Part shown: positions 1 to 64,000 of the stretch, in pieces | Position numbering within the stretch: the first letter of the stretch is position 1 | Layout: the number at the start of each line of letters is the position of its first letter | Origin: Verrucomicrobium spinosum DSM 4136 = JCM 18804 | Lineage (GTDB): Bacteria > Verrucomicrobiota > Verrucomicrobiia > Verrucomicrobiales > Verrucomicrobiaceae | Reading direction: 5' to 3' | Assembly (NCBI RefSeq): GCF_000172155.1 | Contig: NZ_ABIZ01000001.1 | Coordinates: forward strand, 5,489,105-5,553,104 | Length of the DNA: 64,000 nucleotides | Program-made: the position numbers and the translations under genes | The notes under the pieces: generated by a model | Database searches by the model: none | Told to the model about the DNA's origin: nothing | The model's input: the letters and a program-made list of their open reading frames with translations, nothing else

Positions 1-1
1 G

Positions 2-2971
2 GCTCCATGGCAAGGGGGCAAATTTCAGCTGGGGGACAACGAGGTGATCGCCCTGACAGGCCAGGCAAATCTGGTCAGGGAACAGAAGGCTGGCGAGTTG
101 GAGGCCATCCTCACCTCGTCCTATGCCAGCCGTGAGCCAAGTTTCCGCTCCATGGCCTGGGAAGGCGACACGGTGTACGAACAATGGCGCGACCTGAACT
201 TCGGTTCATGGAAAGGCCAGCTGGACGCCACGGGAGCCACCACCGTGCTGGCCCAGTTTGGCCAGGTGGAGTCTTTCGATGGCAAAGCCCGCATCCCGGA
301 GTTTGTTTCCGCGTACCACCGTCTGCTTGACCAGTTTGCCTCCCGCACGCCGCGCCTCGTCCTCATCTCCCCCATTCCTTTTGAAAAGCCAGCCTCCCCT
401 CAGGCACCGGATCTGACCATGCGCAACGAAGATGTTGCCGCGTATGCCAAAGCCATCCAGGATGTCGCCCGCCACCGGGGAGCCATTTACGTGGACCTCT
501 TCACCCCCCTTTCCCAGCGCCCCTCCGGATCGCCCCGGCTCACGGACAACGGCCTGCATCTGAATGCCGAGGGTCTGCGGACGGTGGCGAAGCTCATCGC
601 CACCCAACTGGGGGCCAGCGTCAGCGAAGCAGACAACCTCGGCCCGCTCCGCGAGGCCATTGTCGAGAAGAACCGCCTCTGGTTCGACTGCTGGCGTCCG
701 GCCAACTGGTCCTTTGTGTATGGAGATCGAATCACCCAGCTCTTCGGCAAGGCGGGCGGAGACGAGCCTTCGCTGCGCGAGAGCTTTGAGAAACACAAGC
801 CCCTCATCGCCGGTCTGGATGCCCGCCTCCATGCTCTGGCCAAGGGAGAGAAGCCCCCGGAACCACCTGCCGCCCCCGAGATTGTCCAGGAGGAGAAGGC
901 ACCGTTGACTCCTGAAGCTCAGCTCGCCAGCTTCACCCTGGCGGAAGGCTATGAGGCCAATCTCTTTGCCTCCGAAATCGAAGGTGTGGCCAAGCCCACC
1001 CAATTCTCCTGGGATGAAAAAGGCCGCCTCTGGGTCGCCTGCTCCCCCACCTACCCCCAGGCCATTCCGGGTGTGAAGCCCTCCGACTATGTGCTCGTGC
1101 TGGAGGACACCAACGGCGACGGCAGGGCCGACAAGTCCCACCGTTTCGCGGAAGGGCTCACCATGATCCAGGGCCTGGAACCCGGTGCCGGCGGCTTGTA
1201 CGTGTGCGACTTCGACCAGATCCTCCACTTCAAAGACACCGATGGCGACGGCAAGGCGGATGTAAAACAGGTGCTCTACTCCGGCTTCGGCATTGGGGAC
1301 ACTCACCAACTCGTGAACTCCATCTGCCACGGTCCAGACGGCTCCCTGTGGTTCAGCCAGGGCCTGCATGCCTTCTCCCGCGTGGAGACGGAGTGGGGGC
1401 TCTCCCGTCTGGACAAGGCCGGGGTCTGGCGGTGGAATCCTCGAACCCGGCGCATGGACGCCTTCTTCAATGGCGGCAAGGCCGGCCATAACTGCTGGGG
1501 CGTCGCGTTTGACGACTACAACCAAGTCTTCCACAAGAGCGGCGACCGCCCCGTGGGCTACTACACCGTTCCCGGGATGGCCAAGCTCGCGGATCCCGAC
1601 GAGTATCACCCCACGGGAGCCCTCTTCGACACCAGCCCCAAGACCACCGCCATTGATTTCATCGGCACCAAGGCCCTGCCCGAAGACATCCAGGGCTGCG
1701 CCCTCATTGGCGGCTACTTTGGAAACGTGGTGGAATTGCACCGGCTTAAGGATGACGGCTCCGGGTTCAAGAGCGAACAACTGCCCAAACTGCTGCGCTC
1801 CAGTGAAACAGCCTTCCGCCCGGTGGATGTGAGCGTGGGCCCTGATGGGGCCATCTACCTCGCCGACTGGTTCAATCCTGTCATTGGTCACTACCAGGCC
1901 AGCTACGCGGATCCTCGCCGGGACCGCAGACACGGGCGCATCTGGCGCATCACTGCCAAGGGCTATACACCCGTCAAGCAGCCCAATCTGGCGGCCATGA
2001 AGCCGACTGAACTGCTGGAGCAACTCCGCTCCCCGGAGCGCTGGACCCGCTATCAGGCCAAGCGCCTGCTCTTTGACACCCCCACTGCCGATGCCCTGAA
2101 AGCCGCTGACGCTCTGGTGGCAGGGCTGGACCTGTCCAAGGCTGAAAACGAGCACCTGCTCATGGAAGTCTGCGGCGTGTACGAGGCTCATGAATCTCCG
2201 AGCCTGGAGGTGCTGCAAAAGCTTGCCGCTGCCCAGGACAGCCGCGTCCGTGCGTACGGTGCCCGCGTGCTTGCTGCGTGGCAGGATCGTCTGCCAGAGT
2301 GCCTGGCCTTGCTGAAAAAGGCAGCCAGCGACACCAATCCCCGAGTGAGACTGGAGGCTGTCGTGGCAGCCAGCTATTTCCAGCAACCCGCCGCAGTGGA
2401 GGCTGCTATGCAGGTGCTGGATCAGCCTCGCGACAAGTTCCTGGACTACGCCCTCAAGCAGTCCGTGCGCGGTCTGAAACCCGTCTGGAAACCCGCGCTC
2501 GCTGCTGGCCAGCTCACCTTCGGCGGCAGTGCCACCCAGGTCGCGTATGTGCGGGATCTGGCCAACCAGGGTGCCACAGTAGAACATCCCGGGAAGACCA
2601 TCTATGACGCCCTCTGCCTTAATTGCCACCAACCAGAGGGCAAAGGCCTGCCCGGCATCTATCCCCCTCTGGCGGGGAGTGAGTGGGTGAGCGGCGACAA
2701 GGCGGCGTTCATCAAGATTGTCATCCACGGTCTCACCGGCCCCATCACCGTCTCCGGGCAGACTTATGGCGTGGCGGCTCCTATTCCCATGCCCCCCATG
2801 GGCTTGGACGATCAACAGATTGCCCACGTCGCCACCTACATTCGCAGCCAGTTTGGCAACAGCGCCCCGGCCATCACGGTGGACGAAGTGAAGGCAGTGC
2901 GCGCTGCCACGGAAGGCCGTACCACCTTCTGGACCGTTCAGGAATTGATGTCTCCGACCGCGGCCAAGTAA
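2..2971 (+). CDS. PVC-type haem-binding CxxCH protein with SGNH-like, beta-propeller and HEAT regions (5'-partial)
   Basis: The reading frame is open from the first bases of the window, so the true start and any signal peptide lie upstream; the GTG at 44 is only the first internal start-like codon. The first ~200 visible residues are the C-terminal part of an SGNH/GDSL-like domain, with a terminal D-x-x-H block (DNGLHLNAEG). Next is a six-bladed-propeller region of the Piru_Ver_Nterm/membrane-bound dehydrogenase type, containing calcium-loop-like segments (DTNGDGRAD, DTDGDGKAD). HEAT-like helices follow, then a C-terminal cytochrome c domain with CLNCH near residue 859 counted from the GTG, and a downstream MPPMG that could supply the axial Met. 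Such proteins are exported and are numerous in PVC bacteria; their substrates are mostly unknown. A secreted or periplasmic redox or sugar-related role is inference. Confidence 0.88.
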   Translation, partial: APWQGGKFQLGDNEVIALTGQANLVREQKAGELEAILTSSYASREPSFRSMAWEGDTVYEQWRDLNFGSWKGQLDATGATTVLAQFGQVESFDGKARIPEFVSAYHRLLDQFASRTPRLVLISPIPFEKPASPQAPDLTMRNEDVAAYAKAIQDVARHRGAIYVDLFTPLSQRPSGSPRLTDNGLHLNAEGLRTVAKLIATQLGASVSEADNLGPLREAIVEKNRLWFDCWRPANWSFVYGDRITQLFGKAGGDEPSLRESFEKHKPLIAGLDARLHALAKGEKPPEPPAAPEIVQEEKAPLTPEAQLASFTLAEGYEANLFASEIEGVAKPTQFSWDEKGRLWVACSPTYPQAIPGVKPSDYVLVLEDTNGDGRADKSHRFAEGLTMIQGLEPGAGGLYVCDFDQILHFKDTDGDGKADVKQVLYSGFGIGDTHQLVNSICHGPDGSLWFSQGLHAFSRVETEWGLSRLDKAGVWRWNPRTRRMDAFFNGGKAGHNCWGVAFDDYNQVFHKSGDRPVGYYTVPGMAKLADPDEYHPTGALFDTSPKTTAIDFIGTKALPEDIQGCALIGGYFGNVVELHRLKDDGSGFKSEQLPKLLRSSETAFRPVDVSVGPDGAIYLADWFNPVIGHYQASYADPRRDRRHGRIWRITAKGYTPVKQPNLAAMKPTELLEQLRSPERWTRYQAKRLLFDTPTADALKAADALVAGLDLSKAENEHLLMEVCGVYEAHESPSLEVLQKLAAAQDSRVRAYGARVLAAWQDRLPECLALLKKAASDTNPRVRLEAVVAASYFQQPAAVEAAMQVLDQPRDKFLDYALKQSVRGLKPVWKPALAAGQLTFGGSATQVAYVRDLANQGATVEHPGKTIYDALCLNCHQPEGKGLPGIYPPLAGSEWVSGDKAAFIKIVIHGLTGPITVSGQTYGVAAPIPMPPMGLDDQQIAHVATYIRSQFGNSAPAITVDEVKAVRAATEGRTTFWTVQELMSPTAAK

Positions 2972-3074
2972 TCAAGCTCGCGGAGTCTCTTCACACGCCA
3001 TCCCTCCGTCCGACACTGGTCACTTCATCTGACCTGCTAGGGCGACCCGAGGGATGGCGTTCTTTTTGACACCC

Positions 3075-4784
3075 ATGAAACGCCCCACTTTCCTCACTCT
3101 CCTCGCCTGCTCCCTCTCCGCGTGGGCGCAATCTCCACCCGAGGCCATCTCAGAGGCGGACGTCTGCGTTTACGGCGGCACCTCAGGTGGCGTGGCCGCC
3201 GCCGTCCAGGCCGCCCGCATGGGGAAGAAGGTGCTGCTGCTGGAGCCAGGCCGCCATCTGGGAGGCATGACTTCGGGTGGCCTCAGCGCGGTGGACATTG
3301 GCGATCCTCGAACGGTGGGCGGCATTGCGAGGGAATACTTCACCCGGCTCGTGGCGGGCTATGGCAAGACGCTGGAGTGGGACAAGCCCTTTATCAGCAA
3401 AGGAGGCGGCCCCGCCACGGGCGGCGCTTATTCCATTGAACCCCACGTCGCTGAACAAGTGTTCAACGACATGGTCAAGGAGGCAGGTGTGACCGTACGC
3501 TTCGACAGTCGGCTCGCCAAAGCAGAGAAAGATGGAGCCAACATCAAGGCAATCGTGTTGGAAGGCGGTCAAACCATTCGCGCCCGCATGTATGTGGACA
3601 CCACGTATGAAGGCGATCTCATGGCCAAAGCCGGCGTCAGCTACACCATCACCCGGGAAGGCAACGCCAAGTATGGCGAGACATACAATGGTATTTCTTA
3701 TGATCCAAAGTATCAGCCCCGCACCAACCACCTGAAGCCAGGCCCCACTGGTCGCGTGAAGGGTGGACAGGGTGTCTGGGACCGGGACCTGCCCCTCGAT
3801 CCCTATGTCGTCCCTGGCGATCCAAAGAGTGGCTTGCTGCCACTGCTGAATGCGGGAGACCCCGGCACTCCTGGTGAGCCCGCCCCCGGTGTCCAGGCCT
3901 ACTGTTTCCGCCTCTGCCTCAGCACTGCCCCTGACCGGCTCCCCATTTCACCTCCCACTGACTACGATCCCAAACGCTACGAACTCGTGGCCAGATTCAT
4001 CGCTGGCTGCCTGGCCATGGGGGATGACATGGATCTCCGCTGGTTCTCCAAGCACGACGCCCTGCCCCATGACAAGTGGGATTTCAACACCGCCACGTTT
4101 GGCGGCAATCTCCCCGGAGCCAGTTGGGAGTGGCCCGAGGCCTCGTACGATCGACGCGTTGAGATCGCAAAGGAACACGAGAACTATCACCGGGGCCTAT
4201 TGCACTTCCTGGCCACCGATCCCCTTGTGCCCGAGAAAGTCCGCGCGGATATGAAGCGCTATGGCCTGCCCACAGATGAGTTCAACGACAACGGCGGCTG
4301 GCCCCACCAGCTCTACATCCGCGAAGCCCGCCGCATGGTGTCCGACCTTGTGCTGACTGAGCATCACACCTTCGGCCGACAGGTCGCCGCTCATTCCGTG
4401 GGCCTGGGCTCCTACGGCACCGACACTCATGAGATTCGCCGCATCGTCAAAGACGGCGTGGTGCAACGAGAAGGCAAGACCGCCGGCGGTCGCGACGGCG
4501 CCCCGCCCTATCCGATTGGCTACAGCGCCATTGTGCCCAAGGCCTCAGAATGCACCAACCTCTACGTGACCTTCGCCCTCAGCGCCAGCCACACCGCCTT
4601 CAGCAGCATCCGCATGGAGCCCGTCTTCATGGTTACCAGCCAGTCCGCCGCCACCGCCGCCTGCCAGGCACTTGATGCGGGAGTCACCGTGCAGAAGGTG
4701 GATCAAGCAAAGCTCCGCGAGCAACTGCTGAAGGACAAGCAAGTGCTGGAATGGAAGAAGGAGTGGGGCGGTTCAGGGCATTGA
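3075..4784 (+). CDS. secreted FAD-dependent oxidoreductase (FAD_oxidored family)
   Basis: The protein has 569 residues from the ATG at 3075, which gives a clean signal peptide (basic MKR, hydrophobic core, AWAQS cleavage region). An in-frame ATG at 3054 would spoil that signal and is disfavoured. The Rossmann FAD-binding segment follows at once (VYGGTSGGVAAAVQAARMGKK, then LLEPGRHLGG), and the GMTSGGL block is typical of the FAD_oxidored proteins common in Verrucomicrobia and Planctomycetes. No second cofactor domain is evident. It lies 100 nt after the cytochrome gene on the same strand, so joint transcription is possible. The substrate is unknown; relatives are loosely linked with polysaccharide breakdown. 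Confidence 0.85.
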   Translation: MKRPTFLTLLACSLSAWAQSPPEAISEADVCVYGGTSGGVAAAVQAARMGKKVLLLEPGRHLGGMTSGGLSAVDIGDPRTVGGIAREYFTRLVAGYGKTLEWDKPFISKGGGPATGGAYSIEPHVAEQVFNDMVKEAGVTVRFDSRLAKAEKDGANIKAIVLEGGQTIRARMYVDTTYEGDLMAKAGVSYTITREGNAKYGETYNGISYDPKYQPRTNHLKPGPTGRVKGGQGVWDRDLPLDPYVVPGDPKSGLLPLLNAGDPGTPGEPAPGVQAYCFRLCLSTAPDRLPISPPTDYDPKRYELVARFIAGCLAMGDDMDLRWFSKHDALPHDKWDFNTATFGGNLPGASWEWPEASYDRRVEIAKEHENYHRGLLHFLATDPLVPEKVRADMKRYGLPTDEFNDNGGWPHQLYIREARRMVSDLVLTEHHTFGRQVAAHSVGLGSYGTDTHEIRRIVKDGVVQREGKTAGGRDGAPPYPIGYSAIVPKASECTNLYVTFALSASHTAFSSIRMEPVFMVTSQSAATAACQALDAGVTVQKVDQAKLREQLLKDKQVLEWKKEWGGSGH

Positions 4785-5218
4785 CGTGGACGAACTCAGC
4801 AAAAGCCACGATCCATGAACCATGCTTGACGGGCTCATTGGAATCCCTTCCTCGAAGAGGATGATGCGACAAGCCCAACGTTGACGAGCTTCCAGCGAGT
4901 CTCCGTTGGGTAAGCAAGTGACGATCACCTACTCCGAAGGAGTTGCGGCGGTCTGACCGGCCGTCACCCCTGAGAGTCCTCAGCACACTATCCCCTCCGC
5001 TCCCAACATCGGACGGCACGTCCGAACTACTCCCGAGGAACTCACCAGGAGTAGTCCGACGGTACCCGTCGGCTCAGTCGCCGCAGGAATGCACGTCCAT
5101 GTTTCCTGCCACAATTCCGAACCCATTGTCCGCCCAGGTTCTGACGTGGACAACGCGAACCTCGGTTCGATGATCAAACTATCGCACCAATCATTTCGTA
5201 TCCCCCCCATAGCCTCGA
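4785..5218. other. 434-nt intergenic region between converging genes, three short hairpins
   Basis: No open frame here looks like a protein. Three short inverted repeats are visible: GGACG-GCA-CGTCC at 5011-5023, an 8-bp stem ACTACTCC/GGAGTAGT at 5026-5033 and 5048-5055, and GACGG-TAC-CCGTC at 5058-5070. They lie between two converging genes, so a role in transcription termination is possible, but none has a clear U-run after it. Confidence 0.4.
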
Positions 5219-5815
5219 TCAAGCCACCTCAAAGAAACTGTGCACGTCATACGCCCGGCAATGCACTTTTTCCCCTGTCGGCGACTCGATCCACGAATCG
5301 TCGTCTTCGTGCAAATGTCCTCGATGACAAAGGCCGGTGAGGCTCAAGCGATCCCAGACTTCTTCGGTTTCCTGACCCCGAACCTCGATCAACGTCCCCG
5401 GCAAGGGACCGGGGCCATAAAAGTACGGCTCCACCGAAAACAGCCCTCTCCACCAGTCTAATAAGTCCGCTGCGGGGCGATCCATGATCCACAACCAGCG
5501 TTTGAACCCATGCTCCTCCACCAGAAGCAAGGTGTTCTCCGGCGTCATTGCAATGTCAGACAAGGCCGGGACGGCTTGCGACTTTGCATACTCCCCCTCG
5601 CCGAACTCCACCAGACTCAGCACCTCTCCCTCCTCGGAATATTCCCTCCACAGCCCGCAACGCACCCCGAGTGCATAGCTCCCCTCGATCCACCTCTTGC
5701 CGCTTGGGTAGTTCCAGAAAGCATGCCCCGAGGCACATCGCCCAACCGGATCGAGGTGAAAGTGAGCGAACAGAATTCCTGAAGCAAAAAAGGTCTCGTG
5801 GGGTTCGCTCATCAT
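5219..5815 (-). CDS. hypothetical protein with MORN/YwqK-like repeat
   Basis: The protein has about 198 residues when started at the first of two adjacent ATG codons (5815); a GTG at 5881 would add 22 residues rich in proline and is less likely. There is no signal peptide. The N-terminal third holds a repeat of the form G-x-x-W-x-Y-x-x-G (near SGHAFWNYPSGKRW and CGLWREYSEEG), as in MORN/YwqK-type toxin-immunity proteins. The remainder is rich in W, D and E and I do not recognise it. It diverges from the NrtR-headed operon across a short region with palindromic half-sites, so both sides might share regulation. Confidence 0.6.
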   Translation of the reverse strand: MMSEPHETFFASGILFAHFHLDPVGRCASGHAFWNYPSGKRWIEGSYALGVRCGLWREYSEEGEVLSLVEFGEGEYAKSQAVPALSDIAMTPENTLLLVEEHGFKRWLWIMDRPAADLLDWWRGLFSVEPYFYGPGPLPGTLIEVRGQETEEVWDRLSLTGLCHRGHLHEDDDSWIESPTGEKVHCRAYDVHSFFEVA

Positions 5816-5886
5816 CGGTGGGGGAGGATTAAGAGACCATTTCACGGCCTGCCTCATTGCACAAGTTTGCATCGAGCCCACACCTT

Positions 5887-5914
5887 AGTGTTGCAATAAC
5901 ACAATGCATAGTGT
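5887..5914. promoter_or_regulatory. candidate NrtR operator (overlapping palindromes)
   Basis: ACACAATGCATAGTGT at 5899-5914 is symmetric at 14 of 16 positions. It overlaps a second inverted repeat, AGTGT...ACAC, that starts at 5887. The sites end 12 nt before the nrtR start codon, and no Shine-Dalgarno sequence is evident there. NrtR proteins usually autoregulate through palindromic sites close to their own genes, and ADP-ribose is a known anti-repressor. Assignment to this NrtR is inference from position and symmetry. Confidence 0.5.
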
Positions 5915-5926
5915 AGATGTGACACC

Positions 5927-6622
5927 ATGAGCTTCACCTACGAATACCCAAGAGCCGCCCTCACGGTGGACGCCGTGATCTTCGGGTATGACGCCTCAGA
6001 AAACGAACTGCGCGTCTTGCTCATCCAGCGGGCCCTCCCGCCCTTCCAAGGGAAGTGGGCCCTTCCGGGAGGTTTCGTCCGGGTGGGTGAGTCCACCGAT
6101 GAAGCGGCACGTCGCGAACTGCAGGAGGAGGCGGGCTTGCATAAGGTCTTTCTGGAACAGCTCTACACTTTCAGCGCCCCCGAGAGAGACCCCCGTGAGC
6201 ATGTCATCACTGTCGCCTACATGGCCCTGGTGCATCTGCTGGATCATCCTCCTCAGGCTGCGACCGATGCCGCACAGGCCGCGTGGTTCAGCTTGAGCGA
6301 ACTGCCCCCACTGGCTTTCGATCACGACCAGATCCTCGAGACCGCGCACCGCCGCATTCAGTCCAAGATCCGGTACGAGCCGATCGGCTTCGAGCTTCTT
6401 CCCCCCAAGTTTACCCTCACCCAGTTGCAACATCTTTACGAGGCCGTGCTGGGTCAGGTTCTCGACAAACGCAACTTTCGCAAAAAGTTCCTCGCCATGG
6501 ACCTGCTCAAAGACACAGGCGAAGTCCAACAAGACGTGGCTCATCGTGCCGCCGCCCTCTGGTCCTTTGACCGACGCCGCTACGAACGCCTCCGCAAAGA
6601 AGGTTTCAACTTCAGTCTCTAA
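5927..6622 (+). CDS. nrtR: NrtR-type Nudix transcriptional regulator
   Basis: The protein has 231 residues. An N-terminal Nudix domain carries a complete Nudix box from G49 to L71 (G-x5-E-x7-REL-x-EE-x-G-L). The C-terminal ~80 residues match the winged-helix half of NrtR, including a segment of the form [19 protein letters not shown]. NrtR regulators control NAD metabolism genes and sense ADP-ribose and related nucleotides. Many have a degenerate Nudix box; here all catalytic carboxylates are kept, so it may also hydrolyse ADP-ribose. It heads a cluster of NAD/ADP-ribose enzymes 10 nt upstream of the NADAR gene, so autoregulation and control of the whole operon is the natural inference. Confidence 0.88.
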
Positions 6623-6632
6623 CTCCCCCTTC

Positions 6633-7073
6633 ATGGAACCCATCCTCTTCTACAGCACCAAGGGAACGTACGGCGCGTTCTCCAACTTCTCCGCGCATCC
6701 CTTCGTACTAAACAACAAGCGCTGGCCCACCACGGAGCACTACTTTCAGGCTCAGAAGTTTGTCGGCACAGAACATGAGGAAGCGATTCGAATGATCGCC
6801 TCCCCCATGGTGGCCGCACGCATGGGCCGATCCCGCCAGCGACCCCTTCGCAAGGACTGGGATTCGGCGAAAGATGACGTCATGAGGAAAGCCCTGCGCG
6901 CGAAGTTCACGCAACACCAGGATCTGCAATCCCTCCTCCTGTCCACAGGTGAAGCGCAACTTATCGAACACACCAAAAACGACTCGTACTGGGCCGATGG
7001 CGGCGACGGTTCTGGAAAGAACCGTCTCGGCATCTTGCTCATGGAATTGCGAGATCGGCTGCGTTCGTCTTAA
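6633..7073 (+). CDS. NADAR (YbiA-like) N-glycosidase-fold protein
   Basis: The protein has 146 residues from the ATG 10 nt after the nrtR stop; a longer in-frame version from 6546 would overlap nrtR and adds low-quality sequence. Family hallmarks are GAFSNF at residues 14-19, the WPTTEHYFQAQKF block at 31-43 with the catalytic-region Glu35, and a C-terminal YWADGGDGSGKNRLG segment. NADAR proteins were predicted to act on NAD/ADP-ribose compounds. Members include the enzyme that removes ADP-ribose from guanine bases in DNA (the antitoxin of DarT1 systems) and YbiA-type enzymes acting on riboflavin intermediates. No DarT1-like toxin is next to it; its neighbours are RNA-repair and ADP-ribose hydrolases, so an ADP-ribose role is favoured. 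Confidence 0.88.
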   Translation: MEPILFYSTKGTYGAFSNFSAHPFVLNNKRWPTTEHYFQAQKFVGTEHEEAIRMIASPMVAARMGRSRQRPLRKDWDSAKDDVMRKALRAKFTQHQDLQSLLLSTGEAQLIEHTKNDSYWADGGDGSGKNRLGILLMELRDRLRSS

Positions 7074-7107
7074 CCAGCACCGTTCAAACACCCTGTTTCG
7101 TTATTCA

Positions 7108-7662
7108 ATGCAACCTTCCCCCAAGCCTCTCACTCAAACCAGCAAGTTTCTCAGTCTCGTACTCCGCCACAAACCTGAGGAAATCGGCCTCGTGCTGGAT
7201 GAGGCAGGCTGGGCCTCGACTGACAAATTGATCGATGCCTGCAATCGTCATGGCCCCGGATTGGACCTCCCCACGCTCCAGCTTCTGGTCAACACCAACG
7301 AGAAGAAACGTTTCGAATTCAATGCCGATGGTTCCCGCATCCGGGCCTCCCAGGGACATTCTGTGGAAGTCGATCTGGGCTACACTCCACAGGTTCCGCC
7401 CGCCGTGCTCCACCACGGCACAGTGGAAGATTTCCTCGATCCCATACGGTCCCAAGGTCTGGTCAAAGGCGAGCGCCATCATGTTCATCTCTCTGCGGAT
7501 CCCGCCATCGCTCGCATCGTTGGCACGCGTCACGGCAAGCCGGTCGTTTTGACTGTCCAGGCCAGCACCATGCACACCGCGGGACACCCCTTTTATCTCT
7601 CAACCAACGGGGTTTGGCTCACTGACCATGTGCCCGCCCGCTTTATCGATTTCCCCTCATGA
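7108..7662 (+). CDS. kptA: RNA 2'-phosphotransferase (Tpt1/KptA)
   Basis: The protein has 184 residues, normal for the family. The catalytic R-H-R-R tetrad is visible as R20, H21 (LSLVLRHKPE), R79 (RIRASQGHS) and R123 (GERHHVHLS), and HHGT at 102-105 lies in the NAD site. Tpt1 transfers an internal RNA 2'-phosphate to NAD, giving clean RNA, nicotinamide and ADP-ribose 1'',2''-cyclic phosphate; some members also cap 5'-phosphate ends with ADP-ribose. The stop overlaps the start of the macrodomain gene as ATGA (7659-7662), so the two are probably translationally coupled. This suits a substrate hand-off from Tpt1 to the macrodomain enzyme. Confidence 0.93.
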   Translation: MQPSPKPLTQTSKFLSLVLRHKPEEIGLVLDEAGWASTDKLIDACNRHGPGLDLPTLQLLVNTNEKKRFEFNADGSRIRASQGHSVEVDLGYTPQVPPAVLHHGTVEDFLDPIRSQGLVKGERHHVHLSADPAIARIVGTRHGKPVVLTVQASTMHTAGHPFYLSTNGVWLTDHVPARFIDFPS

Positions 7663-8870
7663 CAACCAAGATCTCCGGCAAGAGAAGCTCACGGGCAGAA
7701 ATGGCCCGCACCACCCTCGAGGCGCTGGACAACGGTGGTTACACCAATGTCCGCCGTGAGTGGGTGGACATCAAATCAAGCCTTGCCCATGCCATGCAAG
7801 GCAGCCGGGGCTTTGCTCCCGATGCCAGTCTGCCTCCCGTCCTCAGTAGAAGGTACACTACGCACGTCGAAGTACGGCCAACCAGCACCATCAGCGCCCT
7901 GCGTCAGCTTCAGGCAGACGGAGCGGGTCATATCGCCTGCCTGAATTTCGCCAGCGCCAAGAATCCTGGAGGCGGCTTTCTCAACGGTGCCCTGGCTCAG
8001 GAAGAATCCCTCGCTGCCGCGTCGGGACTCTATCCCTGTCTGCTCATCCAGCCCGCTTACTACGAGACCAACCGGGTCTGTGGTACCTGCCTCTATACGG
8101 ACTGGATCATCTGGTCGCCCGACATCCCCTTCCTCCGCAGCGATGATGGCACCTGGCTCGACGCACCGTTCACTACAGGAGTTATCACCGCACCGGCCCC
8201 CAATGCCGGCGCTGTGCACCGCAATGAACCAGAACGAGCCGATGAGATCTTGCCGACGTTGCGACGCAGGGCCCAGCGCGTGCTTCACGTCGCCGCAGCA
8301 GAAGGCGTGGATGCGCTGGTTCTGGGAGCCTGGGGATGTGGGGTGTTCCGCAATGATCCTGCCCAAGTGGCACAGGTTTTCGCAGAACTGCTCGGACCCG
8401 ACGGGCCATTCGGGGGAACCTTCCAACGCGTTGTCTTTGCGATCTACGATTCCTCTTCAGGCACTCCCGTGCTGAATGCATTCCAAGCCGCCTTCCCCTC
8501 ATCCCCAATGAGCGCCGCACCCAAGCCAACCGTCACGCTGTATCGCCCTGTCGGTCCCGCAGAGTTGGAACTAATCTCGGCATCGGCCTGGAAGCGCTTC
8601 CCGCCTCGCCTCCCAGACCAGCCGATCTTCTACCCCGTGCTCAATGAGGTCTATGCAGCACAAATTGCCCGGGACTGGAATGTCGCAGCCTCTGGCTCGG
8701 GACATGTCCTGAAGTTCGAGATCGATGCCGTGTACATCTCGCGATTCGACCGACAGGTCGTGGGTGGCTCTCAGCACGAAGAACTCTGGGTTCCGGCCGA
8801 AGAGCTGGAAGAGTTCAATGACCACATCGTAGGCACCATTGAAGTGGTCGCCAACTATGGCCCCCAATAA
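7659..8870 (+). CDS. bacterial-type PARG macrodomain protein (TIGR02452-like) with extra C-terminal domain
   Basis: The protein has 403 residues. The microbial PARG-type macrodomain spans about residues 10-285, with the catalytic signature GGG (104-106) then QEE (114-116), seven residues apart, as in active poly(ADP-ribose) glycohydrolases. A later GAWGCGVFRNDP block forms the phosphate-binding loop. After a short linker (SPMSAAPKP), residues ~290-403 form a second domain (TLYRPVGPAELELI, FPPRLPDQPIFYPVLNE, GGSQHEELWVPAEELEEFN). It resembles small stand-alone proteins often labelled ADP-ribosylation/crystallin J1. The gene overlaps kptA by 4 nt and the next gene by 14 nt. Expected activity is ADP-ribose release, or processing of the Tpt1 by-product; the second domain's job is unknown. 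Confidence 0.88.
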   Translation: MTTKISGKRSSRAEMARTTLEALDNGGYTNVRREWVDIKSSLAHAMQGSRGFAPDASLPPVLSRRYTTHVEVRPTSTISALRQLQADGAGHIACLNFASAKNPGGGFLNGALAQEESLAAASGLYPCLLIQPAYYETNRVCGTCLYTDWIIWSPDIPFLRSDDGTWLDAPFTTGVITAPAPNAGAVHRNEPERADEILPTLRRRAQRVLHVAAAEGVDALVLGAWGCGVFRNDPAQVAQVFAELLGPDGPFGGTFQRVVFAIYDSSSGTPVLNAFQAAFPSSPMSAAPKPTVTLYRPVGPAELELISASAWKRFPPRLPDQPIFYPVLNEVYAAQIARDWNVAASGSGHVLKFEIDAVYISRFDRQVVGGSQHEELWVPAEELEEFNDHIVGTIEVVANYGPQ

Positions 8871-9924
8871 CATTCCGGTCGTTGAACGCCTGCAGGGGCT
8901 CGTGGTGGGAGCCGCGCTGGGCGATGCCTTGGGCCTTCCTTCGGAAGGACTCACCCGACAGCGCATCGCCCGGCTCTGGCCAGGGCCGCTCACGCATCGC
9001 TTCATCGCGGGACGGGGCATGGGCAGTGATGATACCGAGCACCTCGTCTTCACCGCCCTGGCCATTCTGAAGTCCCAGGGAGACACTGCGTTGTTTCAAA
9101 CAACTCTGGCCAGACATTTGCGATGGTGGCTGCTGCTCCTGCCTGCCGGAGTCGGGCTCGCCACCGCGCACGCCCTGGTCAAACTCTGGCTGGGATGGAA
9201 ACCAGGACGAAATGGCGTCTTCTCCGCCGGCAATGGACCTGGCATGCGCAGCAGCGTCATCGGTGCCGTTCTGTCTGGATCACCAGACCTCATAACACCG
9301 TACGTCACCGCATCCACGCGACTGACTCACACGGATCCCAAGGCCCTCACCGGAGCCCTGGCCCTGGCCCATTCCGCCGCGTGGATCCGCGCAGCAGACG
9401 CCCCCTTGAAGGAATTGTTTCTCAACTGGGAAAGTCTCAGCATGGATCAAGAATGGCGTAACGCCGTGTCATTGATCCAAAGCTGCCATGGAGCACAAGC
9501 ATCTGTTTCCGAATATGCCGCTCGCTTTGGCTGCACCCGACGTGTGTCTGGATACATCTACCACAGCGTTCCGATGGCGCTCTATGCCTGGCTCCACCAT
9601 CGCGGCAACTATTCGGACACCCTTACCGAGGTGGTTCGTTGCGGCGGTGATACCGACACGGTTGCTGCCATGGCCGGAGCCCTGGCTGGCCTTGACGTTG
9701 GCATCCATGGCATCCCCGCCCCATGGAGAAAAGGCTGGTGCGACTGGCCGATCACTCAAGAGTACCTGCTTGATCTAGGCAGACATCTGGCCGCATTTAA
9801 CCCGACTTCTCCATCGCCGACCATTCCAGACAAACCGCATTGGGCGCTGGTGCTGCCACGGAACCTCTTGTTCCTGTTTGTGGTCCTCTGCCACGGATTC
9901 CGCCGGCTCTTGCCGCCGTACTGA
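8857..9924 (+). CDS. ADP-ribosylglycohydrolase (DraG/ARH family)
   Basis: The protein has 355 residues from the ATG at 8857, which overlaps the end of the macrodomain gene. The family's dinuclear Mg-binding motifs are present: GALGD-type opening (GAALGDALG, residues 18-26), GSDDT at 56-60, and CGGDTDTVAAMAGALAGL near residue 263. ARH/DraG enzymes remove ADP-ribose from arginine, serine or other acceptors, or hydrolyse poly- or O-acetyl-ADP-ribose. An unusual feature is a hydrophobic C-terminus (PRNLLFLFVVLCHGFRR) that could anchor the enzyme to the membrane. It is the second ADP-ribose-removing enzyme in the operon. Confidence 0.9.
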   Translation: MAPNNIPVVERLQGLVVGAALGDALGLPSEGLTRQRIARLWPGPLTHRFIAGRGMGSDDTEHLVFTALAILKSQGDTALFQTTLARHLRWWLLLLPAGVGLATAHALVKLWLGWKPGRNGVFSAGNGPGMRSSVIGAVLSGSPDLITPYVTASTRLTHTDPKALTGALALAHSAAWIRAADAPLKELFLNWESLSMDQEWRNAVSLIQSCHGAQASVSEYAARFGCTRRVSGYIYHSVPMALYAWLHHRGNYSDTLTEVVRCGGDTDTVAAMAGALAGLDVGIHGIPAPWRKGWCDWPITQEYLLDLGRHLAAFNPTSPSPTIPDKPHWALVLPRNLLFLFVVLCHGFRRLLPPY

Positions 9925-10048
9925 CTCCGGTCGCACGCCGCCAGCATCACCGTCTCACACGGCCCTTCATACCTGACTCAATAGTCATGGAACCTGCAAA
10001 GGCAGAGTTTTCTCCATTCCAGAACTCACGCCATCGTGCCACCTCCCC

Positions 10049-10498
10049 ATGCAACTCATGCTCTTCACCGGCATCCCGGCCTCAGGCAAGTCGTTGTTTT
10101 ACAAGCAACGGTTTGCTGACACGCACGTCCGCATCAACCTCGACATGCTGCGCACCCGCCACCGGGAGTCCATCCTCTACCGCTCCTGTCTGGAAGGCAA
10201 GGCCCAGATGGTCGTGGACAACACGAACCTCACCCGGGCGGCCAGGGCGGACTACATCCGTCGCGCGCGGCTCAATCACTTCTCCATTCATGGGTACTTC
10301 TTTGATGCCGATGTGGAAGAGGCGTTGCGACGCAACACCACCCGCACCGGCATGGCCCGGGTCCCGGAGGTGGCCATCCTGACCGCCGCCAAGAACCTCG
10401 AACCGCCTTCGTACGATGAAGGCTATGATCAATTGAGCGTCGTCCGCATCGAAGCAGGCTCGTTTATCGTGGAGGAATATGCTTGTGAGATTCGATGA
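10049..10498 (+). CDS. small P-loop kinase (AAA_33, polynucleotide-kinase-like)
   Basis: The protein has 149 residues. A Walker A motif, GIPASGKS, is at residues 8-15. It is followed by the NLDMLR block and VVDNTNLT, a pattern seen in T4-Pnk-like and other AAA_33 kinases that phosphorylate polynucleotide or small nucleotide 5'-OH ends. There is no fused phosphatase or ligase domain. It lies 124 nt after the ARH gene and its 3' end overlaps the thg1 start by 20 nt (or 14 nt if thg1 starts at the GTG at 10485). In this context a role in healing RNA 5' ends before Thg1 acts is plausible; NAD or ADP-ribose derivatives are alternative substrates. Confidence 0.78.
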   Translation: MQLMLFTGIPASGKSLFYKQRFADTHVRINLDMLRTRHRESILYRSCLEGKAQMVVDNTNLTRAARADYIRRARLNHFSIHGYFFDADVEEALRRNTTRTGMARVPEVAILTAAKNLEPPSYDEGYDQLSVVRIEAGSFIVEEYACEIR

Positions 10499-10889
10499 TC
10501 TTGAAAACAAAATGAGGGCCCTGGAAGCCCTGGAAGACGCACGGTTCATGCCGGGCGTCTTTGCGGTGGCGCGTGTCGATGGTCGGTCCTTCACCCGGCT
10601 GACCAAAGAAATCGCCAACTTCGAAGCCCCCTTCGATCTCCGCTTTAGCGACTACATGGCCGCAACCGCTCTGCACCTCTGCAATTGCGGATTCCAGGCC
10701 ATCTACGCCTATACCCAGAGCGACGAGATCTCCCTGCTATTCCGCGCTGAAGATGAAACCTTTCAACGCAAACTGCGAAAATGGAACTCCATCCTCGCCT
10801 CAGAGGCTGGGGCGGTGTTTTCGCTCCGTTTGGGCATGCCAGCAGCTTTTGACTGCCGGATCATCCCGCTGCCCAATAAAAAGTCTGTT
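10479..10889 (+). pseudogene. thg1: tRNA(His) guanylyltransferase-like protein, N-terminal part (split by IS)
   Basis: These 137 codons match the N-terminal, catalytic part of Thg1: FDDLENKMR, VARVDGRSFTRL with the first metal-binding Asp-Gly, YTQSDEISLLF with the second Asp-Glu pair, and RKLRKWNSILASEAG. Thg1-like enzymes add nucleotides in the 3'-5' direction to tRNA or damaged RNA 5' ends. The frame breaks at the IS insertion and runs 23 codons into the element, stopping at 10958. GGAGG at 10471-10475 favours the GTG at 10485 as start (9-nt spacing), though the ATG at 10479 is also possible. The palm carboxylates remain but the C-terminal tRNA-contacting half is cut off, so this product is probably inactive. 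Confidence 0.9.
10881..10889. repeat. target-site duplication, left copy (AAGTCTGTT)
   Basis: The 9-nt sequence AAGTCTGTT directly precedes the left end of the IS4-type element and recurs at 12316-12324 directly after its right end. It codes K-S-V in the thg1 frame on both sides. Confidence 0.95.
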
Positions 10890-10926
10890 CACAGCCGTCC
10901 CACAGCGAAACAAAAAGGTGACTGGC

Positions 10927-10950
10927 GGCCTACCCCACACAGGGTAGGCC
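10927..10950 (+). promoter_or_regulatory. hairpin directly upstream of IS transposase start
   Basis: GGCCTACCC at 10927-10935 pairs perfectly with GGGTAGGCC at 10942-10950 around a 6-nt loop. The stem ends 4 nt before the transposase ATG. In read-through RNA from the host operon it would cover the start region. Hairpins of this kind in IS10 and IS50 protect against activation by outside transcription. Confidence 0.6.
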
Positions 10951-10954
10951 TGAG

Positions 10955-12208
10955 ATGAAATTCAAACCAGCCAAAGTCATTGGAAGCGTTCTGGGGCAGC
11001 TTTGCAAGCTCATTCCCGGGCACTTGGTCGCGAACCTCTGCGCTCAACACCACCACGGCAGCCAGCCGCGCACCTTCAGTTCCTGGAGTCACGTGGTCAG
11101 CCTGCTCTACGCGCAACTGACACACTCCATCAGTCTCAACGATGTGTGCGACAGCTTGAGGCATCATGCCGGGGCCCTCGCTGCCATCCGCGGAGCGACA
11201 CCGCCAGCCCGCAACACCCTGTCCCATGCCAATAAGAATCGGGACAGCGACCTGATGGAGACCCTCTTTTGGAAGATGTTGGATCATCTCCAGCATCGGC
11301 ACCCCGGGTTTGGCCTGCGCTATGAAGGACTGCCCCGGCGGTTTAGACGGGCCATCTACGCCATCGACTCCAGCACCATCGCCCTGGTGGCCAACTGTAT
11401 GAGTTGGGCCAAGCACCGGCAGCGCAAGGCGGCGGCCAAGCTCCATTTGCGTCTCAACCTGCAAACCTTCCTGCCAGCCTTTGCCATCATCGAAGAAGCC
11501 TCTCATCATGATGACTCGCGCTCCCGCGCGCTTTGTGCCAGCCTCAAAGACGGGGAAATTGCCTTGTTTGACAAGGCTTACATCAACTTTGCCCACCTCT
11601 GGGAGTTGACCGGGCGGGGCATCTTCTGGGTCACCCGTGCCAAGGACAACATGAGCTACCGGGTGACGCGCAAGCTCCAGGCACGGCCGCAAGGCAAGGT
11701 GCTGCGCGATGACCTCATTGTGCTCAAAGGAGCCAGGAGCCTTTCGCAACATCCCGGCCCGCTGCGCCGGGTGGAGATGCTCGTGGAGCTTGACGGCAAG
11801 GAAGTGCGCATGGCCTTTATCACCAACCAGACAGAATGGGCCGCCAGCACGGTAGGAGAACTCTACCAGAGCCGCTGGGGCATTGAAGTGTTCTTCAAGC
11901 AGATCAAGCAAACGCTCTGCATCTGTGATTTTTTGGGACATAGCAAAAACGCGATCCGCTGGCAGCTCTGGGCGGCCCTGTTGCTCTATGTGCTGCTGCG
12001 GTTCCTGGCACAAGTATCGGGCTGGCCGCACAGCTTCACCCGCCTCTTCACGATGATCCGAGGGGTGACTTGGAGCCGGGTGGATCTGCTCAGATTGCTG
12101 GCGTTCTATGGGACAGCAGGCGGTCCATGGAAGATGCGAGCCAGCCCGCAAAGCGTGTATCTGCCTGGGCTGGAGCCCCCCGTCTATGGGACAGCAGGCG
12201 TCGCATAA
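10955..12208 (+). CDS. IS4 family transposase (DDE, DUF4372 type)
   Basis: The protein has 417 residues. An N-terminal DUF4372-like region (FSSWSHVVSLLYAQLTHSISL) precedes the RNase-H-fold DDE domain, with catalytic Asp in IYAIDSS and in ALFDKAYINF and Glu in the IS4 YREK signature (LYQSRWGIEVFFKQIK: Y-x2-R-x3-E-x6-K). The ATG overlaps the stop of the truncated thg1 reading frame as ATGA (10955-10958), so ribosomes ending thg1 could restart on the transposase. The gene is full length with no frameshift, so the element may be active. Confidence 0.95.
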   Translation: MKFKPAKVIGSVLGQLCKLIPGHLVANLCAQHHHGSQPRTFSSWSHVVSLLYAQLTHSISLNDVCDSLRHHAGALAAIRGATPPARNTLSHANKNRDSDLMETLFWKMLDHLQHRHPGFGLRYEGLPRRFRRAIYAIDSSTIALVANCMSWAKHRQRKAAAKLHLRLNLQTFLPAFAIIEEASHHDDSRSRALCASLKDGEIALFDKAYINFAHLWELTGRGIFWVTRAKDNMSYRVTRKLQARPQGKVLRDDLIVLKGARSLSQHPGPLRRVEMLVELDGKEVRMAFITNQTEWAASTVGELYQSRWGIEVFFKQIKQTLCICDFLGHSKNAIRWQLWAALLLYVLLRFLAQVSGWPHSFTRLFTMIRGVTWSRVDLLRLLAFYGTAGGPWKMRASPQSVYLPGLEPPVYGTAGVA

Positions 12209-12315
12209 CGGAGCAGGACCGCCCCGTTTGAGAAATCACTTTCGCAAAAGGCACTTCAAAACATCACCAACTCAAGCCTCTGGCGCTGCTTTTGCAGGGC
12301 TATGGGATGACTGTG

Positions 12316-12324
12316 AAGTCTGTT
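12316..12324. repeat. target-site duplication, right copy (AAGTCTGTT)
   Basis: This is the right-hand copy of the 9-bp duplication. The next base, 12325, resumes the thg1 frame (GTA GAA TAC). Confidence 0.95.
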
Positions 12325-12687
12325 GTAGAATACTTCTCCTGGCGTCAGGAAGATTCATGGAGGAATGCCCTCAATGCCCACTGCTACTGGCTCCTGCGCC
12401 GTCAGGGTGCAAGCATTGCCGCAGCCACTGATCGCCTCCGAGGCGCCTCAGTCCGGACCAAACACGAACTCTTGATGCAAGGCGGCATCAACTTTGGCAG
12501 TTTGCCCGGCTGGCAAAAGCGCGGTGTCGGCGTCTATCGCAGGCCAGAGCTCCGGTCTGGGTTCAACCCGATAACTGAACAAACTGTCCAAACGACGCGT
12601 CAGGCGTTCCATGTTGATCGGGAACTGCCCGGCAAGGCGGAATACGAGGCGTTTATGATGGCGCGGTTGCAGGAAACGAGTGCTTAG
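12325..12687 (+). pseudogene. thg1: tRNA(His) guanylyltransferase-like protein, C-terminal part (split by IS)
   Basis: These 120 codons plus stop match the C-terminal half of Thg1: VVEYFSWRQEDSWRNALNAHCYWLLRRQG, then GGINFGSLPGWQKRGVGVY and the final FHVDRELP block. It lacks the metal-binding residues, which are in the fragment ending at 10889. Joined to that fragment with one copy of the target duplication, the frame is continuous and gives a 257-residue protein, a normal Thg1 size. No other disabling change is visible, so only the insertion breaks the gene. Confidence 0.92.
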
Positions 12688-12765
12688 GGCGCCTAGCGGT
12701 TCGTTTTTCTCGCCCCCTTACCGGACTACTGACACTCCCCCCCCAACACGTCTCCCCTCTGCCTC

Positions 12766-12811
12766 CGTCCCGGAGGGACGTCGGACTGTAGCCGGTGGTG
12801 ACAACCACCGG
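12766..12811 (+). repeat. long REP unit, left copy (two hairpins)
   Basis: The unit holds a hairpin CGTCCC-GGA-GGGACG (12766-12780) and, after a GTCGGAC linker, a perfect 8-bp hairpin CCGGTGGT/ACCACCGG with loop GACA (12792-12811). It recurs inverted at 13391-13436, identical at 43 of 46 positions. Confidence 0.88.
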
Positions 12812-12833
12812 ACCATCTCCTACCCTACCGCCC

Positions 12834-12858
12834 GCGTCCCGGAGGGACGCCGGATCGG
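12834..12858 (+). repeat. short REP unit, left copy
   Basis: The hairpin GCGTCCC-GGA-GGGACGC is followed by CGGATCGG. It recurs inverted at 13345-13369 with one difference in 25. It sits directly beside the 3' end of the transposase gene. Confidence 0.88.
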
Positions 12859-12861
12859 CCG

Positions 12862-13308
12862 CTACCACAAGTAGCGCTCATCGTACGATACCATACCCGC
12901 TTGGAGCATCTCAATGTACTCTTCTTGAAACGACTTTACCCGGTGATGCTTGTCCTGATTCTGGATGTACCGCGCCACTCGTTCCAGATGAGACGGACTG
13001 ACGGAGAACGCTCCATATCCCTCCTGCCAGGCAAATCCCGCCAGACGCAGTTCCTCGTGTATCCATCGTGAAGACACGCTCTTCATTCGTTGCACAACGT
13101 CGGCGAGACATTGTGTGGCCCGTAGGCCAATTAGTGCGTGGAGATGATCCCCCATTCCGCCAATCATATGAGGAAAAACGTTCTCTGCCGTGAGTACTCC
13201 CCCGATGTACTCATGGACACGAGGCCGAGGCGTTGGGGCAAGCCACGGTTCACGATTTTTGGTGCTGAAGACGACGTGAACATGGAAAGCCAGATGCGTT
13301 GACGGCAT
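12862..13308 (-). CDS. REP-associated tyrosine transposase (RAYT, Y1/HUH family)
   Basis: The protein has about 148 residues from the ATG at 13308 (MPSTHLAFHVHVVFSTKNREP), the usual N-terminus of the family. In-frame ATGs at 13317, 13326 and 13329 are alternatives, with a GGGAAG just before 13329. HUH-type residues are seen in GDHLHALIG and the catalytic Tyr lies in ARYIQNQDKHH, followed by FQEEY. RAYTs are single-strand transposases that mobilise or maintain REP palindromes. Here two REP types flank the gene in mirror order on both sides, which strongly supports the assignment. The gene is on the opposite strand to its neighbours. Confidence 0.9.
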   Translation of the reverse strand: MPSTHLAFHVHVVFSTKNREPWLAPTPRPRVHEYIGGVLTAENVFPHMIGGMGDHLHALIGLRATQCLADVVQRMKSVSSRWIHEELRLAGFAWQEGYGAFSVSPSHLERVARYIQNQDKHHRVKSFQEEYIEMLQAGMVSYDERYLW

Positions 13309-13344
13309 CCCATACATTTGGTGCATCATCTTCCCGTGTGCAAT

Positions 13345-13369
13345 CCGATCCAGCGTCCCTCCGGGACGC
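13345..13369 (-). repeat. short REP unit, right copy (inverted)
   Basis: This is the reverse complement of 12834-12858 with one difference. It lies 36 nt upstream of the transposase start. Confidence 0.88.
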
Positions 13370-13390
13370 AATGCGTGTGAGAACGACAGA

Positions 13391-13436
13391 CCGGTGGTTG
13401 TCACCACCGGCTACTGTCCGACGTTCCTCCGGAACG
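13391..13436 (-). repeat. long REP unit, right copy (inverted)
   Basis: This is the reverse complement of 12766-12811 at 43 of 46 positions. Two of the three differences are paired within one stem (CGTCCC/GGGACG against CGTTCC/GGAACG), so the hairpin is kept by compensatory change. Confidence 0.88.
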
Positions 13437-13500
13437 AGCATCCGCCTCCCGCCCCCACCCCGTTGCAACACCCAGCCCCTCCACATCGTTACACCGTCGT

Positions 13501-14433
13501 ATGCGTTTTCTCCCGCCCGCCTTCAACATCCTCGCCCTCTCCGGCCTGCTGACCTCCTTTGCACTTTCCGCCGACACTCCCCCCGCCACCTCCCCCATCC
13601 CCGCCCCAGCTACCTCACCCGCCCCTGCCAAACCCAAATCCAAGGACTACGTCGACACCCTTGGCGAAGGGCTGCAGCCCACCCGCTCCATCACGTACAA
13701 GACCATCGGAGATCGCCAGCTTCAGCTTCACATCTTTGAACCCGCTAGCTTCAAGACCACCGACAAGCGCACCTGCTACATCACCATTCACGGCGGTGGA
13801 TGGGTCGGCATGACCCCCGCACGTATGTTCCCCTTTGCAGACCATTTCGCAAAGCTCGGCATGGTGGGCATCAGCGTTCAGTACCGCCTCTACAACGCCA
13901 AAACCCAGACGACGGTCTTTGATTGCGTCAAAGATGCCCGCACGGCCGTGCGCTACGTCCGCGCGCACGCTGCGGACCTCGGCATCGATCCCACCAAGAT
14001 CATTGTCAGCGGAGGTTCTGCGGGCGGGCATCTCGCTGCCGCCACCGCCTTCTTTGACGGCGTCAACGAAACCGGTGAAGACACATCGGTCTCCTGCAAG
14101 CCCAACGCACTGATCCTGCTCTTCCCCGTGATCGACACCTCTACCGAAGGCTATGGCAATGCCAAGGTCGGGAAGGACTGGCAGACCATCTCCCCCGCCC
14201 ACCAAGTCACTCCCGGAGCACCACCCACCCTGGTCTTCCACGGCACTGGCGATACCGTGACTCCTTTCAAAGGAGCCAAAGCTTTCCACGAAGCCATGCT
14301 CAAGGCTGGCAATCGCTGCGAACTCGACATCAATGAGGGCGGTGCCCACGGCTACCTGATGCGCACCCAGCCGCTCTATGACGACACCCAGACCAAGACG
14401 GAAGTTTTCCTCCGCTCACTCGGTCTGCTTTGA
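13501..14433 (+). CDS. secreted alpha/beta hydrolase (esterase/lipase-like)
   Basis: The protein has 310 residues. A signal peptide (~24 residues, ending near ALSA) is followed by a Pro/Ala-rich linker. The alpha/beta hydrolase domain has the oxyanion HGGGW at residues 97-101, the nucleophile elbow GGSAGG with Ser173, and late Asp (GTGDTVTP) and His (GGAHGY) residues that complete the triad. These are features of the hormone-sensitive-lipase/BD-FAE type, often acting on acetylated or feruloylated polysaccharides. It is on the plus strand after the RAYT element and may be transcribed with the following secreted-protein genes; the substrate is unknown. Confidence 0.88.
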   Translation: MRFLPPAFNILALSGLLTSFALSADTPPATSPIPAPATSPAPAKPKSKDYVDTLGEGLQPTRSITYKTIGDRQLQLHIFEPASFKTTDKRTCYITIHGGGWVGMTPARMFPFADHFAKLGMVGISVQYRLYNAKTQTTVFDCVKDARTAVRYVRAHAADLGIDPTKIIVSGGSAGGHLAAATAFFDGVNETGEDTSVSCKPNALILLFPVIDTSTEGYGNAKVGKDWQTISPAHQVTPGAPPTLVFHGTGDTVTPFKGAKAFHEAMLKAGNRCELDINEGGAHGYLMRTQPLYDDTQTKTEVFLRSLGLL

Positions 14434-14599
14434 GGGGCGGATCCTCGACATCGCATCGAAATCCAAACCTCTGGGATTTTGAATCTGTCGTAACCAGCCC
14501 TGCCGTGTGATCGTCTCATGCAGGACGAGGGGGGAATGGCGGACCAGCCTGGCCGCCACTCCCCGCTTCGAACACCACCTTCTCCCGCTTTGCCCTGCC

Positions 14600-16876
14600 A
14601 TGAAGTTCCCCACCCCCAAGGTTCCCGTCCTTCTCCTCACCGCCGTAGCGGCTCTGCCCTGGACCAGCCTCCGCGCCGACGAAATCGAGGACAAGTTTCG
14701 CCAGTTCGACCGCGATTCTGACGGAAAGATCTCCGGAGACGAGTTCAACGGCGAGGCCTACCTCCCCAAGCTGGATCTGAACAAAGACGGCACCCTCACC
14801 CTTGAGGAATCCCGTGCGGCCCTCGCCCTCTGGCAGTTGTCCAAGAAAAAGAAAGCGCAGGATGAAACTCCCGGGCAAACCTCTCCTGCGGAAGCGGCCG
14901 CAGGTCCCCGATTGGAGAAGCTCTTCAAGCGCCTGGATCGCAACGGCGACGGACAACTGGACTCCCAAGAGCTGCCCCAGGCAGAATGGCGCAGCCGGTT
15001 GGACGCCAATGGCGACGGCGTGGTCTCCAAGGACGAAGCCCGCCTGAAGGTTGGGCTCATTTTCCAGAACGGCCTGGATCCCGGCGGCACGCCACCTCCA
15101 CCTCCTGTGGAGCTCGACAAAACGCTCACAGAAGGCCCTCTGGTCCTCAAGGCCAGCGATCACCTCGTGGGACACCTCATCCCAGATCTCACGCTCACTC
15201 TTGCCGATGGTAGCACCCAGCGACTCAGCGACTACAAGACGTCCAAAGGCATCGTGTTGGCATGGTTCAGCGCCTCCTGCCCCCTGAGCGGCAAACTCGG
15301 TCCGGAGCTCGCCCGTTTGCAGAAGGATTGTGCCAAAGACAACGTCGCCTTCTTGCTGGTGAACGCCATCCCCACGGACACCCCGGAAGACATCAAAGCC
15401 TTTGCCACGAAGTTCGGCATCACCGCACCATTGGTGCATGACAAATCACTGGCCCTTTCCCGCACCCTGAGAGCTACAGTGACCACAGAGGTGTTCCTTC
15501 TGGACGCCGCCCGCACTCTCACGTATCGCGGTGCCATCAACGATCAGTACGGCTTGGGCTATCAACTGGAGTCTCCCCGCAAGCAGTTCCTGCGCGATGC
15601 CCTCGCCTCCCAGCTTCGCGGTGAGTCGCCCTCCATCGCCGCCACCAGTGCCCCAGGATGCGCCCTGGATCTTGACGCGGCCAAACCCGCCGCCGTGGCG
15701 GACACCCCTCCCGGCCAGACCTCATACCATCGTGATATTTCCCGTATCCTCCAGGCCAACTGCGTGGAATGCCATCGCAAGGATGGCCTGGCCCCCTTCA
15801 GCCTCGAGACCTATGCCGACGTCATTGAAAATGCCGGCATGATCAAGAAGCAGGTGACCCGCGGTGCCATGCCGCCATGGTTCGCAGCGCCCACCCCTTC
15901 CACCCACGACACGCCCTGGGCCAACGACCGTTCCTTGAACGGGCACGACAAGTCCACACTCCTCACGTGGCTGGAGTCCGGCCGTCCTCAAGGCGATATC
16001 GCAGACGCTCCCCTGCCCCGGAAGTTCCACAGCGGCTGGTCCATCGGCGAGCCCGACGCGATCTTCCAGCTCAGTCAACCCATCAACATCAAGGCGGAGG
16101 GCACCATGCCCTATCAGAATGTCACTGTGCCGACCAACTTCCCAGAAGACCGCTGGGTTCAGTCTTACGAGATCGTTCCCACCGACCGCGGTGTCGTGCA
16201 CCACGTGATCGTGAAGGTCGTGGAGAAGGGCAAGTCAGGTACCAAGGATGAAGAACGCGCCGAGCGTGAGGGCTACTACGCCGCCTACGTCCCAGGCAAC
16301 AGCTCCCGCATTCTGCCAGAAGGCTTTGCCAAAAAACTCCCGGCTGGAGCCACCCTGCATTTCCAGATCCACTACACCCCCAATGGCAAAGCCACCCAGG
16401 ACCAGTTGAAAATTGGCTTCAAGTTTGCCCCCCAGCCGCCTCAATATGTGGTGCATGTGAACGCCGTGGCCCAGCCCCGGCTCAACATTCCGGCAGGCGA
16501 GGCCAATCACGTGGAAACCGCCCAGCAGAAGCTCCCCTGGGACATGATGATGACTGCCTTCATGGCGCACATGCATGTGCGGGGCAAGGCGTTCAAATAC
16601 GAGGTCACCTACCCCGATGGCAAACAGGAGGTGTTGCTCGACATTCCCCGCTACGACTTCAACTGGCAGCTCGCTTACAATCTGGCCCAGCCCAAGCTCA
16701 TCCCGCGGGGCAGTACCGTGAAGATCACTGCGGTGTTCGACAACAGCACCGGCAACCCCGCCAATCCCGACCCTACCAAGAACGTGCGCTGGGGTCAGCA
16801 GACTTTCGACGAGATGATGATTGGCTATGTGGAGCATTATGTGCCCTACGTGGCGCCCAAGGTGGCCGGTCGTTGA
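14600..16876 (+). CDS. secreted EF-hand / redoxin / cytochrome-like / copper monooxygenase-like fusion protein
   Basis: The protein has 758 residues from the ATG at 14600, which starts a signal peptide (MKFPTPKVPVLLL...LRA); an in-frame ATG at 14507 adds an unlikely leader. Four EF-hand loops follow (DRDSDGKISGDE, DLNKDGTLTLEE, DRNGDGQLDSQE, DANGDGVVSKDE). Then comes an AhpC/TSA-like redoxin domain whose active-site region reads SASCPLSG, with only one Cys in that loop. Next is a short CVECH segment of c-type haem form, and last a domain with HHVIVKV, QIHYTP and MAHMHVRGK typical of type II copper ascorbate-dependent monooxygenases. Such fusions occur in PVC and Acidobacteria genomes. The reaction is unknown; an extracytoplasmic oxidative enzyme is inferred. 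Confidence 0.85.
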   Translation: MKFPTPKVPVLLLTAVAALPWTSLRADEIEDKFRQFDRDSDGKISGDEFNGEAYLPKLDLNKDGTLTLEESRAALALWQLSKKKKAQDETPGQTSPAEAAAGPRLEKLFKRLDRNGDGQLDSQELPQAEWRSRLDANGDGVVSKDEARLKVGLIFQNGLDPGGTPPPPPVELDKTLTEGPLVLKASDHLVGHLIPDLTLTLADGSTQRLSDYKTSKGIVLAWFSASCPLSGKLGPELARLQKDCAKDNVAFLLVNAIPTDTPEDIKAFATKFGITAPLVHDKSLALSRTLRATVTTEVFLLDAARTLTYRGAINDQYGLGYQLESPRKQFLRDALASQLRGESPSIAATSAPGCALDLDAAKPAAVADTPPGQTSYHRDISRILQANCVECHRKDGLAPFSLETYADVIENAGMIKKQVTRGAMPPWFAAPTPSTHDTPWANDRSLNGHDKSTLLTWLESGRPQGDIADAPLPRKFHSGWSIGEPDAIFQLSQPINIKAEGTMPYQNVTVPTNFPEDRWVQSYEIVPTDRGVVHHVIVKVVEKGKSGTKDEERAEREGYYAAYVPGNSSRILPEGFAKKLPAGATLHFQIHYTPNGKATQDQLKIGFKFAPQPPQYVVHVNAVAQPRLNIPAGEANHVETAQQKLPWDMMMTAFMAHMHVRGKAFKYEVTYPDGKQEVLLDIPRYDFNWQLAYNLAQPKLIPRGSTVKITAVFDNSTGNPANPDPTKNVRWGQQTFDEMMIGYVEHYVPYVAPKVAGR

Positions 16877-16971
16877 GCCCCACAGAGCTGCATCACCAGA
16901 AATTGTCCTTTCTCTGTGCAACTCCCGGAGCAATCCGCGGTTGTAGAGGATAACCACTGCCTGCCTGTGCC

Positions 16972-19464
16972 ATGAAGCCCGTGCCCGTCTCCCTTCCCGC
17001 CCTCGCTGCCCTGGCTCTCGCACCCGCCCTCACCGGAGCGGATGCAGGGCTCTCGGACGAGCAGACCCGCTTCTTCGAGCGCAAGATTCGCCCCGTGCTG
17101 GTGGAGAAGTGCTACGACTGCCACTCCGCCTCTGCCAAAAAGGTGAAGGGCGGTCTCGTCCTCGACACCAAGGACGGCACCCTGAACGGAGGTGACAACG
17201 GCCCCGCCGTGGTTCCCGGAAATATTGATGACAGCCTCCTCATCGCGGCCATCCGCTATGGCAACAAGGACATGGAAATGCCTCCCAAGGGCAAGCTTCC
17301 CGACAGTGTCATCGCCGACTTCGAAACCTGGGTGAAGATGGGCGCTCCCGATCCCCGCACCGGCCCCACCGTGGCAGATGCAAATACCGCGTCCGCCCAG
17401 TGGCAGAAGAAAGAGATCGACGTCGCCGCAGGCCGGTCCTTCTGGGCATTCCAACCGCCCAAATCGTCCCCGACGCCAACCGTCAAAAACACAAGCTGGC
17501 CCAAGTGCGATATCGACCGCTTCATCCTCGCCCGTATGGAAGAAAAAGGGCTTCAACCCGTCGCCGATGCGGGCAGGCTGGAGTTGCTGCGGCGTGTGAC
17601 TTTTGATCTTACCGGCCTGCCCCCCACGCCCGACCTCATCCAGGTGTACATGAAGGACACGTCACCCGATGCCTTCGCCAGGGTCGTGGACAACCTCCTC
17701 GCCTCCGAACGCTTTGGCGAATACTGGGGCCGCCACTGGCTGGATGTCGCCCGCTACGGAGAGTCAGCCGGGCGCGATGCCAACGTGCTCTACCCCTTCG
17801 CCTGGAGGTACCGCGATTGGGTCATTGATGCCCTCAACCGAGACCTGCCCTACAACGAGTTTGTGAAACAACAGGTGGCCGGGGATCTTCTGCCCTACAA
17901 GGATGCCGCCGATCAGAGCCGCAAGATCGTCGCCACCGGCTTCCTGGCCATCGGGTCCAAGCCTCAAAACGAGCGCAACCCGCGGCAGTTTGCCCTCGAA
18001 CTCGCGGACGAGCAGATCGACACCCTCTCCCAGTCGGTCCTGGGCATCACCATCGCCTGCGCCCGCTGCCACGATCACAAGTTTGATCCCATCCCGCAGA
18101 AGGACTACTACGCCCTGGCGGGCATCTTCCTCAGCAGCGAGACGCTCTATGGAACCAATCGCGGGCTGCAGAACCAGAATGCCTCCGACCTCATTGACCT
18201 CGGTCATGAGTCGGGCATGCCAGCGGGATTCGAGGGCATCTCTCCCGCCCAGCGCGCTCAACTGGCCAACCGACTGGAGGAGGCCAAAGGCAGCCAGGCA
18301 GAATCGTTCCGCACCGCCCAGGCCGCGCGGCGTGCCGGGAAAGAAGCAGACAACCTCCGCCTCCTTGCTCTTCGTCAGCAGATCGGCACGATCTCTGGGG
18401 AGCTCAACCGTTACGATGAAAGCGGGAATGCCCGTATCCTTGCCATGGGGGTGTATGACCGGTCCCGCCCCGTGGACAGCCCCGTCTTCAACCGTGGCGA
18501 GGCCACCCAGCCTGGCGCGGTGGTGCCCCGTGGTTTCGTCCAAGTGTTGTTTCAGGAAACCCCTCCGCCCGTCAGGCATGGCAGCGGCCGTCTGGAACTG
18601 GCTGAGTGGCTGGCATCTCGCGACAATCCCCAGACCGCCCGGGTGATGGTAAACCGCATGTGGCGCTGGCTGTTTGGCCGGGGCATTGTCCCCACGGTGG
18701 ACAACTTCGGCGCGATGGGGGAAAAGCCCTCTCATCCGGAACTGCTGGATCACCTGGCCCTGCGATTCATGGACCATGGGTGGTCCATTAAAAAGATGGT
18801 GCGCGAGATTGTCCTCAGTCGCACCTATCAGCTCGCCACCCTGCATGCCCCGCAGAACTTTGCTGCCGATCCTGAGAACACCCTCTGCTGGCGCATGACC
18901 AGCCGCACCGTGGACGCAGAGTCCCTCCGGGATGCCATGCTCCTGGTGAGCGGCAAGCTGGATCTCTATCCCCAGGAAGGCTCCGTGGTGGCACGGGCCA
19001 ACGAAGGGCGCGAGGGGCTCATCCGCCTCTTCACCACCCTGCAGGAGCCTCGTTATGACCGCTCCGTTTACCTTCCGGTCGTCCGGGATTTGGTTCCTGA
19101 GGCGCTGTCCCTCTTCGACTTCGCCAACCCCAGCCTCGTCACGGGCGATCGGGAATCCACCAACGTGCCTGCCCAGAGCCTCTATCTTCTCAACAACAAG
19201 CAGGTGCAGGAGCTCAGCGACGCCTTTGCCCGCCGCGTCTATGCATCGGCCAAGGATCAGCCCGGCCGCATTCAGTTCGCGTTCTGGACGGCCCTGGGTC
19301 GCGCACCCACCGCGGAGGAGGTTCGTGCCGCCTACACCTTCTTCAGCGAGTACACCCAGGACGCCGCCAAGGCCAAGTCAAAGGGTGCAGACCTCACCCC
19401 TTACGCCTGGAGCGCCTTCTGCCAGTCTTTGATGGCGTCTGCCGAGTTCCGCCATCTGGATTGA
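16972..19464 (+). CDS. PSCyt1-DUF1549-DUF1553 (PSD1) protein
   Basis: The protein has 830 residues with an N-terminal signal peptide. The planctomycete-type cytochrome domain PSCyt1 carries C47-Y-D-C50-H51. It is followed by DUF1549/PSCyt2 (about residues 170-380, WGRHWLDVARYGES and CARCHDHKFDPI, a second CxxCH) and by DUF1553/PSD1 in the C-terminal half (MVNRMWRWLFGRGIV, TYQLATLH, SLYLLNN). This is the standard PVC architecture, nearly always beside a DUF1501 gene, which is here directly downstream. The proteins are exported and presumed redox-active; a link with sulfated polysaccharide breakdown is often proposed but not shown. Confidence 0.93.
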   Translation: MKPVPVSLPALAALALAPALTGADAGLSDEQTRFFERKIRPVLVEKCYDCHSASAKKVKGGLVLDTKDGTLNGGDNGPAVVPGNIDDSLLIAAIRYGNKDMEMPPKGKLPDSVIADFETWVKMGAPDPRTGPTVADANTASAQWQKKEIDVAAGRSFWAFQPPKSSPTPTVKNTSWPKCDIDRFILARMEEKGLQPVADAGRLELLRRVTFDLTGLPPTPDLIQVYMKDTSPDAFARVVDNLLASERFGEYWGRHWLDVARYGESAGRDANVLYPFAWRYRDWVIDALNRDLPYNEFVKQQVAGDLLPYKDAADQSRKIVATGFLAIGSKPQNERNPRQFALELADEQIDTLSQSVLGITIACARCHDHKFDPIPQKDYYALAGIFLSSETLYGTNRGLQNQNASDLIDLGHESGMPAGFEGISPAQRAQLANRLEEAKGSQAESFRTAQAARRAGKEADNLRLLALRQQIGTISGELNRYDESGNARILAMGVYDRSRPVDSPVFNRGEATQPGAVVPRGFVQVLFQETPPPVRHGSGRLELAEWLASRDNPQTARVMVNRMWRWLFGRGIVPTVDNFGAMGEKPSHPELLDHLALRFMDHGWSIKKMVREIVLSRTYQLATLHAPQNFAADPENTLCWRMTSRTVDAESLRDAMLLVSGKLDLYPQEGSVVARANEGREGLIRLFTTLQEPRYDRSVYLPVVRDLVPEALSLFDFANPSLVTGDRESTNVPAQSLYLLNNKQVQELSDAFARRVYASAKDQPGRIQFAFWTALGRAPTAEEVRAAYTFFSEYTQDAAKAKSKGADLTPYAWSAFCQSLMASAEFRHLD

Positions 19465-19499
19465 TTGCCTGCCTCTTACCCCTTCACCCGCCCGCCGCC

Positions 19500-20933
19500 A
19501 TGAACATGTCCAGTGACCTGCTCCTTTTTAGCCGCCGCCGCATCCTCCAGGGCACTTCCAGCGGGTTCGGCTACCTGGCCTTTAGCGCTCTCTCGACATG
19601 GGCTGCGGAACAGTCCGCCTCAGGTGGGGCCTCCCCGCTCGCGGCCAAGGCTCCGCACTTCGCCCCCAGAGCCAAACGGGTCATCTTCCTCTGCATGTCC
19701 GGTGGCCCGTCGCATGTCGACACCTTTGACTACAAGCCCAAGCTGGTGGCCGACGATGGCAAGGAGTCAGGGAGAGGTCGCGGGGGCCCCGCCACCCTGC
19801 TCGCACCGCGGTTCCAGTTCAAGCAGCATGGTCGCAGCGGGCTGTGGATATCCGAGTTGTTTCCTAATGTGGCGAGTCATGCTGACGACCTTACACTGGT
19901 GCGCTCCATGCACACGGATCTGCCCAACCATCCCCAGGCCTTCAGCCAGATGCACACGGGCACGTCCCAGTTCGTCCGGCCATCCCTTGGCTCGTGGGCG
20001 CTCTACGGCCTTGGGACGCTCAATGAGAACCTTCCCGGCTTCATCACCATCAATCCCCCAGCCCAGAACGGCGGTGCCAAGAACTACGGCAGCGCCTTTC
20101 TTCCCGCCATCTACCAGGGCACGAAGATCGGCGCAGCCGGTTTTCCCGGTGCCGGAGCAGGCCCAGGACGCCGCAACGCGGGCGGGCAGGAGACCATGAG
20201 CAACATCTCGAACCCGCGCTATCCTGCGGAAGTCGAGCGCACCCAGCTCGACTTTATGCAGACGCTCAACCGTGCCAAGCTCCAGCGGGAGGGCTACGAT
20301 CCCCAGATCGAAGGGGTCATCCAGAGCAACGAACTCGCGTTTCGCATGCAGAACGTCGTGCCGCAGGTCATGGACCTGGCCGGGGAAACCGAGGCCACCA
20401 AAAAACTCTACGGCCTGGACAACAGCGCCACGGAGACCTTCGGCCGCCAGTGCCTCATGGCCCGCCGCTTTGCGGAGGCCGGCGTTCGCTTCATCGAAGT
20501 CTCCTTCGGCAACTGGGACCAGCACCGCAACCTCACCGCCGACCTGGAGCGCAACTGTAGCGCTATCGACCAGCCCATCGCGGGCCTGCTCACCGATCTA
20601 AAGCAACGCGGCCTGCTCAAAGACACCCTTGTGATGTGGGGGGGCGAATTCGGCCGCACCCCGCATGGCCAGTCAGGCGACGGCCGGGATCACAACAACA
20701 AAGGCTTCACCCTCTGGATGGCCGGCGGCGGCGTCAAAGGCGGCTTCACCTACGGCAGCACCGACGACTACGGCTATGAGGCTGTGGAGAACAAGGTCCA
20801 CATCCACGACTGGCACGCCACCATCCTCGCCCTCCTGGGGCTTGATCACGAAAAGCTAACTTACCGCTACGCCGGCCGCGACTTCCGCCTCACCGATGTG
20901 CATGGCAACGTGGTAAAGGAAATAATTACATAG
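19500..20933 (+). CDS. DUF1501 protein (Tat-exported, sulfatase-like fold)
   Basis: The protein has 477 residues from the ATG at 19500 (a second ATG is at 19506). A twin-arginine-type signal is present (LLFSRRRILQGTSSGFG). The DUF1501 core shows CMSGGPSHVDTFDYKP at the start, GGEFGRTPHGQSGDGRDHN, and WHATILALLGLDH near the end, all family hallmarks resembling an alkaline-phosphatase/sulfatase fold. It is 35 nt after the DUF1553 gene and probably in the same operon; the pair is a conserved PVC module. The frame listed from 19461 overlaps the upstream gene and adds a non-Tat leader. Confidence 0.93.
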   Translation: MNMSSDLLLFSRRRILQGTSSGFGYLAFSALSTWAAEQSASGGASPLAAKAPHFAPRAKRVIFLCMSGGPSHVDTFDYKPKLVADDGKESGRGRGGPATLLAPRFQFKQHGRSGLWISELFPNVASHADDLTLVRSMHTDLPNHPQAFSQMHTGTSQFVRPSLGSWALYGLGTLNENLPGFITINPPAQNGGAKNYGSAFLPAIYQGTKIGAAGFPGAGAGPGRRNAGGQETMSNISNPRYPAEVERTQLDFMQTLNRAKLQREGYDPQIEGVIQSNELAFRMQNVVPQVMDLAGETEATKKLYGLDNSATETFGRQCLMARRFAEAGVRFIEVSFGNWDQHRNLTADLERNCSAIDQPIAGLLTDLKQRGLLKDTLVMWGGEFGRTPHGQSGDGRDHNNKGFTLWMAGGGVKGGFTYGSTDDYGYEAVENKVHIHDWHATILALLGLDHEKLTYRYAGRDFRLTDVHGNVVKEIIT

Positions 20934-20951
20934 GTGCGCGTTCGAATTGAC

Positions 20952-21137
20952 CACAGAGGCACAGAGAACACAGAGGAATGACTTTTTAGACAGAATTAAC
21001 GGAATTAACAAAATTAAGCTTCAAACTTCAGACCATGGTACTCTTGCACGTTGGTCAGAAGCTGAACCCAATTCTGTTAATTCTGTTAATTCTGTCTAAA
21101 CCTCAGTTTCATTCCTCTGTGTTCTCGGTGCCTCTGT
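20952..21137. repeat. long foldback repeat between converging genes
   Basis: The left arm (20952-21018) begins CACAGAGGCACAGAGAACAC and continues with AGACAGAATTAACGGAATTA. The right arm (21069-21137) is its near-complete reverse complement, with a few substitutions and a small gap. About 50 nt separate the arms. It lies between the 3' ends of the DUF1501 and SGNH genes, where a hairpin could terminate transcription from both sides. A similar CACAGAGGCACAGAGA-type repeat is widespread in environmental bacteria, from memory. Confidence 0.75.
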
Positions 21138-21155
21138 GTTTTAACAGTCATTTCC

Positions 21156-21812
21156 TCAATCCCCCAGCAAACTCCTCACCTTCTGCGCCACGGCCTTGCC
21201 GAGCTTCTCATGCTCACCCGCCTCCAGGTGCAGGGCATCCACCGTGCTGGGGGTGACGATGGTCTGGGTATTGAGATAGGCACAGCCATGCTGCTGGGCC
21301 ACGGCGGCGTAGTGCTGAGGGAAGCGTCCTGCCTTGGCGGCCACGCCAGTGAACTTCTCATCAAGATCCGGCAGGTGGCTCATGTCACCTACGGGAGGTG
21401 GGCAGAGCAGTAGCACCGACGGTGCCGCAGCCTCCACGCCAGCCTCACTCTGCCGGATCATTTTCACGAGCTGTCCGGCTCCGGCAGCGATCTCAACCGC
21501 GGGCAGGTTGAACATCATCTTCAGGTCATTGGAGCCCAGCATGAGCACCACCAGATCGATCGGCTTGTGTGACTCCAGACACGCAGGCAGATACTTCCGC
21601 CCGTTGCGGTTTCCCATGATGGGATCGTCATGCACGGTCGTGCGCCCGTTCTGCCCCTCCTCCACCACCCGGTAGCCAGCTCCCAACTCACGGGCCAGCA
21701 CACCCGTCCAGCGCACATCGTGAGCATGCCTGCGAGGAAAAGTCGAGGCAGCAGTGGCTACGGGGTCATAGCCCCACGTGTTGGAATCGCCGTAGCAGAG
21801 GATGGTTTTCAT
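21156..21812 (-). CDS. SGNH/GDSL hydrolase (arylesterase/acyl esterase-like)
   Basis: The protein has 218 residues from the ATG at 21812 (MKTILCYGDSNTWGYDP); upstream in-frame codons to 21899 look noncoding. Block I GDSNTWG carries the catalytic Ser, block III LMLGSNDLK has the Asn, and block V VDALHLEAGEH gives the Asp-His pair. There is no signal peptide, so it is probably cytoplasmic. Close relatives are arylesterases and carbohydrate esterases. It is monocistronic, converging on the DUF1501 gene. Confidence 0.88.
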   Translation of the reverse strand: MKTILCYGDSNTWGYDPVATAASTFPRRHAHDVRWTGVLARELGAGYRVVEEGQNGRTTVHDDPIMGNRNGRKYLPACLESHKPIDLVVLMLGSNDLKMMFNLPAVEIAAGAGQLVKMIRQSEAGVEAAAPSVLLLCPPPVGDMSHLPDLDEKFTGVAAKAGRFPQHYAAVAQQHGCAYLNTQTIVTPSTVDALHLEAGEHEKLGKAVAQKVRSLLGD

Positions 21813-22429
21813 TCGAGTCCCTCTGGATTGGACGGAAGCCGGACGAATGCAAGAAAAGTTTGGCGACCGTCCCACTCTTGGCATCCCATCGGGGTTCAAT
21901 GCGGCTCTGTCATATCATTGGTCCGGCCCGGACCTCACCCGTGGGCTGCCTCATATGAGCCAATGCCACCGAGGAAACGGATACAAGTGCCACCTCAGGA
22001 GGGCCGAAGGCTCGGCGTGATACCCAGGCTTGGGCAACGCCCAAGGAATAGATGACCAAACAACCCTTGAGGGCTGAAAGCCCGGCCTCATCAAACCTGC
22101 CCACGACAAGCATCCCTGAATGATGCCAGGCCTACAGCCCTCTACATCTGAAACTACCACCAACCTTGGGCCTTGCCCAAGGCGTCTGGCATCACTCCGG
22201 GCTTTCAGCCCTCAACTCGTTCGCCAAAGGTAGATCATCGACCTCGCCAGCTTTTCCCTGTTGGCATGGCCATAAAAGCGATCGAGGCCCCGAGGTATTG
22301 ATGCCGGAGGCATCACAGCGCTTAGCCGGAGGTCGAGGGAGCGTAGCGACCGAACACCTCCGGTGCCCTGAGCAAAGGGATCCCATCCCAGAGGGATGGC
22401 AGCAAGCCCCTCCACTCCGCCCAAGCTCC
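21813..22429. repeat. 617-nt intergenic region rich in hairpins and REP-like repeats
   Basis: No convincing gene is present. Several short palindromic units occur: CTTGGGCAACGCCCAAG near 22029, GAGGGCTGAAAGCCCGGCC near 22069, CTTGGGCCTTGCCCAAG near 22165, the inverted partner CCGGGCTTTCAGCCCTC near 22197, ATGCCGGAGGCAT near 22301 and CCGGAGGT...ACCTCCGG at 22326-22362. The pattern of alternating hairpins with inverted partners resembles degenerate REP clusters. Open frames here have repeat-derived composition. Confidence 0.6.
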
Positions 22430-23335
22430 TCACCCCGCCTTGCCCGCCCACTTCTGGTCCACCTGCTGTCTGAACCCCTGCAACCTCAGCGACCGGTCCG
22501 GCATCACTTCGAGCACCGCATACCCATTGTTGTCCGCACCCGAGCCTTCGATCAACGCCACGAGGGTGCAGTAGTGGATGCCCTGTATCTCCTGGTAGTC
22601 GTTCTTGTGGGAGTGTCCCTGAAACACGGCCAGCACCTTCCCACTGTCCTCCAGCACCTTTCGTACCGCGGTTGCATTCAGCACGCTGTGCGGTGCCGCC
22701 TCATCCAGCCGCTGATGGGCAAAGACCACCACCGGGCCCGCCGTCGCGGCGAGATCCTTCCGCAACCACTCCAGCTCCGCCTCTGGCACATTGGCATCCT
22801 TCCAGTCAGCGTTGTTCCGCCCGTACGGTGCGCCATCCGACCGGTAGCAGGCGTCCAGCACCACAAAGTGCACGCCATTCTGATCGAATGAATAGTGCGG
22901 TTTCTTGGACGCTCCTGAATGCTGGGCAAACTCCTCCTTCGTCAGCGTCGCCACGCAGTGGTTTCCCAGCACGTAGTGACGGGGACAGGTCAGACCTGCA
23001 TAGATCATGTCGATCTCCTCCAACCAGGCGATCTCCTGCTCCACCGTGGGTGCCTGATCAATCAGATCTCCCAGCTCAATCACAAATGCCGGTTTGATTT
23101 CATTGAACTTGGCCACCGCTTCCTTCAGCTTCCCAGGTGTTTCCCGGTAGTACCGGGTCTTGGTGGGCTCTTTGTCGCCGTAGTGAAGGTCCGTGAGCAG
23201 ACCGATCCGCAAGAGGGGTGAGGCAGTCTCGTCTGTCGCCAGCATGGGCGATGCGATGCCAGCCGCGAGGCAGAGAGAGCCACGCCACATGACGGCACGG
23301 CGGTTCATCAAAGATGCGTCAGGAATGGTCTTCAT
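22430..23335 (-). CDS. exported calcineurin-like metallophosphoesterase
   Basis: The protein has 301 residues from the ATG at 23335; the second Met (MNRRAVMWRGS) begins a twin-arginine-like signal. All metal-binding blocks are present: TDLHYGD, ELGDLIDQ, LGNHCV (Cys in place of the usual Asp), FAHQRLDE and FQGHSHKND. The family hydrolyses phosphomonoesters or diesters; secreted members often act on sugar- or nucleotide-phosphates. It lies 26 nt downstream of the 1,463-residue protein gene on the same strand, so they are probably cotranscribed. Confidence 0.87.
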   Translation of the reverse strand: MKTIPDASLMNRRAVMWRGSLCLAAGIASPMLATDETASPLLRIGLLTDLHYGDKEPTKTRYYRETPGKLKEAVAKFNEIKPAFVIELGDLIDQAPTVEQEIAWLEEIDMIYAGLTCPRHYVLGNHCVATLTKEEFAQHSGASKKPHYSFDQNGVHFVVLDACYRSDGAPYGRNNADWKDANVPEAELEWLRKDLAATAGPVVVFAHQRLDEAAPHSVLNATAVRKVLEDSGKVLAVFQGHSHKNDYQEIQGIHYCTLVALIEGSGADNNGYAVLEVMPDRSLRLQGFRQQVDQKWAGKAG

Positions 23336-23361
23336 GTCTGGCGTCTGGCGTCTGGTGTCTT

Positions 23362-26300
23362 CTAGTCTTTTGTCTGAGGCGAAGCCATCACCACCTTCCA
23401 TTTCCCCCAGAGCGCAGGCGCCAGCTCCGCCTCGCTGGGCACATCCGCCGTGATGCCGGTGGCCTTGTTGTTCCAATAGACGCGCTGCAACGTCTGGAAG
23501 CCATTGCCCCGGAGGATGCCGATATCCCCTTTCACCTCCGAGCCTGCGACGGGATTCCAGCCCAAGGCCGAGAGCGGGATGGAAATCTCGTAGAAAGCAC
23601 TCTTCACCTTGCCCTTCTCATCCTTCTCCACACTGCTGGCCAGCTCCACCTCCGTGCTGACGTCATGCACCGCATCCAGCGTGATGGTGCGCCAGGGTGA
23701 GGAGAAAGGCACCGGAGTCTTGGTTCCAGGAACCACTGCGCGATACACCAGAGCCAACGTCTTGCCGTTCACCTGGGTGACCAGCAACCGCTGATCCCCC
23801 GCCACTGGGCGAGGGCGCTTGGGGTCAGCCTTCTCATCGGTGCCAATCATGACATCCAGGCAGCCTCCCGTCTTGAAGGGGGCATTGGGCGTCTCGCCTG
23901 AGTTCTTCAGCAGTTCCGGATCCTGCGTCCGATAGGCGGCATAGAGCCGGTCACCCGCGATGGCCACGCTGCCTGTGATGTCATACGGCTTGCTGTCGCT
24001 GTTGAAGTTGGCGGCCGTGCCCCTCCGGTCAATCACCGCCCACGCAGCCTTTTCCCACTCCCCGATCTTGCCATCCACCACAGGAGTTTGGGACAGCATC
24101 GGCACCTCCATGGTGCCAGAACCACGAGCCTGCTGGCGCGCCACCTCCGCCTGCACCCGCCAGGCCGCTGCGGCCTTCAGTTCTTTTTCGGTCACTCTCA
24201 ACTCCGTCGCCGGCAGGCGTTTCAGGCTTTCCAGCCCGTCCACCCGCACCAGACTGGTGCGTGAGCCATCACAGAGATACACCTTCCCATCGGAAGCTTG
24301 GGCCAGCGTGGGGAAGAAGTTCTCATCATGCAGGGTCAGTTCATTGAGCAACGCCCCACGCTCCGCCCGTGGCATCGTCCAGGGCTTGCCCAGACGGGAG
24401 TCCTGGAACAACTGCGCCACAAACAACCCGTCCGCCGTAAAGAGATACACATCCCCCATGTTGCCATTGATGCCCCAGAGCGGGCCCACATCCCTCCCGG
24501 CAGGTTCGATGAACCCACCCAGCAGGCGGGTGCTTCCGATCACCTGGCCCGGCTGGTCCGGCAAGGCCGCCTCGTGAGAGGCATGAAGCCCCGGCCAGAC
24601 ACTCGGGTAGCTCCACATGGGCACGCCATCCTTCACTCCGCCGAAGCCTTCCTTTGCGTACGGCAGCGGTGCCACCGTCAAGACACTCCAGCCATCTTTC
24701 GACACCAGGACCTGATCCCCACCGGAGGATGCCGGGTTCTGCACACCTGTCGCAAGCACCTTGCCCGCCGTGAGTTCATAGACCGGCACCCCTGGCTTGG
24801 TAAAGCGCATCACGGGATATTGCACCGCCTTGTCATCCACCCGGGAGGCCGTGATGGAAAGGTCGCTCATCAGTGTATAGCCGCCGCCCGCAGCCTTCTG
24901 CATCTGCACCTCGACCTCCTGCACCCGCCCGTCTTCATTGAGATCACTCCAGGCAAAGAGCACCTGATTCTTGGTCTTCTCAGAGGCCAGATCCACGCCC
25001 TGAGGCCAGCGCGAGCGGAACCGATCTTCCTTCAACAACGGCCACAAATCCGCCCGTCCCAAGGAGGCCGCGGGCGTCGCCACAGCATCTTTCAGAAGCC
25101 ACACCGTCACAAAGCCATGCCCGCCCGTGGGATTGCTGTTGTAGCTGTTCGTCATGTACTGACGCCCCTCCACGTGCACCGTTCCTTCCGGCGCTCCGGA
25201 GCGGAACTGGTTGCTCAATTCATCCCCACCCGGCCGGTAGATCACCGCGACCGGCACACTCGTGCCCTTCTCCCAGTCCAGTTTGAACTCCAGTCCGTCA
25301 TAGTAGAAGCGGGTCTTGTCCACAGGGTCCAGCGTCCCCCCTCCGCCGTAGCGCCCTGGGCCGTAGAAGGTCTTTTCCAGCTTCCCATCTGGAGCCCACA
25401 CGCTCACCCTCTTGGGCTGAAAGTCATGCTCCGCCACCCAGATGTTCCCCTTCTCATCCACCGCCATGCCCAGCGGTTGATTCATGTGCAGGGGATCGTA
25501 CTTGCCAGCGGCCGGCTTACCCGCCCGGCCGATGGCCCGCACCAGCATCCCCTCCGGGCTGAAGACCTTCACCTGATGCGAGGCACCATGGTCACTCACC
25601 AGGATGTTTCCTGAACCATCCAGCGCAATCCCCTGCCCGTCTTCCAGCCCGACGGTGATCAGTGCCTCAGGGGCCACTCCTTGGGCCACGAGCCGTACGT
25701 CTCCGCCATAGCGGAACACTGTTTTCTCCGTTACCGCCAAGAGTTGCCCTTTCGAGTCAAAGGCCACGCCCCGGGCACCCGGCAGCAACACCTCACCAAT
25801 CACCTCGCCCGCCGCAGCATCGACAAAGATCAGTTTGCCCAGCTTCGGCATGCTGGCCACCACCACCCCATCATGCGCGGCGATCCCCGCCAACTGGCTG
25901 AGCCAGTGATGATCTCCATGTGAGCCATCTTCCACGTAGGGTGATGGATTGAACGGCATCTTCAGGATCGCCTTGTCCCCCTTTGCGGTGAGTCCGGTGA
26001 TGCGCAGTTCGCCATCCTTCATGTTGCGATTGTCGCTGGAGGCCGTCCAGGTGGCCGCCACATAGGCATAGACATCTGGCAGAGCCTTGGCCCCGCGGTC
26101 GGCGGCCAGATGAGGGGCGGCCGTCCAGTTGCCCCCAATCCATCCCCGGCCACCCTGTTTGACGCCGTCGAGGTCCACCCAGGCCAGACCCGCCCCCCCC
26201 TCGCTCACCGCGCTGCCCAGATACACCATCGGCTTTCCCGTGGGGGACCTATCCGCGCCCACAAAGAGGGCTGCCTGCGGTGGCGAGTGGTTGGTGAGCC

Positions 26301-27753
26301 ATCCCCCCGTGGTATCTGCCGTGGACCAGGCGGGATTCCCCGCGTTGTAGATGGAGAACTCATAGCGCAGTTCGAGTGGCTTCCGCACCAGCCCCCGGAC
26401 CCGGTAGGTTCCCGGTGCGACGGGCTTCCCGGGGATGTTATAGAGCCCATGTTCCGCCGCATCCCGATCCCTGCCCAGATCATCCGTCCCATCCCACCAC
26501 GCGGTGTTCTCACCAGCGGGGTATGGGGACTCCGCCACCAGGTTGCGCACGCGTTTGCCTGCCTGATCCTCAATCACCAAGGTCACCACGCCCGGCTCCT
26601 TCAGGTGGAACTTGACCGGGATGGGAGGAAACAACTCCTGCTTCACGGATTCCAGCACCGCGCTCTTCAAACCCGCCGTTCCCAGCGGGGTGAGCGCCAT
26701 CACCTCTGCCAGCCATACCCGCCTCCCCTCCTTGGGCCGGGACTTCATGTGGGGATGCCCCTCCTGCGGGGAGGACGTGAGCCTCAGCCGCACCGCCCGG
26801 GTGGAGATGGGCTGGTCAAACATCAACCCACGGGGACTGAAGGGCAGCGGGTACCCACTGGACAGCCCTGCATAGGTCTTTACCGGTTTCCATTGCGAAG
26901 CCTCGGCCTCCCTCGGGTGCACACTGGCGTCTCCCGCATACTGCTCCACTTCCGCCGTGCCAAAGCCCGTCCCCAAAGTCTCCAATCCCACAAGCTTCAC
27001 CGCCTGCGGCCAGATCAACATGACCCACTCAAACCGCTCCGAAGTTACTACCTGTGTTGCCCCCTCCGTGCCGTTGTCCCAGGTCTTCCATTGCTCATCC
27101 TGGGAGTTAGTAAGTTTTCCCGCTGCCTCTTCCTGGCTGCTGACAGCCACTTGGGCTTGAGGAGCCACATTGGCGTATCGCTCCTGCAGGATGATGGCAC
27201 CCCCAAGCCACCCCGCATATTTGGGGTCAGAAGCCTGGGCTTCATGAGTGAAGCGCAGGACGCTCGTCTTTGTCCCTGGCGGCAGCACCCACGTGGCGAG
27301 TTCGTCTTTGGCCACCTCTTCACTTCCGGGCTTGGCAGCGGACAGACGCTCCGCGGAAATCCACTCCCCCTCCTCTGCCGGTCTCCCTGGCACCGCCACG
27401 CCCTCTTTCAGCACACTCAATCTTCCGCCGCCTCGCACAATCACCGTCCCTACCGCAGTTGGCACCTTCAGTTGCACCAGCAGATGCCTTGCGCCAGGCG
27501 TGGACGAATCACCAAAGGTCACCCCGCGGAAGTCCGGCTGCGAGTTCTGCGTCCAGAGGACCGATTTTGCCCCGGCGGGCAGCGGAATCAAAGTCGCCCC
27601 TTCCCCGGCCTCTAGACTCAACAATGACTCCGCAGCGAGGTCTTCGCTCCGGACGTGGGTCTGACTGGTGCCCTCAGCGGAAACCGCGTGGACAAATACC
27701 AGCGAGCCAACAAGCCCCAGGCTCGCGGAGAAAAGGGAAAGAGGAAGCTTCAT
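23362..27753 (-). CDS. large secreted protein with FlgD-Ig-like, NHL propeller and CBM9-like domains
   Basis: The protein has 1,463 residues with a signal peptide (MKLPLSLFSASLGLVGSLVF). The N-terminal ~370 residues are beta-rich and unassigned. A FlgD-Ig-like domain follows (residues ~375-460, VVTLVIEDQAGKRVRNL, WDGTDDLGR). NHL-type propeller blades occupy roughly 640-820 (GIALDGSGNILVSDHGASHQ, GMAVDEKGNIWVAEHDFQP). A second propeller-like region leads to a C-terminal CBM9-like domain (~1235-1460, PVVDGKIGEWEKAAW, YEISIPLSALGWNP). Such proteins are common in Verrucomicrobia that use polysaccharides; an extracellular glycan-related role is inferred. Long open frames on the other strand are shadows. 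Confidence 0.85.
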   Translation of the reverse strand: MKLPLSLFSASLGLVGSLVFVHAVSAEGTSQTHVRSEDLAAESLLSLEAGEGATLIPLPAGAKSVLWTQNSQPDFRGVTFGDSSTPGARHLLVQLKVPTAVGTVIVRGGGRLSVLKEGVAVPGRPAEEGEWISAERLSAAKPGSEEVAKDELATWVLPPGTKTSVLRFTHEAQASDPKYAGWLGGAIILQERYANVAPQAQVAVSSQEEAAGKLTNSQDEQWKTWDNGTEGATQVVTSERFEWVMLIWPQAVKLVGLETLGTGFGTAEVEQYAGDASVHPREAEASQWKPVKTYAGLSSGYPLPFSPRGLMFDQPISTRAVRLRLTSSPQEGHPHMKSRPKEGRRVWLAEVMALTPLGTAGLKSAVLESVKQELFPPIPVKFHLKEPGVVTLVIEDQAGKRVRNLVAESPYPAGENTAWWDGTDDLGRDRDAAEHGLYNIPGKPVAPGTYRVRGLVRKPLELRYEFSIYNAGNPAWSTADTTGGWLTNHSPPQAALFVGADRSPTGKPMVYLGSAVSEGGAGLAWVDLDGVKQGGRGWIGGNWTAAPHLAADRGAKALPDVYAYVAATWTASSDNRNMKDGELRITGLTAKGDKAILKMPFNPSPYVEDGSHGDHHWLSQLAGIAAHDGVVVASMPKLGKLIFVDAAAGEVIGEVLLPGARGVAFDSKGQLLAVTEKTVFRYGGDVRLVAQGVAPEALITVGLEDGQGIALDGSGNILVSDHGASHQVKVFSPEGMLVRAIGRAGKPAAGKYDPLHMNQPLGMAVDEKGNIWVAEHDFQPKRVSVWAPDGKLEKTFYGPGRYGGGGTLDPVDKTRFYYDGLEFKLDWEKGTSVPVAVIYRPGGDELSNQFRSGAPEGTVHVEGRQYMTNSYNSNPTGGHGFVTVWLLKDAVATPAASLGRADLWPLLKEDRFRSRWPQGVDLASEKTKNQVLFAWSDLNEDGRVQEVEVQMQKAAGGGYTLMSDLSITASRVDDKAVQYPVMRFTKPGVPVYELTAGKVLATGVQNPASSGGDQVLVSKDGWSVLTVAPLPYAKEGFGGVKDGVPMWSYPSVWPGLHASHEAALPDQPGQVIGSTRLLGGFIEPAGRDVGPLWGINGNMGDVYLFTADGLFVAQLFQDSRLGKPWTMPRAERGALLNELTLHDENFFPTLAQASDGKVYLCDGSRTSLVRVDGLESLKRLPATELRVTEKELKAAAAWRVQAEVARQQARGSGTMEVPMLSQTPVVDGKIGEWEKAAWAVIDRRGTAANFNSDSKPYDITGSVAIAGDRLYAAYRTQDPELLKNSGETPNAPFKTGGCLDVMIGTDEKADPKRPRPVAGDQRLLVTQVNGKTLALVYRAVVPGTKTPVPFSSPWRTITLDAVHDVSTEVELASSVEKDEKGKVKSAFYEISIPLSALGWNPVAGSEVKGDIGILRGNGFQTLQRVYWNNKATGITADVPSEAELAPALWGKWKVVMASPQTKD

Positions 27754-27831
27754 GCGGGAGGAAACGGATACGCGAGTCCTCCTGGATTGTTGCGCCCAGC
27801 ATGGCGTCCCGCTTTTCCCCGGGCCCCCTTC

Positions 27832-28365
27832 CTACTCCGCCATGGCTCCCAGAAAGATTTCAGAGACCTTCCCCTTCTCAAAGTGGAACACCAGACCGCC
27901 ATACACGGTTCCCGCCACGAAGATCTCCCCCTTTCGACTCGCCTCCTTGTCTTCCAGAGCTCCATAGGCTTTGCGAACCTCGGCTTCGCTGCTCCCAATG
28001 CGCAGCCCCTTCCGGGTGCCGGACGCACCAGGTGCTTTTTGCGAGATGCACAGCACCCTCTTCGCCCCACCCTTTTTGACGGAGGCCATTTGCAGAGTCA
28101 GCCCCTGGGCAGGGTACTGCCACTCCTGCACATGCTCTCCTATCGCCTCCCACTCCACATCCTCACCTTTCTTCGTCGGCTTCCCCAGAGCTTTGAGCAC
28201 CGCTTGCTGGGGCATTTCCAGACGTATCTCATTTAGAGCCTCCTCTTTCATGAGTGCGAAGCCCTTCTCTGCCTGTTCGTCCCCCATCACCACGGCTGTC
28301 GGCAGCACCAACAGCAGCGAGACCCACCACACCAGAGCCAAACTTGAGAGCCTCGTTTTCTTCAT
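27832..28365 (-). CDS. small exported protein, SmpA/BamE-like repeats
   Basis: The protein has 177 residues with a signal peptide (MKKTRLSSLALVWWVSLLLVLP) and no lipobox Cys. Two segments resemble the short helix-turn of SmpA/OmlA/BamE domains: IRLEMPQQAVLKALGKP and LRIGSSEAEVRKAYG, each followed by beta-strand-like sequence. I cannot assign a function. It is upstream of the 1,463-residue gene on the same strand (78 nt gap) and may form an operon with it. Confidence 0.72.
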   Translation of the reverse strand: MKKTRLSSLALVWWVSLLLVLPTAVVMGDEQAEKGFALMKEEALNEIRLEMPQQAVLKALGKPTKKGEDVEWEAIGEHVQEWQYPAQGLTLQMASVKKGGAKRVLCISQKAPGASGTRKGLRIGSSEAEVRKAYGALEDKEASRKGEIFVAGTVYGGLVFHFEKGKVSEIFLGAMAE

Positions 28366-28449
28366 GGCACCACTCTACCAGCCGGACGGAGTTCCCGCAA
28401 TCTCCCACGGCTTTTTCCAGTCTTGCCCACCGCTTTCCAACCTGCCAGA

Positions 28450-29637
28450 ATGAAAGTCGAACCCCTTCACCCACCCAAGTTGAAGTTTCCCTCCCTATCG
28501 TCGGCAGACCGCCAGCGTCTTGATGCCCTGCATGAGCGGCTTGATGCACTCCGTCCCCGGAACATCGGCTACCCTTGCAATCAAGATTTCGATTACGAGG
28601 ACCTTTTCCCCTTCCTCTCGTATTCGATCAACAATGTCGGGGATCCCTTCGGCAGCTCCAACTACCGGCTCAACACCCAGGACTTTGAACGCGAGGTCGT
28701 CACGGAGTTTGCCCGCATGACCCATGCCCCGGCAAACGGTTGGTGGGGCTACGTCACCGCAGGAGGCACAGAGGGCAACATGTACGGTCTCTACGTCGCG
28801 CGGGAATTGTTCCCAGATGGCATTTGCTACTTCTCAGAGGACACCCACTACAGTGTGGCCAAGATCCTCCGCCTGCAGCACACGCGGAACATCATGCTCA
28901 AGAGCCAGCCCAACGGGGAGATGGACTACAGCGACCTTCGCGAAACCCTGCGCATCCACCGTGACGTCCCTCCCATCATCTTTGCCAACATCGGCACCAC
29001 CATGAAGGGTGCGGTGGATAATCTCCACAAGATCCGTGCCATCCTGGATGAACTGGCCATCACCAACGCCTACCTGCACGCCGACGCCGCCCTCAGCGGC
29101 ATGATCCTGCCTTTTGTCGCCGATCCCCAGCCCTGGGACTTTGCCGGTGGGGCAGACAGCATTTCCATCAGCGGCCATAAGTTCCTCGGCTCCCCGCTGC
29201 CCTGCGGCGTGGTTCTCGCGAGGAAACAACATGTCGAACGGGTGGCCCGGTCCATCGAGTATGTCGGCGCTCTGGACACCACCATCGCCGGCTCCCGCAG
29301 CGCCATCACACCCCTGTTCTTGTGGTACCGCCTGCACACCCTTGGGCTCGAGGGCATCAAGGACCTGGTGCACCGTTGCCTGGAGCTCTCCCAATACGCG
29401 GTGGAGCAGCTCAATGCCTCAGGCATCCCCGCGTGGCGGCACAAGAATTCCGTCACCGTCGTCTTCCCGCGACCACCCGCGTCGGTCATGTCAAAATGGA
29501 TCATCGCCCCCATGAAAGACATCGGCCACATGATTGTCATGCCTCATGTCACCCAGGCCACCATCGATGAATTTGTGGCCGATTTCGCTTCCTCTCTCTG
29601 CCCCGCTCCGGTCGCCCCCGAGCCAGCCCCCCTATGA
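28450..29637 (+). CDS. hdc: PLP-dependent histidine decarboxylase-like enzyme
   Basis: The protein has 395 residues from the ATG at 28450; an in-frame start at 28423 is less likely. It matches group II PLP decarboxylases: TAGGTEGNMYGLYVAREL near residue 105, the HADAALSG block, and the PLP Lys in SISGHKFLGSPLPCG near residue 243. The N-terminal block FDYEDLFPFLSYSINNVGDPF is characteristic of bacterial histidine decarboxylase and serine decarboxylase relatives. The expected reaction is histidine to histamine, or a close amino acid. It is coupled by an ATGA overlap to a tandem ACT protein, suggesting amino-acid-responsive control. Confidence 0.85.
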   Translation: MKVEPLHPPKLKFPSLSSADRQRLDALHERLDALRPRNIGYPCNQDFDYEDLFPFLSYSINNVGDPFGSSNYRLNTQDFEREVVTEFARMTHAPANGWWGYVTAGGTEGNMYGLYVARELFPDGICYFSEDTHYSVAKILRLQHTRNIMLKSQPNGEMDYSDLRETLRIHRDVPPIIFANIGTTMKGAVDNLHKIRAILDELAITNAYLHADAALSGMILPFVADPQPWDFAGGADSISISGHKFLGSPLPCGVVLARKQHVERVARSIEYVGALDTTIAGSRSAITPLFLWYRLHTLGLEGIKDLVHRCLELSQYAVEQLNASGIPAWRHKNSVTVVFPRPPASVMSKWIIAPMKDIGHMIVMPHVTQATIDEFVADFASSLCPAPVAPEPAPL

Positions 29638-30044
29638 AACAACTGACTGTCTTTGTCCCCAACGAAATCGGAGTGGCCGCCCGCATCGCCTCAGCCTTGG
29701 CCGACCGGGGAGTGAACATCGAGGCCCTGGATATTGAGAGTATCGAGACCCATGGCATCGTCGTGCTCACCGTAGATCACTATGACGAGGCCCTCCGCGC
29801 CCTTCGTGATCACGGCTTCCAGGCCATCACCCAGGACACCCTCTTGATCTGCCTGGAAGATCGCCCCGGTGCGCTCGCCCGCATCGCCATGCGCCTTCGC
29901 GACGCCGGACTCGATCTCCGCTCCATGCACATCCTGCGTCGCGAAGAAGGCAGCACCTTCGCCAGCCTCGTCGCCTCAGACAACCGCAAAGCCGCAGAGA
30001 TCCTGAAGGATGTACTGGTAGTCGATCGCCAGGCCAGTCTGTGA
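29634..30044 (+). CDS. tandem ACT-domain protein
   Basis: The protein has 136 residues made of two ACT domains: residues 1-67 (MKQLTVFVPNEIGVAARIASALADRGVNIEAL) and 70-136 (LLICLEDRPGALARIAMRLRDAGLDLRSM). ACT pairs bind amino acids and regulate enzymes. The start overlaps the stop of the decarboxylase gene as ATGA, so the two are probably made in fixed ratio. A direct role as a feedback sensor for the decarboxylase is inference. Confidence 0.87.
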   Translation: MKQLTVFVPNEIGVAARIASALADRGVNIEALDIESIETHGIVVLTVDHYDEALRALRDHGFQAITQDTLLICLEDRPGALARIAMRLRDAGLDLRSMHILRREEGSTFASLVASDNRKAAEILKDVLVVDRQASL

Positions 30045-30066
30045 GATCATCACCCCACCAGACCGC

Positions 30067-30848
30067 GTGGTTTCCCAGACTCCAGCCCGCCTGCGGTCCC
30101 CATCCTGTGGCCCCGTTGCTCAACTTGGCGGGATCCCAATTGGTCTTCCCAGTTCACTATGGCCATCTTGCCCGATTTGCGATGCTCCCATGGCCTTGCT
30201 TGCGCAATTACAGCAGCACCTGCCAGTCATTGATCTCGGGGATGATCAGCGTCATCTGTTTCTCTTCCAGTGCACCAGCGACAACATCTGCCCTTCCTAT
30301 GAATACGAATCTGGCGCGGGGCAGGCATTTGTCTGGCAAGTGAACAGTCGCATCAGCACGGCAACAAATCCCCCTGAAACCGCAGATGTACTGCCCGAAC
30401 TCTGGATCGAATCTTGGCTCCCCTGCGACGACCAAATACCTGTTTCGCAGACCTCCAAGTTCTACGACCACAGCGAGTACTTTTCCCTGCCAGAGGAACA
30501 ACAGCGCCCCTGGGGGTTCTTCGAGCAATATGCGACAAAGTTTGGGGGAGTTCCGTACTGGACCAACGCGGGCCCCTCAGGCTTTCCCCGCCTCCATTCG
30601 AATACCTGGGTCAGGTGAATGAGTGCCAATTTCTCCCGGGGCTCGCGGAAGACGATGTTACAGAAGAGCGACGGAGCCAGCTCGCAGCCCCCGTGGAAGA
30701 CGAAGCCGAGCTTCTCGCACGAATAGAAGCCATACAGCCCGCGACCGCGATGGTGGACTTGGCAAACTTTGGCAGCGATGGCGTCGCCTACATCTTTCTT
30801 GATCGCACTTCCAATCCACCAAGGGCGGCGTGGTATTGGAACCGCTGA
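30067..30848 (+). pseudogene. DUF1963 (YwqG-like) protein with frameshift
   Basis: The first frame (GTG at 30067 to stop at 30618) carries the DUF1963 start, including QLGGIPIG, CPICDAPMALLAQL and a YATKFGGVPYWTNAGPSGFP block. The natural continuation, PPFEYLGQVNECQFL to the C-terminal GVAYIFLDRTSNPPRAAWYW, is in another frame, from about 30590 to the stop at 30848. Joining them needs one base added near the CTTTCCCCGCCTCC stretch (30582-30595), consistent with a single-base loss. It could be a real pseudogene or a sequencing error. Function of the family is unknown. Confidence 0.75.
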
Positions 30849-30950
30849 CTGCGAGACGCCTTGACCGCCCTTGGGTTTCTCGATTGTCCACGTCTACGAC
30901 GGTGGCAATTCATCTTGCGCCGTCATATCACCCCGTGAGACGATGAAAAA

Positions 30951-32729
30951 ATGCTGAGATTGCGCCTAATTTCCCTGGTCGTCGTCCTTTCGTTCGTTGT
31001 GAAAGCAAGTGCCGCCGACATCACGGGCACGGTAATACTCGGCACGGGTAGTCCTGTTCAATCCGCCACGGTTCTCATTCAATCGGCCCGCATGCGCACG
31101 GGCGACTCGACGATGTGCCCCACCTGTTGGCGCGATTGTCAGCGCAGCGCCCGCACCAACGCCCAAGGGGAGTTCCGCATTTCAGGAGTGGCGGACGACC
31201 TCGTCTTCGATCTTCTGGCCCTTGCCGAGCATCACGCCCCGGCCGTGCTTCGCGGCGTGGATCCACATAAAAAACCAGTCACTCTGTCACTGACCGCACG
31301 CGATCTCTCCCGCATCCCGCTCCCCCATCAGATCCGGGGGCAAGTCCTGGATCCGTATGGAAAACCACTCGCTGGTGCGACGATCTCCCCCGCCTATTCC
31401 CGCCCAGAGGACGACGATCAAACCCTCACCAATGCCCACGGCCATTTCGTTCTCTGCTCCAGCAAGCCTTTCGAGAGAAGTCAGATTAAGATCACGGCAC
31501 CCGGTCACGCCGGAACATGGATCAGTGTTGCCAAACGCTCCGAGAACGCCGCAGACGTAACCATCACCCTGCAACGTGGTGCAACGGTCATCGGCAGGCT
31601 CCTTGCAAACGGCAAGCCCATCACCAACGCAACCGTGGGAGTGGCTCAGAAAAACAGGAATGGCGGGCAATTTCTTGGTCCAATCAGCAGCACGACAGAC
31701 ACAGAAGGCAGATTCGCAATCCATGATGTGCGCGCCAATGATGACTGGGAGTTTTATGGCGAAATGGAAAGCGTGAAATCACTCGGCTTCATTCCCGCCC
31801 AGGCATTTCACTCTCCCGCCCCTGACGCCATCCATGATCTTGGCGATGTCCAGATAGAAAGAGCCCTCTCGCTTAGCGGTCGCCTGGTACGCCAGGACGG
31901 GGAGCCTTTTCCTCGCGGCACCCGGATTGGTCTCAGCCGCAGCAGGGCATGGGACGGACAATCACTTGATGTATCCCCCGATGGATCCTTCACTGCACAC
32001 GGTCTCCCTTCGATTGAAGAGCTGACCCTGAGCTTGCCGCTGAACTTTTATGTTATTTCATTGCCGGACGGCTTCTCCAGCAACCCAAGCTCAAATGGCC
32101 TGACTTTTCGGCTGAACGAAAGCCACAGCGGACTTTTGTTCCCAATCACCTGGAAAGATCACAAGACAAAACAGCAGGACGATCTGATTGCGAGCGTCCA
32201 CAAAGAGTTCTTCCCATTCCTGGAGGAAGCCAAATTGCCTGACCTACAAGCCGAAGCCCTCCTGAACATCCTTGTGGCACGGGCCTCCGAGATTCAGAAT
32301 GCCGTCGCAACCAATCCAGGTGCTTATTTGCAAAGTCACTCCAACTCCCACAAAGTACACGCTCCGCGATTGCAGGCACTCCTCGGTCCCGCTTTGTATC
32401 AAGCATTCGACAACTGGGAGTTGACCCAGGAGGGGCAAAGCTTTGGCGAGGCCATTGCAAAATATAGCGGCAAGGAATGGATGACCTCGGAAGAAGCCCA
32501 CCATGTCACGCTCGCCATGGGACGATTGCAACGTTGGTTGTTGGAGTTTCATGCGAACCGATCTCCATCAGCTACTCTGAGCCCTGATCAACTGGCCAGC
32601 ATGCTCAAGTGGCTCCAGAGCGAATCATACGAAGTAACCGCCAATCTGGTCTCACCCGCCAAACACGAAACCCTCCGCAAGGCGATCCAGGCACTGTATG
32701 AACAGGTAGCACAGGAGCCATCTGAGTAG
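30951..32729 (+). CDS. secreted protein with carboxypeptidase-regulatory-like repeats
   Basis: The protein has 592 residues with a signal peptide (MLRLRLISLVVVLSFVVKASA). Residues ~23-330 hold several carboxypeptidase-regulatory-like (Ig-fold) repeats, seen as GTVILGTGSPVQSATV, GQVLDPYGKPLAGATIS and GRLLANGKPITNATV. A CPTCWRDC motif near residue 56 could form a disulfide or bind metal. The last ~220 residues are helical and have no relative I know. Location is extracytoplasmic; function is unknown. Confidence 0.75.
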   Translation: MLRLRLISLVVVLSFVVKASAADITGTVILGTGSPVQSATVLIQSARMRTGDSTMCPTCWRDCQRSARTNAQGEFRISGVADDLVFDLLALAEHHAPAVLRGVDPHKKPVTLSLTARDLSRIPLPHQIRGQVLDPYGKPLAGATISPAYSRPEDDDQTLTNAHGHFVLCSSKPFERSQIKITAPGHAGTWISVAKRSENAADVTITLQRGATVIGRLLANGKPITNATVGVAQKNRNGGQFLGPISSTTDTEGRFAIHDVRANDDWEFYGEMESVKSLGFIPAQAFHSPAPDAIHDLGDVQIERALSLSGRLVRQDGEPFPRGTRIGLSRSRAWDGQSLDVSPDGSFTAHGLPSIEELTLSLPLNFYVISLPDGFSSNPSSNGLTFRLNESHSGLLFPITWKDHKTKQQDDLIASVHKEFFPFLEEAKLPDLQAEALLNILVARASEIQNAVATNPGAYLQSHSNSHKVHAPRLQALLGPALYQAFDNWELTQEGQSFGEAIAKYSGKEWMTSEEAHHVTLAMGRLQRWLLEFHANRSPSATLSPDQLASMLKWLQSESYEVTANLVSPAKHETLRKAIQALYEQVAQEPSE

Positions 32730-32787
32730 CGTAGCCACGAACGGCCTCTGCGGCGGCATGAGAAGAAACCTGTGGATGCATTCGTGA

Positions 32788-34517
32788 GAGACTGTGTCAA
32801 AACTCACATCGTTCTCGTCGGTCCTTCGATCACGGCAGTTGGAGGCGCTATTTTCGAATGCGTGGGCGCTCTTCGCTTCCCCCTTCTGCCACATGACTTT
32901 TCGTTTCCACGATTTTGGTCTTCTGATGCCGCTTGAAGGCTTCCTGCAGCGTTGCACCCCCGCAAAAAGCACCCCTCCGCCCCTCCTAGCTGGCTGATGC
33001 CAGCAGGGCCGGGCTCACCCGCTCAAGCAATGCGCGCACTCCCACCACTTTGAGCGCACGCTTCATGTTGTAGGCCAGGGCACTGAGCGTCACCTCCGCA
33101 TTCACCGCTGCCAGTCCACGCGTCAGCAGGGATCCTTGCCCCCACCAAAACTTCATCGTGCCAAAGGGGTGTTCCACCAACCCCTTGCGCCGCGCATACA
33201 CCTCTGGCTGGGCCGCCATGCGCTCCCGCACCCGCTTCATCACCTCCGGGTTCTCCTCATGGCGGATCTTGCGAAGCTTCCCCGTGGTGCACTGCTTCCT
33301 CAAAGGACAGTCCCGGCAGGCCGCAGAGTTCGCGTACACTTCATATCGAAGGCCGCGGATCTGGTTGTCGCTTTTCCGTTCAAGCCTGGCTCCGCCAGGG
33401 CAATGATAGCAGTCCTGTTCCTTGTCGTAGCGCAACTCCTCACGGGCAAACAAGCCCTTCTTCTCCAGGCGATCCTCCCGCTGGGGCACATGCACCTCGA
33501 TGCCCTGGGCCTCGGCGGCCTTCAGATCGTTGATTTGATAGTACCCTCCGTCGGCCACGCCAATGAGCGTCTCCACTTGCAACTGCTCCTTGGCCTGCAC
33601 CGCCATCTTGGTGAACTGCCCAAAGTCGTTGCCCTGGTTGGTGGCTTCGATTTCGACAATAAGATGATGTTCTCCATCGACCACGCTCTGCACGTTGTAG
33701 CCCACGACACTGCCCTGGGCCGTGCTCTTGTTGAGCAAGCGGGCGTCAGGATCGGTGAGTGACACCTGGCTCTCACCGCTCTCTTCAAGGTCCTTCTGCA
33801 TCTGCTCGTAGCGCGCCTTTGCACTCTGGAGCTTGGCGATGCGTTCCTTGAGATCGTCGACGTTTGCCTCTTTGACCGTCCCCAGGGCGTCAGGGGAGTC
33901 TGCGGCGGCATCGTTGAGTTCAAGGTCCTTGAGGTAGCCCTCAATGCCCTTGTCCACGTTCTTGATGAGGTTCTCCAGCTTGGCCTGGGGGAAGTTGCGG
34001 CTCCTGGAGTTGACGGCCTTGAAGAAGGTGCCATCGATGGCCACGAGTTCTGCGCCGAAGAGCGCCAGGTCCCGGCACAGGACATTGAACTGCCGGAAGA
34101 CCTGCTTGAAAGCCGCCCGATGGACGCGCCGAAACTCACTAATGGTCTTGTGGTCGGGGCGCAGGCGTTTGAGCAACCAGATGACCTCCAGATTGCGTTG
34201 GGTCAGATGCTCAAGCTCCCGGCTGGAACGGACCCGGTTGAGATAGCCGTAGATAAAGAGCTTGAGCAGATCACCAGGAGCATAACGAGGTCTGCCGGTG
34301 GCTGCCGGGGCAGTGAGCAGTAGTGGCACCTGCTGGGGGTCCAGGCCCTCAACAAAGGCATCAATGAAGCGCACCGGGTTGCCCTCGGATACATAGTCGT
34401 CCAGGCGTTCAGGCAACAACCACACTTGATCCCGATCCGCACCAGCGATGAAACGACTCATGATCGCGCAGCATCCGCAGCTTGATTGATCGTTCTCAGT
34501 AGTTTTGACACAGTCTC
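32788..34517 (-). mobile_element. complete IS1182-family insertion sequence, ~1,730 bp
   Basis: Perfect 17-bp terminal inverted repeats are present: GAGACTGTGTCAAAACT at 32788-32804 and its complement at 34501-34517. GTGA flanks both ends (32784-32787 and 34518-34521), a plausible 4-bp target duplication. The only gene is the full-length transposase on the minus strand. About 180 nt at the left end are noncoding. Confidence 0.88.
32986..34461 (-). CDS. IS1182 family transposase
   Basis: The protein has 491 residues from the ATG at 34461 (MSRFIAGADRDQVWLLPERL), the usual family start. The N-terminal DUF772 domain has YGYLNRVRSSRELEHLTQRNLEVIWLL and YAPGDLLKLFIYGYL. The DDE domain shows LVAIDGTFFKA and GVADGGYYQ. 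The C-terminal part has a zinc-ribbon-like set of Cys (CYHCPGG, CRDCPLRKQC) and VEHPFGTMKFWWGQG with the catalytic Glu. No frameshift is seen, so it may be active. Confidence 0.95.
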   Translation of the reverse strand: MSRFIAGADRDQVWLLPERLDDYVSEGNPVRFIDAFVEGLDPQQVPLLLTAPAATGRPRYAPGDLLKLFIYGYLNRVRSSRELEHLTQRNLEVIWLLKRLRPDHKTISEFRRVHRAAFKQVFRQFNVLCRDLALFGAELVAIDGTFFKAVNSRSRNFPQAKLENLIKNVDKGIEGYLKDLELNDAAADSPDALGTVKEANVDDLKERIAKLQSAKARYEQMQKDLEESGESQVSLTDPDARLLNKSTAQGSVVGYNVQSVVDGEHHLIVEIEATNQGNDFGQFTKMAVQAKEQLQVETLIGVADGGYYQINDLKAAEAQGIEVHVPQREDRLEKKGLFAREELRYDKEQDCYHCPGGARLERKSDNQIRGLRYEVYANSAACRDCPLRKQCTTGKLRKIRHEENPEVMKRVRERMAAQPEVYARRKGLVEHPFGTMKFWWGQGSLLTRGLAAVNAEVTLSALAYNMKRALKVVGVRALLERVSPALLASAS

Positions 34518-34610
34518 GTGAGCATGCATTGTCACCGGGCACTTCAAAACCGGCCACCGATGGGCGGAATAGACCGGCCAGGCAAATCTACACAACTCGC
34601 GCTGGCCATT

Positions 34611-34847
34611 TGAACATTACCCTTTTAAACACTTCTCTGTCAACGAGTTGTGAGATGGGTTTAAAAAGGTAATCCTAAAAAGGAAAAGGAAACTGCAGTG
34701 AAAATGCCTAAGGCCTTCACGATGTATGAATCCCCATCGCTCCGCGATGGAACTTTTAAGTGATAACGTCTTCCGGTTCAAATCGTTGCAACACAGCGGG
34801 AAGCGGTGTTTTCACCAGTTCCATTTTCCTTTTTAGGGTAATGTTCA
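34611..34847. repeat. MITE-like palindromic element, 237 bp
   Basis: The ends are perfect 12-bp inverted repeats, TGAACATTACCC at 34611-34622 and its complement at 34836-34847. Inside are a 15-bp stem with one mismatch (34616-34630 with 34659-34673), an imperfect inverted pair (34670-34708 with 34805-34842), and CCATCGC-TCC-GCGATGG at 34734-34750. No gene is encoded. No target duplication is obvious. AT content is higher than its surroundings. The rest of 34518-35020 shows no gene I can support. Confidence 0.6.
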
Positions 34848-35020
34848 CTTGCGCCAAATTGGGTGGTACACTCAATGTGCCCATCGGTGGCCGGATATTA
34901 GTGCCCGCTGACAAATGCATGGCGACGAGCGGTCGTGTGGGTAACTTGCTGGTATGGAGAGCAACCGATGCACCTGATCGCGAAGCCACCCTGGTGTCCA
35001 GCCCGCCTACTGTGGCATCA

Positions 35021-35632
35021 CTATTGCTGTTTCTCTGCGGACAGGCAGCATTTCCATCGGTCGATGAAGGCTGCTGCCTCCGCATGACTTCGCAGCCTGA
35101 CAAACTGCACCTCTGTAAACTTCGGATCAGCCAGCATGGCCACATACTTGGCGCGAACCTTCCCGTAGGTGGTCAGCGTCCACCAGATGATGGAGTCCCT
35201 GCTGAGGAACGTTCGTCGGAAAGACTCCCGATTCCCCGTGCCCGGCCAGAGTTCCTCTTTACTCCACACCCGCGTGACAGCCCGCCTGATGGCCTGCCAC
35301 ATCGTGGTGCGGAAGGGATAGTCCAGCCAGATGACCAAATCCACCCGGGCCCACTTCACCGGGACGGTTCGAGTGTAGTTGCCGTCCAGTACCCAAGCGG
35401 GCTCATCCACGGCCGCCTGCACCCGGGCAAAGAATTCTACGTCTGTGGCTTGGCGCCAGTTGGCACCCCAGAAGAGGCTGTCCATCTCGACAAACGGCAA
35501 ATTCAACTGGCCGGCAAGACGCCTGGCGAAGGTAGATTTCCCACTGCCACTGGTGCCGATCACATTGATACGCCTCGGCGCAGGCCCATTCCAATCGCGT
35601 GCAATGGCAGTGAGGCGAGTCTCAGTCCCCAT
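35021..35632 (-). CDS. P-loop nucleoside/shikimate-kinase-like protein (FlaR / topology-modulation type)
   Basis: The protein has about 203 residues from the ATG at 35632; an in-frame ATG at 35656 would add eight residues. The Walker A motif GTSGSGKS lies near residue 26. It is followed by FARRLAGQLNLPFVEMDSLFWGANW and WVLDGNYTRT, a pattern found in small proteins annotated as adenylate kinase-like or DNA topology modulation (FlaR). The real substrate of this family is not known. It is the last gene of the map-hisA-kinase run, 72 nt after hisA. Confidence 0.82.
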   Translation of the reverse strand: MGTETRLTAIARDWNGPAPRRINVIGTSGSGKSTFARRLAGQLNLPFVEMDSLFWGANWRQATDVEFFARVQAAVDEPAWVLDGNYTRTVPVKWARVDLVIWLDYPFRTTMWQAIRRAVTRVWSKEELWPGTGNRESFRRTFLSRDSIIWWTLTTYGKVRAKYVAMLADPKFTEVQFVRLRSHAEAAAFIDRWKCCLSAEKQQ

Positions 35633-35704
35633 AGGGTGAGACCAATAACACGCCACCGCCCATGCCGCATCCAGCTTTCACGAGGCGAGATCCCGCAGCT
35701 ACAG

Positions 35705-36469
35705 CTACCGCCGGTTGAACGCCACGCAGTCCTCGTACTTGGCGAGCTTGCCGCCAAAAATGTCCAGGGCGCTCCCAATGGTCACATCGACTCGCCCCCC
35801 ACTGATATCCTCAACACGCTTGAGGTCTGCCACACTCCTGGCTCCACCAGCGTAGGTCACCGGCTTCTCACACCAGAGGCTCAGGCACTGCACCAGAGAT
35901 TCATCGATCCCCTCGCACTTGCCCTCCACATCGACCGCATGAATCAGGAACTCGTCACAATAGCAAGCCAGGCGGTCAAAGGCATCACCATCAACGATCA
36001 GGTCCGTCATTGTCTGCCAACGATTCATCGCCACCACCCATCCATCCTGATTCGCCCGGCAGCTCAGGTCCAAAACCAGACGCGACGCACCGACCTCATT
36101 CACCATCTGCTGCAACCGAGCTTCGCTGAAGCGGTACGCATCATCAAAAACGTAGCTCGTCACGATCACATGACTGGCCCCCGCCTCAAGATACTTCGCG
36201 GCATTCTCAGGGCGAATCCCGCCCCCTACATGCAACCCGCCCGGATAAGCCTGAAGCGCGGAGATCGCCGCCTCCTCATTCCCCCTGCCCAGCATGATCA
36301 CGTGGCCACCAGCCAGACCGTCTTCACGGTACTTCTCTGCGAACCATGCCGCTGGCTTTTCGCTGACAAAGTTCTCTTTCGGCCCCTCACCCTCATCTTT
36401 GAGGGTGGAACCGACGATCTGCTTCACTTTGCCATCGTGAAGATCAATGCAGGGGCGGAACCGGGTCAT
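35705..36469 (-). CDS. hisA: HisA, eukaryote-type ProFAR isomerase
   Basis: The protein has 254 residues. It starts MTRFRPCIDLHDGKVKQIVG and shows GGGIRPENAAKYLEAGASHVIVTSYVF and TYAGGARSVADLKRVEDISGGRVDVTIGSALDIFGG. The catalytic Asp8-equivalent is in CIDLHDG and the second Asp is in IHAVDVEGKCEG. These features match the fungal/plant-type HisA found in some bacteria. It converts ProFAR to PRFAR in histidine synthesis. No other his gene is nearby, and it starts 4 nt after map, so it appears to be expressed with a translation gene. Confidence 0.9.
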   Translation of the reverse strand: MTRFRPCIDLHDGKVKQIVGSTLKDEGEGPKENFVSEKPAAWFAEKYREDGLAGGHVIMLGRGNEEAAISALQAYPGGLHVGGGIRPENAAKYLEAGASHVIVTSYVFDDAYRFSEARLQQMVNEVGASRLVLDLSCRANQDGWVVAMNRWQTMTDLIVDGDAFDRLACYCDEFLIHAVDVEGKCEGIDESLVQCLSLWCEKPVTYAGGARSVADLKRVEDISGGRVDVTIGSALDIFGGKLAKYEDCVAFNRR

Positions 36470-36473
36470 GGCC

Positions 36474-37298
36474 TCAGGCGACCGTGCGATTAAGCGGAGT
36501 CGTCAGACGCGGATTCAATCGCGGCCGCGCTGTCAGCACCTCGGGCTCCCCATCGGTGATCAAGACCACGTGCTCATAATGAGCGCTGGGCTTGTTGTCC
36601 ATCGTCAGCACCGTCCAGCCGTCGCTCAAGATCTTTGTCTGCTCGGCACCCATGTTGATCATAGGCTCAATTGCCAACGTCATCCCGGTGCGGAGCCGAG
36701 GACGAGCGCCCTTCACGCCATAGTTCGGCACCTGAGGTTCTTCGTGAAGTTTGCGTCCAACGCCATGCCCCACGAACTCCCGGACCACCGAGAAACCAAA
36801 ACGCCGCACATAGTTCTCAACCGAGTGACACAGGTCACCCAACATCAAGCCGTCGCGCGCCCAGTCGATGGCCACTTCAAGCGCATCTTCCGTGGCGGAG
36901 AGCAACTTCTGCACATCCGGTGCAATCGGAGGAACCGGCACTGTCAGAGCATTGTCCCCGACCCAGCCGTCCTTGATGATGCCGACATCAATCTTAACGA
37001 TGTCGCCCGGCTTGATCGGAACGTTGTTGCCGATCCCATGGACCACCACATCATTCAGACCAATGCAGGCATAGGCTGGGAAGGGTCCACCCGCACCTTT
37101 GTATTTGTAGAAGGCGCTCACCGCCCCTTGGGCCTTGATCTCGGCAGCGACGAACTTGTCCAACTCGGCAGTAGTCATGCCGGGCTCGACCAAGGCGGCC
37201 GTCTTCAGAAGAATGTCACGCGCCAGGCCACATGCAGCGCGAATACCGTCCAGGGCTTTGCCATGTCGGGTGGGAATACGGTCAAACGAAAGTGCCAT
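36474..37298 (-). CDS. map: type I methionine aminopeptidase
   Basis: The protein has 274 residues from the ATG at 37298 (MALSFDRIPTRHG); upstream in-frame codons pass through the terminator and are not used. The five metal ligands are recognisable: Asp in KIDVGIIKDGW and GDNA, His in FVGHGVGR, Glu in AIEPMIN and Glu in HYEHVVLI. It removes initiator Met from nascent proteins. It lies just after secY, as in many bacteria, but a strong hairpin separates them, so it probably has its own promoter or is read at reduced level. Confidence 0.95.
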   Translation of the reverse strand: MALSFDRIPTRHGKALDGIRAACGLARDILLKTAALVEPGMTTAELDKFVAAEIKAQGAVSAFYKYKGAGGPFPAYACIGLNDVVVHGIGNNVPIKPGDIVKIDVGIIKDGWVGDNALTVPVPPIAPDVQKLLSATEDALEVAIDWARDGLMLGDLCHSVENYVRRFGFSVVREFVGHGVGRKLHEEPQVPNYGVKGARPRLRTGMTLAIEPMINMGAEQTKILSDGWTVLTMDNKPSAHYEHVVLITDGEPEVLTARPRLNPRLTTPLNRTVA

Positions 37299-37322
37299 TG
37301 CAATGCGATGTCTATAAACAAA

Positions 37323-37349
37323 TGCGCCCCGCAGAATCTGCGGGGCGCA
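37323..37349 (-). terminator. intrinsic terminator between secY and map
   Basis: A perfect 12-bp stem, TGCGCCCCGCAG/CTGCGGGGCGCA with a 3-nt loop, is followed in the minus direction by TTTGTTTATAG. It lies 16 nt after the secY stop and 24 nt before the map start. It should end or attenuate the ribosomal operon transcript. Confidence 0.85.
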
Positions 37350-37365
37350 ATCAATTTGGCAAAAG

Positions 37366-38871
37366 TTATTTGCCGTGGAAGATCGCGAACGATACCCCAA
37401 TCAGGGCAATTACCGCGATAACGGTCCAAAGCATCACCACCAGTTTCGGATTGGCGGCGATACCACCGGACTGACCCGGACGGTCGAAACGACCGCGAAT
37501 CTTGCCCTTGCGGAGGAAACCGTCGTAGTGGCGTTGCAGCAAGTGGGTTTCTACTTGGCGCATCATGTCGAGCACCACACCCACAAGGATCAGGATGCTC
37601 GTACCACCGAAGAACTGGCTCACGCGAGGATCCAGGTTGACCTGCTTTTGCAGCAGCATCGGGAAAACGTAGATCAGGGTCAGGAACAAGGCACCGGCGA
37701 AAGTGAGGCGGCTCATGGTGAAATCCATGAAATCAGCCGTCGGCTTCCCAGGGCGAACTCCGGGAATATAGCCACCGCTCTTCTTGAGATCTTCCGCAAT
37801 CTGGTTTGGCTGGAACATCGTCGCCACCCAGAAGTAGCTGAAGAAGAAGATCAGAGACGTGGAGATGACCACATAAGGAGTACCGCTGGTCAGCCATTCC
37901 GCCCACTGGCGCACACTGGCGACATCCGGGAAAAGGAAGCTGATGATCTGGGAGGGGAAGAGCACGATCGCCTGGGCAAAGATGATGGGCATCACGCCTG
38001 CATAGTTCACCTTGAGCGGCATGTACTGAGTCTGCCCGCCGTACACTTTGCGGCCCACCACGCGCTTGGCGTACTGGATCGGAATGCGGCGCTGGGCCTG
38101 CGTGAGGGCGATGATGCCTGCGATCACGACGATGAGGAGAGTGATGAGCCCCAGCAATGTCAGTGCATCCATGGCACCGGCACCTTCGCGACCGATGTAG
38201 GTCTTCCACACACGCACCAGGGCGCCAGGGAGTTCAGCCACAATGTTGATACAGATCAGAAGCGACACACCGTTGCCGATGCCGCGTTCAGTGATTTGTT
38301 CGCCGAGCCACATGATGAACAAGCTGCCCGCCGTCATGGCAAACACAGCTGGAATCACAAAGCTCCAGAATCCATAGTCAGGCACCAATGGGCCATACTT
38401 GCCCATGATCTCCTCAAGACCGTGCAGGAAGATGTTTTGTCCCGGGTTCTTGAGTGAGACAGCAAGCAGATAGCCCTGGAACACACAAAGACCAACCGTG
38501 GCAAACCGAGTCCACTGGTTGATCTTCTGGCGTCCACCGTCCTCACGGGAGAGCTTGCTGATGCTAGGCACGACCGCGGTCAGCAGCTGCATCATGATGC
38601 TGGCGCTGATGTAGGGCATGATCCCCAAGGCAAAAATCGCACAGCGCTCCAGACCGCCACCGCTGAACACATTCAACAAAGCCGCAGCTGCAGCAAAGGG
38701 TGAGGCAGACGCCTCTGCCTTGCTGTCAATCCACGCCTGTAGCACGTGGGGATTCACACCCGGCAGCGTGATCGCATAGCCGATGCGCACAATGACGATC
38801 ATGGCCAGTGTGTAGAGGATGCGTTGGCGCAGATCCGGTATTTTGAAGATGTTGACGAAAGCGGAGATCAT
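37366..38871 (-). CDS. secY: SecY preprotein translocase subunit
   Basis: The protein has 501 residues, longer than the usual ~440. It starts MISAFVNIFKIPDLRQRILYTLAMIVIVRIGYAITLPGV and has the ten-helix SecY pattern, including ALGIMPYISASIMMQLL, the GIGNGVSLLI block, and AIPFVGRxxx-like cytosolic loops. Extra length comes from a ~15-residue Ala/Ser-rich insertion after helix 1 and a longer tail. It forms the channel of the Sec translocon. It is the final gene of the ribosomal run, as usual. Confidence 0.97.
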   Translation of the reverse strand: MISAFVNIFKIPDLRQRILYTLAMIVIVRIGYAITLPGVNPHVLQAWIDSKAEASASPFAAAAALLNVFSGGGLERCAIFALGIMPYISASIMMQLLTAVVPSISKLSREDGGRQKINQWTRFATVGLCVFQGYLLAVSLKNPGQNIFLHGLEEIMGKYGPLVPDYGFWSFVIPAVFAMTAGSLFIMWLGEQITERGIGNGVSLLICINIVAELPGALVRVWKTYIGREGAGAMDALTLLGLITLLIVVIAGIIALTQAQRRIPIQYAKRVVGRKVYGGQTQYMPLKVNYAGVMPIIFAQAIVLFPSQIISFLFPDVASVRQWAEWLTSGTPYVVISTSLIFFFSYFWVATMFQPNQIAEDLKKSGGYIPGVRPGKPTADFMDFTMSRLTFAGALFLTLIYVFPMLLQKQVNLDPRVSQFFGGTSILILVGVVLDMMRQVETHLLQRHYDGFLRKGKIRGRFDRPGQSGGIAANPKLVVMLWTVIAVIALIGVSFAIFHGK

Positions 38872-38898
38872 GATGTGAGGTCGTGTCTTAAAATAGCA

Positions 38899-38925
38899 AG
38901 CGACTCAGGACAAAGCTGAGCCGCT
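38899..38925 (-). promoter_or_regulatory. hairpin between rplO and secY (possible attenuator)
   Basis: AGCGACTCAG and CTGAGCCGCT form a 10-bp stem with one G-U pair in the minus-strand RNA and a 7-nt loop. TTGCTATTTT follows in the minus direction. It could lower transcription into secY or stabilise the upstream mRNA end; the U-run is weak. Confidence 0.4.
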
Positions 38926-38964
38926 CGCGAAGAACATTGATGTAACCTGGCCGCAAGGCAAGGT

Positions 38965-39414
38965 TTATGCGGTCAGAGTTACCGTGCCGCCAGCCTTTTC
39001 AATCTTCTCTTTGGCGGAGGCACTGATCTTGTCCACCTGGACGGTCAGTTTACGCTCCACAACGCCGTCGCCGAGAATCTTCACCACGTCGCAACGGCGC
39101 TTCACCAGACCCACATCACGAAGGGACTGCTGGTTCACCACTGCGCCGTCGTCGAAACGGCCATCAAGGTCACCGACATTGACCACTTCCGTGATGTCAC
39201 GGAACTGGGTGTTGTTGAAACCCTTCTTGGGAAGCCGACGGTGAAGGGGCATCTGGCCACCTTCAAAGCCAGGGCGAATCGCGCCGCCGGAGCGTGCTTT
39301 CTGCCCCTTGTGTCCACGGCCTGAAGTCTTGCCGTGACCCGAGCTCTCACCGCAGCCAACACGCTTGCGGCGGTGCTTGGCCCCGGGCTGGGGTTTAAGG
39401 TTGTGCAGTCTCAT
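38965..39414 (-). CDS. rplO: 50S ribosomal protein L15
   Basis: The protein has 149 residues. MRLHNLKPQPGAKHRRKRVGCGESSGHGKTSGRGHKGQ and the GFEGGQMPLHRRLPKKGF block are diagnostic. It follows rpsE directly; the rpmD (L30) gene usually between them is missing, since only 36 nt separate the two. Confidence 0.98.
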   Translation of the reverse strand: MRLHNLKPQPGAKHRRKRVGCGESSGHGKTSGRGHKGQKARSGGAIRPGFEGGQMPLHRRLPKKGFNNTQFRDITEVVNVGDLDGRFDDGAVVNQQSLRDVGLVKRRCDVVKILGDGVVERKLTVQVDKISASAKEKIEKAGGTVTLTA

Positions 39415-39450
39415 AGTCTTAATCTAAGGGTATAGGTTGCCGGGCGGACC

Positions 39451-39990
39451 TTAGAGAGCAGCTTTCTCAGCCACTTTCTTGCCGCGCATCTTGAGGATTT
39501 CATCAGGAAGGCGCAGAGCAGCAAGAGCCGCCAGGGTTGCCTTCACCACGTTGGCGTGGTTGCTGGAGCCAAAGGACTTCGCAAGGACGTCCTTGATGCC
39601 AGCCGCTTCACACACTGCACGCACACCGCCACCGGCGATGATGCCCGTACCAGGGGAGGCGGGCTTGAGCAGTACGCGGCCACCGCCATGTTCACCCATC
39701 ACTTCGTGCGGGATGGTGGCGTTGAGAATGTTGACCTTCACGAGATCCTTGCGGGAAGATTCCGTCGCCTTCTTGATTGCGTCGGACACCTCGTTGGCTT
39801 TGCCGAAGCCGAAGCCTACTTTGCCCTGGAGATCGCCAGCCACCACGAGGGCGCTGAAGCTGAAGCGACGACCACCCTTCACGACCTTGGCGCAGCGGTT
39901 GATGAAAACCACCTTCTCGGACATGTCGGAACGGGACTCGGATTCCTGACGCTGATTGCCGCCCCGGGGGTTCCTGTTAAACGTTGCCAT
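39451..39990 (-). CDS. rpsE: 30S ribosomal protein S5
   Basis: The protein has 179 residues. The S5 core begins [27 protein letters not shown] and continues with [17 protein letters not shown] and the [26 protein letters not shown] block. The first ~22 residues are a basic/polar extension; an internal Met (MSEKVVF) is an alternative start. It lies 17 nt after rplR. Confidence 0.98.
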
Positions 39991-40007
39991 AGTGTTGCGA
40001 GTGATGA

Positions 40008-40364
40008 TTAGAACTGAAGACCCTTGGCGCGCGCGGCATCAGCCAGCGCTTTGACTTTGCCGTGAAAGAAGAAACCGCCGCGGTCGAACACCACGCTCGT
40101 GATGTTCTTCTCAAGAGCGCGTTCAGCGATCGCCTCACCCACCTTGGTGGCGTTGGCCACGTTGGCGGCTTTGGAAGCAAGCGCCGCTTCGATCGTCGAA
40201 GCCGACACAATCGTCTTGCCCTCGTCATCATTGATGAGCTGGGCGTACACGCGTTGATTGGAGAAATGAACCGCGAGACGGGGGCGCTCGGCCGTCCCCC
40301 GAAGGGTCTTGCGAATACGGGCATGAACGAGGCGCCGGATCGCTTTGCGTTTGATGGTAGCCAT
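40008..40364 (-). CDS. rplR: 50S ribosomal protein L18
   Basis: The protein has 118 residues. [37 protein letters not shown] and the final [20 protein letters not shown] block match L18, which binds 5S rRNA. It lies 21 nt after rplF. Confidence 0.98.
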
Positions 40365-40385
40365 GATGTGTCTCTGCGAAATGGG

Positions 40386-40922
40386 TTACTTGACGCTCTT
40401 GCCTTCCTTGCGGCGGACGTGTTCGCCCACATAACGCACACCCTTGCCCTTGTAAGGCTCCGGCGGGTAGTAGCCGCGGACGTCAGCGGCGAACTGGCCG
40501 ACGACCTGCTTGTCGATGCCTTCCACGCTGATCTTCGTGTTCTCATTCACCGTAACCTTGAGGCCCTGGGGAATGGGGTGAAGCAGCGGGTGGGAATAAC
40601 CGAGGCTCAAGTCCAGATTGGAACCCTTGACGGCGGCACGGAAGCCCACGCCCTGGATTTCGAGGTCCTTTTTGAAGCCAGTGCTCACACCGTGGACCAT
40701 GTTGCTGATCAGACGCTGGGCCGTGCCATGGAGGGCACGCACGCGGCGGTCTTCAGAAGCGCGGGTCACAGCCAGAGACTGGCCGTCCTGTTGAAGAGTG
40801 ATGCCTTCGGGGAGAACGTAGTCAAGCTTGCCCTTGGGGCCCTCGACGTGCACGTTGTTGCCAGCGATCTTGACGCTGACTTTGTCCGGAAGTGCGATGG
40901 GTTGTTTACCTACTCGTGACAT
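40386..40922 (-). CDS. rplF: 50S ribosomal protein L6
   Basis: The protein has 178 residues. MSRVGKQPIALPDKVSVKIAGNNVHVEGPKGKL opens the protein and the C-terminal YYPPEPYKGKGVRYVGEHVRRKEGKS is the second repeat's rRNA-binding end. It lies 18 nt after rpsH. Confidence 0.98.
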   Translation of the reverse strand: MSRVGKQPIALPDKVSVKIAGNNVHVEGPKGKLDYVLPEGITLQQDGQSLAVTRASEDRRVRALHGTAQRLISNMVHGVSTGFKKDLEIQGVGFRAAVKGSNLDLSLGYSHPLLHPIPQGLKVTVNENTKISVEGIDKQVVGQFAADVRGYYPPEPYKGKGVRYVGEHVRRKEGKSVK

Positions 40923-40940
40923 GATTCAGTTCCTCCTCAC

Positions 40941-41339
40941 TTACCAGACTTTTGCCAGCAGCTCGCCGCCGACATTTGCTTTGCGCGCTTTCGCGCCCGT
41001 CATCACACCCTTGGGTGTGGAGAGAATGGTGATACCCAAGCCACCCAGAACGCGGGGGACATCGTCCACACCCACATAGTGGCGCAGACCGGGCTTGCTC
41101 ACACGCTTCACATCAGTGATGGCAGGAGTCTTGCCCTGGTACTTGAGTTTCACCTGGATCTGGGGCTTGCCGTCATTCGGCTGCACCTCGTAGGACCAGA
41201 TGTAGCCTTCTTCCTGAAGGATACGGGCGACTTCCGCCTTGATCTTGGAGTACGGCGCGCTTGCACCTTCCTTGGCAGCGCGGCTCGCATTCTTGATGCG
41301 GGTGAGGAAGTCGGAAATGGGGTCGGTCAGAACGCTCAT
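40941..41339 (-). CDS. rpsH: 30S ribosomal protein S8
   Basis: The protein has 132 residues. DPISDFLTRIKNASRA opens it and the C-terminal GLGITILSTPKGVMTGAKARKANVGGELL is diagnostic. It follows rplE after 29 nt; rpsN (S14), usually between these genes, is missing here. Confidence 0.98.
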   Translation of the reverse strand: MSVLTDPISDFLTRIKNASRAAKEGASAPYSKIKAEVARILQEEGYIWSYEVQPNDGKPQIQVKLKYQGKTPAITDVKRVSKPGLRHYVGVDDVPRVLGGLGITILSTPKGVMTGAKARKANVGGELLAKVW

Positions 41340-41368
41340 TTTATTGGCCTGGGTCTTGAAATAATTGA

Positions 41369-41953
41369 TTAGGCAGCCGCCATGTCAGGGGTATCCGCCT
41401 TGTTGCCGCCTTTCGCGCGGAAGGGCATGCCGAGGCAGCGAAGCAGCTCACGGGCATGGTCGTCATTGCTGGCGTCAGTCACAAAGGTGACGTCAAAGCC
41501 CAGGGAGCGCTTGATCTTGTCGAGCTCGATCTCAGGGAAAATGGACTGGTCGGCGATGCCGAGCGTGTAGTTACCCCGACCGTCAAAGGCGCGGCCAGAG
41601 ATCCCACGGAAGTCACGAATGCGCGGAATCGCGGTGCGCACCAGGCGCATCATGAAGTCATACATCTTCACGCCGCGGAGAGTCACTTTAACTCCGATAG
41701 CCTCACCGGCGCGCAGCTTGAAGTTGGCGATTGCCTTCTTGCTGAAGGTCACAATCGGCTTCTGACCGGTGATCAGGACGATTTCCTTCACCGCGTCTTC
41801 GACTGCCTGTTTGCGGTCGGCTTCTTTGCCGACGCAGCAGTTGATGACAATCTTTTCAAGTTTCGGCACCTGATGAATGTTCGTCAGGCCGAGCTCCTTG
41901 TGCAGATGCGCGATGACTTTTTCCTTGTATAGCGTTAACAATTCTGGCTGCAT
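41369..41953 (-). CDS. rplE: 50S ribosomal protein L5
   Basis: The protein has 194 residues from the ATG at 41953 (MQPELLTLYKEKV). KLEKIVINCCVGKE, FSKKAIANFKLRAGEAIGVKVTLRG and the RDFRGISGRAFDGRGNYTLG block match L5. A frame extending to 42022 is rejected because it adds 23 unrelated residues. A short C-terminal tail (GGNKADTPDMAAA) is extra. Confidence 0.98.
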   Translation of the reverse strand: MQPELLTLYKEKVIAHLHKELGLTNIHQVPKLEKIVINCCVGKEADRKQAVEDAVKEIVLITGQKPIVTFSKKAIANFKLRAGEAIGVKVTLRGVKMYDFMMRLVRTAIPRIRDFRGISGRAFDGRGNYTLGIADQSIFPEIELDKIKRSLGFDVTFVTDASNDDHARELLRCLGMPFRAKGGNKADTPDMAAA

Positions 41954-42031
41954 GATAATGACACCCTGGTTGGTTTCACACCCCGCGACCCCACAGTGAG
42001 GCCGCGAATACGGGGCTGGCAAATTGCCTGG

Positions 42032-42274
42032 TTATTTCTTCTTTTCAACAAGTTTCACATTCGAAATGTGAATTGGGCCTTCGCGCTCGATAATGCCGCC
42101 CTGGGGCTTGTCCTGCGAAGGACGGACAGCTTTCTTGATCATGCGCACGCCCTCGACGAGGACCTGATTCTTCTTGGCAACGACCTGAAGAACATTGCCC
42201 TGGGATCCCTTGTGGGCCCCGCTGGTGACCTCCACAAGGTCGCCTTTATTGACGTGTGTTTTGATTCTGCTCAT
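42032..42274 (-). CDS. rplX: 50S ribosomal protein L24
   Basis: The protein has 80 residues with the KOW core [27 protein letters not shown]. Its start overlaps the rplN stop as ATGA (42271-42274), which suggests coupled translation. Confidence 0.97.
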
Positions 42275-42639
42275 AGCACTTCGGGTGCGAGGGAAACGAT
42301 TTTCATGAAGTTGCGGTCGCGCAGTTCACGGGCCACTGGGCCAAAGATGCGGGTGCCGCGGGGGTTGTTGTCCTTGTCAATGATGACGATCGCGTTCTTG
42401 TCGAAGCGCAGGATCGAGCCATCATTGCGGCGGATCGGGGCGGCGGTGCGGACCACAACGGCCCTGACCACTTCACCCTTCTTCACCTGGGCGGTGGGGG
42501 TTGAGACACGGACGTGGGCGGTGATGATGTCCCCCACCCCGGCTGTGCGCTTGTTCTTCTTGCCGATGACGCCAATCATCTCGGCCATACGCGCGCCAGT
42601 ATTGTCGGCGATCGCGATTTCGGATTCCATCTGCAACAT
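42271..42639 (-). CDS. rplN: 50S ribosomal protein L14
   Basis: The protein has 122 residues. [26 protein letters not shown] and [28 protein letters not shown] are diagnostic. It is immediately upstream of rplX. Confidence 0.98.
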
Positions 42640-42698
42640 AAGCTGATCCTCCTTGGGTTGGTAAAGTTACCTGATTCGACGGGAATGCCCTGCGCCGC

Positions 42699-42980
42699 TT
42701 AGTGGGCCAGAACTTCGACCAGCTTCCAGCGCTTGAGCTTGCTCAGCGGACGGGTCTCCTCGATGCGCACCTTGTCGCCAACCTTGGCCGTGCCTTCCTC
42801 ATCGTGGGCGTAGAACTTGGAGGTCATGCGGACGATCTTCTTGAACTGGGGGTGAGGCACGCGGCGCTCCACCTCCACCACGATCGTCTTGGACATCTTG
42901 TTGGACACAACCTCACCCACGCGGGTCTTGCGGACTGGTGCCTTGGTTGCGGCGGTTTCGTTAGCGGTCACTTCGCTCAT
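42699..42980 (-). CDS. rpsQ: 30S ribosomal protein S17
   Basis: The protein has 93 residues. After a ~17-residue Ala/Thr/Glu-rich leader comes [34 protein letters not shown] and [23 protein letters not shown], the S17 OB-fold. It lies 25 nt after rpmC. Confidence 0.97.
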
Positions 42981-43005
42981 CTTTCAGGGTCTCCCTTTAA
43001 TTTGG

Positions 43006-43311
43006 TTACTCCGCGGCTTTCTTCGCGGATTTCGTGGCAGGGGCCTTCTTGGCCGCCGCTTTCTTTGCTGCCTTGGGCTTTGCAGCCGGGGCGGCGTCCG
43101 TTGACTTCTTGCCAACGGTCAGGTTCAGACGGCGCTCAGACAGGATGGTCTCCATCCGAGCCACGTCGCGACGTGCCTGCTTGAGACGGGAGGGGTTCTC
43201 CAGTTGGCCGCTGGCCTGCTGGACACGCATGTTGAGCGCGTCCTGCTTGAGTTCGCGGCGCTTTCCGCCGACTTCCTCGTTGGTCAATTCGCGAAGTTCT
43301 TTGATCTTCAT
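43006..43311 (-). CDS. rpmC: 50S ribosomal protein L29 with Ala/Lys-rich tail
   Basis: The protein has 101 residues from the ATG at 43311 (MKIKELRELTNEEVGGKRRELKQ). Residues 1-65 are L29, including NPSRLKQARRDVARMETILSER. The last ~35 residues are an Ala/Lys-rich extension with repeated AAKK, longer than usual L29 (~65 residues). L29 lies near the peptide exit tunnel. The upstream in-frame start at 43344 is unlikely because it overlaps the end of rplP-side sequence. Confidence 0.93.
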   Translation of the reverse strand: MKIKELRELTNEEVGGKRRELKQDALNMRVQQASGQLENPSRLKQARRDVARMETILSERRLNLTVGKKSTDAAPAAKPKAAKKAAAKKAPATKSAKKAAE

Positions 43312-43347
43312 ATCGTCGCTTCCTGCGCTATCTCTAATGGTCAACGG

Positions 43348-43767
43348 TTAGTGCATCGCCTGACGCGTTACGAAGCGCGTGCGAACCCCAAGTTTGTTTG
43401 CTGCCAGGCGGCAGGCGTCACGGGCAAGAGCCTCGCTCACACCAGCCACTTCGAAGAGCATCGTGCCGGGGTAAACCACTGCCACCCAGAACTCCGGTGC
43501 CCCCTTACCTTTACCCATTCGGGTTTCCGGCGGACGAGCGGTCACGGGCTTGTGCGGGAAAATACGGATGTACACGGAGCCTTTGCGCTTGAGATGGCGG
43601 GTGATCGCCACACGGCAGGCTTCGATTTGCGTGTTCTTGATCCAGGCGCGCTCAAGGGTCTGAAGACCGAACTCGCCGTAGCTGACCTTGTTTCCTACGG
43701 TCGCATTCCCGGCGCGGCTTCCGCGGTGGGTCTTGCGATGCTTAACTCTGCTGGGCAACATTGCCAT
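43348..43767 (-). CDS. rplP: 50S ribosomal protein L16
   Basis: The protein has 139 residues. [18 protein letters not shown] near the start, [38 protein letters not shown] and the [19 protein letters not shown] block match L16. The first residues are MAMLPSRV, so the second Met (43761) is an equal start choice. Confidence 0.97.
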
Positions 43768-43825
43768 AACTAAATTCCTCCAAAGGGTTGCTGATCGTTA
43801 GTCTTGTAAACTCGGTCCTGCCGGA

Positions 43826-44644
43826 TTAGGCCTGCTCAGGAGCCGGTGCTGGCGCAGGTGCAGGTGCGGACTGGCGCTCACCGCCACGGTCACCGCCACC
43901 ACCACCACGACGGTCTCCACCGCCACCGCCACCACGGCGGTCCCCGCCACGGTCACCGCGATCACCACGCGGGCGGCGCTCACGGTCGTTGCGACGCTCG
44001 GCCTGGGGAGCGCCTTCCACTTCTGGCTTGCGGTTCAACCAGCACTTCACGCCGATGATTCCGTAAACGGTACGAGCTTCGGTGAAGCCGTAGTCGATCG
44101 GGATACGAAGGCTCTGAAGAGGCACCTTGCCCTGACGGTATTGCTCAGCACGGGCGATGTCAGCACCACCGAGACGACCGGCGCAACGGATACGAATGCC
44201 GTCGGCACCCATGTCCATGGCGGTCTGCACAGCACGCTTCATGGCACGACGGAAGGAAATACGACGCTCAAGTTGAGTCGCCACAGTCTCCGCTACCAGC
44301 TGGGCATCCAGCTCAGGCTGCTTGATCTCGATGATGTCGATCTTGACCTGCTTGCCGCCGCACATCTTGGAAATCTCGACGCTCATCACTTCGATTTCCT
44401 GGCCTTTGCGACCAATCACCAGACCCGGACGGGCGGTGTGAAGCGTCACACGGACGAGGTTCCACGCACGCTCAATCACAATCTTGGCGAGAGCGGCGGA
44501 GGACAGCTTGCCCTTGAGGTAGCTGCGAATTGCCAGGTCGGCGTGAAGGAAGTCGGCAAACTCTTTTTCCGGAGCGTACCACTTGGAGCGCCAGTCTTTG
44601 GTGACGGCGAGGCGGAAACCGATTGGATGAACTTTCTGACCCAT
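43826..44644 (-). CDS. rpsC: 30S ribosomal protein S3 with Arg/Gly-rich tail
   Basis: The protein has 272 residues. The core is normal: GQKVHPIGFRLAVTKDW, RTARPGLVIGRKGQEIE (KH domain) and DIIEIKQPELDAQLVAETVATQLERR. After about residue 217 the tail is an Arg/Gly/Asp-rich region with many RGG/DRGG repeats, ending in an Ala-Pro repeat (APAPAPAPAPEQA). Usual S3 is ~210-240 residues. The tail is likely disordered and RNA-binding. Confidence 0.97.
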   Translation of the reverse strand: MGQKVHPIGFRLAVTKDWRSKWYAPEKEFADFLHADLAIRSYLKGKLSSAALAKIVIERAWNLVRVTLHTARPGLVIGRKGQEIEVMSVEISKMCGGKQVKIDIIEIKQPELDAQLVAETVATQLERRISFRRAMKRAVQTAMDMGADGIRIRCAGRLGGADIARAEQYRQGKVPLQSLRIPIDYGFTEARTVYGIIGVKCWLNRKPEVEGAPQAERRNDRERRPRGDRGDRGGDRRGGGGGGDRRGGGGGDRGGERQSAPAPAPAPAPEQA

Positions 44645-44678
44645 AGCTTTGTGATTCGTTGGTGGTTCGGACGGGCGG

Positions 44679-45068
44679 TTACTTGGCCTCGGCCTTGGCG
44701 GCTTTCGCTGCCTTCGGCTTCTTCTCCGCCTCCGCTTCTTTGGCGGCGAGGATGAGAGTGATGTGGCTCATGCGCTTTTTGATGCCGCCGGCGGAACCGC
44801 GGGCGCGGGGCATGATTCGCTTCAGCACCGGACCCTTGGTGGCCGTGGCGCTTTTGACGAAAAGTTCGTCCGCATCCATCTCGTGGTTGTTTTCAGCATT
44901 GGCCACTGCGGAACGCAGGGCTTTGCCAATGAGGAGAGCGGCTTTCTTCGGGGTGAAGTTCAACACGCTGAGTGCCTGAGAAACCGGCATCCCCTGAATG
45001 GCACGGGCCACTTCCCGGGCTTTCTGGTCGGAGATTCTCGCGTATTTGAGGACGGATTTTACTTCCAT
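44679..45068 (-). CDS. rplV: 50S ribosomal protein L22 with Ala/Lys-rich tail
   Basis: The protein has 129 residues. MEVKSVLKYARISDQKAREVARAIQGMPVSQALSVLNFTPKKAALLIGKAL and the C-terminal RIMPRARGSAGGIKKRMSHITLIL match L22. The final ~18 residues (EAEKKPKAAKAAKAEAK) are an Ala/Lys-rich extension. It begins 14 nt after the coiled-coil gene. Confidence 0.97.
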   Translation of the reverse strand: MEVKSVLKYARISDQKAREVARAIQGMPVSQALSVLNFTPKKAALLIGKALRSAVANAENNHEMDADELFVKSATATKGPVLKRIMPRARGSAGGIKKRMSHITLILAAKEAEAEKKPKAAKAAKAEAK

Positions 45069-45082
45069 GACGTTGCTTCGTG

Positions 45083-45868
45083 TTAACCTTTCATTGCTTC
45101 CACCTTACCGGTGTCGCCGACTTTCACAGGTTCTGCCTTGTTGATCAGCTCTTGAACAACTGCGCCGCAGATGCCGCTGCGGACATCCACCACCACGGCG
45201 CGGGCGATGGGTTTGTCCTGACGATAAAGAGAGAAGGGCATCCCAGGATGCACGCCGTGCCTGGAGCCCACGTTGAGAATGGCGATGCCCAAATCATCCT
45301 TCAAGCTCACCACTCGGGCGTTCTGAAGGTCGGCTACCGCTGTTTCGCCTTGATCCTTGAGAGAAGCCAGCGCACGATCTGCCGCGGCCAGTTTCTCTGT
45401 CAGGTTTATCTTGGCTTCCGGTGCCAGATTCACATTCGAGCTGACAACGCCCGATGCAGCCTCTGATAGACCGGTGAGGGCGCCCTGAAGCGCCCGTTTT
45501 TGGGTTTCGAGAAGTCGCAGATCACTCAGGGCGGTCAGCATCCGCTCACGAAGCACGGCATCCGTGGCGTCGAGTGCGGCAATACCGAGGCCCTCCATCT
45601 GCACGCGCAGCTTTTCATAAGCTTCGCGCACCTGCTGGCTTTCCCCGTTTGCAGCCGCAAGGCTCTCAGACAAGGAGTTGATCTGATCTTTCGCTTTCGT
45701 CAGGCGCGCCTCCAGATCGGCGATCTGGGTGGCGGAGACCTGAAGGGTGGCACGGGCCTCCCGGATCTCCAGAGCCTCTCTCGACTGCCCCGGAGCCTGG
45801 CCAGCGCCCGCCAACACCACCAGAAGTGGTGCGGCAGCGAGGTTCAGTATGGGGGCTCGAAACTGCAT
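45083..45868 (-). CDS. exported coiled-coil protein of unknown function inside the S10 operon
   Basis: The protein has 261 residues. It starts with a probable signal peptide or anchor (MQFRAPILNLAAAPLLVVLAGAG, cleavage near GQS). Residues ~30-190 are strongly helical with heptad-like spacing (ATQIADLEARLTKAKDQINSLSESLAAA). The C-terminal ~70 residues form a beta-rich domain (LGIAILNVGSRHGVHPGMPFSLYRQDKPIARAVVVDV) like the small barrel found in FlgT-type and other coiled-coil envelope proteins. It sits between rpsS (50 nt upstream) and rplV (14 nt downstream) in the same direction, so it must be cotranscribed with ribosomal genes. I do not recognise a named family; an envelope function is inferred. 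Confidence 0.75.
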   Translation of the reverse strand: MQFRAPILNLAAAPLLVVLAGAGQAPGQSREALEIREARATLQVSATQIADLEARLTKAKDQINSLSESLAAANGESQQVREAYEKLRVQMEGLGIAALDATDAVLRERMLTALSDLRLLETQKRALQGALTGLSEAASGVVSSNVNLAPEAKINLTEKLAAADRALASLKDQGETAVADLQNARVVSLKDDLGIAILNVGSRHGVHPGMPFSLYRQDKPIARAVVVDVRSGICGAVVQELINKAEPVKVGDTGKVEAMKG

Positions 45869-45918
45869 GAGGCGTCTGAAAGTCGGGATCGGAGAGGACC
45901 AGGAGTCGGACTGACCGG

Positions 45919-46197
45919 TTACTTGGAAACCTTGGCGGTGTGCGCACCGTGACCTTTGAAGGTACGGGTGGGTGAGAATTCACCCAGGCGGTGACCAACC
46001 ATGTTTTCCGAAACATACACGCTCACGAAGTCCTTGCCGTTGTGCACCAGAAAGGTGTGACCAACAAAGTCAGGCGTGATCATGGAGCTGCGGGCCCAGG
46101 TCTTGATAGGGCGCTTCGCGCCGGTCTCATTGAGCTGGTCAATCTTCCAGAGGAGTTTCTGGTTGACGAAAGGTCCTTTTTTAAGTGAGCGTCCCAT
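45919..46197 (-). CDS. rpsS: 30S ribosomal protein S19
   Basis: The protein has 92 residues. [68 protein letters not shown] are diagnostic. rplV, which usually follows it, is displaced by the coiled-coil gene. Confidence 0.98.
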
Positions 46198-46237
46198 GGT
46201 AAGAGGAGGGCTGAATCAGTAAGTTTCTAAGTTGCAG

Positions 46238-47074
46238 TTACTTGCCTTTGCGGCCCTGCACGATGAGACGGTTGGAGTACTTGCGCTTTTTGCGGGTCTT
46301 CTGACCCTTCGCATGACCCCAGGGGCTGAGCAGGTGCTGGCGACCACCACCGGACTTGGAGCGACCTTCACCACCACCGTTCGGGTGGTCGATGGGGTTC
46401 ATGCACATACCGCGAACGGTCGGGCGAACACCCTGCCAGCGAGTACGGCCGGCTTTGCCGCTGACCACGTTCATGTGTTCCACGTTGCCCACCTGACCGA
46501 TGGTTGCAAAACACACCGCAAGGATCTTGCGAATCTCACCGGAGGGAAGACGCACGAGGGCGAAGTCACCTTCACGGTTGGAAAGGATGGCTGCCTGGCC
46601 AGCGGAGCGGGCAATCTGGCCACCTTTGTTCGGCGTGATCTCGATGTTGTGAATCTGCGTACCAAGAGGAATTTTGCTCAGAGGAAGAGCATTGCCCACT
46701 TCCGGAGCCGCTTTTTCACCGGCGACAACCTTGGCACCCACTTCGAGTTTGGCAGGAGCAAGGATATAGCTCTTCTGGCCGTCGGCGAATTGGATGAGGG
46801 CGATGCGGGCGGAGCGGTTCGGATCGTATTCGATGCCAACCACGGTGGCGACGTCGTCACGACGGGAGCGCTTGAAATCAATGAGCCGGTACCGACGCTT
46901 GTGACCACCACCAATGTGGCGGCACGTGATGCGTCCGGTGTTGTTGCGACCACCGCTCTTGCGGAGGGCCACCGTGAGATTCGGCTCCGGGGTGCTCTTG
47001 GTGATTTCCTCAAAACCAGGCCACTGCTTGTAGCGGTTCGAGGGCGTGTTGGGCTTGTAAGTAGTAAGAGCCAT
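46238..47074 (-). CDS. rplB: 50S ribosomal protein L2
   Basis: The protein has 278 residues. [23 protein letters not shown] near the start and the peptidyl-transferase-centre segment [21 protein letters not shown], with its conserved His, are diagnostic. It lies 40 nt upstream of rpsS. Confidence 0.98.
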
Positions 47075-47118
47075 AACGCTGGGTTTAAAAATAGGTTGGC
47101 GGTTGCTCGGGCCGTCGG

Positions 47119-47403
47119 CTAGGCGAGTTCAATCTTCTCGCCGTCTTTGAGCCGGACGACGGCTTTCTTCCAGTGATTGGTGCGGCCAAAGTCGGCGCGA
47201 CGTTCGCGCTTCTTCTTGCCGGCGTAGTTCATCGTGCGGACGCCGACGACCGTTTTGCCAAAGATCTTCTCAACAGCCTGCTTGATCTCAAGCTTGTTGG
47301 CGCGGGGATCCACGTTGAAGACGTACTCATTGAGAGTTTCGCCAAGAACGGTGGCCTTTTCGCTCAACCGGATGGTCTTGATAACTTGATAAAGGTCTTT
47401 CAT
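47119..47403 (-). CDS. rplW: 50S ribosomal protein L23
   Basis: The protein has 94 residues from the ATG at 47403 ([20 protein letters not shown]). [36 protein letters not shown] is the L23 core that contacts SRP and trigger factor at the exit tunnel. The longer frame to 47484 overlaps rplD and is rejected. Confidence 0.97.
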
Positions 47404-47404
47404 G

Positions 47405-48013
47405 TTAGGCAGTCCTCCGGGCGATGGTTTCAAGGGCAGCGCCCGAGATGATGATCTTGTCGTAAGCGAGCAGGTGCTCGGCATTCACGTCGGTGGCGGC
47501 CATAAGCTGCACGTTCTGGACGTTGCGACCGCTGCGGAATGTCAGTTCGTCAAAGCTGTCAGCGAGCACCAACACCTTGCGGGCGTCGGTCAGGCCAGCG
47601 ATGGCGGCGACAAAGCTCTTGGTCTTGCCATCGGAAACCTGGAAGTCAGCCGTGACCAGCACATCTCCGTCGTTGATCCGGGAAGTGAGCGCCGTGCGGA
47701 AAGCAAGCGTCTTCACCTGACGGGGAATCTTCTTGGAGTAGTCGCGGGGCTTGGGACCCCAGACCACGCCACCACCACTCCAGATCGGGGAGCGGGCGCT
47801 GCCCATACGAGCGCGGCCTGTTCCCTTCTGCTTCCAGAGCTTTTTGCCACTGCCGGCAACTTCATTGCGCGACTTCGTGGAGGCGTTACCCTGGCGGCGG
47901 TTGGCGCGGTAGGCGATGATGGTGTCATGCAATGCGTGGGCACCCTTGCGGCCCTCCACCACTTGCACGTTGGCCTGCTTGGCCGCGTCGATCGTTAATA
48001 CATTCGATGCCAT
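47405..48013 (-). CDS. rplD: 50S ribosomal protein L4
   Basis: The protein has 202 residues. The RQGNASTKSRNEVAGSGKKLWKQKGTGRARMGSARSPIWSGGGVVWGPKPRDYSKKIP segment is the tunnel loop of L4. In many bacteria L4 also represses the S10 operon. It stops 1 nt before rplW. Confidence 0.98.
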   Translation of the reverse strand: MASNVLTIDAAKQANVQVVEGRKGAHALHDTIIAYRANRRQGNASTKSRNEVAGSGKKLWKQKGTGRARMGSARSPIWSGGGVVWGPKPRDYSKKIPRQVKTLAFRTALTSRINDGDVLVTADFQVSDGKTKSFVAAIAGLTDARKVLVLADSFDELTFRSGRNVQNVQLMAATDVNAEHLLAYDKIIISGAALETIARRTA

Positions 48014-48034
48014 GATGACTGCACTCCTTTCAAA

Positions 48035-48673
48035 TTACTTCTTGGTCTGCTTCTTGATAGCAGGACGGACGATGACATAGCTGCCATTCGGTCCGGGAAC
48101 GGCGCCCGCGATCAGGAGCACGCCGTCTTCGGCACGGCTCTGGACCACTTTGAGATTTTGCGTCGTGCGACGGTCGAAACCATGACGCCCGGGCATCTTC
48201 TGGTTCTTCCAAACACGCCCTGGGGTCAGACGGCAACCGATGGAACCAGTCCGGCGGTGCATCATGGAACCGTGCGATGCGGGCTGGCCCTTGAAGTTGT
48301 AACGCTTCACAACGCCGGAGAAACCCTTGCCCTTGGTGGTGCCGATCACATCGACATACTCACCGTCAGCAAATTTGTCTGCACCGAGGGTGGAACCGGC
48401 TTCTGGTGCCTCCCCTTCCGTGCGAAACTCGCGAACCACATACTTGGCCGTGGCGTTGTGCTTCTTGAAGTGCTCGAGCTCCGGTTTGGAGCAGCGATTT
48501 TCCTTCTTTTCGCTATAGCCAACTTGCACGGCGGTATAGCCGTCCTTGTCTGCGTTCTTGACCTGGACAACCTGGTTGCCGGCCACGTCAATCACCGTCA
48601 CAGCGACGGCGCTGCCGTCCTTGAGGTAAACCTGGGTCATCCCCACTTTTTTGCCAATCAATCCGATGCTCAT
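48035..48673 (-). CDS. rplC: 50S ribosomal protein L3
   Basis: The protein has 212 residues. It opens IGLIGKKVGMTQVYLKDG, and the FSGVVKRYNFKGQPASHGSMMHRRTGSIG and GRVWKNQKMPGRHG loop reaches the ribosome core. The methylated Gln of L3 lies in the GQPASHG block. Confidence 0.98.
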   Translation of the reverse strand: MSIGLIGKKVGMTQVYLKDGSAVAVTVIDVAGNQVVQVKNADKDGYTAVQVGYSEKKENRCSKPELEHFKKHNATAKYVVREFRTEGEAPEAGSTLGADKFADGEYVDVIGTTKGKGFSGVVKRYNFKGQPASHGSMMHRRTGSIGCRLTPGRVWKNQKMPGRHGFDRRTTQNLKVVQSRAEDGVLLIAGAVPGPNGSYVIVRPAIKKQTKK

Positions 48674-48696
48674 GGATGGTAATCCTCAGGTGTGAC

Positions 48697-49005
48697 TTAG
48701 ATGCGAATGGTGATGTCCACGCCGGACGGGAGGTTGAGCTTCTTGAGCTCGTCCACGGTGCGGGCGGTCGGGTCAACGATGTCCAGCAAGCGCTTGTGCG
48801 TGCGGATTTCGAAATGTTCGGACGACTTCTTGTCCACGTGCGGTGAGCGGTTCACGTTGAACTTCTCAATGCGCGTCGGAAGAGGGATAGGTCCCGCGAC
48901 TTTGGCGCCGGTGCGCTTGGCGGTCTCGACGATCTCGGCCGTGGACTTGTCCAGGACGCGATAGTCATAGGCGCGCAGGCGGATTCTGATGCGTTGGCTT
49001 TGCAT
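48697..49005 (-). CDS. rpsJ: 30S ribosomal protein S10
   Basis: The protein has 102 residues. [29 protein letters not shown] and [36 protein letters not shown] are diagnostic. It follows fusA after 37 nt; tuf, often between these, is not here. S10 is also NusE. Confidence 0.98.
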
Positions 49006-49042
49006 GATGGGTACTCCCGCTGGTTGAAATATTGGTTGTTAA

Positions 49043-51199
49043 TTAGGCCTTCTTGCCACCGCGCTGCTCAACGATCTGGTCCACGATCTGTTGCGGCACC
49101 TGGTCGAAATGGGACGGCTGCATCGAGTAGGATGCGCGACCGCTGGAGAGCGTGCGAATCGTCGTGCTGTAGCCGAACATTTCAGCCAGCGGCACTTCGG
49201 CCTTCACGATGCTCATATTGTTGCGGCTGTCGATCGCGGTGATACGACCGCGTCGGCGGTTGATGTCACCCATGATGTCACCCTGATACTCCTCAGGAGT
49301 GGTAGCCTCGACTGCCATGATGGGCTCCATCATGATACACTTGGCCTTCTTCAGAGCGTCTTTGACGGCGAAGATGGCCGCCATTTTGAAGGCGTTTTCG
49401 TTGGAGTCCACTTCGTGGCTGGATCCGTCCAGAATGTCCACGTGAATGTCCACCACTTCGTAGCCAGCAATGATGCCATTGTGCATGGCTTCATTCACGC
49501 CAGATTTACAGGCGTTGATGTATTCCTTTGGAATCGTGCCGCCGACCACCTTGTTTTCCACCGTGATGCCCTTGCCGCGCTCGGAAGGGAACACCTTGAG
49601 GATCACGTGGCCATATTGACCACGACCACCGGACTGCTTGACGAGTTTGCCTTCGCCGTCGGCTTCCTTGGTGAGGGTTTCACGGTAAGCGATTTGGGGA
49701 GCGCCGGCGTTGGTGTCCACCTTGAACTCACGCAGCATACGATCGCGCAGAATTTCGAGGTGAAGCTCACCCATGCCAGCGATGATCGTCTGACCGGTCT
49801 CTTCGTCCGTACGGACCACGAAAGTCGGGTCCTCGTCGGAAAGGCGCTGGAGGGCCATGGCCATTTTCTCCTGGTCGCCTTTGGCCTTGGGTTCCACGGC
49901 CATGGAGATGACCGGCTCTGGGAACGACGGGGGCTCAAGCAGAATGTCGTAATCATCTTCGGCGAGAGTGTCGCCCGTCGTAACATTCTTGATGCCGACC
50001 ATGGCAGCGATGTCACCGGAATAACAGCAGTCGATGTCCTTGTGCTGGTTGGCTTGAATCTGAATCAAGCGGCCCACGCGCTCGGTTTTGCGGGTGCGGG
50101 GGTTGTAAACAACGTCGCCTTTTTTAACGCAGCCGGAGTAAACTCGGAAGAACACCAGTTTGCCGACGAACTTGTCGCTCCAGAGTTTGAAAGCGAGGGA
50201 GACGAATTTTTCGCCATCGTCCGGGCGGGCTTCAATTTTGACCGCATCTTCGTCGGCGCTCTGCCCCTGGGCAGCCGGGATGTCGAGCGGGCCGGGAAGA
50301 TAATCAACCACGGCGTCCACAAGGTACTGAACACCTTTGTTCTTGAAGGCGGAGCCACCAGCCATCGGGATGATCTTGAGTCCGATGACGGCGCGGCGGA
50401 GAGCCTGCTTCACATCCGTGACGCTGATCGGCTTCTCTTCGAGGAACATCGTGCCGATTTCATCGTCCACGTTGCAAAGCTCTTCGACCAGTTCGTCGTA
50501 AGCCTGGTTGGCAAGGTCAACCTGGTCACCTTCAAGTTCACGAACCTCATAGGTGGAGCCGAACTTGTCATCGTCAGAGAAAATGACGGCCTTCTTGTTT
50601 ACCACGTCGATTTGGCCGCGGAGATTGTCCTCAGCACCAATCGGGATCAGGATCGGCCAGGCGTTGGCACCCAGCTTGGTACGCACATCTTCCACCACGC
50701 GCTGGAAGTTGGCACCGGTACGGTCCATCTTGTTTACGAAGGCGATGCGAGGCACACCATACTTCTCAGCCTGACGGTAAACCGTCTCGGACTGGGGCTG
50801 CACACCGGCCACGCCGCAGAGCACGAAGATGGCTCCGTCAAGAACACGCAGGGAACGCTCCACCTCGGCCGTGAAGTCCACGTGGCCGGGGGTGTCGATG
50901 ATGTTGATGCGGATGTCCTGATTTTCGAACAGTTTGACCGTGTCCTTACCGGGGAGCTGCTTCCACTTGGTGGTCACAGCGGCGGAGGTGATCGTGATGC
51001 CGCGCTCTTTTTCCTGCTCCATCCAGTCCGTGGTGGCTGCACCGTCGTGCACCTCACCGATCTTGTGGATCATCCCGGTGTAGAACAAGATACGCTCAGT
51101 CAGCGTAGTCTTGCCGGCATCAATATGGGCGCAGATGCCGATGTTGCGGGTCCGCTCAAGCGGGTACTCGCGGTTGGGGGAATTCGGATTGGCGGACAT
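49043..51199 (-). CDS. fusA: elongation factor G
   Basis: The protein has 718 residues. The GTPase motifs are AHIDAGKTT near residue 24, DTPGHVD and NKMDRTGAN, with the EF-G signature region and domain IV ([19 protein letters not shown]). It ends in the normal domain V ([22 protein letters not shown]). EF-G drives translocation and ribosome recycling. It follows rpsG after 56 nt. Confidence 0.98.
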
Positions 51200-51255
51200 G
51201 AGTCAAAGATCAGGTGAAGAGGACGAACGGCGTACTGAGGAAACAACAGGACCGA

Positions 51256-51729
51256 CTACCAGCGGAAGTGGGCGAAGGCGCGGTTGGCCTGGGCTTGCTT
51301 GTGCACGTCATCACGCTTGCGGATGGCGTTACCCTGGTTGGTGGAAGCATCACGCAGCTCGTTGGCGAGGGCGCGGTGCATCGGAGTGCCTTTGCGGGAG
51401 CGGGCGAAGTTGACGATCCAGCGGAGCGCCATGGCTTCGGACCGGGCCGGGGCCACTTCAAGCGGCACCTGGTAGGTCGCACCGCCCACGCGGCGGGCTT
51501 TAACTTCCACACGGGGCTTGGCGTTCTCGATCGCACGGGTCACCAGCTCAAGCGGGTCCACTGCGTCGCTGTTCTCATTCAGGGCATCGATCGCGGCATA
51601 CACAATGCGCTCGGCGAGGGACTTCTTGCCACCCACCATGATTTTGCTGATGAGGTGAGCGACCAACTCGCTGTCATAGCGGGAGTCTTTGCTGACCGGC
51701 TTGTCGAAAACGCGTTTCCTGCGGGACAT
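51256..51729 (-). CDS. rpsG: 30S ribosomal protein S7
   Basis: The protein has 157 residues. MSRRKRVFDKPVSKDSRYDSELVAHLISKIMVGGKKSLAERIVYAA and the KTFAHFRW-type end (NRAFAHFRW) match S7, which nucleates the 30S head. In many bacteria S7 represses this operon. Confidence 0.98.
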   Translation of the reverse strand: MSRRKRVFDKPVSKDSRYDSELVAHLISKIMVGGKKSLAERIVYAAIDALNENSDAVDPLELVTRAIENAKPRVEVKARRVGGATYQVPLEVAPARSEAMALRWIVNFARSRKGTPMHRALANELRDASTNQGNAIRKRDDVHKQAQANRAFAHFRW

Positions 51730-51776
51730 GGTAATTTAGCTGCTAAAGATTAAAAAGGCAGAGAAAAAGGACGGGC

Positions 51777-52184
51777 TTACTTCTTGCCCTTGCCAGCGGC
51801 GGCGGCTTGACCCGGCTTCGGACGCTTGGCACCGTACTTCGAGCGACCACGGCGGCGCTTGTCCACCCCAAGGCAGTCCAGCGTACCGCGAACGATGTGG
51901 TAACGGACACCAGGCAAATCCTTTACTCGGCCGCCGCGAACGAGGACGATAGAGTGCTCCTGGAGGTTGTGCCCTTCACCACCGATATAGGCGATGACCT
52001 CAAATCCGTTGGTCAAGCGCACTTTGGCAACCTTACGCAAAGCCGAGTTCGGCTTCTTGGGCGTTCTGGTCATCACCTGCAGACATACACCACGACGCTG
52101 GGGGCAGTTCGCAAGCGCGGGTGACTTTGATTTGACCGCTTTATCCTTGCGGCCATGTCTCACGAGTTGGTTGATGGTGGGCAT
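51777..52184 (-). CDS. rpsL: 30S ribosomal protein S12
   Basis: The protein has 135 residues. [24 protein letters not shown] and [26 protein letters not shown] are diagnostic. Lys in PKKPNS and KDLPGVRYH-type residues linked to streptomycin binding are wild-type in form. It is the first gene of the str-S10-spc block. Confidence 0.98.
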
Positions 52185-52538
52185 ACGATGTCAAAGAAGT
52201 TTTCACGTTCGCCATCAGTCGCGATACGGAAAGACACGTCACCCTTGTATTGTGCGCATCTTATCCGGAGCAGCTTCCGATAGGAAGACCCGCCGAAGCG
52301 GGCCTTGAAACCGTCCCGCGGTTGGCGGGACTAGGATTGTGGGAGCGCAGATGCTACAGAGGTTTCAAAAACACGCAACCTCTTTTTTCGAGTTTTCTCC
52401 CCTTTGAGTTCGATTTCGGCATCTTTTTTCTGGTTTGAGAACGGTTATTTGCCCTTGCAGCCCGTATCATCCCCCACCAGCCTAGCTTTGTCAGTTTTTT
52501 CGCTCCCTTCACCCACAACCTTTATCAGTTCCCAGCAC
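52185..52538. promoter_or_regulatory. divergent promoter/leader region with two tandem GC hairpins
   Basis: This gap separates rpsL (minus) from the TPR gene (plus) and holds no gene. In the rpsL leader RNA there are two hairpins: GTCCCGC/GCGGGAC with a 5-nt loop (52313-52331) and CCCGC-TTCG-GCGGG, a UUCG tetraloop (52289-52302). A possible minus-strand promoter is TTGCGT, 16 nt, TAGCAT further upstream (about 52341-52368). A leader control site for the ribosomal operon is plausible but unproven. Confidence 0.45.
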
Positions 52539-53945
52539 GTGAAGCTGCTTCCCATCGGTTACTCCGCTCTCGCATTCCTTGCCTGTGCTGGCCTCAGCCT
52601 CGCCCAGACGGCAGGTGAGTTGATTACTCAAGGCGTTGACGCTCAACGCAAGGGCAATCCAGATCTCGCCATCACCCACTATACCTCAGCCCTGGCCAAG
52701 GGCTTGGATTCCCGGTTCGAAGCGATCGTCCTGCAGAATCGTGCTCTCGCCTGGGTGGAAAAGCTCTCCTGGCAAAAAGCCATCGCGGATGCAGACGCCG
52801 CTTTAAAAATCAATCCGAGCTCTGCCACCGCTTTTGCCGTTCGCGCTGAGGCACGAAAAGGTTTGCGCGAAATTGACCGGGCCATTCTCGACTACAGCGA
52901 AGCCATCAAGCTTGAACCCGGCGACCCCATTTATTTAAACAACCGGGGGAATCTCTTCGACGGACAACAAAAATGGGACCTCGCTCTTCAAGATTTCGAC
53001 AACGCCCTCAAGATCCAGCCCCGTTACGCCCACGCTTTGGCCGGTCGGGGGGAGGCGCGCCGGAATCTTGGTCAGTATGAGAAGGCCCTGGAAGACTTCA
53101 ATGCCTCCATTGAACTGGACCCCAAGAACCCGGGCGCGTACAACAATCGCGGACTGACGCAGGCCAGCCTCGGCAAACGTGAGGAAGCCCAAGCTGACTT
53201 CAACAAGGCCATCGATCTGCTGCCCAATTTCGCCCCGGCCTACAACAATCGCGGCTTCAACTACGCGAGCTTGGGCCGCACCAAGGACGCTCAAACAGAC
53301 TACAATCAAGCCCTCAAGATCGACCCCGCCTACACCCCTGCTCTCAACAACCGCGCCATGCTGCGCGTGGCAGAAGGTTCCCTGAAGGACGCCATCGCCG
53401 ACTTTTCAGAGATCATCCGCCTGCGTCCGGACAATGTTCACGCCTACAACAATCGCGCTGCCGCTTATGACAAGGCGGGCCAGCCGGAAAAGGCCCTCGC
53501 CGATCTGGACACCGCCATCAAGCTGGCCCCCCAAGACGGGCAGACTCACAAAAACCTTGCGATCGCCTACGTCAACCGGGGCCGCTGGGACGAAGCACTT
53601 AAGGAGTTTACCACTGCTTCCTCTCTCCTTCCCGAAGATGTGGAAACCTGGAACTGGTTGGGCCGCCTGCTTGGCTCCCATCCCCAGAGCGATCTCAGAG
53701 ATGGAGCCAAGGCCGTCCAGGCAGCGACCAAGGCCTGTGAGTTGAGCGGCTGGAAGAACGCAGATTGCATCGACACGCTCGGAGCCGCGCACGCCGAGGC
53801 AGGTGATTTCGAGAACGCGAAAAAGTTCGCCCAACAGGCGCTCGCTGACCCCAATGTGCCAGCCCCCACCCGTCAGAGGATGGAGCGTCGCCTGAGCCTG
53901 TACCTGCAGGGGCTGCCCTACCACATCCCCGCAGTTCCACGATAA
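52539..53945 (+). CDS. secreted or envelope TPR protein
   Basis: The protein has 468 residues from the GTG at 52539, which starts a clean signal peptide (VKLLPIGYSALAFLACAGLSLAQ); a TTG at 52404 would put 45 unrelated residues in front. It is almost wholly TPR: about 11 repeats of the GxxYxNRGxxxAxxGxxxxAxxDFxxAIxLxP form, with YNNRG repeated several times. TPR proteins scaffold protein complexes; no catalytic domain is present. It diverges from the ribosomal operon. Confidence 0.85.
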   Translation: MKLLPIGYSALAFLACAGLSLAQTAGELITQGVDAQRKGNPDLAITHYTSALAKGLDSRFEAIVLQNRALAWVEKLSWQKAIADADAALKINPSSATAFAVRAEARKGLREIDRAILDYSEAIKLEPGDPIYLNNRGNLFDGQQKWDLALQDFDNALKIQPRYAHALAGRGEARRNLGQYEKALEDFNASIELDPKNPGAYNNRGLTQASLGKREEAQADFNKAIDLLPNFAPAYNNRGFNYASLGRTKDAQTDYNQALKIDPAYTPALNNRAMLRVAEGSLKDAIADFSEIIRLRPDNVHAYNNRAAAYDKAGQPEKALADLDTAIKLAPQDGQTHKNLAIAYVNRGRWDEALKEFTTASSLLPEDVETWNWLGRLLGSHPQSDLRDGAKAVQAATKACELSGWKNADCIDTLGAAHAEAGDFENAKKFAQQALADPNVPAPTRQRMERRLSLYLQGLPYHIPAVPR

Positions 53946-53966
53946 GCCGAGCTTCCGGCTCCAGCC

Positions 53967-54887
53967 TCAGACACGCACCCAGTCAAAAAAGCCGAGCTTC
54001 TCAAGCTCTGCCCTCAACGCCCTTTGCTGGGCAGCCCCCAGATTTGCGTTGGGAAGCCGTGCGGGGCCCACGTCAACGCCAAGAAAGCCCATTGCAGCTT
54101 TCGCTGCGGCCATGTACCCCAGGCCAGCGAAGAGCTGAATCAATTGCACGCCACGAAACTGCTCCAGGCGGGCCGCCTCACAATCTCCCTCCCGGAAGGC
54201 ATTGATCATCCGGAGATAGACAGGCGCAGCAAAGTTGAACCCGCTTCCCACCGCACCCTTGGCCCCCATTGCCAGGGCGCCCAGCATGTGCTCATCCACG
54301 CCAAAAGGCAGATCCCACCCCTCCTCCCCTGCCCGGAGGCATATCTGGTAGGCCATGAGATCCGGATTGGTGAATTTCAAGCCCGCCAAAGTGGGAATGC
54401 GCTCAAGAGCCAGCTTGAGAAAGTCCGCCATCGGGAAGGACACCCCGGTCATGGAGGGGATATCATAGTAGTAAAAAGGTGTCGCAGGTGCCGCAGCGGC
54501 AATCTCTGCGCAGCAGGCGATCAGCACCTCCAGCGAACGCGGCTTGAAGTAGCACGGCGCGAGCGCAGATATGGCCACCGCCCCCAGTGTCTCCGCCTGA
54601 GCGGCCAGCTCGCGGGCATCGGCGATGCAGTTGGTCCCCACGTGCACCACCAGCTTAAGCGGGGTCCCCTTTGCCACCTCACTCCAGCGCAGGGCCAGAG
54701 CCCGCCGTTCATCCAAGGCCAGGGAGCTGCATTCCCCCGTCGTGCCACCTAGAAACACCGTACCCACGCCGGTGCGGAGGTAGTGGGCCGCCTGTAGCTC
54801 CACGGCACCCAGATTCAGGCTGCCATCCGGGTGAAATGGGGTGTGGCTGGCTACCACCAGGCCATGGAGAGGATGTGACGGTGTCAT
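53967..54887 (-). CDS. N-acetylneuraminate lyase-like aldolase (DapA/NAL family)
   Basis: The protein has 306 residues from the ATG at 54887 (MTPSHPLHGLVVASHTPFHPDG). The family motifs are GGTTGECSSL near residue 48, the catalytic-Tyr segment FYYYDIPSMTG and the Schiff-base Lys in LAGLKFTN near residue 164. YYYDIPxMTG is closer to NAL than to DapA. NAL splits sialic acid to ManNAc and pyruvate; other aldolase activities in the family are possible. It lies 84 nt downstream of a GntR-type regulator, and a sialidase gene lies 7.6 kb away. Confidence 0.82.
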   Translation of the reverse strand: MTPSHPLHGLVVASHTPFHPDGSLNLGAVELQAAHYLRTGVGTVFLGGTTGECSSLALDERRALALRWSEVAKGTPLKLVVHVGTNCIADARELAAQAETLGAVAISALAPCYFKPRSLEVLIACCAEIAAAAPATPFYYYDIPSMTGVSFPMADFLKLALERIPTLAGLKFTNPDLMAYQICLRAGEEGWDLPFGVDEHMLGALAMGAKGAVGSGFNFAAPVYLRMINAFREGDCEAARLEQFRGVQLIQLFAGLGYMAAAKAAMGFLGVDVGPARLPNANLGAAQQRALRAELEKLGFFDWVRV

Positions 54888-54971
54888 TCGGGCGCGATTT
54901 GAGCCCGCAACATAAAACACGCACGCCTCTCTCCCAGCGGGAACCACTTGTCTTTTCCCCAGACAGGCCGC

Positions 54972-56036
54972 CTATATTTTCAGGGTTCCGCCTTTCAAAA
55001 ATGTCGGCATGATCCGCACCGTCCTGGGAGCCGACGCCTGCCCCTCCAGATGAGCCGTCACCAACCGTGAGAGCTTGCGGGCGAACAGATCCACATTGGG
55101 CGCATAGCAGGTCGGCACCGGGATCATGTGCTCCAGCAGTGGATCATGATCCCGGCAGACCACGGCGATCTCCTGGGGCACGCTCAGGCCGCGCTGATGC
55201 AGCCAGCCCAGCACCGTCAGCAGATGAGGCACGTGAAAAACAAACAGACCGGTGGGCCGGTTTCGTGCACTGAAGGCTCGCTCCAGCCCCATCAGCACAC
55301 TCTCCACGGTGCCTTGATGCAGCACCGTGATCACTGGACCTCCCGCCCCCTGCTCGAAACCCACCACGCTTTCCAGATCCCCGGCAATTTTGGTATCTGG
55401 CCGGACAATCGCCAGGCGCTGGTGTCCTGCCGCCAGCAGACGCCCTGCGGCATGCCGGCAGCATGCGGCAAAGTCCACATCCACAGACGCCAGTTTTATC
55501 TCGGGATGCAGGGATCCCGCCACCACCGCAGGAAGACGACGCTCCGCAAACCAACGCTGCATTTCCAGGGTGGATCGGTACAGCACCCAGGCGGCTGGGC
55601 GGAGCCGGGCGCGGAGGGCCTCCAGCGCCACCCCAGGCTGCCTCCGGTAAGCCGCGGCGCATTCTTGGAACTCCAGCAGCCAGCCCCCATCTGCCAGATG
55701 CTCGCGCAGTTTGTCCATCCACAGCACAGCGGCCGCAGGAAGCTGATGGGCAGGCACAGCAGACACCATCACGACCGCCCGCAGGCTCGTCGGCTGACCA
55801 GCCCCCCTCCCCGCTGAGGCCACAATCTCCCGGCGCCGCCCCTGCCCTCCTTTCAACCAATGATCCTGCTCCAGTTCCGTCAACGCGGCCCGTAGCGTCA
55901 CCCGGCTCACCTGCAGTCGTTGGGCCAGTTCATGCTCCCCGGGCAGCACCCCCACCCACTCCCCTGCGAGGATGGCCTCCCGCAATACCTCTACGGTCTG
56001 CGTGACCAGGGAGGATCGGCGGGGAAGACGGTGCAT
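54972..56036 (-). CDS. GntR-HTH regulator with LacI-type sugar-binding domain
   Basis: The protein has 354 residues. The N-terminal winged helix is of GntR type (VTQTVEVLREAILAGEWVGVLPGEHELAQRLQVSRVTLRAALTELEQDHWL, residues ~10-65). The remainder has the periplasmic-binding fold of LacI-type regulators (AAGRLLAAGHQRLAIVRPD, VPQEIAVVCRDHDPL). This GntR-LacI hybrid is common in Verrucomicrobia. It is upstream of the NAL-like gene in the same direction and probably controls it in response to a sugar. Confidence 0.88.
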   Translation of the reverse strand: MHRLPRRSSLVTQTVEVLREAILAGEWVGVLPGEHELAQRLQVSRVTLRAALTELEQDHWLKGGQGRRREIVASAGRGAGQPTSLRAVVMVSAVPAHQLPAAAVLWMDKLREHLADGGWLLEFQECAAAYRRQPGVALEALRARLRPAAWVLYRSTLEMQRWFAERRLPAVVAGSLHPEIKLASVDVDFAACCRHAAGRLLAAGHQRLAIVRPDTKIAGDLESVVGFEQGAGGPVITVLHQGTVESVLMGLERAFSARNRPTGLFVFHVPHLLTVLGWLHQRGLSVPQEIAVVCRDHDPLLEHMIPVPTCYAPNVDLFARKLSRLVTAHLEGQASAPRTVRIMPTFLKGGTLKI

Positions 56037-56078
56037 GGACGCGACAAGCTAGAACTTCAGCCCCCCAAACTCAATGCC

Positions 56079-56561
56079 TCACTCCAGCCCCTGCAACGCC
56101 GCCATCACCTGATCCACATGACCGGCTGGCTTCACCTTTTCCAGCACCGCCTTGATCAGACCATCCTTGCCAATCACAAACGTGCTTCTTTCGGTGCCCA
56201 TGTACTTCCTGCCGTAGAGACTCTTCTCCACCCACACGCCGTAGGCGTTCACGATCTGGTGCTGCTCGTCGCTGATGATGGGAAAAGGCAGTTCATGCTT
56301 TTTGATGAACTTCTCATGAGACTGGATGCTGTCCACGCTCACACCCAGTACATGCGCCAGCTTCTTGAGGCGTCCCCATGAGTCCCTCACATCACACGCC
56401 TGCGTGGTGCACCCCGGAGTGTTGTCCTTGGGGTAAAAATACAGCACCACAGGCTTGTCCCTTAACTGGCTGAGCGTGACCTCATCACCTGATGCATGGC
56501 CACCGCCTGCGATGGGCGCGGTGAAGTCAGGAGCAGGGGTTCCCGGGAGAGGCTTGGTCAT
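56079..56561 (-). CDS. bcp: thioredoxin-dependent peroxiredoxin (Bcp/PrxQ)
   Basis: The protein has 160 residues. The peroxidatic Cys51 is in NTPGCTTQAC and the resolving Cys56 follows five residues later, as in atypical 2-Cys PrxQ. FYPKDNTPG and RSTFVIGKDG are further family features. It reduces peroxides using thioredoxin. It diverges from pgsA. Confidence 0.95.
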   Translation of the reverse strand: MTKPLPGTPAPDFTAPIAGGGHASGDEVTLSQLRDKPVVLYFYPKDNTPGCTTQACDVRDSWGRLKKLAHVLGVSVDSIQSHEKFIKKHELPFPIISDEQHQIVNAYGVWVEKSLYGRKYMGTERSTFVIGKDGLIKAVLEKVKPAGHVDQVMAALQGLE

Positions 56562-56643
56562 GCGTACTTCCTACATCCTCCTGGCCACCCTTGCCGTAAA
56601 GATTTGCAACTCAAGGTTACCGGGGTTAAGGAAGCGATCCCCT

Positions 56644-57225
56644 GTGACTGTCGCCAATCAAATCACCCTGGCCCGTATTCTCCTCATCCCCGTGTTCGTG
56701 GGGTTTGCGGTGTACTATTCGGACAGTGTGAAAGCGGGGCATCCCAATGAGTCCCTTCGCTATTGGGCCATGGCAGTGTTTGCCGCCGCTGCGCTGAGTG
56801 ACGGCATCGACGGCTGGGTGGCACGGCGCTTCAACCAGCGGAGCAAGCTGGGAGTCATCCTTGATCCCCTGGCGGACAAGCTCCTGCTCATGTCCGCCAT
56901 CATCACGCTCAGCGTCACGGCCTGGCCGGCTAAGCTGCCGCTCTGGTTTGTCATTCTCTATCTCACCCGCGAGGTCTTCAGCATCGCGGGAGCATTTGTC
57001 ATCAAACATGTGGCAGGATCCGTCCAGATCCAGCCTCATTGGACGGGCAAGTCCGCCACCGTCGGCGAAATCGCCGCCGTCAGCGTGGCCATGCTCAATC
57101 TCACCCCCCTCGTGCTGCCTGCTTCCATCGTCGCCGGCGTCTTCATCTTCAGTTCCGGCATGGTCTATCTGGCCGTGGCGGTCCGTCAAATTCAAGCATC
57201 CGGTCATGGAAATCCAGAATCCTAA
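56644..57225 (+). CDS. pgsA: CDP-diacylglycerol-glycerol-3-phosphate 3-phosphatidyltransferase
   Basis: The protein has 193 residues from the GTG at 56644, preceded by AAGGA about 11 nt upstream; an ATG at 56560 would overlap bcp. TVANQITLARILLIPVFVG opens the first helix. The CDP-alcohol phosphotransferase signature D-G-x2-A-R-x8-G-x3-D-x3-D is complete in DGWVARRFNQRSKLGVILDPLAD. It makes phosphatidylglycerophosphate in the membrane. It overlaps der by 20 nt. Confidence 0.93.
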   Translation: MTVANQITLARILLIPVFVGFAVYYSDSVKAGHPNESLRYWAMAVFAAAALSDGIDGWVARRFNQRSKLGVILDPLADKLLLMSAIITLSVTAWPAKLPLWFVILYLTREVFSIAGAFVIKHVAGSVQIQPHWTGKSATVGEIAAVSVAMLNLTPLVLPASIVAGVFIFSSGMVYLAVAVRQIQASGHGNPES

Positions 57226-58714
57226 AATGGTCGCCATCGTCGGCCGCCCCAACGTGGGGAAGTCCGCCCTTTTCAACCGCCTCGCTGGCAAAAACATCGC
57301 CATCGTGCATGATCGCCCAGGGGTCACCCGTGACCGCTTGGTCGCAACCTGCCGCAGAGGCGTGGTGCCCTTTGACATCATGGATACGGGGGGCATCGGA
57401 GCCACCATTGAGGATGAATTCGCCGCCCAGGTGCAGGCGGAGGCAAACCTCGCCATGGAGGAAGCGGATCTCATCCTCTTCGTCGTGGACGGTGTGGAGG
57501 GCGTGACCCCCATTGACCTGGAACTCTCCCGCACCCTGCGCAAGAGCCCCAAGCCCATCATCCTGGTGGTCAACAAGGCAGATTCCGACAAGCGCCGCGC
57601 CCATGGTGCGGAGTTTGCCAAGCTGGGCTTCAACCATCTTGTGGATGTCAGCGCCGCGCATGGCCTGCGCATCGACGAGCTCATGGCGCTCACGATTACC
57701 CATTTGGGCCTCCAGGCAGCCGATGGCAGCACAGAACGGGTCAAACCTGCCAAATATCCCTCCCGGAACAAATCTCGAAAGGCCGACGCAGAACCCTCTC
57801 AAGACGAATCAGCCGAAGGTGACGAGGGCGAGGCCGCACCCGCCAAGCCCCAGAAACCCCTTCGTATCGCCATCGTGGGCAAGCCAAATGCCGGCAAGTC
57901 CTCCCTGGTTAACGCCATCCTGGGCGAGCAGCGCACCATCGTCAGTGAAATAGCCGGCACAACCCGGGACGCCATCGACATCCCTTGTACGGTGGCGGGC
58001 AAGAATTACACCCTGGTGGACACCGCCGGGTTGCGCCGAAAAGCGAAGATCCAGGATGCGGTGGAATCCTTCAGCGCCATGCAGGCCACCAAAACCATCC
58101 GCCGGGCGGATCTTTGTCTGCTCATGGTGGATTGCGCAGAAGGCATCAGCATGCAGGATCGCAAGATCGCGAGCCTCATCGTGGAGTATCAAAAGCCCTG
58201 CATCATTCTCCTGAACAAATTCGACCTCTACCATCCCACCGGGAAGATGAAGGATCGTACAGAAGAGTTGCTGGAGAACGCAGGACGCGAATTTTTCTTC
58301 CTGCGCCACGCTCCCATGATCCCGGTCTCAGCCAAGGAGAAGCAATTCCTCGACAAGGTCTTCAAGGCCATCGAGCGCGTGCACCACGGTGCCAAGAATC
58401 CTCCAGGCACCGGCGTGCTCAACCGCATGCTACAGAAAGCCATCGCAAGCTCTCCTGCCGCTGTCGGCCGCTCCGGCAGCTCCTTCAATCTCCTCTACGC
58501 CACCTTCAGGAAGGAAGACGAACCCTCCGCCATTCCGGTGCCGAACATCGTCCTCTTCGCCAATCGCGCAGACAAGCTTCAGGAAAGCTACCTGCGCCAC
58601 CTGGAGAGTACCATCCGCGAGGCCTGGCCCGCGGAAGGCCTCCCTTTCCAGTGGACCATCAGGGGGAAAGAGAAGAAGGCTGACCTGAAGTCGAAGAAGA
58701 AGAAGGGACGCTGA
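57206..58714 (+). CDS. der: ribosome-associated GTPase Der (EngA)
   Basis: The protein has 502 residues from the ATG at 57206; MVAIVG at 57227 is an alternative that would remove the overlap with pgsA. Two G domains are present: GRPNVGKS at residues 13-20 with DTGGIG and NKAD, and GKPNAGKS near residue 227 with DTAGLRRKAK and NKFD. An acidic linker (DAEPSQDESAEGDEGE) joins them and a KH-like C-terminal domain follows. Der is needed for 50S assembly. The 3' end overlaps the convergent HTTM gene. Confidence 0.96.
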   Translation: MEIQNPKMVAIVGRPNVGKSALFNRLAGKNIAIVHDRPGVTRDRLVATCRRGVVPFDIMDTGGIGATIEDEFAAQVQAEANLAMEEADLILFVVDGVEGVTPIDLELSRTLRKSPKPIILVVNKADSDKRRAHGAEFAKLGFNHLVDVSAAHGLRIDELMALTITHLGLQAADGSTERVKPAKYPSRNKSRKADAEPSQDESAEGDEGEAAPAKPQKPLRIAIVGKPNAGKSSLVNAILGEQRTIVSEIAGTTRDAIDIPCTVAGKNYTLVDTAGLRRKAKIQDAVESFSAMQATKTIRRADLCLLMVDCAEGISMQDRKIASLIVEYQKPCIILLNKFDLYHPTGKMKDRTEELLENAGREFFFLRHAPMIPVSAKEKQFLDKVFKAIERVHHGAKNPPGTGVLNRMLQKAIASSPAAVGRSGSSFNLLYATFRKEDEPSAIPVPNIVLFANRADKLQESYLRHLESTIREAWPAEGLPFQWTIRGKEKKADLKSKKKKGR

Positions 58715-60254
58715 CCGACCCGCCAGCGGGCACGTGTTCACACTGGGCCAGCAGCACCCGCTGCAGCGGCCCGGTCTTGCCGCCCTCCAGCGTCGGTTCG
58801 TGGATGAAATAGAGCTGCCAGGCCACCACCTGGCTCAGCCCGCCGTGATCCTCATTCCAGTGGCGCACCAGCCAGTCGCCGTAGGCCGGGCGGAACTCAT
58901 GGTAACGCTGGAGCCACAGATTCATCAGGTACTTCTGCCAGCGGGCATCCTTGAAGGTGGAGCTCAGCCCGGGTGGCTTGCTCCAGTCTGTCACTTCGCC
59001 ACTCCGCAACAGGTCCACCTCGGTACCGTCCGACAGGCCCGCCCGCAGGACAAACCAGCCATCCTCCCGGGTCGGAAAGGGCGCAAACATGCTCCAGTGC
59101 TGATCCAGCCTGAGCGCGAAAGCCGCGCGGTTCACGGATCGCGGAAAGAACTTCTCCCAGCGTGAGAAGTCGGTACCTCGCAAATTCCAGAGGAACACAT
59201 AAGCCAGGCAGACAAAGGTGAAGACCACCGCAGCGGGATGGGTCCGTCTGGCTGTTGGCAACGCCCCTTTGGTGTTGCCCCTCGTGCCTGTTCCGAAACG
59301 GTCCCACCAGGAACCAGGCAGAAGCGCCAGCCAGGCCGTGATCATCATCCAGGGGAAGGCCCCAATGTTCATGCACAGGCCAATGCCTAGATGGAACAGG
59401 ATGAAGGCGAGGCAGAGAACTCCGCGCAAAGCTGGCCACCGCCCCGTCAGGAGCAGGAGAAACGGCCCCACCAGCTCCAGCCAGACGGTGCCCCGTGTCA
59501 GCCATCGGCACAGTTCCGCGTGCTCCCGGAGCCACACTCCCGCAGGCAGGGCAAACAAGTCCAGATGCAAGGCGGTTTGCAGAGCCGTACCTTCCAAGTA
59601 CCAGGCCCCGCGATCCTTCATCACCGCCGAGAACACATAAACAAATCCCACCTGCATCACCCAGCACACCGCCGGGAAGGAGACCCATCGCACCGGCATA
59701 GCATCCCCTCCCTGCCGTTTACGCCTGCTCGCTTCACAGGACCACCAGCCTCCCAAAGGCAGGAACAAACTCCAGAACAACAGAAGACGCATCACCGCAT
59801 CGGCCCCATTGCTGACCAGGGGATTCCGAGTCTCCAGGGAACACGCCAGCACCCAGCAGAGAAAATTCATCCATCGGGTGCGCCAGCCCGCCACCAGGCC
59901 CACACCGGCAAGCAACTGTGCGGTCAGGAGCAGCTTCTCAAAGCCCACACCGCCCTGTAAGGCATGCAGCGACCACTGCGCCGAACTCTCCCAGAGGCGC
60001 TCTTGCAATACCTGCCGGGGCAGCACACCCTCATCAGAATAAAAGGCCTCCACATTGGTGATCGCGATCCCCACATCCACCAGGATGAGCAGCCCCAGAC
60101 TGATGCGGAAAAGAGCCAGCGATCTCAGATCAAGCGCAAAAGCCTCCCCCAACCCTCTGGCGATCTTCCGGAGGAATACCAGCCCCACCCGCCATCCACG
60201 AGCCCGTTCGCCGGTCTCAACCGGGTCAAAAAGGCGGGCGGAGGAATTCTGCAT
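58659..60254 (-). CDS. HTTM-domain (gamma-carboxylase-like) membrane protein
   Basis: The protein has 531 residues with about 8-10 hydrophobic helices. The N-terminal part (LRSLALFRISLGLLILVDVGIAITN, FYSDEGVLPR) is the HTTM start seen in vitamin-K-carboxylase-like bacterial proteins. LHLGIGLCMNIGAFPWMMI and a long C-terminal soluble part (HWSMFAPFPTREDGWFVL) follow. Function in bacteria is unknown; some carry out cofactor-dependent modification. It converges on der with a 56-nt overlap. Confidence 0.85.
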   Translation of the reverse strand: MQNSSARLFDPVETGERARGWRVGLVFLRKIARGLGEAFALDLRSLALFRISLGLLILVDVGIAITNVEAFYSDEGVLPRQVLQERLWESSAQWSLHALQGGVGFEKLLLTAQLLAGVGLVAGWRTRWMNFLCWVLACSLETRNPLVSNGADAVMRLLLFWSLFLPLGGWWSCEASRRKRQGGDAMPVRWVSFPAVCWVMQVGFVYVFSAVMKDRGAWYLEGTALQTALHLDLFALPAGVWLREHAELCRWLTRGTVWLELVGPFLLLLTGRWPALRGVLCLAFILFHLGIGLCMNIGAFPWMMITAWLALLPGSWWDRFGTGTRGNTKGALPTARRTHPAAVVFTFVCLAYVFLWNLRGTDFSRWEKFFPRSVNRAAFALRLDQHWSMFAPFPTREDGWFVLRAGLSDGTEVDLLRSGEVTDWSKPPGLSSTFKDARWQKYLMNLWLQRYHEFRPAYGDWLVRHWNEDHGGLSQVVAWQLYFIHEPTLEGGKTGPLQRVLLAQCEHVPAGGSVSVPSSSSTSGQPSSLSP

Positions 60255-60388
60255 CCGCTAATATTCTACATGCCTTATGGAAACTCCACTGGCAATTCCC
60301 GTGCTTGATTGCGCGTTCTTCAGAAGCCCGTCGAACGTTTCTTGATCCCGACCCCGTATTTCGACTAGCCTCATAGCCACTCCCAACA

Positions 60389-61246
60389 ATGACCCGGTTT
60401 GTACGCAGTTATTTCCACACGGAGCGGGATGCCGTGCGCGCGTCGCTCTACACCACCGTCCGGGCCGGGCACCTGACAGCCGACAAAACGCACCACATCG
60501 AGCGGGAAACCCTGGCGGGACACGAGCTGGTGTACTGTCTGCGGGGTTCGGGCACAGTGCGGGTGGCAGGGCGTGTTCACCGGGTCAAGGCGCGGGGACT
60601 TTACTGGGTCTCCTGCTGGCATCCTCACCAGTACCAAGCCGACCCCATCCAACCTTGGGAGCTCTACTGGGTCCGCATCGAAGGGCCCGGACTGGATGCT
60701 CTGGCCTCCCTGCTCCGGATTCGGGAAACGCCGGTTTTCCCCTTGCTGGACGATGCCGCCACGAAGGCCTGCTTCATGGATGCTTTCAACATCCTGGAGT
60801 CTCCCAGCCCCAATGCCCCCGCCTCCATGCACGTGGCGGTGGCCCGCCTGCTCTCTCTTCTGTACGAAAATCGCTTCAAAGACGGCGGCCAGGACACGGA
60901 GCCCGTTCCTAGCACCTTGGAACGCCCGCTCATTCGCATGCGCCAGCACTATGCCGACGCCCTGCGCCTCTCAGACCTCGCCCACCTGGCAGGCATGAGC
61001 GTGAGCCACTTCATCCGCACCTTCAAGCGCACCATGGGCACCAGCCCCATCGACTGGCTGAGACGCGAAAGAATGAACCAGGCCAAACACCGTCTCATCG
61101 ATACTGACGAGCCCATTAAGGAGATTGCCCGGCAGTGCGGCTATCGGGATCCCTACTTCTTCAGCAAGGATTTCAAAAAACTCACCGGGCTCCCCCCTAC
61201 GGACTACCGGGTACAGGAGCGCGGCCGGGCACACGAGACCTCGTAA
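60389..61246 (+). CDS. AraC-family transcriptional regulator with cupin domain
   Basis: The protein has 285 residues. An N-terminal cupin (HELVYCLRGSGTVRVAGRVHRVKARGLYWVSCWHPHQY) precedes the two-HTH AraC domain (LRLSDLAHLAGMSVSHFIRTFKRTMGTSPIDWLRRERMNQAKHRLIDT, then IKEIARQCGYRDPYFFSKDFKKLTGLPPTDYR). Such regulators usually sense sugars in Verrucomicrobia. It is alone on its strand here; no target is evident. Confidence 0.92.
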   Translation: MTRFVRSYFHTERDAVRASLYTTVRAGHLTADKTHHIERETLAGHELVYCLRGSGTVRVAGRVHRVKARGLYWVSCWHPHQYQADPIQPWELYWVRIEGPGLDALASLLRIRETPVFPLLDDAATKACFMDAFNILESPSPNAPASMHVAVARLLSLLYENRFKDGGQDTEPVPSTLERPLIRMRQHYADALRLSDLAHLAGMSVSHFIRTFKRTMGTSPIDWLRRERMNQAKHRLIDTDEPIKEIARQCGYRDPYFFSKDFKKLTGLPPTDYRVQERGRAHETS

Positions 61247-61252
61247 GCTCCT

Positions 61253-61567
61253 TCACCTGAGGAGAGCAATGCCCATCGCAATGAGCAGGATGACAGCGGT
61301 GAGCCACCACAAGGGGTGCAGCCCCCCAAACGCCAACTTGGAGCGCTGACCAAACTCCCGGCGCATGAACTCGTCGTAGTCAAACTCGTCGCCGGGCAGA
61401 TCCAGCCCGGCGTAGTCGCTCGCGGCCAGATTCCACCCTGTGCGGTGATCTGCCCCGCACCCCCGGCAGGCAATCGCTCCCGGAGTCACGTCTTCTCCAC
61501 ACACGGGGCACACCTCAGGCGTGCGTGGACGGCTGTTGTGATATCGCTTCTTCACTGACACTGCCAA
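61253..61567 (-). CDS. small zinc-ribbon protein with C-terminal membrane helix
   Basis: The protein has 104 residues. CPVCGEDVTPGAIACRGCG (residues ~20-38) is a zinc ribbon, and LHPLWWLTAVILLIAMGIALL at the end is a membrane helix. The middle is acidic. Function is unknown; proteins of this shape are common small membrane proteins in PVC genomes. Confidence 0.78.
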   Translation of the reverse strand: MAVSVKKRYHNSRPRTPEVCPVCGEDVTPGAIACRGCGADHRTGWNLAASDYAGLDLPGDEFDYDEFMRREFGQRSKLAFGGLHPLWWLTAVILLIAMGIALLR

Positions 61568-61589
61568 CGTGCCATAAAAGCCGGTGGAT

Positions 61590-62318
61590 TCAACCCGTCA
61601 CAAGCAGGCGGGGATCCTCTTTCCCAAGCAGCCCACGCTGCAGCTTGGCCAGAGGTTCCTCGACCCGCCCTGCATACCCGGCAAAGGCTTGAGCCAGACG
61701 CTCCTGCCAGCGCACATGCATCTGGTTGAAGACCGTGCAGCCCCACAAGAAAACCTCGCGCCCCTTGCGTCTCGCCCGGAGTCGCTCAGACTCCATCAGA
61801 GGTCCCGCCAGTTGGTTGGGATCCTCATCATGGTTGCCATGGAGGGCCAGGAGCAACTGACCGAGCAGGAGGAAAGGGGCATCGTCCGCGCACCAGCGGG
61901 CCGTCACCACCCGAGAGTGCATTTCCTCGTACACGTTCGCCAACAGTCCAAGCAATGCCCCATCGTCCAACTCCCATGCATCATCGAGCAGACTGATGGC
62001 CAGATAGTTCGGAGGAAGGTTGTCATCCGGCCCTTTGTTGCCCGAGCACATCGCCGCCCCCACCGCATTGGTGAAGATGCGAAAGCGGCGAAACCTGTCC
62101 TCGCGGGTCCCATTCTCCACCTCGCCCCACTGGGTCAGCCCAATGGTTTCCGTGATGTTGAAGCTATAGACCTCCGGCACCTCACGGGCATGATAGATAG
62201 CCGTGAACTCACGGATGTATCCCGTCCCGCCTTGCTCCTCCGGGCAGAATTCAAGAATGTCCTGAAGCGTCACATGACTCAAGGCATCTTGAAAAAGCTG
62301 CTGACAGGCGGGGTTCAT
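61590..62318 (-). CDS. hypothetical protein
   Basis: The protein has 242 residues from the ATG at 62318 (MNPACQQLFQDALSHVTLQDILEFCPEEQGG). The frame runs back to 62600, but that extension overlaps the sialidase gene and has poor composition. There is no signal peptide or membrane helix. NAVGAAMCSGNKGPDDNLPPNYLAISLLDDAWELDDGALLGLL is a distinctive block. I do not recognise the family. It follows the small zinc-ribbon gene's neighbourhood on the same strand (22 nt upstream of it). Confidence 0.65.
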   Translation of the reverse strand: MNPACQQLFQDALSHVTLQDILEFCPEEQGGTGYIREFTAIYHAREVPEVYSFNITETIGLTQWGEVENGTREDRFRRFRIFTNAVGAAMCSGNKGPDDNLPPNYLAISLLDDAWELDDGALLGLLANVYEEMHSRVVTARWCADDAPFLLLGQLLLALHGNHDEDPNQLAGPLMESERLRARRKGREVFLWGCTVFNQMHVRWQERLAQAFAGYAGRVEEPLAKLQRGLLGKEDPRLLVTG

Positions 62319-62500
62319 GGTCAATGCATGTCCATTCCGGGCGGGCGGTGACAGTCGGACCAGCTGTTGATTTTGCAACCAGTTCGGCAAAATTGGATCG
62401 ATTCGTAAACTTCGCCGGAAGCCTTTGTTGTAAAGACTTCGTGCGCTTTCAGATAGGGCGGCGCTTGGCCAAGCCCCTTCGAAGGGCATTCCATGATCCT

Positions 62501-64000
62501 TCACTCCCGCTTCACCGTCTCCAACACGTTCACGTTTGCTCTCATCTGCCGCGCCCTCGGCGAGTTCCACCCATTGGCCACATCGTGATATCCGATCCAC
62601 AAGTCCCCGTCAGAGGGACCTTCTATCACAGAGGGGTAAGTCACACTCTTGCCGCGGACAAGGGGCACCGGTCGAGACCAGCTTTTCCCGTCGTCGGAGG
62701 AGAGCGCCAATTGTAGCTCCCTTCTCCCCTTGGACCGCTGATTCCAGACCAACGCCACTCGCCCATCTCTCAATCGGGTCAGGCTGGCAGGAGCAGAGGA
62801 GGCATCGATTGTCGTAGGCCCAGGCACCGTCCAGTTGAGCCCGCCATCTGAGGAATACGCCTCCCAGAAGACTTTGCGGGTGGTGCGGATCAGCATCCAA
62901 ATCCGCCCGTCGTTCAGCGGCAGCACCGCTGGCTCCAGCGCCCCTTCGTGGTCCCCTGCCCCACCCATGTCCAGGGGAGCCCCCAGGTCCCAGCTCCGCC
63001 CGCCATCCGCAGAGATCGCCACACGGCTGACCAATCGCCCCGGATTGTTCACGTAGTGGGAAAAGGGCACTACCAGTTTTCCATCCGCCGTTTCAACCGC
63101 CCCATTGGTGGCTCCGCTGTAACCGGTGAAGATTCTCTGCGGCACCGACCAGGTGGAGCCCTGGTCCTTGCTTCGCGTCGTCCAGATATCGCTGGCAGTG
63201 TCTGAGGCGGGATTGACTCCATGCCATGCCCACTTTTTAAATCCGAGATAGAAGACATGGATGGTGCCATCCTTGGAAACCAATACGGAAGGATGTGAGG
63301 GCTGACAATCCGGATGACGGGCCACCACCTGCTCCATCTCCCACGACTTGCCTCCATCAAGCGTGCGTCGCGCGGCAATCCACACTGTACCGGGCTTGCT
63401 GTAGTAACTGGAGGGGGTGGAATACACCGCCATCATCGTGGTTCGATCCTTCAACAAGACCAGCCCACTCCCCAACACGGTGTCATGCGGAGAATCGAAG
63501 GTGATATCCCTGGCCGCAGGATGGATGATTGCCGTGGTCCCGCTCGCCTGCCAGGCGGGGGCCGACGTGATTGACAGCTTTCTTTCCTGCGCCATCTTCA
63601 GGAGAGCAGTCTTGAGCTGGTTGCCCACCACGCGATGCCCTTCATCGTTGGGGTGCATCCCGTCCGCGAGCAACTGGTCCAGGCTTCCTTTCATCTCCGC
63701 CGCCCGTGCGGCCATGGCTGGCGGCACATCCACCAGCTCAACTTTCTCCTCAGCTGCGATGAGCCGCACCTTCTCAGCGTAGGGATTCAGCGTGACATTA
63801 AAGCCATCCGGCTCGTCCGGCAGGTAGGGCGCGCGTCCGTACATTTCCTTGAGCCTGGCCGTCCAGCGCAGAGGATTTGGCGTCATCAATACCACCGCAG
63901 CCTTTCGGGCCTTGAGGCTCTGCACGAAGTACCTCAGGTTTGCCTCATACGTTTCCAGCGCCACTCGCGGCACCGTTGCCGCAGGTTGTTTCCAGACATC
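62501..64000 (-). CDS. SGNH hydrolase-sialidase fusion (5'-partial)
   Basis: The frame is open to the window edge, so the start is outside; the first visible codons read DVWKQPAATVPRVALETYEANLRY. The N-terminal ~160 visible residues are the end of an SGNH domain (VLMTPNP, LADGMHPNDEGHRVVGNQL with Asp-His). The rest is a six-blade sialidase-like propeller with Asp-box repeats: TLDGGKSW, SKDQGSTW, SADGGRSW, SSDGGLNW, SSDDGKSW. It probably cuts or de-acetylates sialylated or related glycans outside the cell. An NAL-like gene 7.6 kb away fits sialic-acid use. Confidence 0.85.
   Translation of the reverse strand, partial: DVWKQPAATVPRVALETYEANLRYFVQSLKARKAAVVLMTPNPLRWTARLKEMYGRAPYLPDEPDGFNVTLNPYAEKVRLIAAEEKVELVDVPPAMAARAAEMKGSLDQLLADGMHPNDEGHRVVGNQLKTALLKMAQERKLSITSAPAWQASGTTAIIHPAARDITFDSPHDTVLGSGLVLLKDRTTMMAVYSTPSSYYSKPGTVWIAARRTLDGGKSWEMEQVVARHPDCQPSHPSVLVSKDGTIHVFYLGFKKWAWHGVNPASDTASDIWTTRSKDQGSTWSVPQRIFTGYSGATNGAVETADGKLVVPFSHYVNNPGRLVSRVAISADGGRSWDLGAPLDMGGAGDHEGALEPAVLPLNDGRIWMLIRTTRKVFWEAYSSDGGLNWTVPGPTTIDASSAPASLTRLRDGRVALVWNQRSKGRRELQLALSSDDGKSWSRPVPLVRGKSVTYPSVIEGPSDGDLWIGYHDVANGWNSPRARQMRANVNVLETVKRE

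Follow-up and report, generated by a model that had tools for sequence, protein, structure and literature searches.

What is a gene for a predicted exported protein doing between rpsS and rplV, inside the S10 cluster, whose gene order is one of the most stable in bacteria? The question is raised by a stretch of 64,000 nt from Verrucomicrobium spinosum DSM 4136 (hereafter the window), in which an open reading frame separates these two ribosomal protein genes. We use the label EMB for this gene of a predicted exported coiled-coil and beta-barrel protein. A preliminary description made from the sequence had given the protein 261 residues and counted 50 nt from rpsS to the gene and 14 nt from the gene to rplV, and all three values are correct. 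It had also called the gene inserted in frame with the operon; EMB does share the strand of its neighbours, but the phrase can mean the same strand only, since every gene has its own reading frame. The features considered here are as follows, in coordinates of the window; neighbouring genes were named by eye from their translations.

45083..45868, minus strand: EMB, open reading frame with an ATG start, 261 aa
45785..45868, minus strand: predicted N-terminal hydrophobic export signal of EMB, about residues 1-28 (sequence)
45344..45784, minus strand: predicted helical coiled-coil rod of EMB, residues 29-175 (AlphaFold model)
45092..45322, minus strand: predicted C-terminal beta-barrel domain of EMB, residues 183-259 (alignment, AlphaFold, structural matches to FlgT)
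45919..46197, minus strand: rpsS, 50 nt upstream of EMB
44679..45068, minus strand: rplV, 14 nt downstream of EMB, conserved neighbour across the phylum
43826..44644, minus strand: rpsC, next after rplV, used as yardstick for vertical inheritance

The host genome, a single contig of 8,220,857 bp, holds one full-length copy of EMB. Other non-ribosomal genes are found in the same ribosomal gene cluster of the window, namely secY and map (also named by eye). These encode widespread translation and secretion factors, whereas EMB is predicted to encode a lineage-specific envelope protein. Among the matches listed from the open literature, EMB was not described in any title or beginning of an abstract. 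For the PVC signature protein CT421.2, PMC3444138 gives lengths from about 53 to over 80 aa.

Conservation of EMB within its family

EMB was found in 61 of the 68 genomes of its own family, two of the matches (G003 and G055) being weak, and in 46 of 47 when good-quality genomes are considered. The order rplB, rpsS, EMB, rplV, rpsC was recovered by tblastn at 30 of 30 loci, taken from the best 30 of the 61 matching genomes, with partial matches for rpsC at one locus (L023) and for rpsS at another (L024). Across these loci the identity of EMB falls to about 43%. Close loci from named genomes include those of Verrucomicrobium sp. BvORR034 (97% protein identity) and Verrucomicrobium sp. BvORR106 (90%). 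Both rpsS and rplV surround EMB at 41 of 44 loci from named Verrucomicrobiota genomes, whose species overlap largely with those of the 30 family loci; the remaining three lie at contig ends, one without rplV and two without rpsS. Pairwise dN/dS values of 0.05-0.19 relative to four loci (L003, L004, L005 and L010) indicate that the protein is under purifying selection.

Distribution across Verrucomicrobiota

Families, loci and genomes are designated below by the codes f, L and G, respectively. Of 288 Verrucomicrobiota genomes, 102 were matched by a profile built from the EMB proteins of the family, and 277 had an rpsS match. We selected 100 rpsS regions for family diversity among the matches listed, and in many families a protein-coding ORF with a hydrophobic start was found inside the rpsS-rplV gap. 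At one locus per genome, EMB was present at 64 of the 112 loci with a placed rplV (30 families) and absent from 48, with 22 of 52 families yielding negative loci only. These counts exclude 37 loci without rplV. EMB was found at 43 of 85 loci with rpsS upstream and at 21 of 27 that contain no rpsS. One locus counted as negative (L156, genome G318, family f14) has an rpsS-rplV gap of 552 nt with no recognisable homolog, and perhaps holds a decayed or very divergent gene.

We then considered an even sample of the phylum comprising 115 genomes, with rplV located in 112, in which every match to the C-terminal domain was compared with every rplV. The domain was found directly upstream of rplV and on the same strand in 61 of the 112 genomes and 20 of 33 families, the domain match ending 25-136 nt before the rplV match. 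The sensitivity of this count is favourable because many of the sampled genomes also contributed rows to the profile, and the independent test is that of the held-out profiles described below. The association is present throughout some families (14/14 genomes in f2, 4/4 in f3, 4/4 in f30), mixed in others (2/9 in f5, 10/19 in f16, 6/10 in f21), and absent from f4 (0/4), f7 (0/2), f17 (0/4), f19 (0/3), f22 (0/3), f23 (0/6) and f24 (0/3). Since 51 of the 112 genomes lack the link, EMB is dispensable or replaceable. The preliminary description had allowed for a recent accident of a single strain; the family counts, the 30 syntenic loci and the phylum-wide sample reject this and point to an old insertion, common to much of Verrucomicrobiota.

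The same description took the rpsS-rplV junction to be normally tight, and we tested this in one outgroup, Omnitrophota. rplV was found in 58 of 58 Omnitrophota genomes and we read 31 loci (the best 30 of the 58 rplV matches and one further locus, L235). Among the 29 measurable loci the gap ranges from 0 to 274 nt and is at most 70 nt in 24. No match to EMB was obtained at these loci by tblastn with a single query, and the short gaps argue more strongly for its absence. In Verrucomicrobiota with rpsS and rplV together and without EMB, the gap is at most 43 nt at 29 of 42 loci.

Homology and inheritance

The candidate ORFs had first been picked by eye, and for this reason we rebuilt the profile of the C-terminal domain 30 times, omitting one family each time, and searched the 4,985 stop-to-stop ORFs of all loci. 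The held-out profiles recovered the ORF upstream of rplV at 61 of 61 loci from 30 families with E values of 6.5e-13 or better; the runner-up ORF at each of these loci, if one was listed, had an E value of 2.0 or worse. In a FastTree phylogeny of 84 C-terminal domains (91 columns), rooted by choice on the Omnitrophota copies, 66 rplV-linked and nine relocated tips group apart from nine non-linked paralogs with a local support of 0.81. EMB belongs to this rplV-linked orthologous group both by the position of its domain directly upstream of rplV and by its clustering apart from the paralogs. Domain distances were correlated with those of RpsC across 61 loci (Mantel r of 0.70, relative to a maximum of 0.149 in 2000 permutations), and the correlation was 0.615 for pairs between families only.

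These patterns fit a mostly vertical inheritance of EMB, with losses and with relocation in one genus of family f16 (g62). In this genus EMB lies away from rplV: it follows an RND-transporter-like ORF at three loci (L271, L279 and L280), it is near RecN- or phosphoesterase-like ORFs at L266-L268 (all named by eye), and L269, L270 and L282 also hold copies away from rplV.

Loci where rpsS and rplV are apart

In 37 of the 100 rpsS regions no rplV follows rpsS; in 32 of these regions the reading extended 1.5 kb or more past rpsS, and in the other five the contig stops within 0.7 kb of it. The separation was seen at L160-L188 and at some of L061-L154, these loci belonging to families f16, f21, f22, f26, f27, f32, f40, f41 and f42. 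Most of the genomes with separated genes are drafts, and in six (G216, G073, G252, G183, G187 and G113) a single contig carries both genes at distant positions. The rpsS/rplV junction is thus a place where the S10 operons of Verrucomicrobiota split.

A search for rplV in 30 genomes succeeded in 29, and two of the 29 loci (L169 and L173) still have rpsS upstream. This set is biased, since fifteen of the genomes had been picked for an earlier match to the EMB profile. EMB is directly upstream of rplV in 12 of these fifteen, the others being G239, G319 and G341, the last without an rplV match. Among the other fifteen, EMB is upstream of rplV in 11 (G216, G073, G183, G128, G122, G119, G310, G145, G198, G288 and G092) and not in four (G252, G113, G090 and G142). 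With 12 of 15 and 11 of 15 genomes, respectively, EMB mostly stays with rplV when rpsS is elsewhere, the first figure coming from the pre-selected genomes; the count of 21 in 27 loci without rpsS given above is subject to this selection as well. The constant partner of EMB is rplV rather than the rpsS-rplV junction, and their adjacency is usable as a synteny marker. At one locus (L272 of G213, positions 1262-2458), TatA/TatC-like ORFs, named by eye, lie directly upstream of the EMB-rplV segment.

Predicted architecture and fold

The N-terminus of EMB is hydrophobic and has no lipobox cysteine. AlphaFold predicts helices at residues 29-100, 103-143 and 150-175, followed by six strands within 184-256. 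The model of the whole protein has low confidence (mean pLDDT of 69.3, pTM of 0.32), whereas the last 88 residues modelled alone reach a pLDDT of 90.6 and a pTM of 0.81. This domain carries the motifs G..GV..GM.F, DVR and GD. The sequence and the models agree with the earlier prediction of an exported coiled-coil protein with a small beta domain: a hydrophobic N-terminus, a helical rod and a barrel.

This organization is found across the family of proteins, although its proportions vary. Among the 64 rplV-linked proteins the median length is 247 aa (range 112-402), the coiled coil is variable in length, and the forms from f3, f5 and f9 are short (112-124 aa), with a signal and a barrel and no coiled coil. 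Using a threshold of at least 1.6 on the Kyte-Doolittle scale for a 15-mer within the first 80 residues, 58 of the 64 proteins present a hydrophobic N-terminal stretch, whereas an internal control stretch reaches the threshold in 2 of 54. Three of the others (L013, L041 and L182) have a weaker stretch that falls below this threshold, and three (L135, L174 and L186) have none in the ORF as called, all three with TTG starts. A lipobox-like motif occurs in five of the 64 and is convincing by eye for L128 and L173 only.

Scans of EMB with Pfam and NCBIfam models gave weak matches, the majority of them to coiled-coil families; none reached the curated cut-off listed for it. Those of 40 homologs gave scattered weak matches. 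A phmmer search of EMB against PDB sequences returned one coiled-coil match (E value of 0.15). In structural comparison, the best matches of the barrel model are 8z5n, an LPHT ring entry (Z of 11.6, rmsd of 2.5, 81 residues aligned), and 3w1e, FlgT (Z of 11.2, rmsd of 2.8, 83 residues aligned), followed by the barrels of F1-ATPase with Z scores from 10.1. We infer that the 8z5n chain matched is FlgT. With the whole model, 8z5n leads (Z of 11.3), and F1-ATPase (10.7) and 3w1e (10.6) are tied. In the Foldseek lists for the whole model, the MreC structure 2j5u ranks fourth (E value of 1.3e-3) and MreC structures are found at ranks 4, 7, 11, 21, 26 and 30, as well as at rank 34 for the domain. Because F1-ATPase barrels also match with Z scores of about 10, the fold does not fix the function of EMB.

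MreC and FlgT are among the closest known proteins. MreC, the rod-shape scaffold (PF04085), has an N-terminal membrane anchor or signal, a coiled coil and a periplasm-facing beta barrel, as predicted for EMB. MreC has two beta domains after the coiled coil, however, and its gene adjoins mreB/mreD; the EMB model has one barrel (six strands in the last 86 residues) and the gene lies beside rpsS and rplV. The 21 Pfam families that match EMB at an E value of 1 or less do not include PF04085, and a separate MreC above the Pfam cut-off is present elsewhere in the genome (E value of 1.4e-36). Two of the 40 homologs weakly match NCBIfam models of MreC, with a best E value of 4.7e-4. The C-terminal domain of FlgT, from the flagellar H/T ring (PF16538), provides the top structural matches, but the FlgT_C profile scores EMB at 16.4 bits, below the curated cut-off of 27, and the neighbours of EMB are ribosomal genes. 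The profile tests therefore rejected the identification of EMB with either protein.

Expression of EMB

The gaps surrounding EMB are short: the median is 21 nt between rpsS and EMB (at most 60 nt at 42 of 43 loci) and 14 nt between EMB and rplV (at most 60 nt at 52 of 64 loci). A weak consensus scan found no promoter-like site in positions 43300-47600, where 0.8 would be expected by the scan. Both EMB junctions lack a terminator-like site, and a single weak match on the minus strand lies inside EMB. No Rfam match was found in positions 36000-56000 and no unusual fold at the EMB junctions. The gene thus presents no sign of a promoter and terminator of its own in these scans, which the preliminary description had regarded as fatal to its idea of growth coupling. 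The short gaps and the absence of a detectable promoter or terminator make it likely that EMB is co-transcribed with the ribosomal genes. A Shine-Dalgarno motif is missing before EMB, but we did not use this as evidence because it is also missing before rpsS, rplB, rpsL, rpsG and fusA.

Relative to the 20 translation genes of the window, each left out in turn, the codon adaptation index of EMB is 0.518, below all 20 (0.567-0.829) and similar to that of map (0.529) or the ORF at 35705 (0.508); the index of secY is 0.631. Codon usage of EMB is therefore ordinary and not of the ribosomal kind. Synonymous divergence of EMB is 2.71 to L005 and 2.07 to L010, values above 2 being near saturation, compared to 0.78-1.32 for its neighbours. 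The low codon adaptation and the dS above that of the neighbours suggest that codon selection on EMB is weak. We read these data as steady transcription with modest translation. They speak against EMB being made like a ribosomal protein, and are still compatible with an output proportional to growth. The relocation in f16 g62 and the 51 of 112 genomes without the link indicate that coupling is not obligatory. The earlier claim that the protein is made in step with ribosomes is therefore unsupported, and growth coupling of EMB is unproven.

Possible explanations for the association with rplV

With moderate confidence, we regard EMB as an envelope scaffold of ancient origin that is probably transcribed together with rplV and made at modest levels. 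Early in the history of Verrucomicrobiota, an orthologous group would have been set directly upstream of rplV and then, to judge from synteny, held-out profiles, the tree and co-variation with RpsC, mostly inherited vertically with the rplV-rpsC segment. The short gaps, with no promoter or terminator detected, suggest that the gene is carried on an rpsS-rplV, or rplV-headed, ribosomal mRNA, and the sequence suggests that the protein is exported through its N-terminal signal or membrane anchor. The coiled coil may oligomerise and hold the C-terminal barrel at a distance; the barrel, by its fold, might bind another envelope protein, as is thought for the barrels of MreC and FlgT. The place in the operon would give steady, growth-linked transcription, and ordinary codons would keep the output well below that of ribosomal proteins. 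A bolder reading, which we consider unlikely, makes EMB an organiser similar to MreC. Its supply, delivered by way of the rplV segment, would set wall or envelope growth in proportion to translation capacity; the rplV link would then have persisted despite the parting of rpsS and rplV because envelope growth is tied to translation.

Alternatively, EMB could be a passenger by inertia, kept beside rplV because cutting an essential operon is costly, with a function unrelated to growth rate or ribosomes. This is possible but somewhat doubtful. The ordinary codon usage and high dS would be expected of a passenger, as would the absence of the gene from tight junctions in many lineages and its relocation in f16 g62. 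In contrast, the link to rplV mostly survives the separation of rpsS and rplV, where the gene could part from rplV. Moreover, the tight junctions without EMB suggest precise removal, and therefore retention in 61 of 112 genomes hints at some benefit. The position of an exported product directly upstream of rplV, at a median gap of 14 nt and also at loci without rpsS upstream, is reminiscent of SecM, which precedes secA and whose translation and export regulate the downstream gene. A cis-acting export sensor of this type, regulating the rplV segment through the translation or export of EMB, is nonetheless very improbable: conservation lies in a predicted folded barrel and not in a C-terminal arrest sequence, the C-terminal tails vary and show no conservation in the alignments, the junctions present no unusual fold, and purifying selection acts over the whole gene. 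There is likewise little to recommend the idea that EMB is MreC or FlgT misplaced in the S10 operon, which would account for the similar architecture, the barrel fold and the weak matches of two homologs to MreC models but conflicts with the separate MreC of the genome, the profile results and the single barrel. Finally, a ribosome- or translocon-related role, for instance in membrane secretion, might explain why EMB so often adjoins rplV, with secY in the same ribosomal gene cluster; we give it a very small chance, since a periplasm-facing product would not touch ribosomes and no nucleic-acid- or ribosome-binding family was matched above its cut-off.

The insertion is a phylum-level one, kept mostly by vertical descent, and this uncharacterised, predicted exported protein provides a testable candidate for coupling between envelope and ribosomes in a phylum that includes Akkermansia.

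Domain copies away from rplV

Beyond the rplV-linked group, 77 of the 138 domain matches in the even sample lie away from rplV, in 57 genomes. The V. spinosum genome itself holds three further copies of the domain (L285, L286 and L287; C1:998476-1000107 and 2829621-2829875), two of them in tandem. At two Omnitrophota loci (L233 and L234) we found a distant protein of 384 aa, anchored and with a coiled coil, whose C-terminal domain is of the EMB type. These PVC paralogs, from V. spinosum and Omnitrophota, resemble EMB in architecture and have a homologous C-terminal domain, but they are not beside rplV and fall outside the rplV-linked group in the tree. The Omnitrophota protein lies between ROK/NagC-like and LacI-like genes, as judged by eye. 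Paired domain matches less than 1 kb apart are also found in f2 genomes (e.g., G091, G094, G100 and G179). In several genomes (G074, G120, G121, G109, G165 and others), domain matches away from rplV contain one TAG, TAA or TGA, and these stops may be gene ends or signs of decay.
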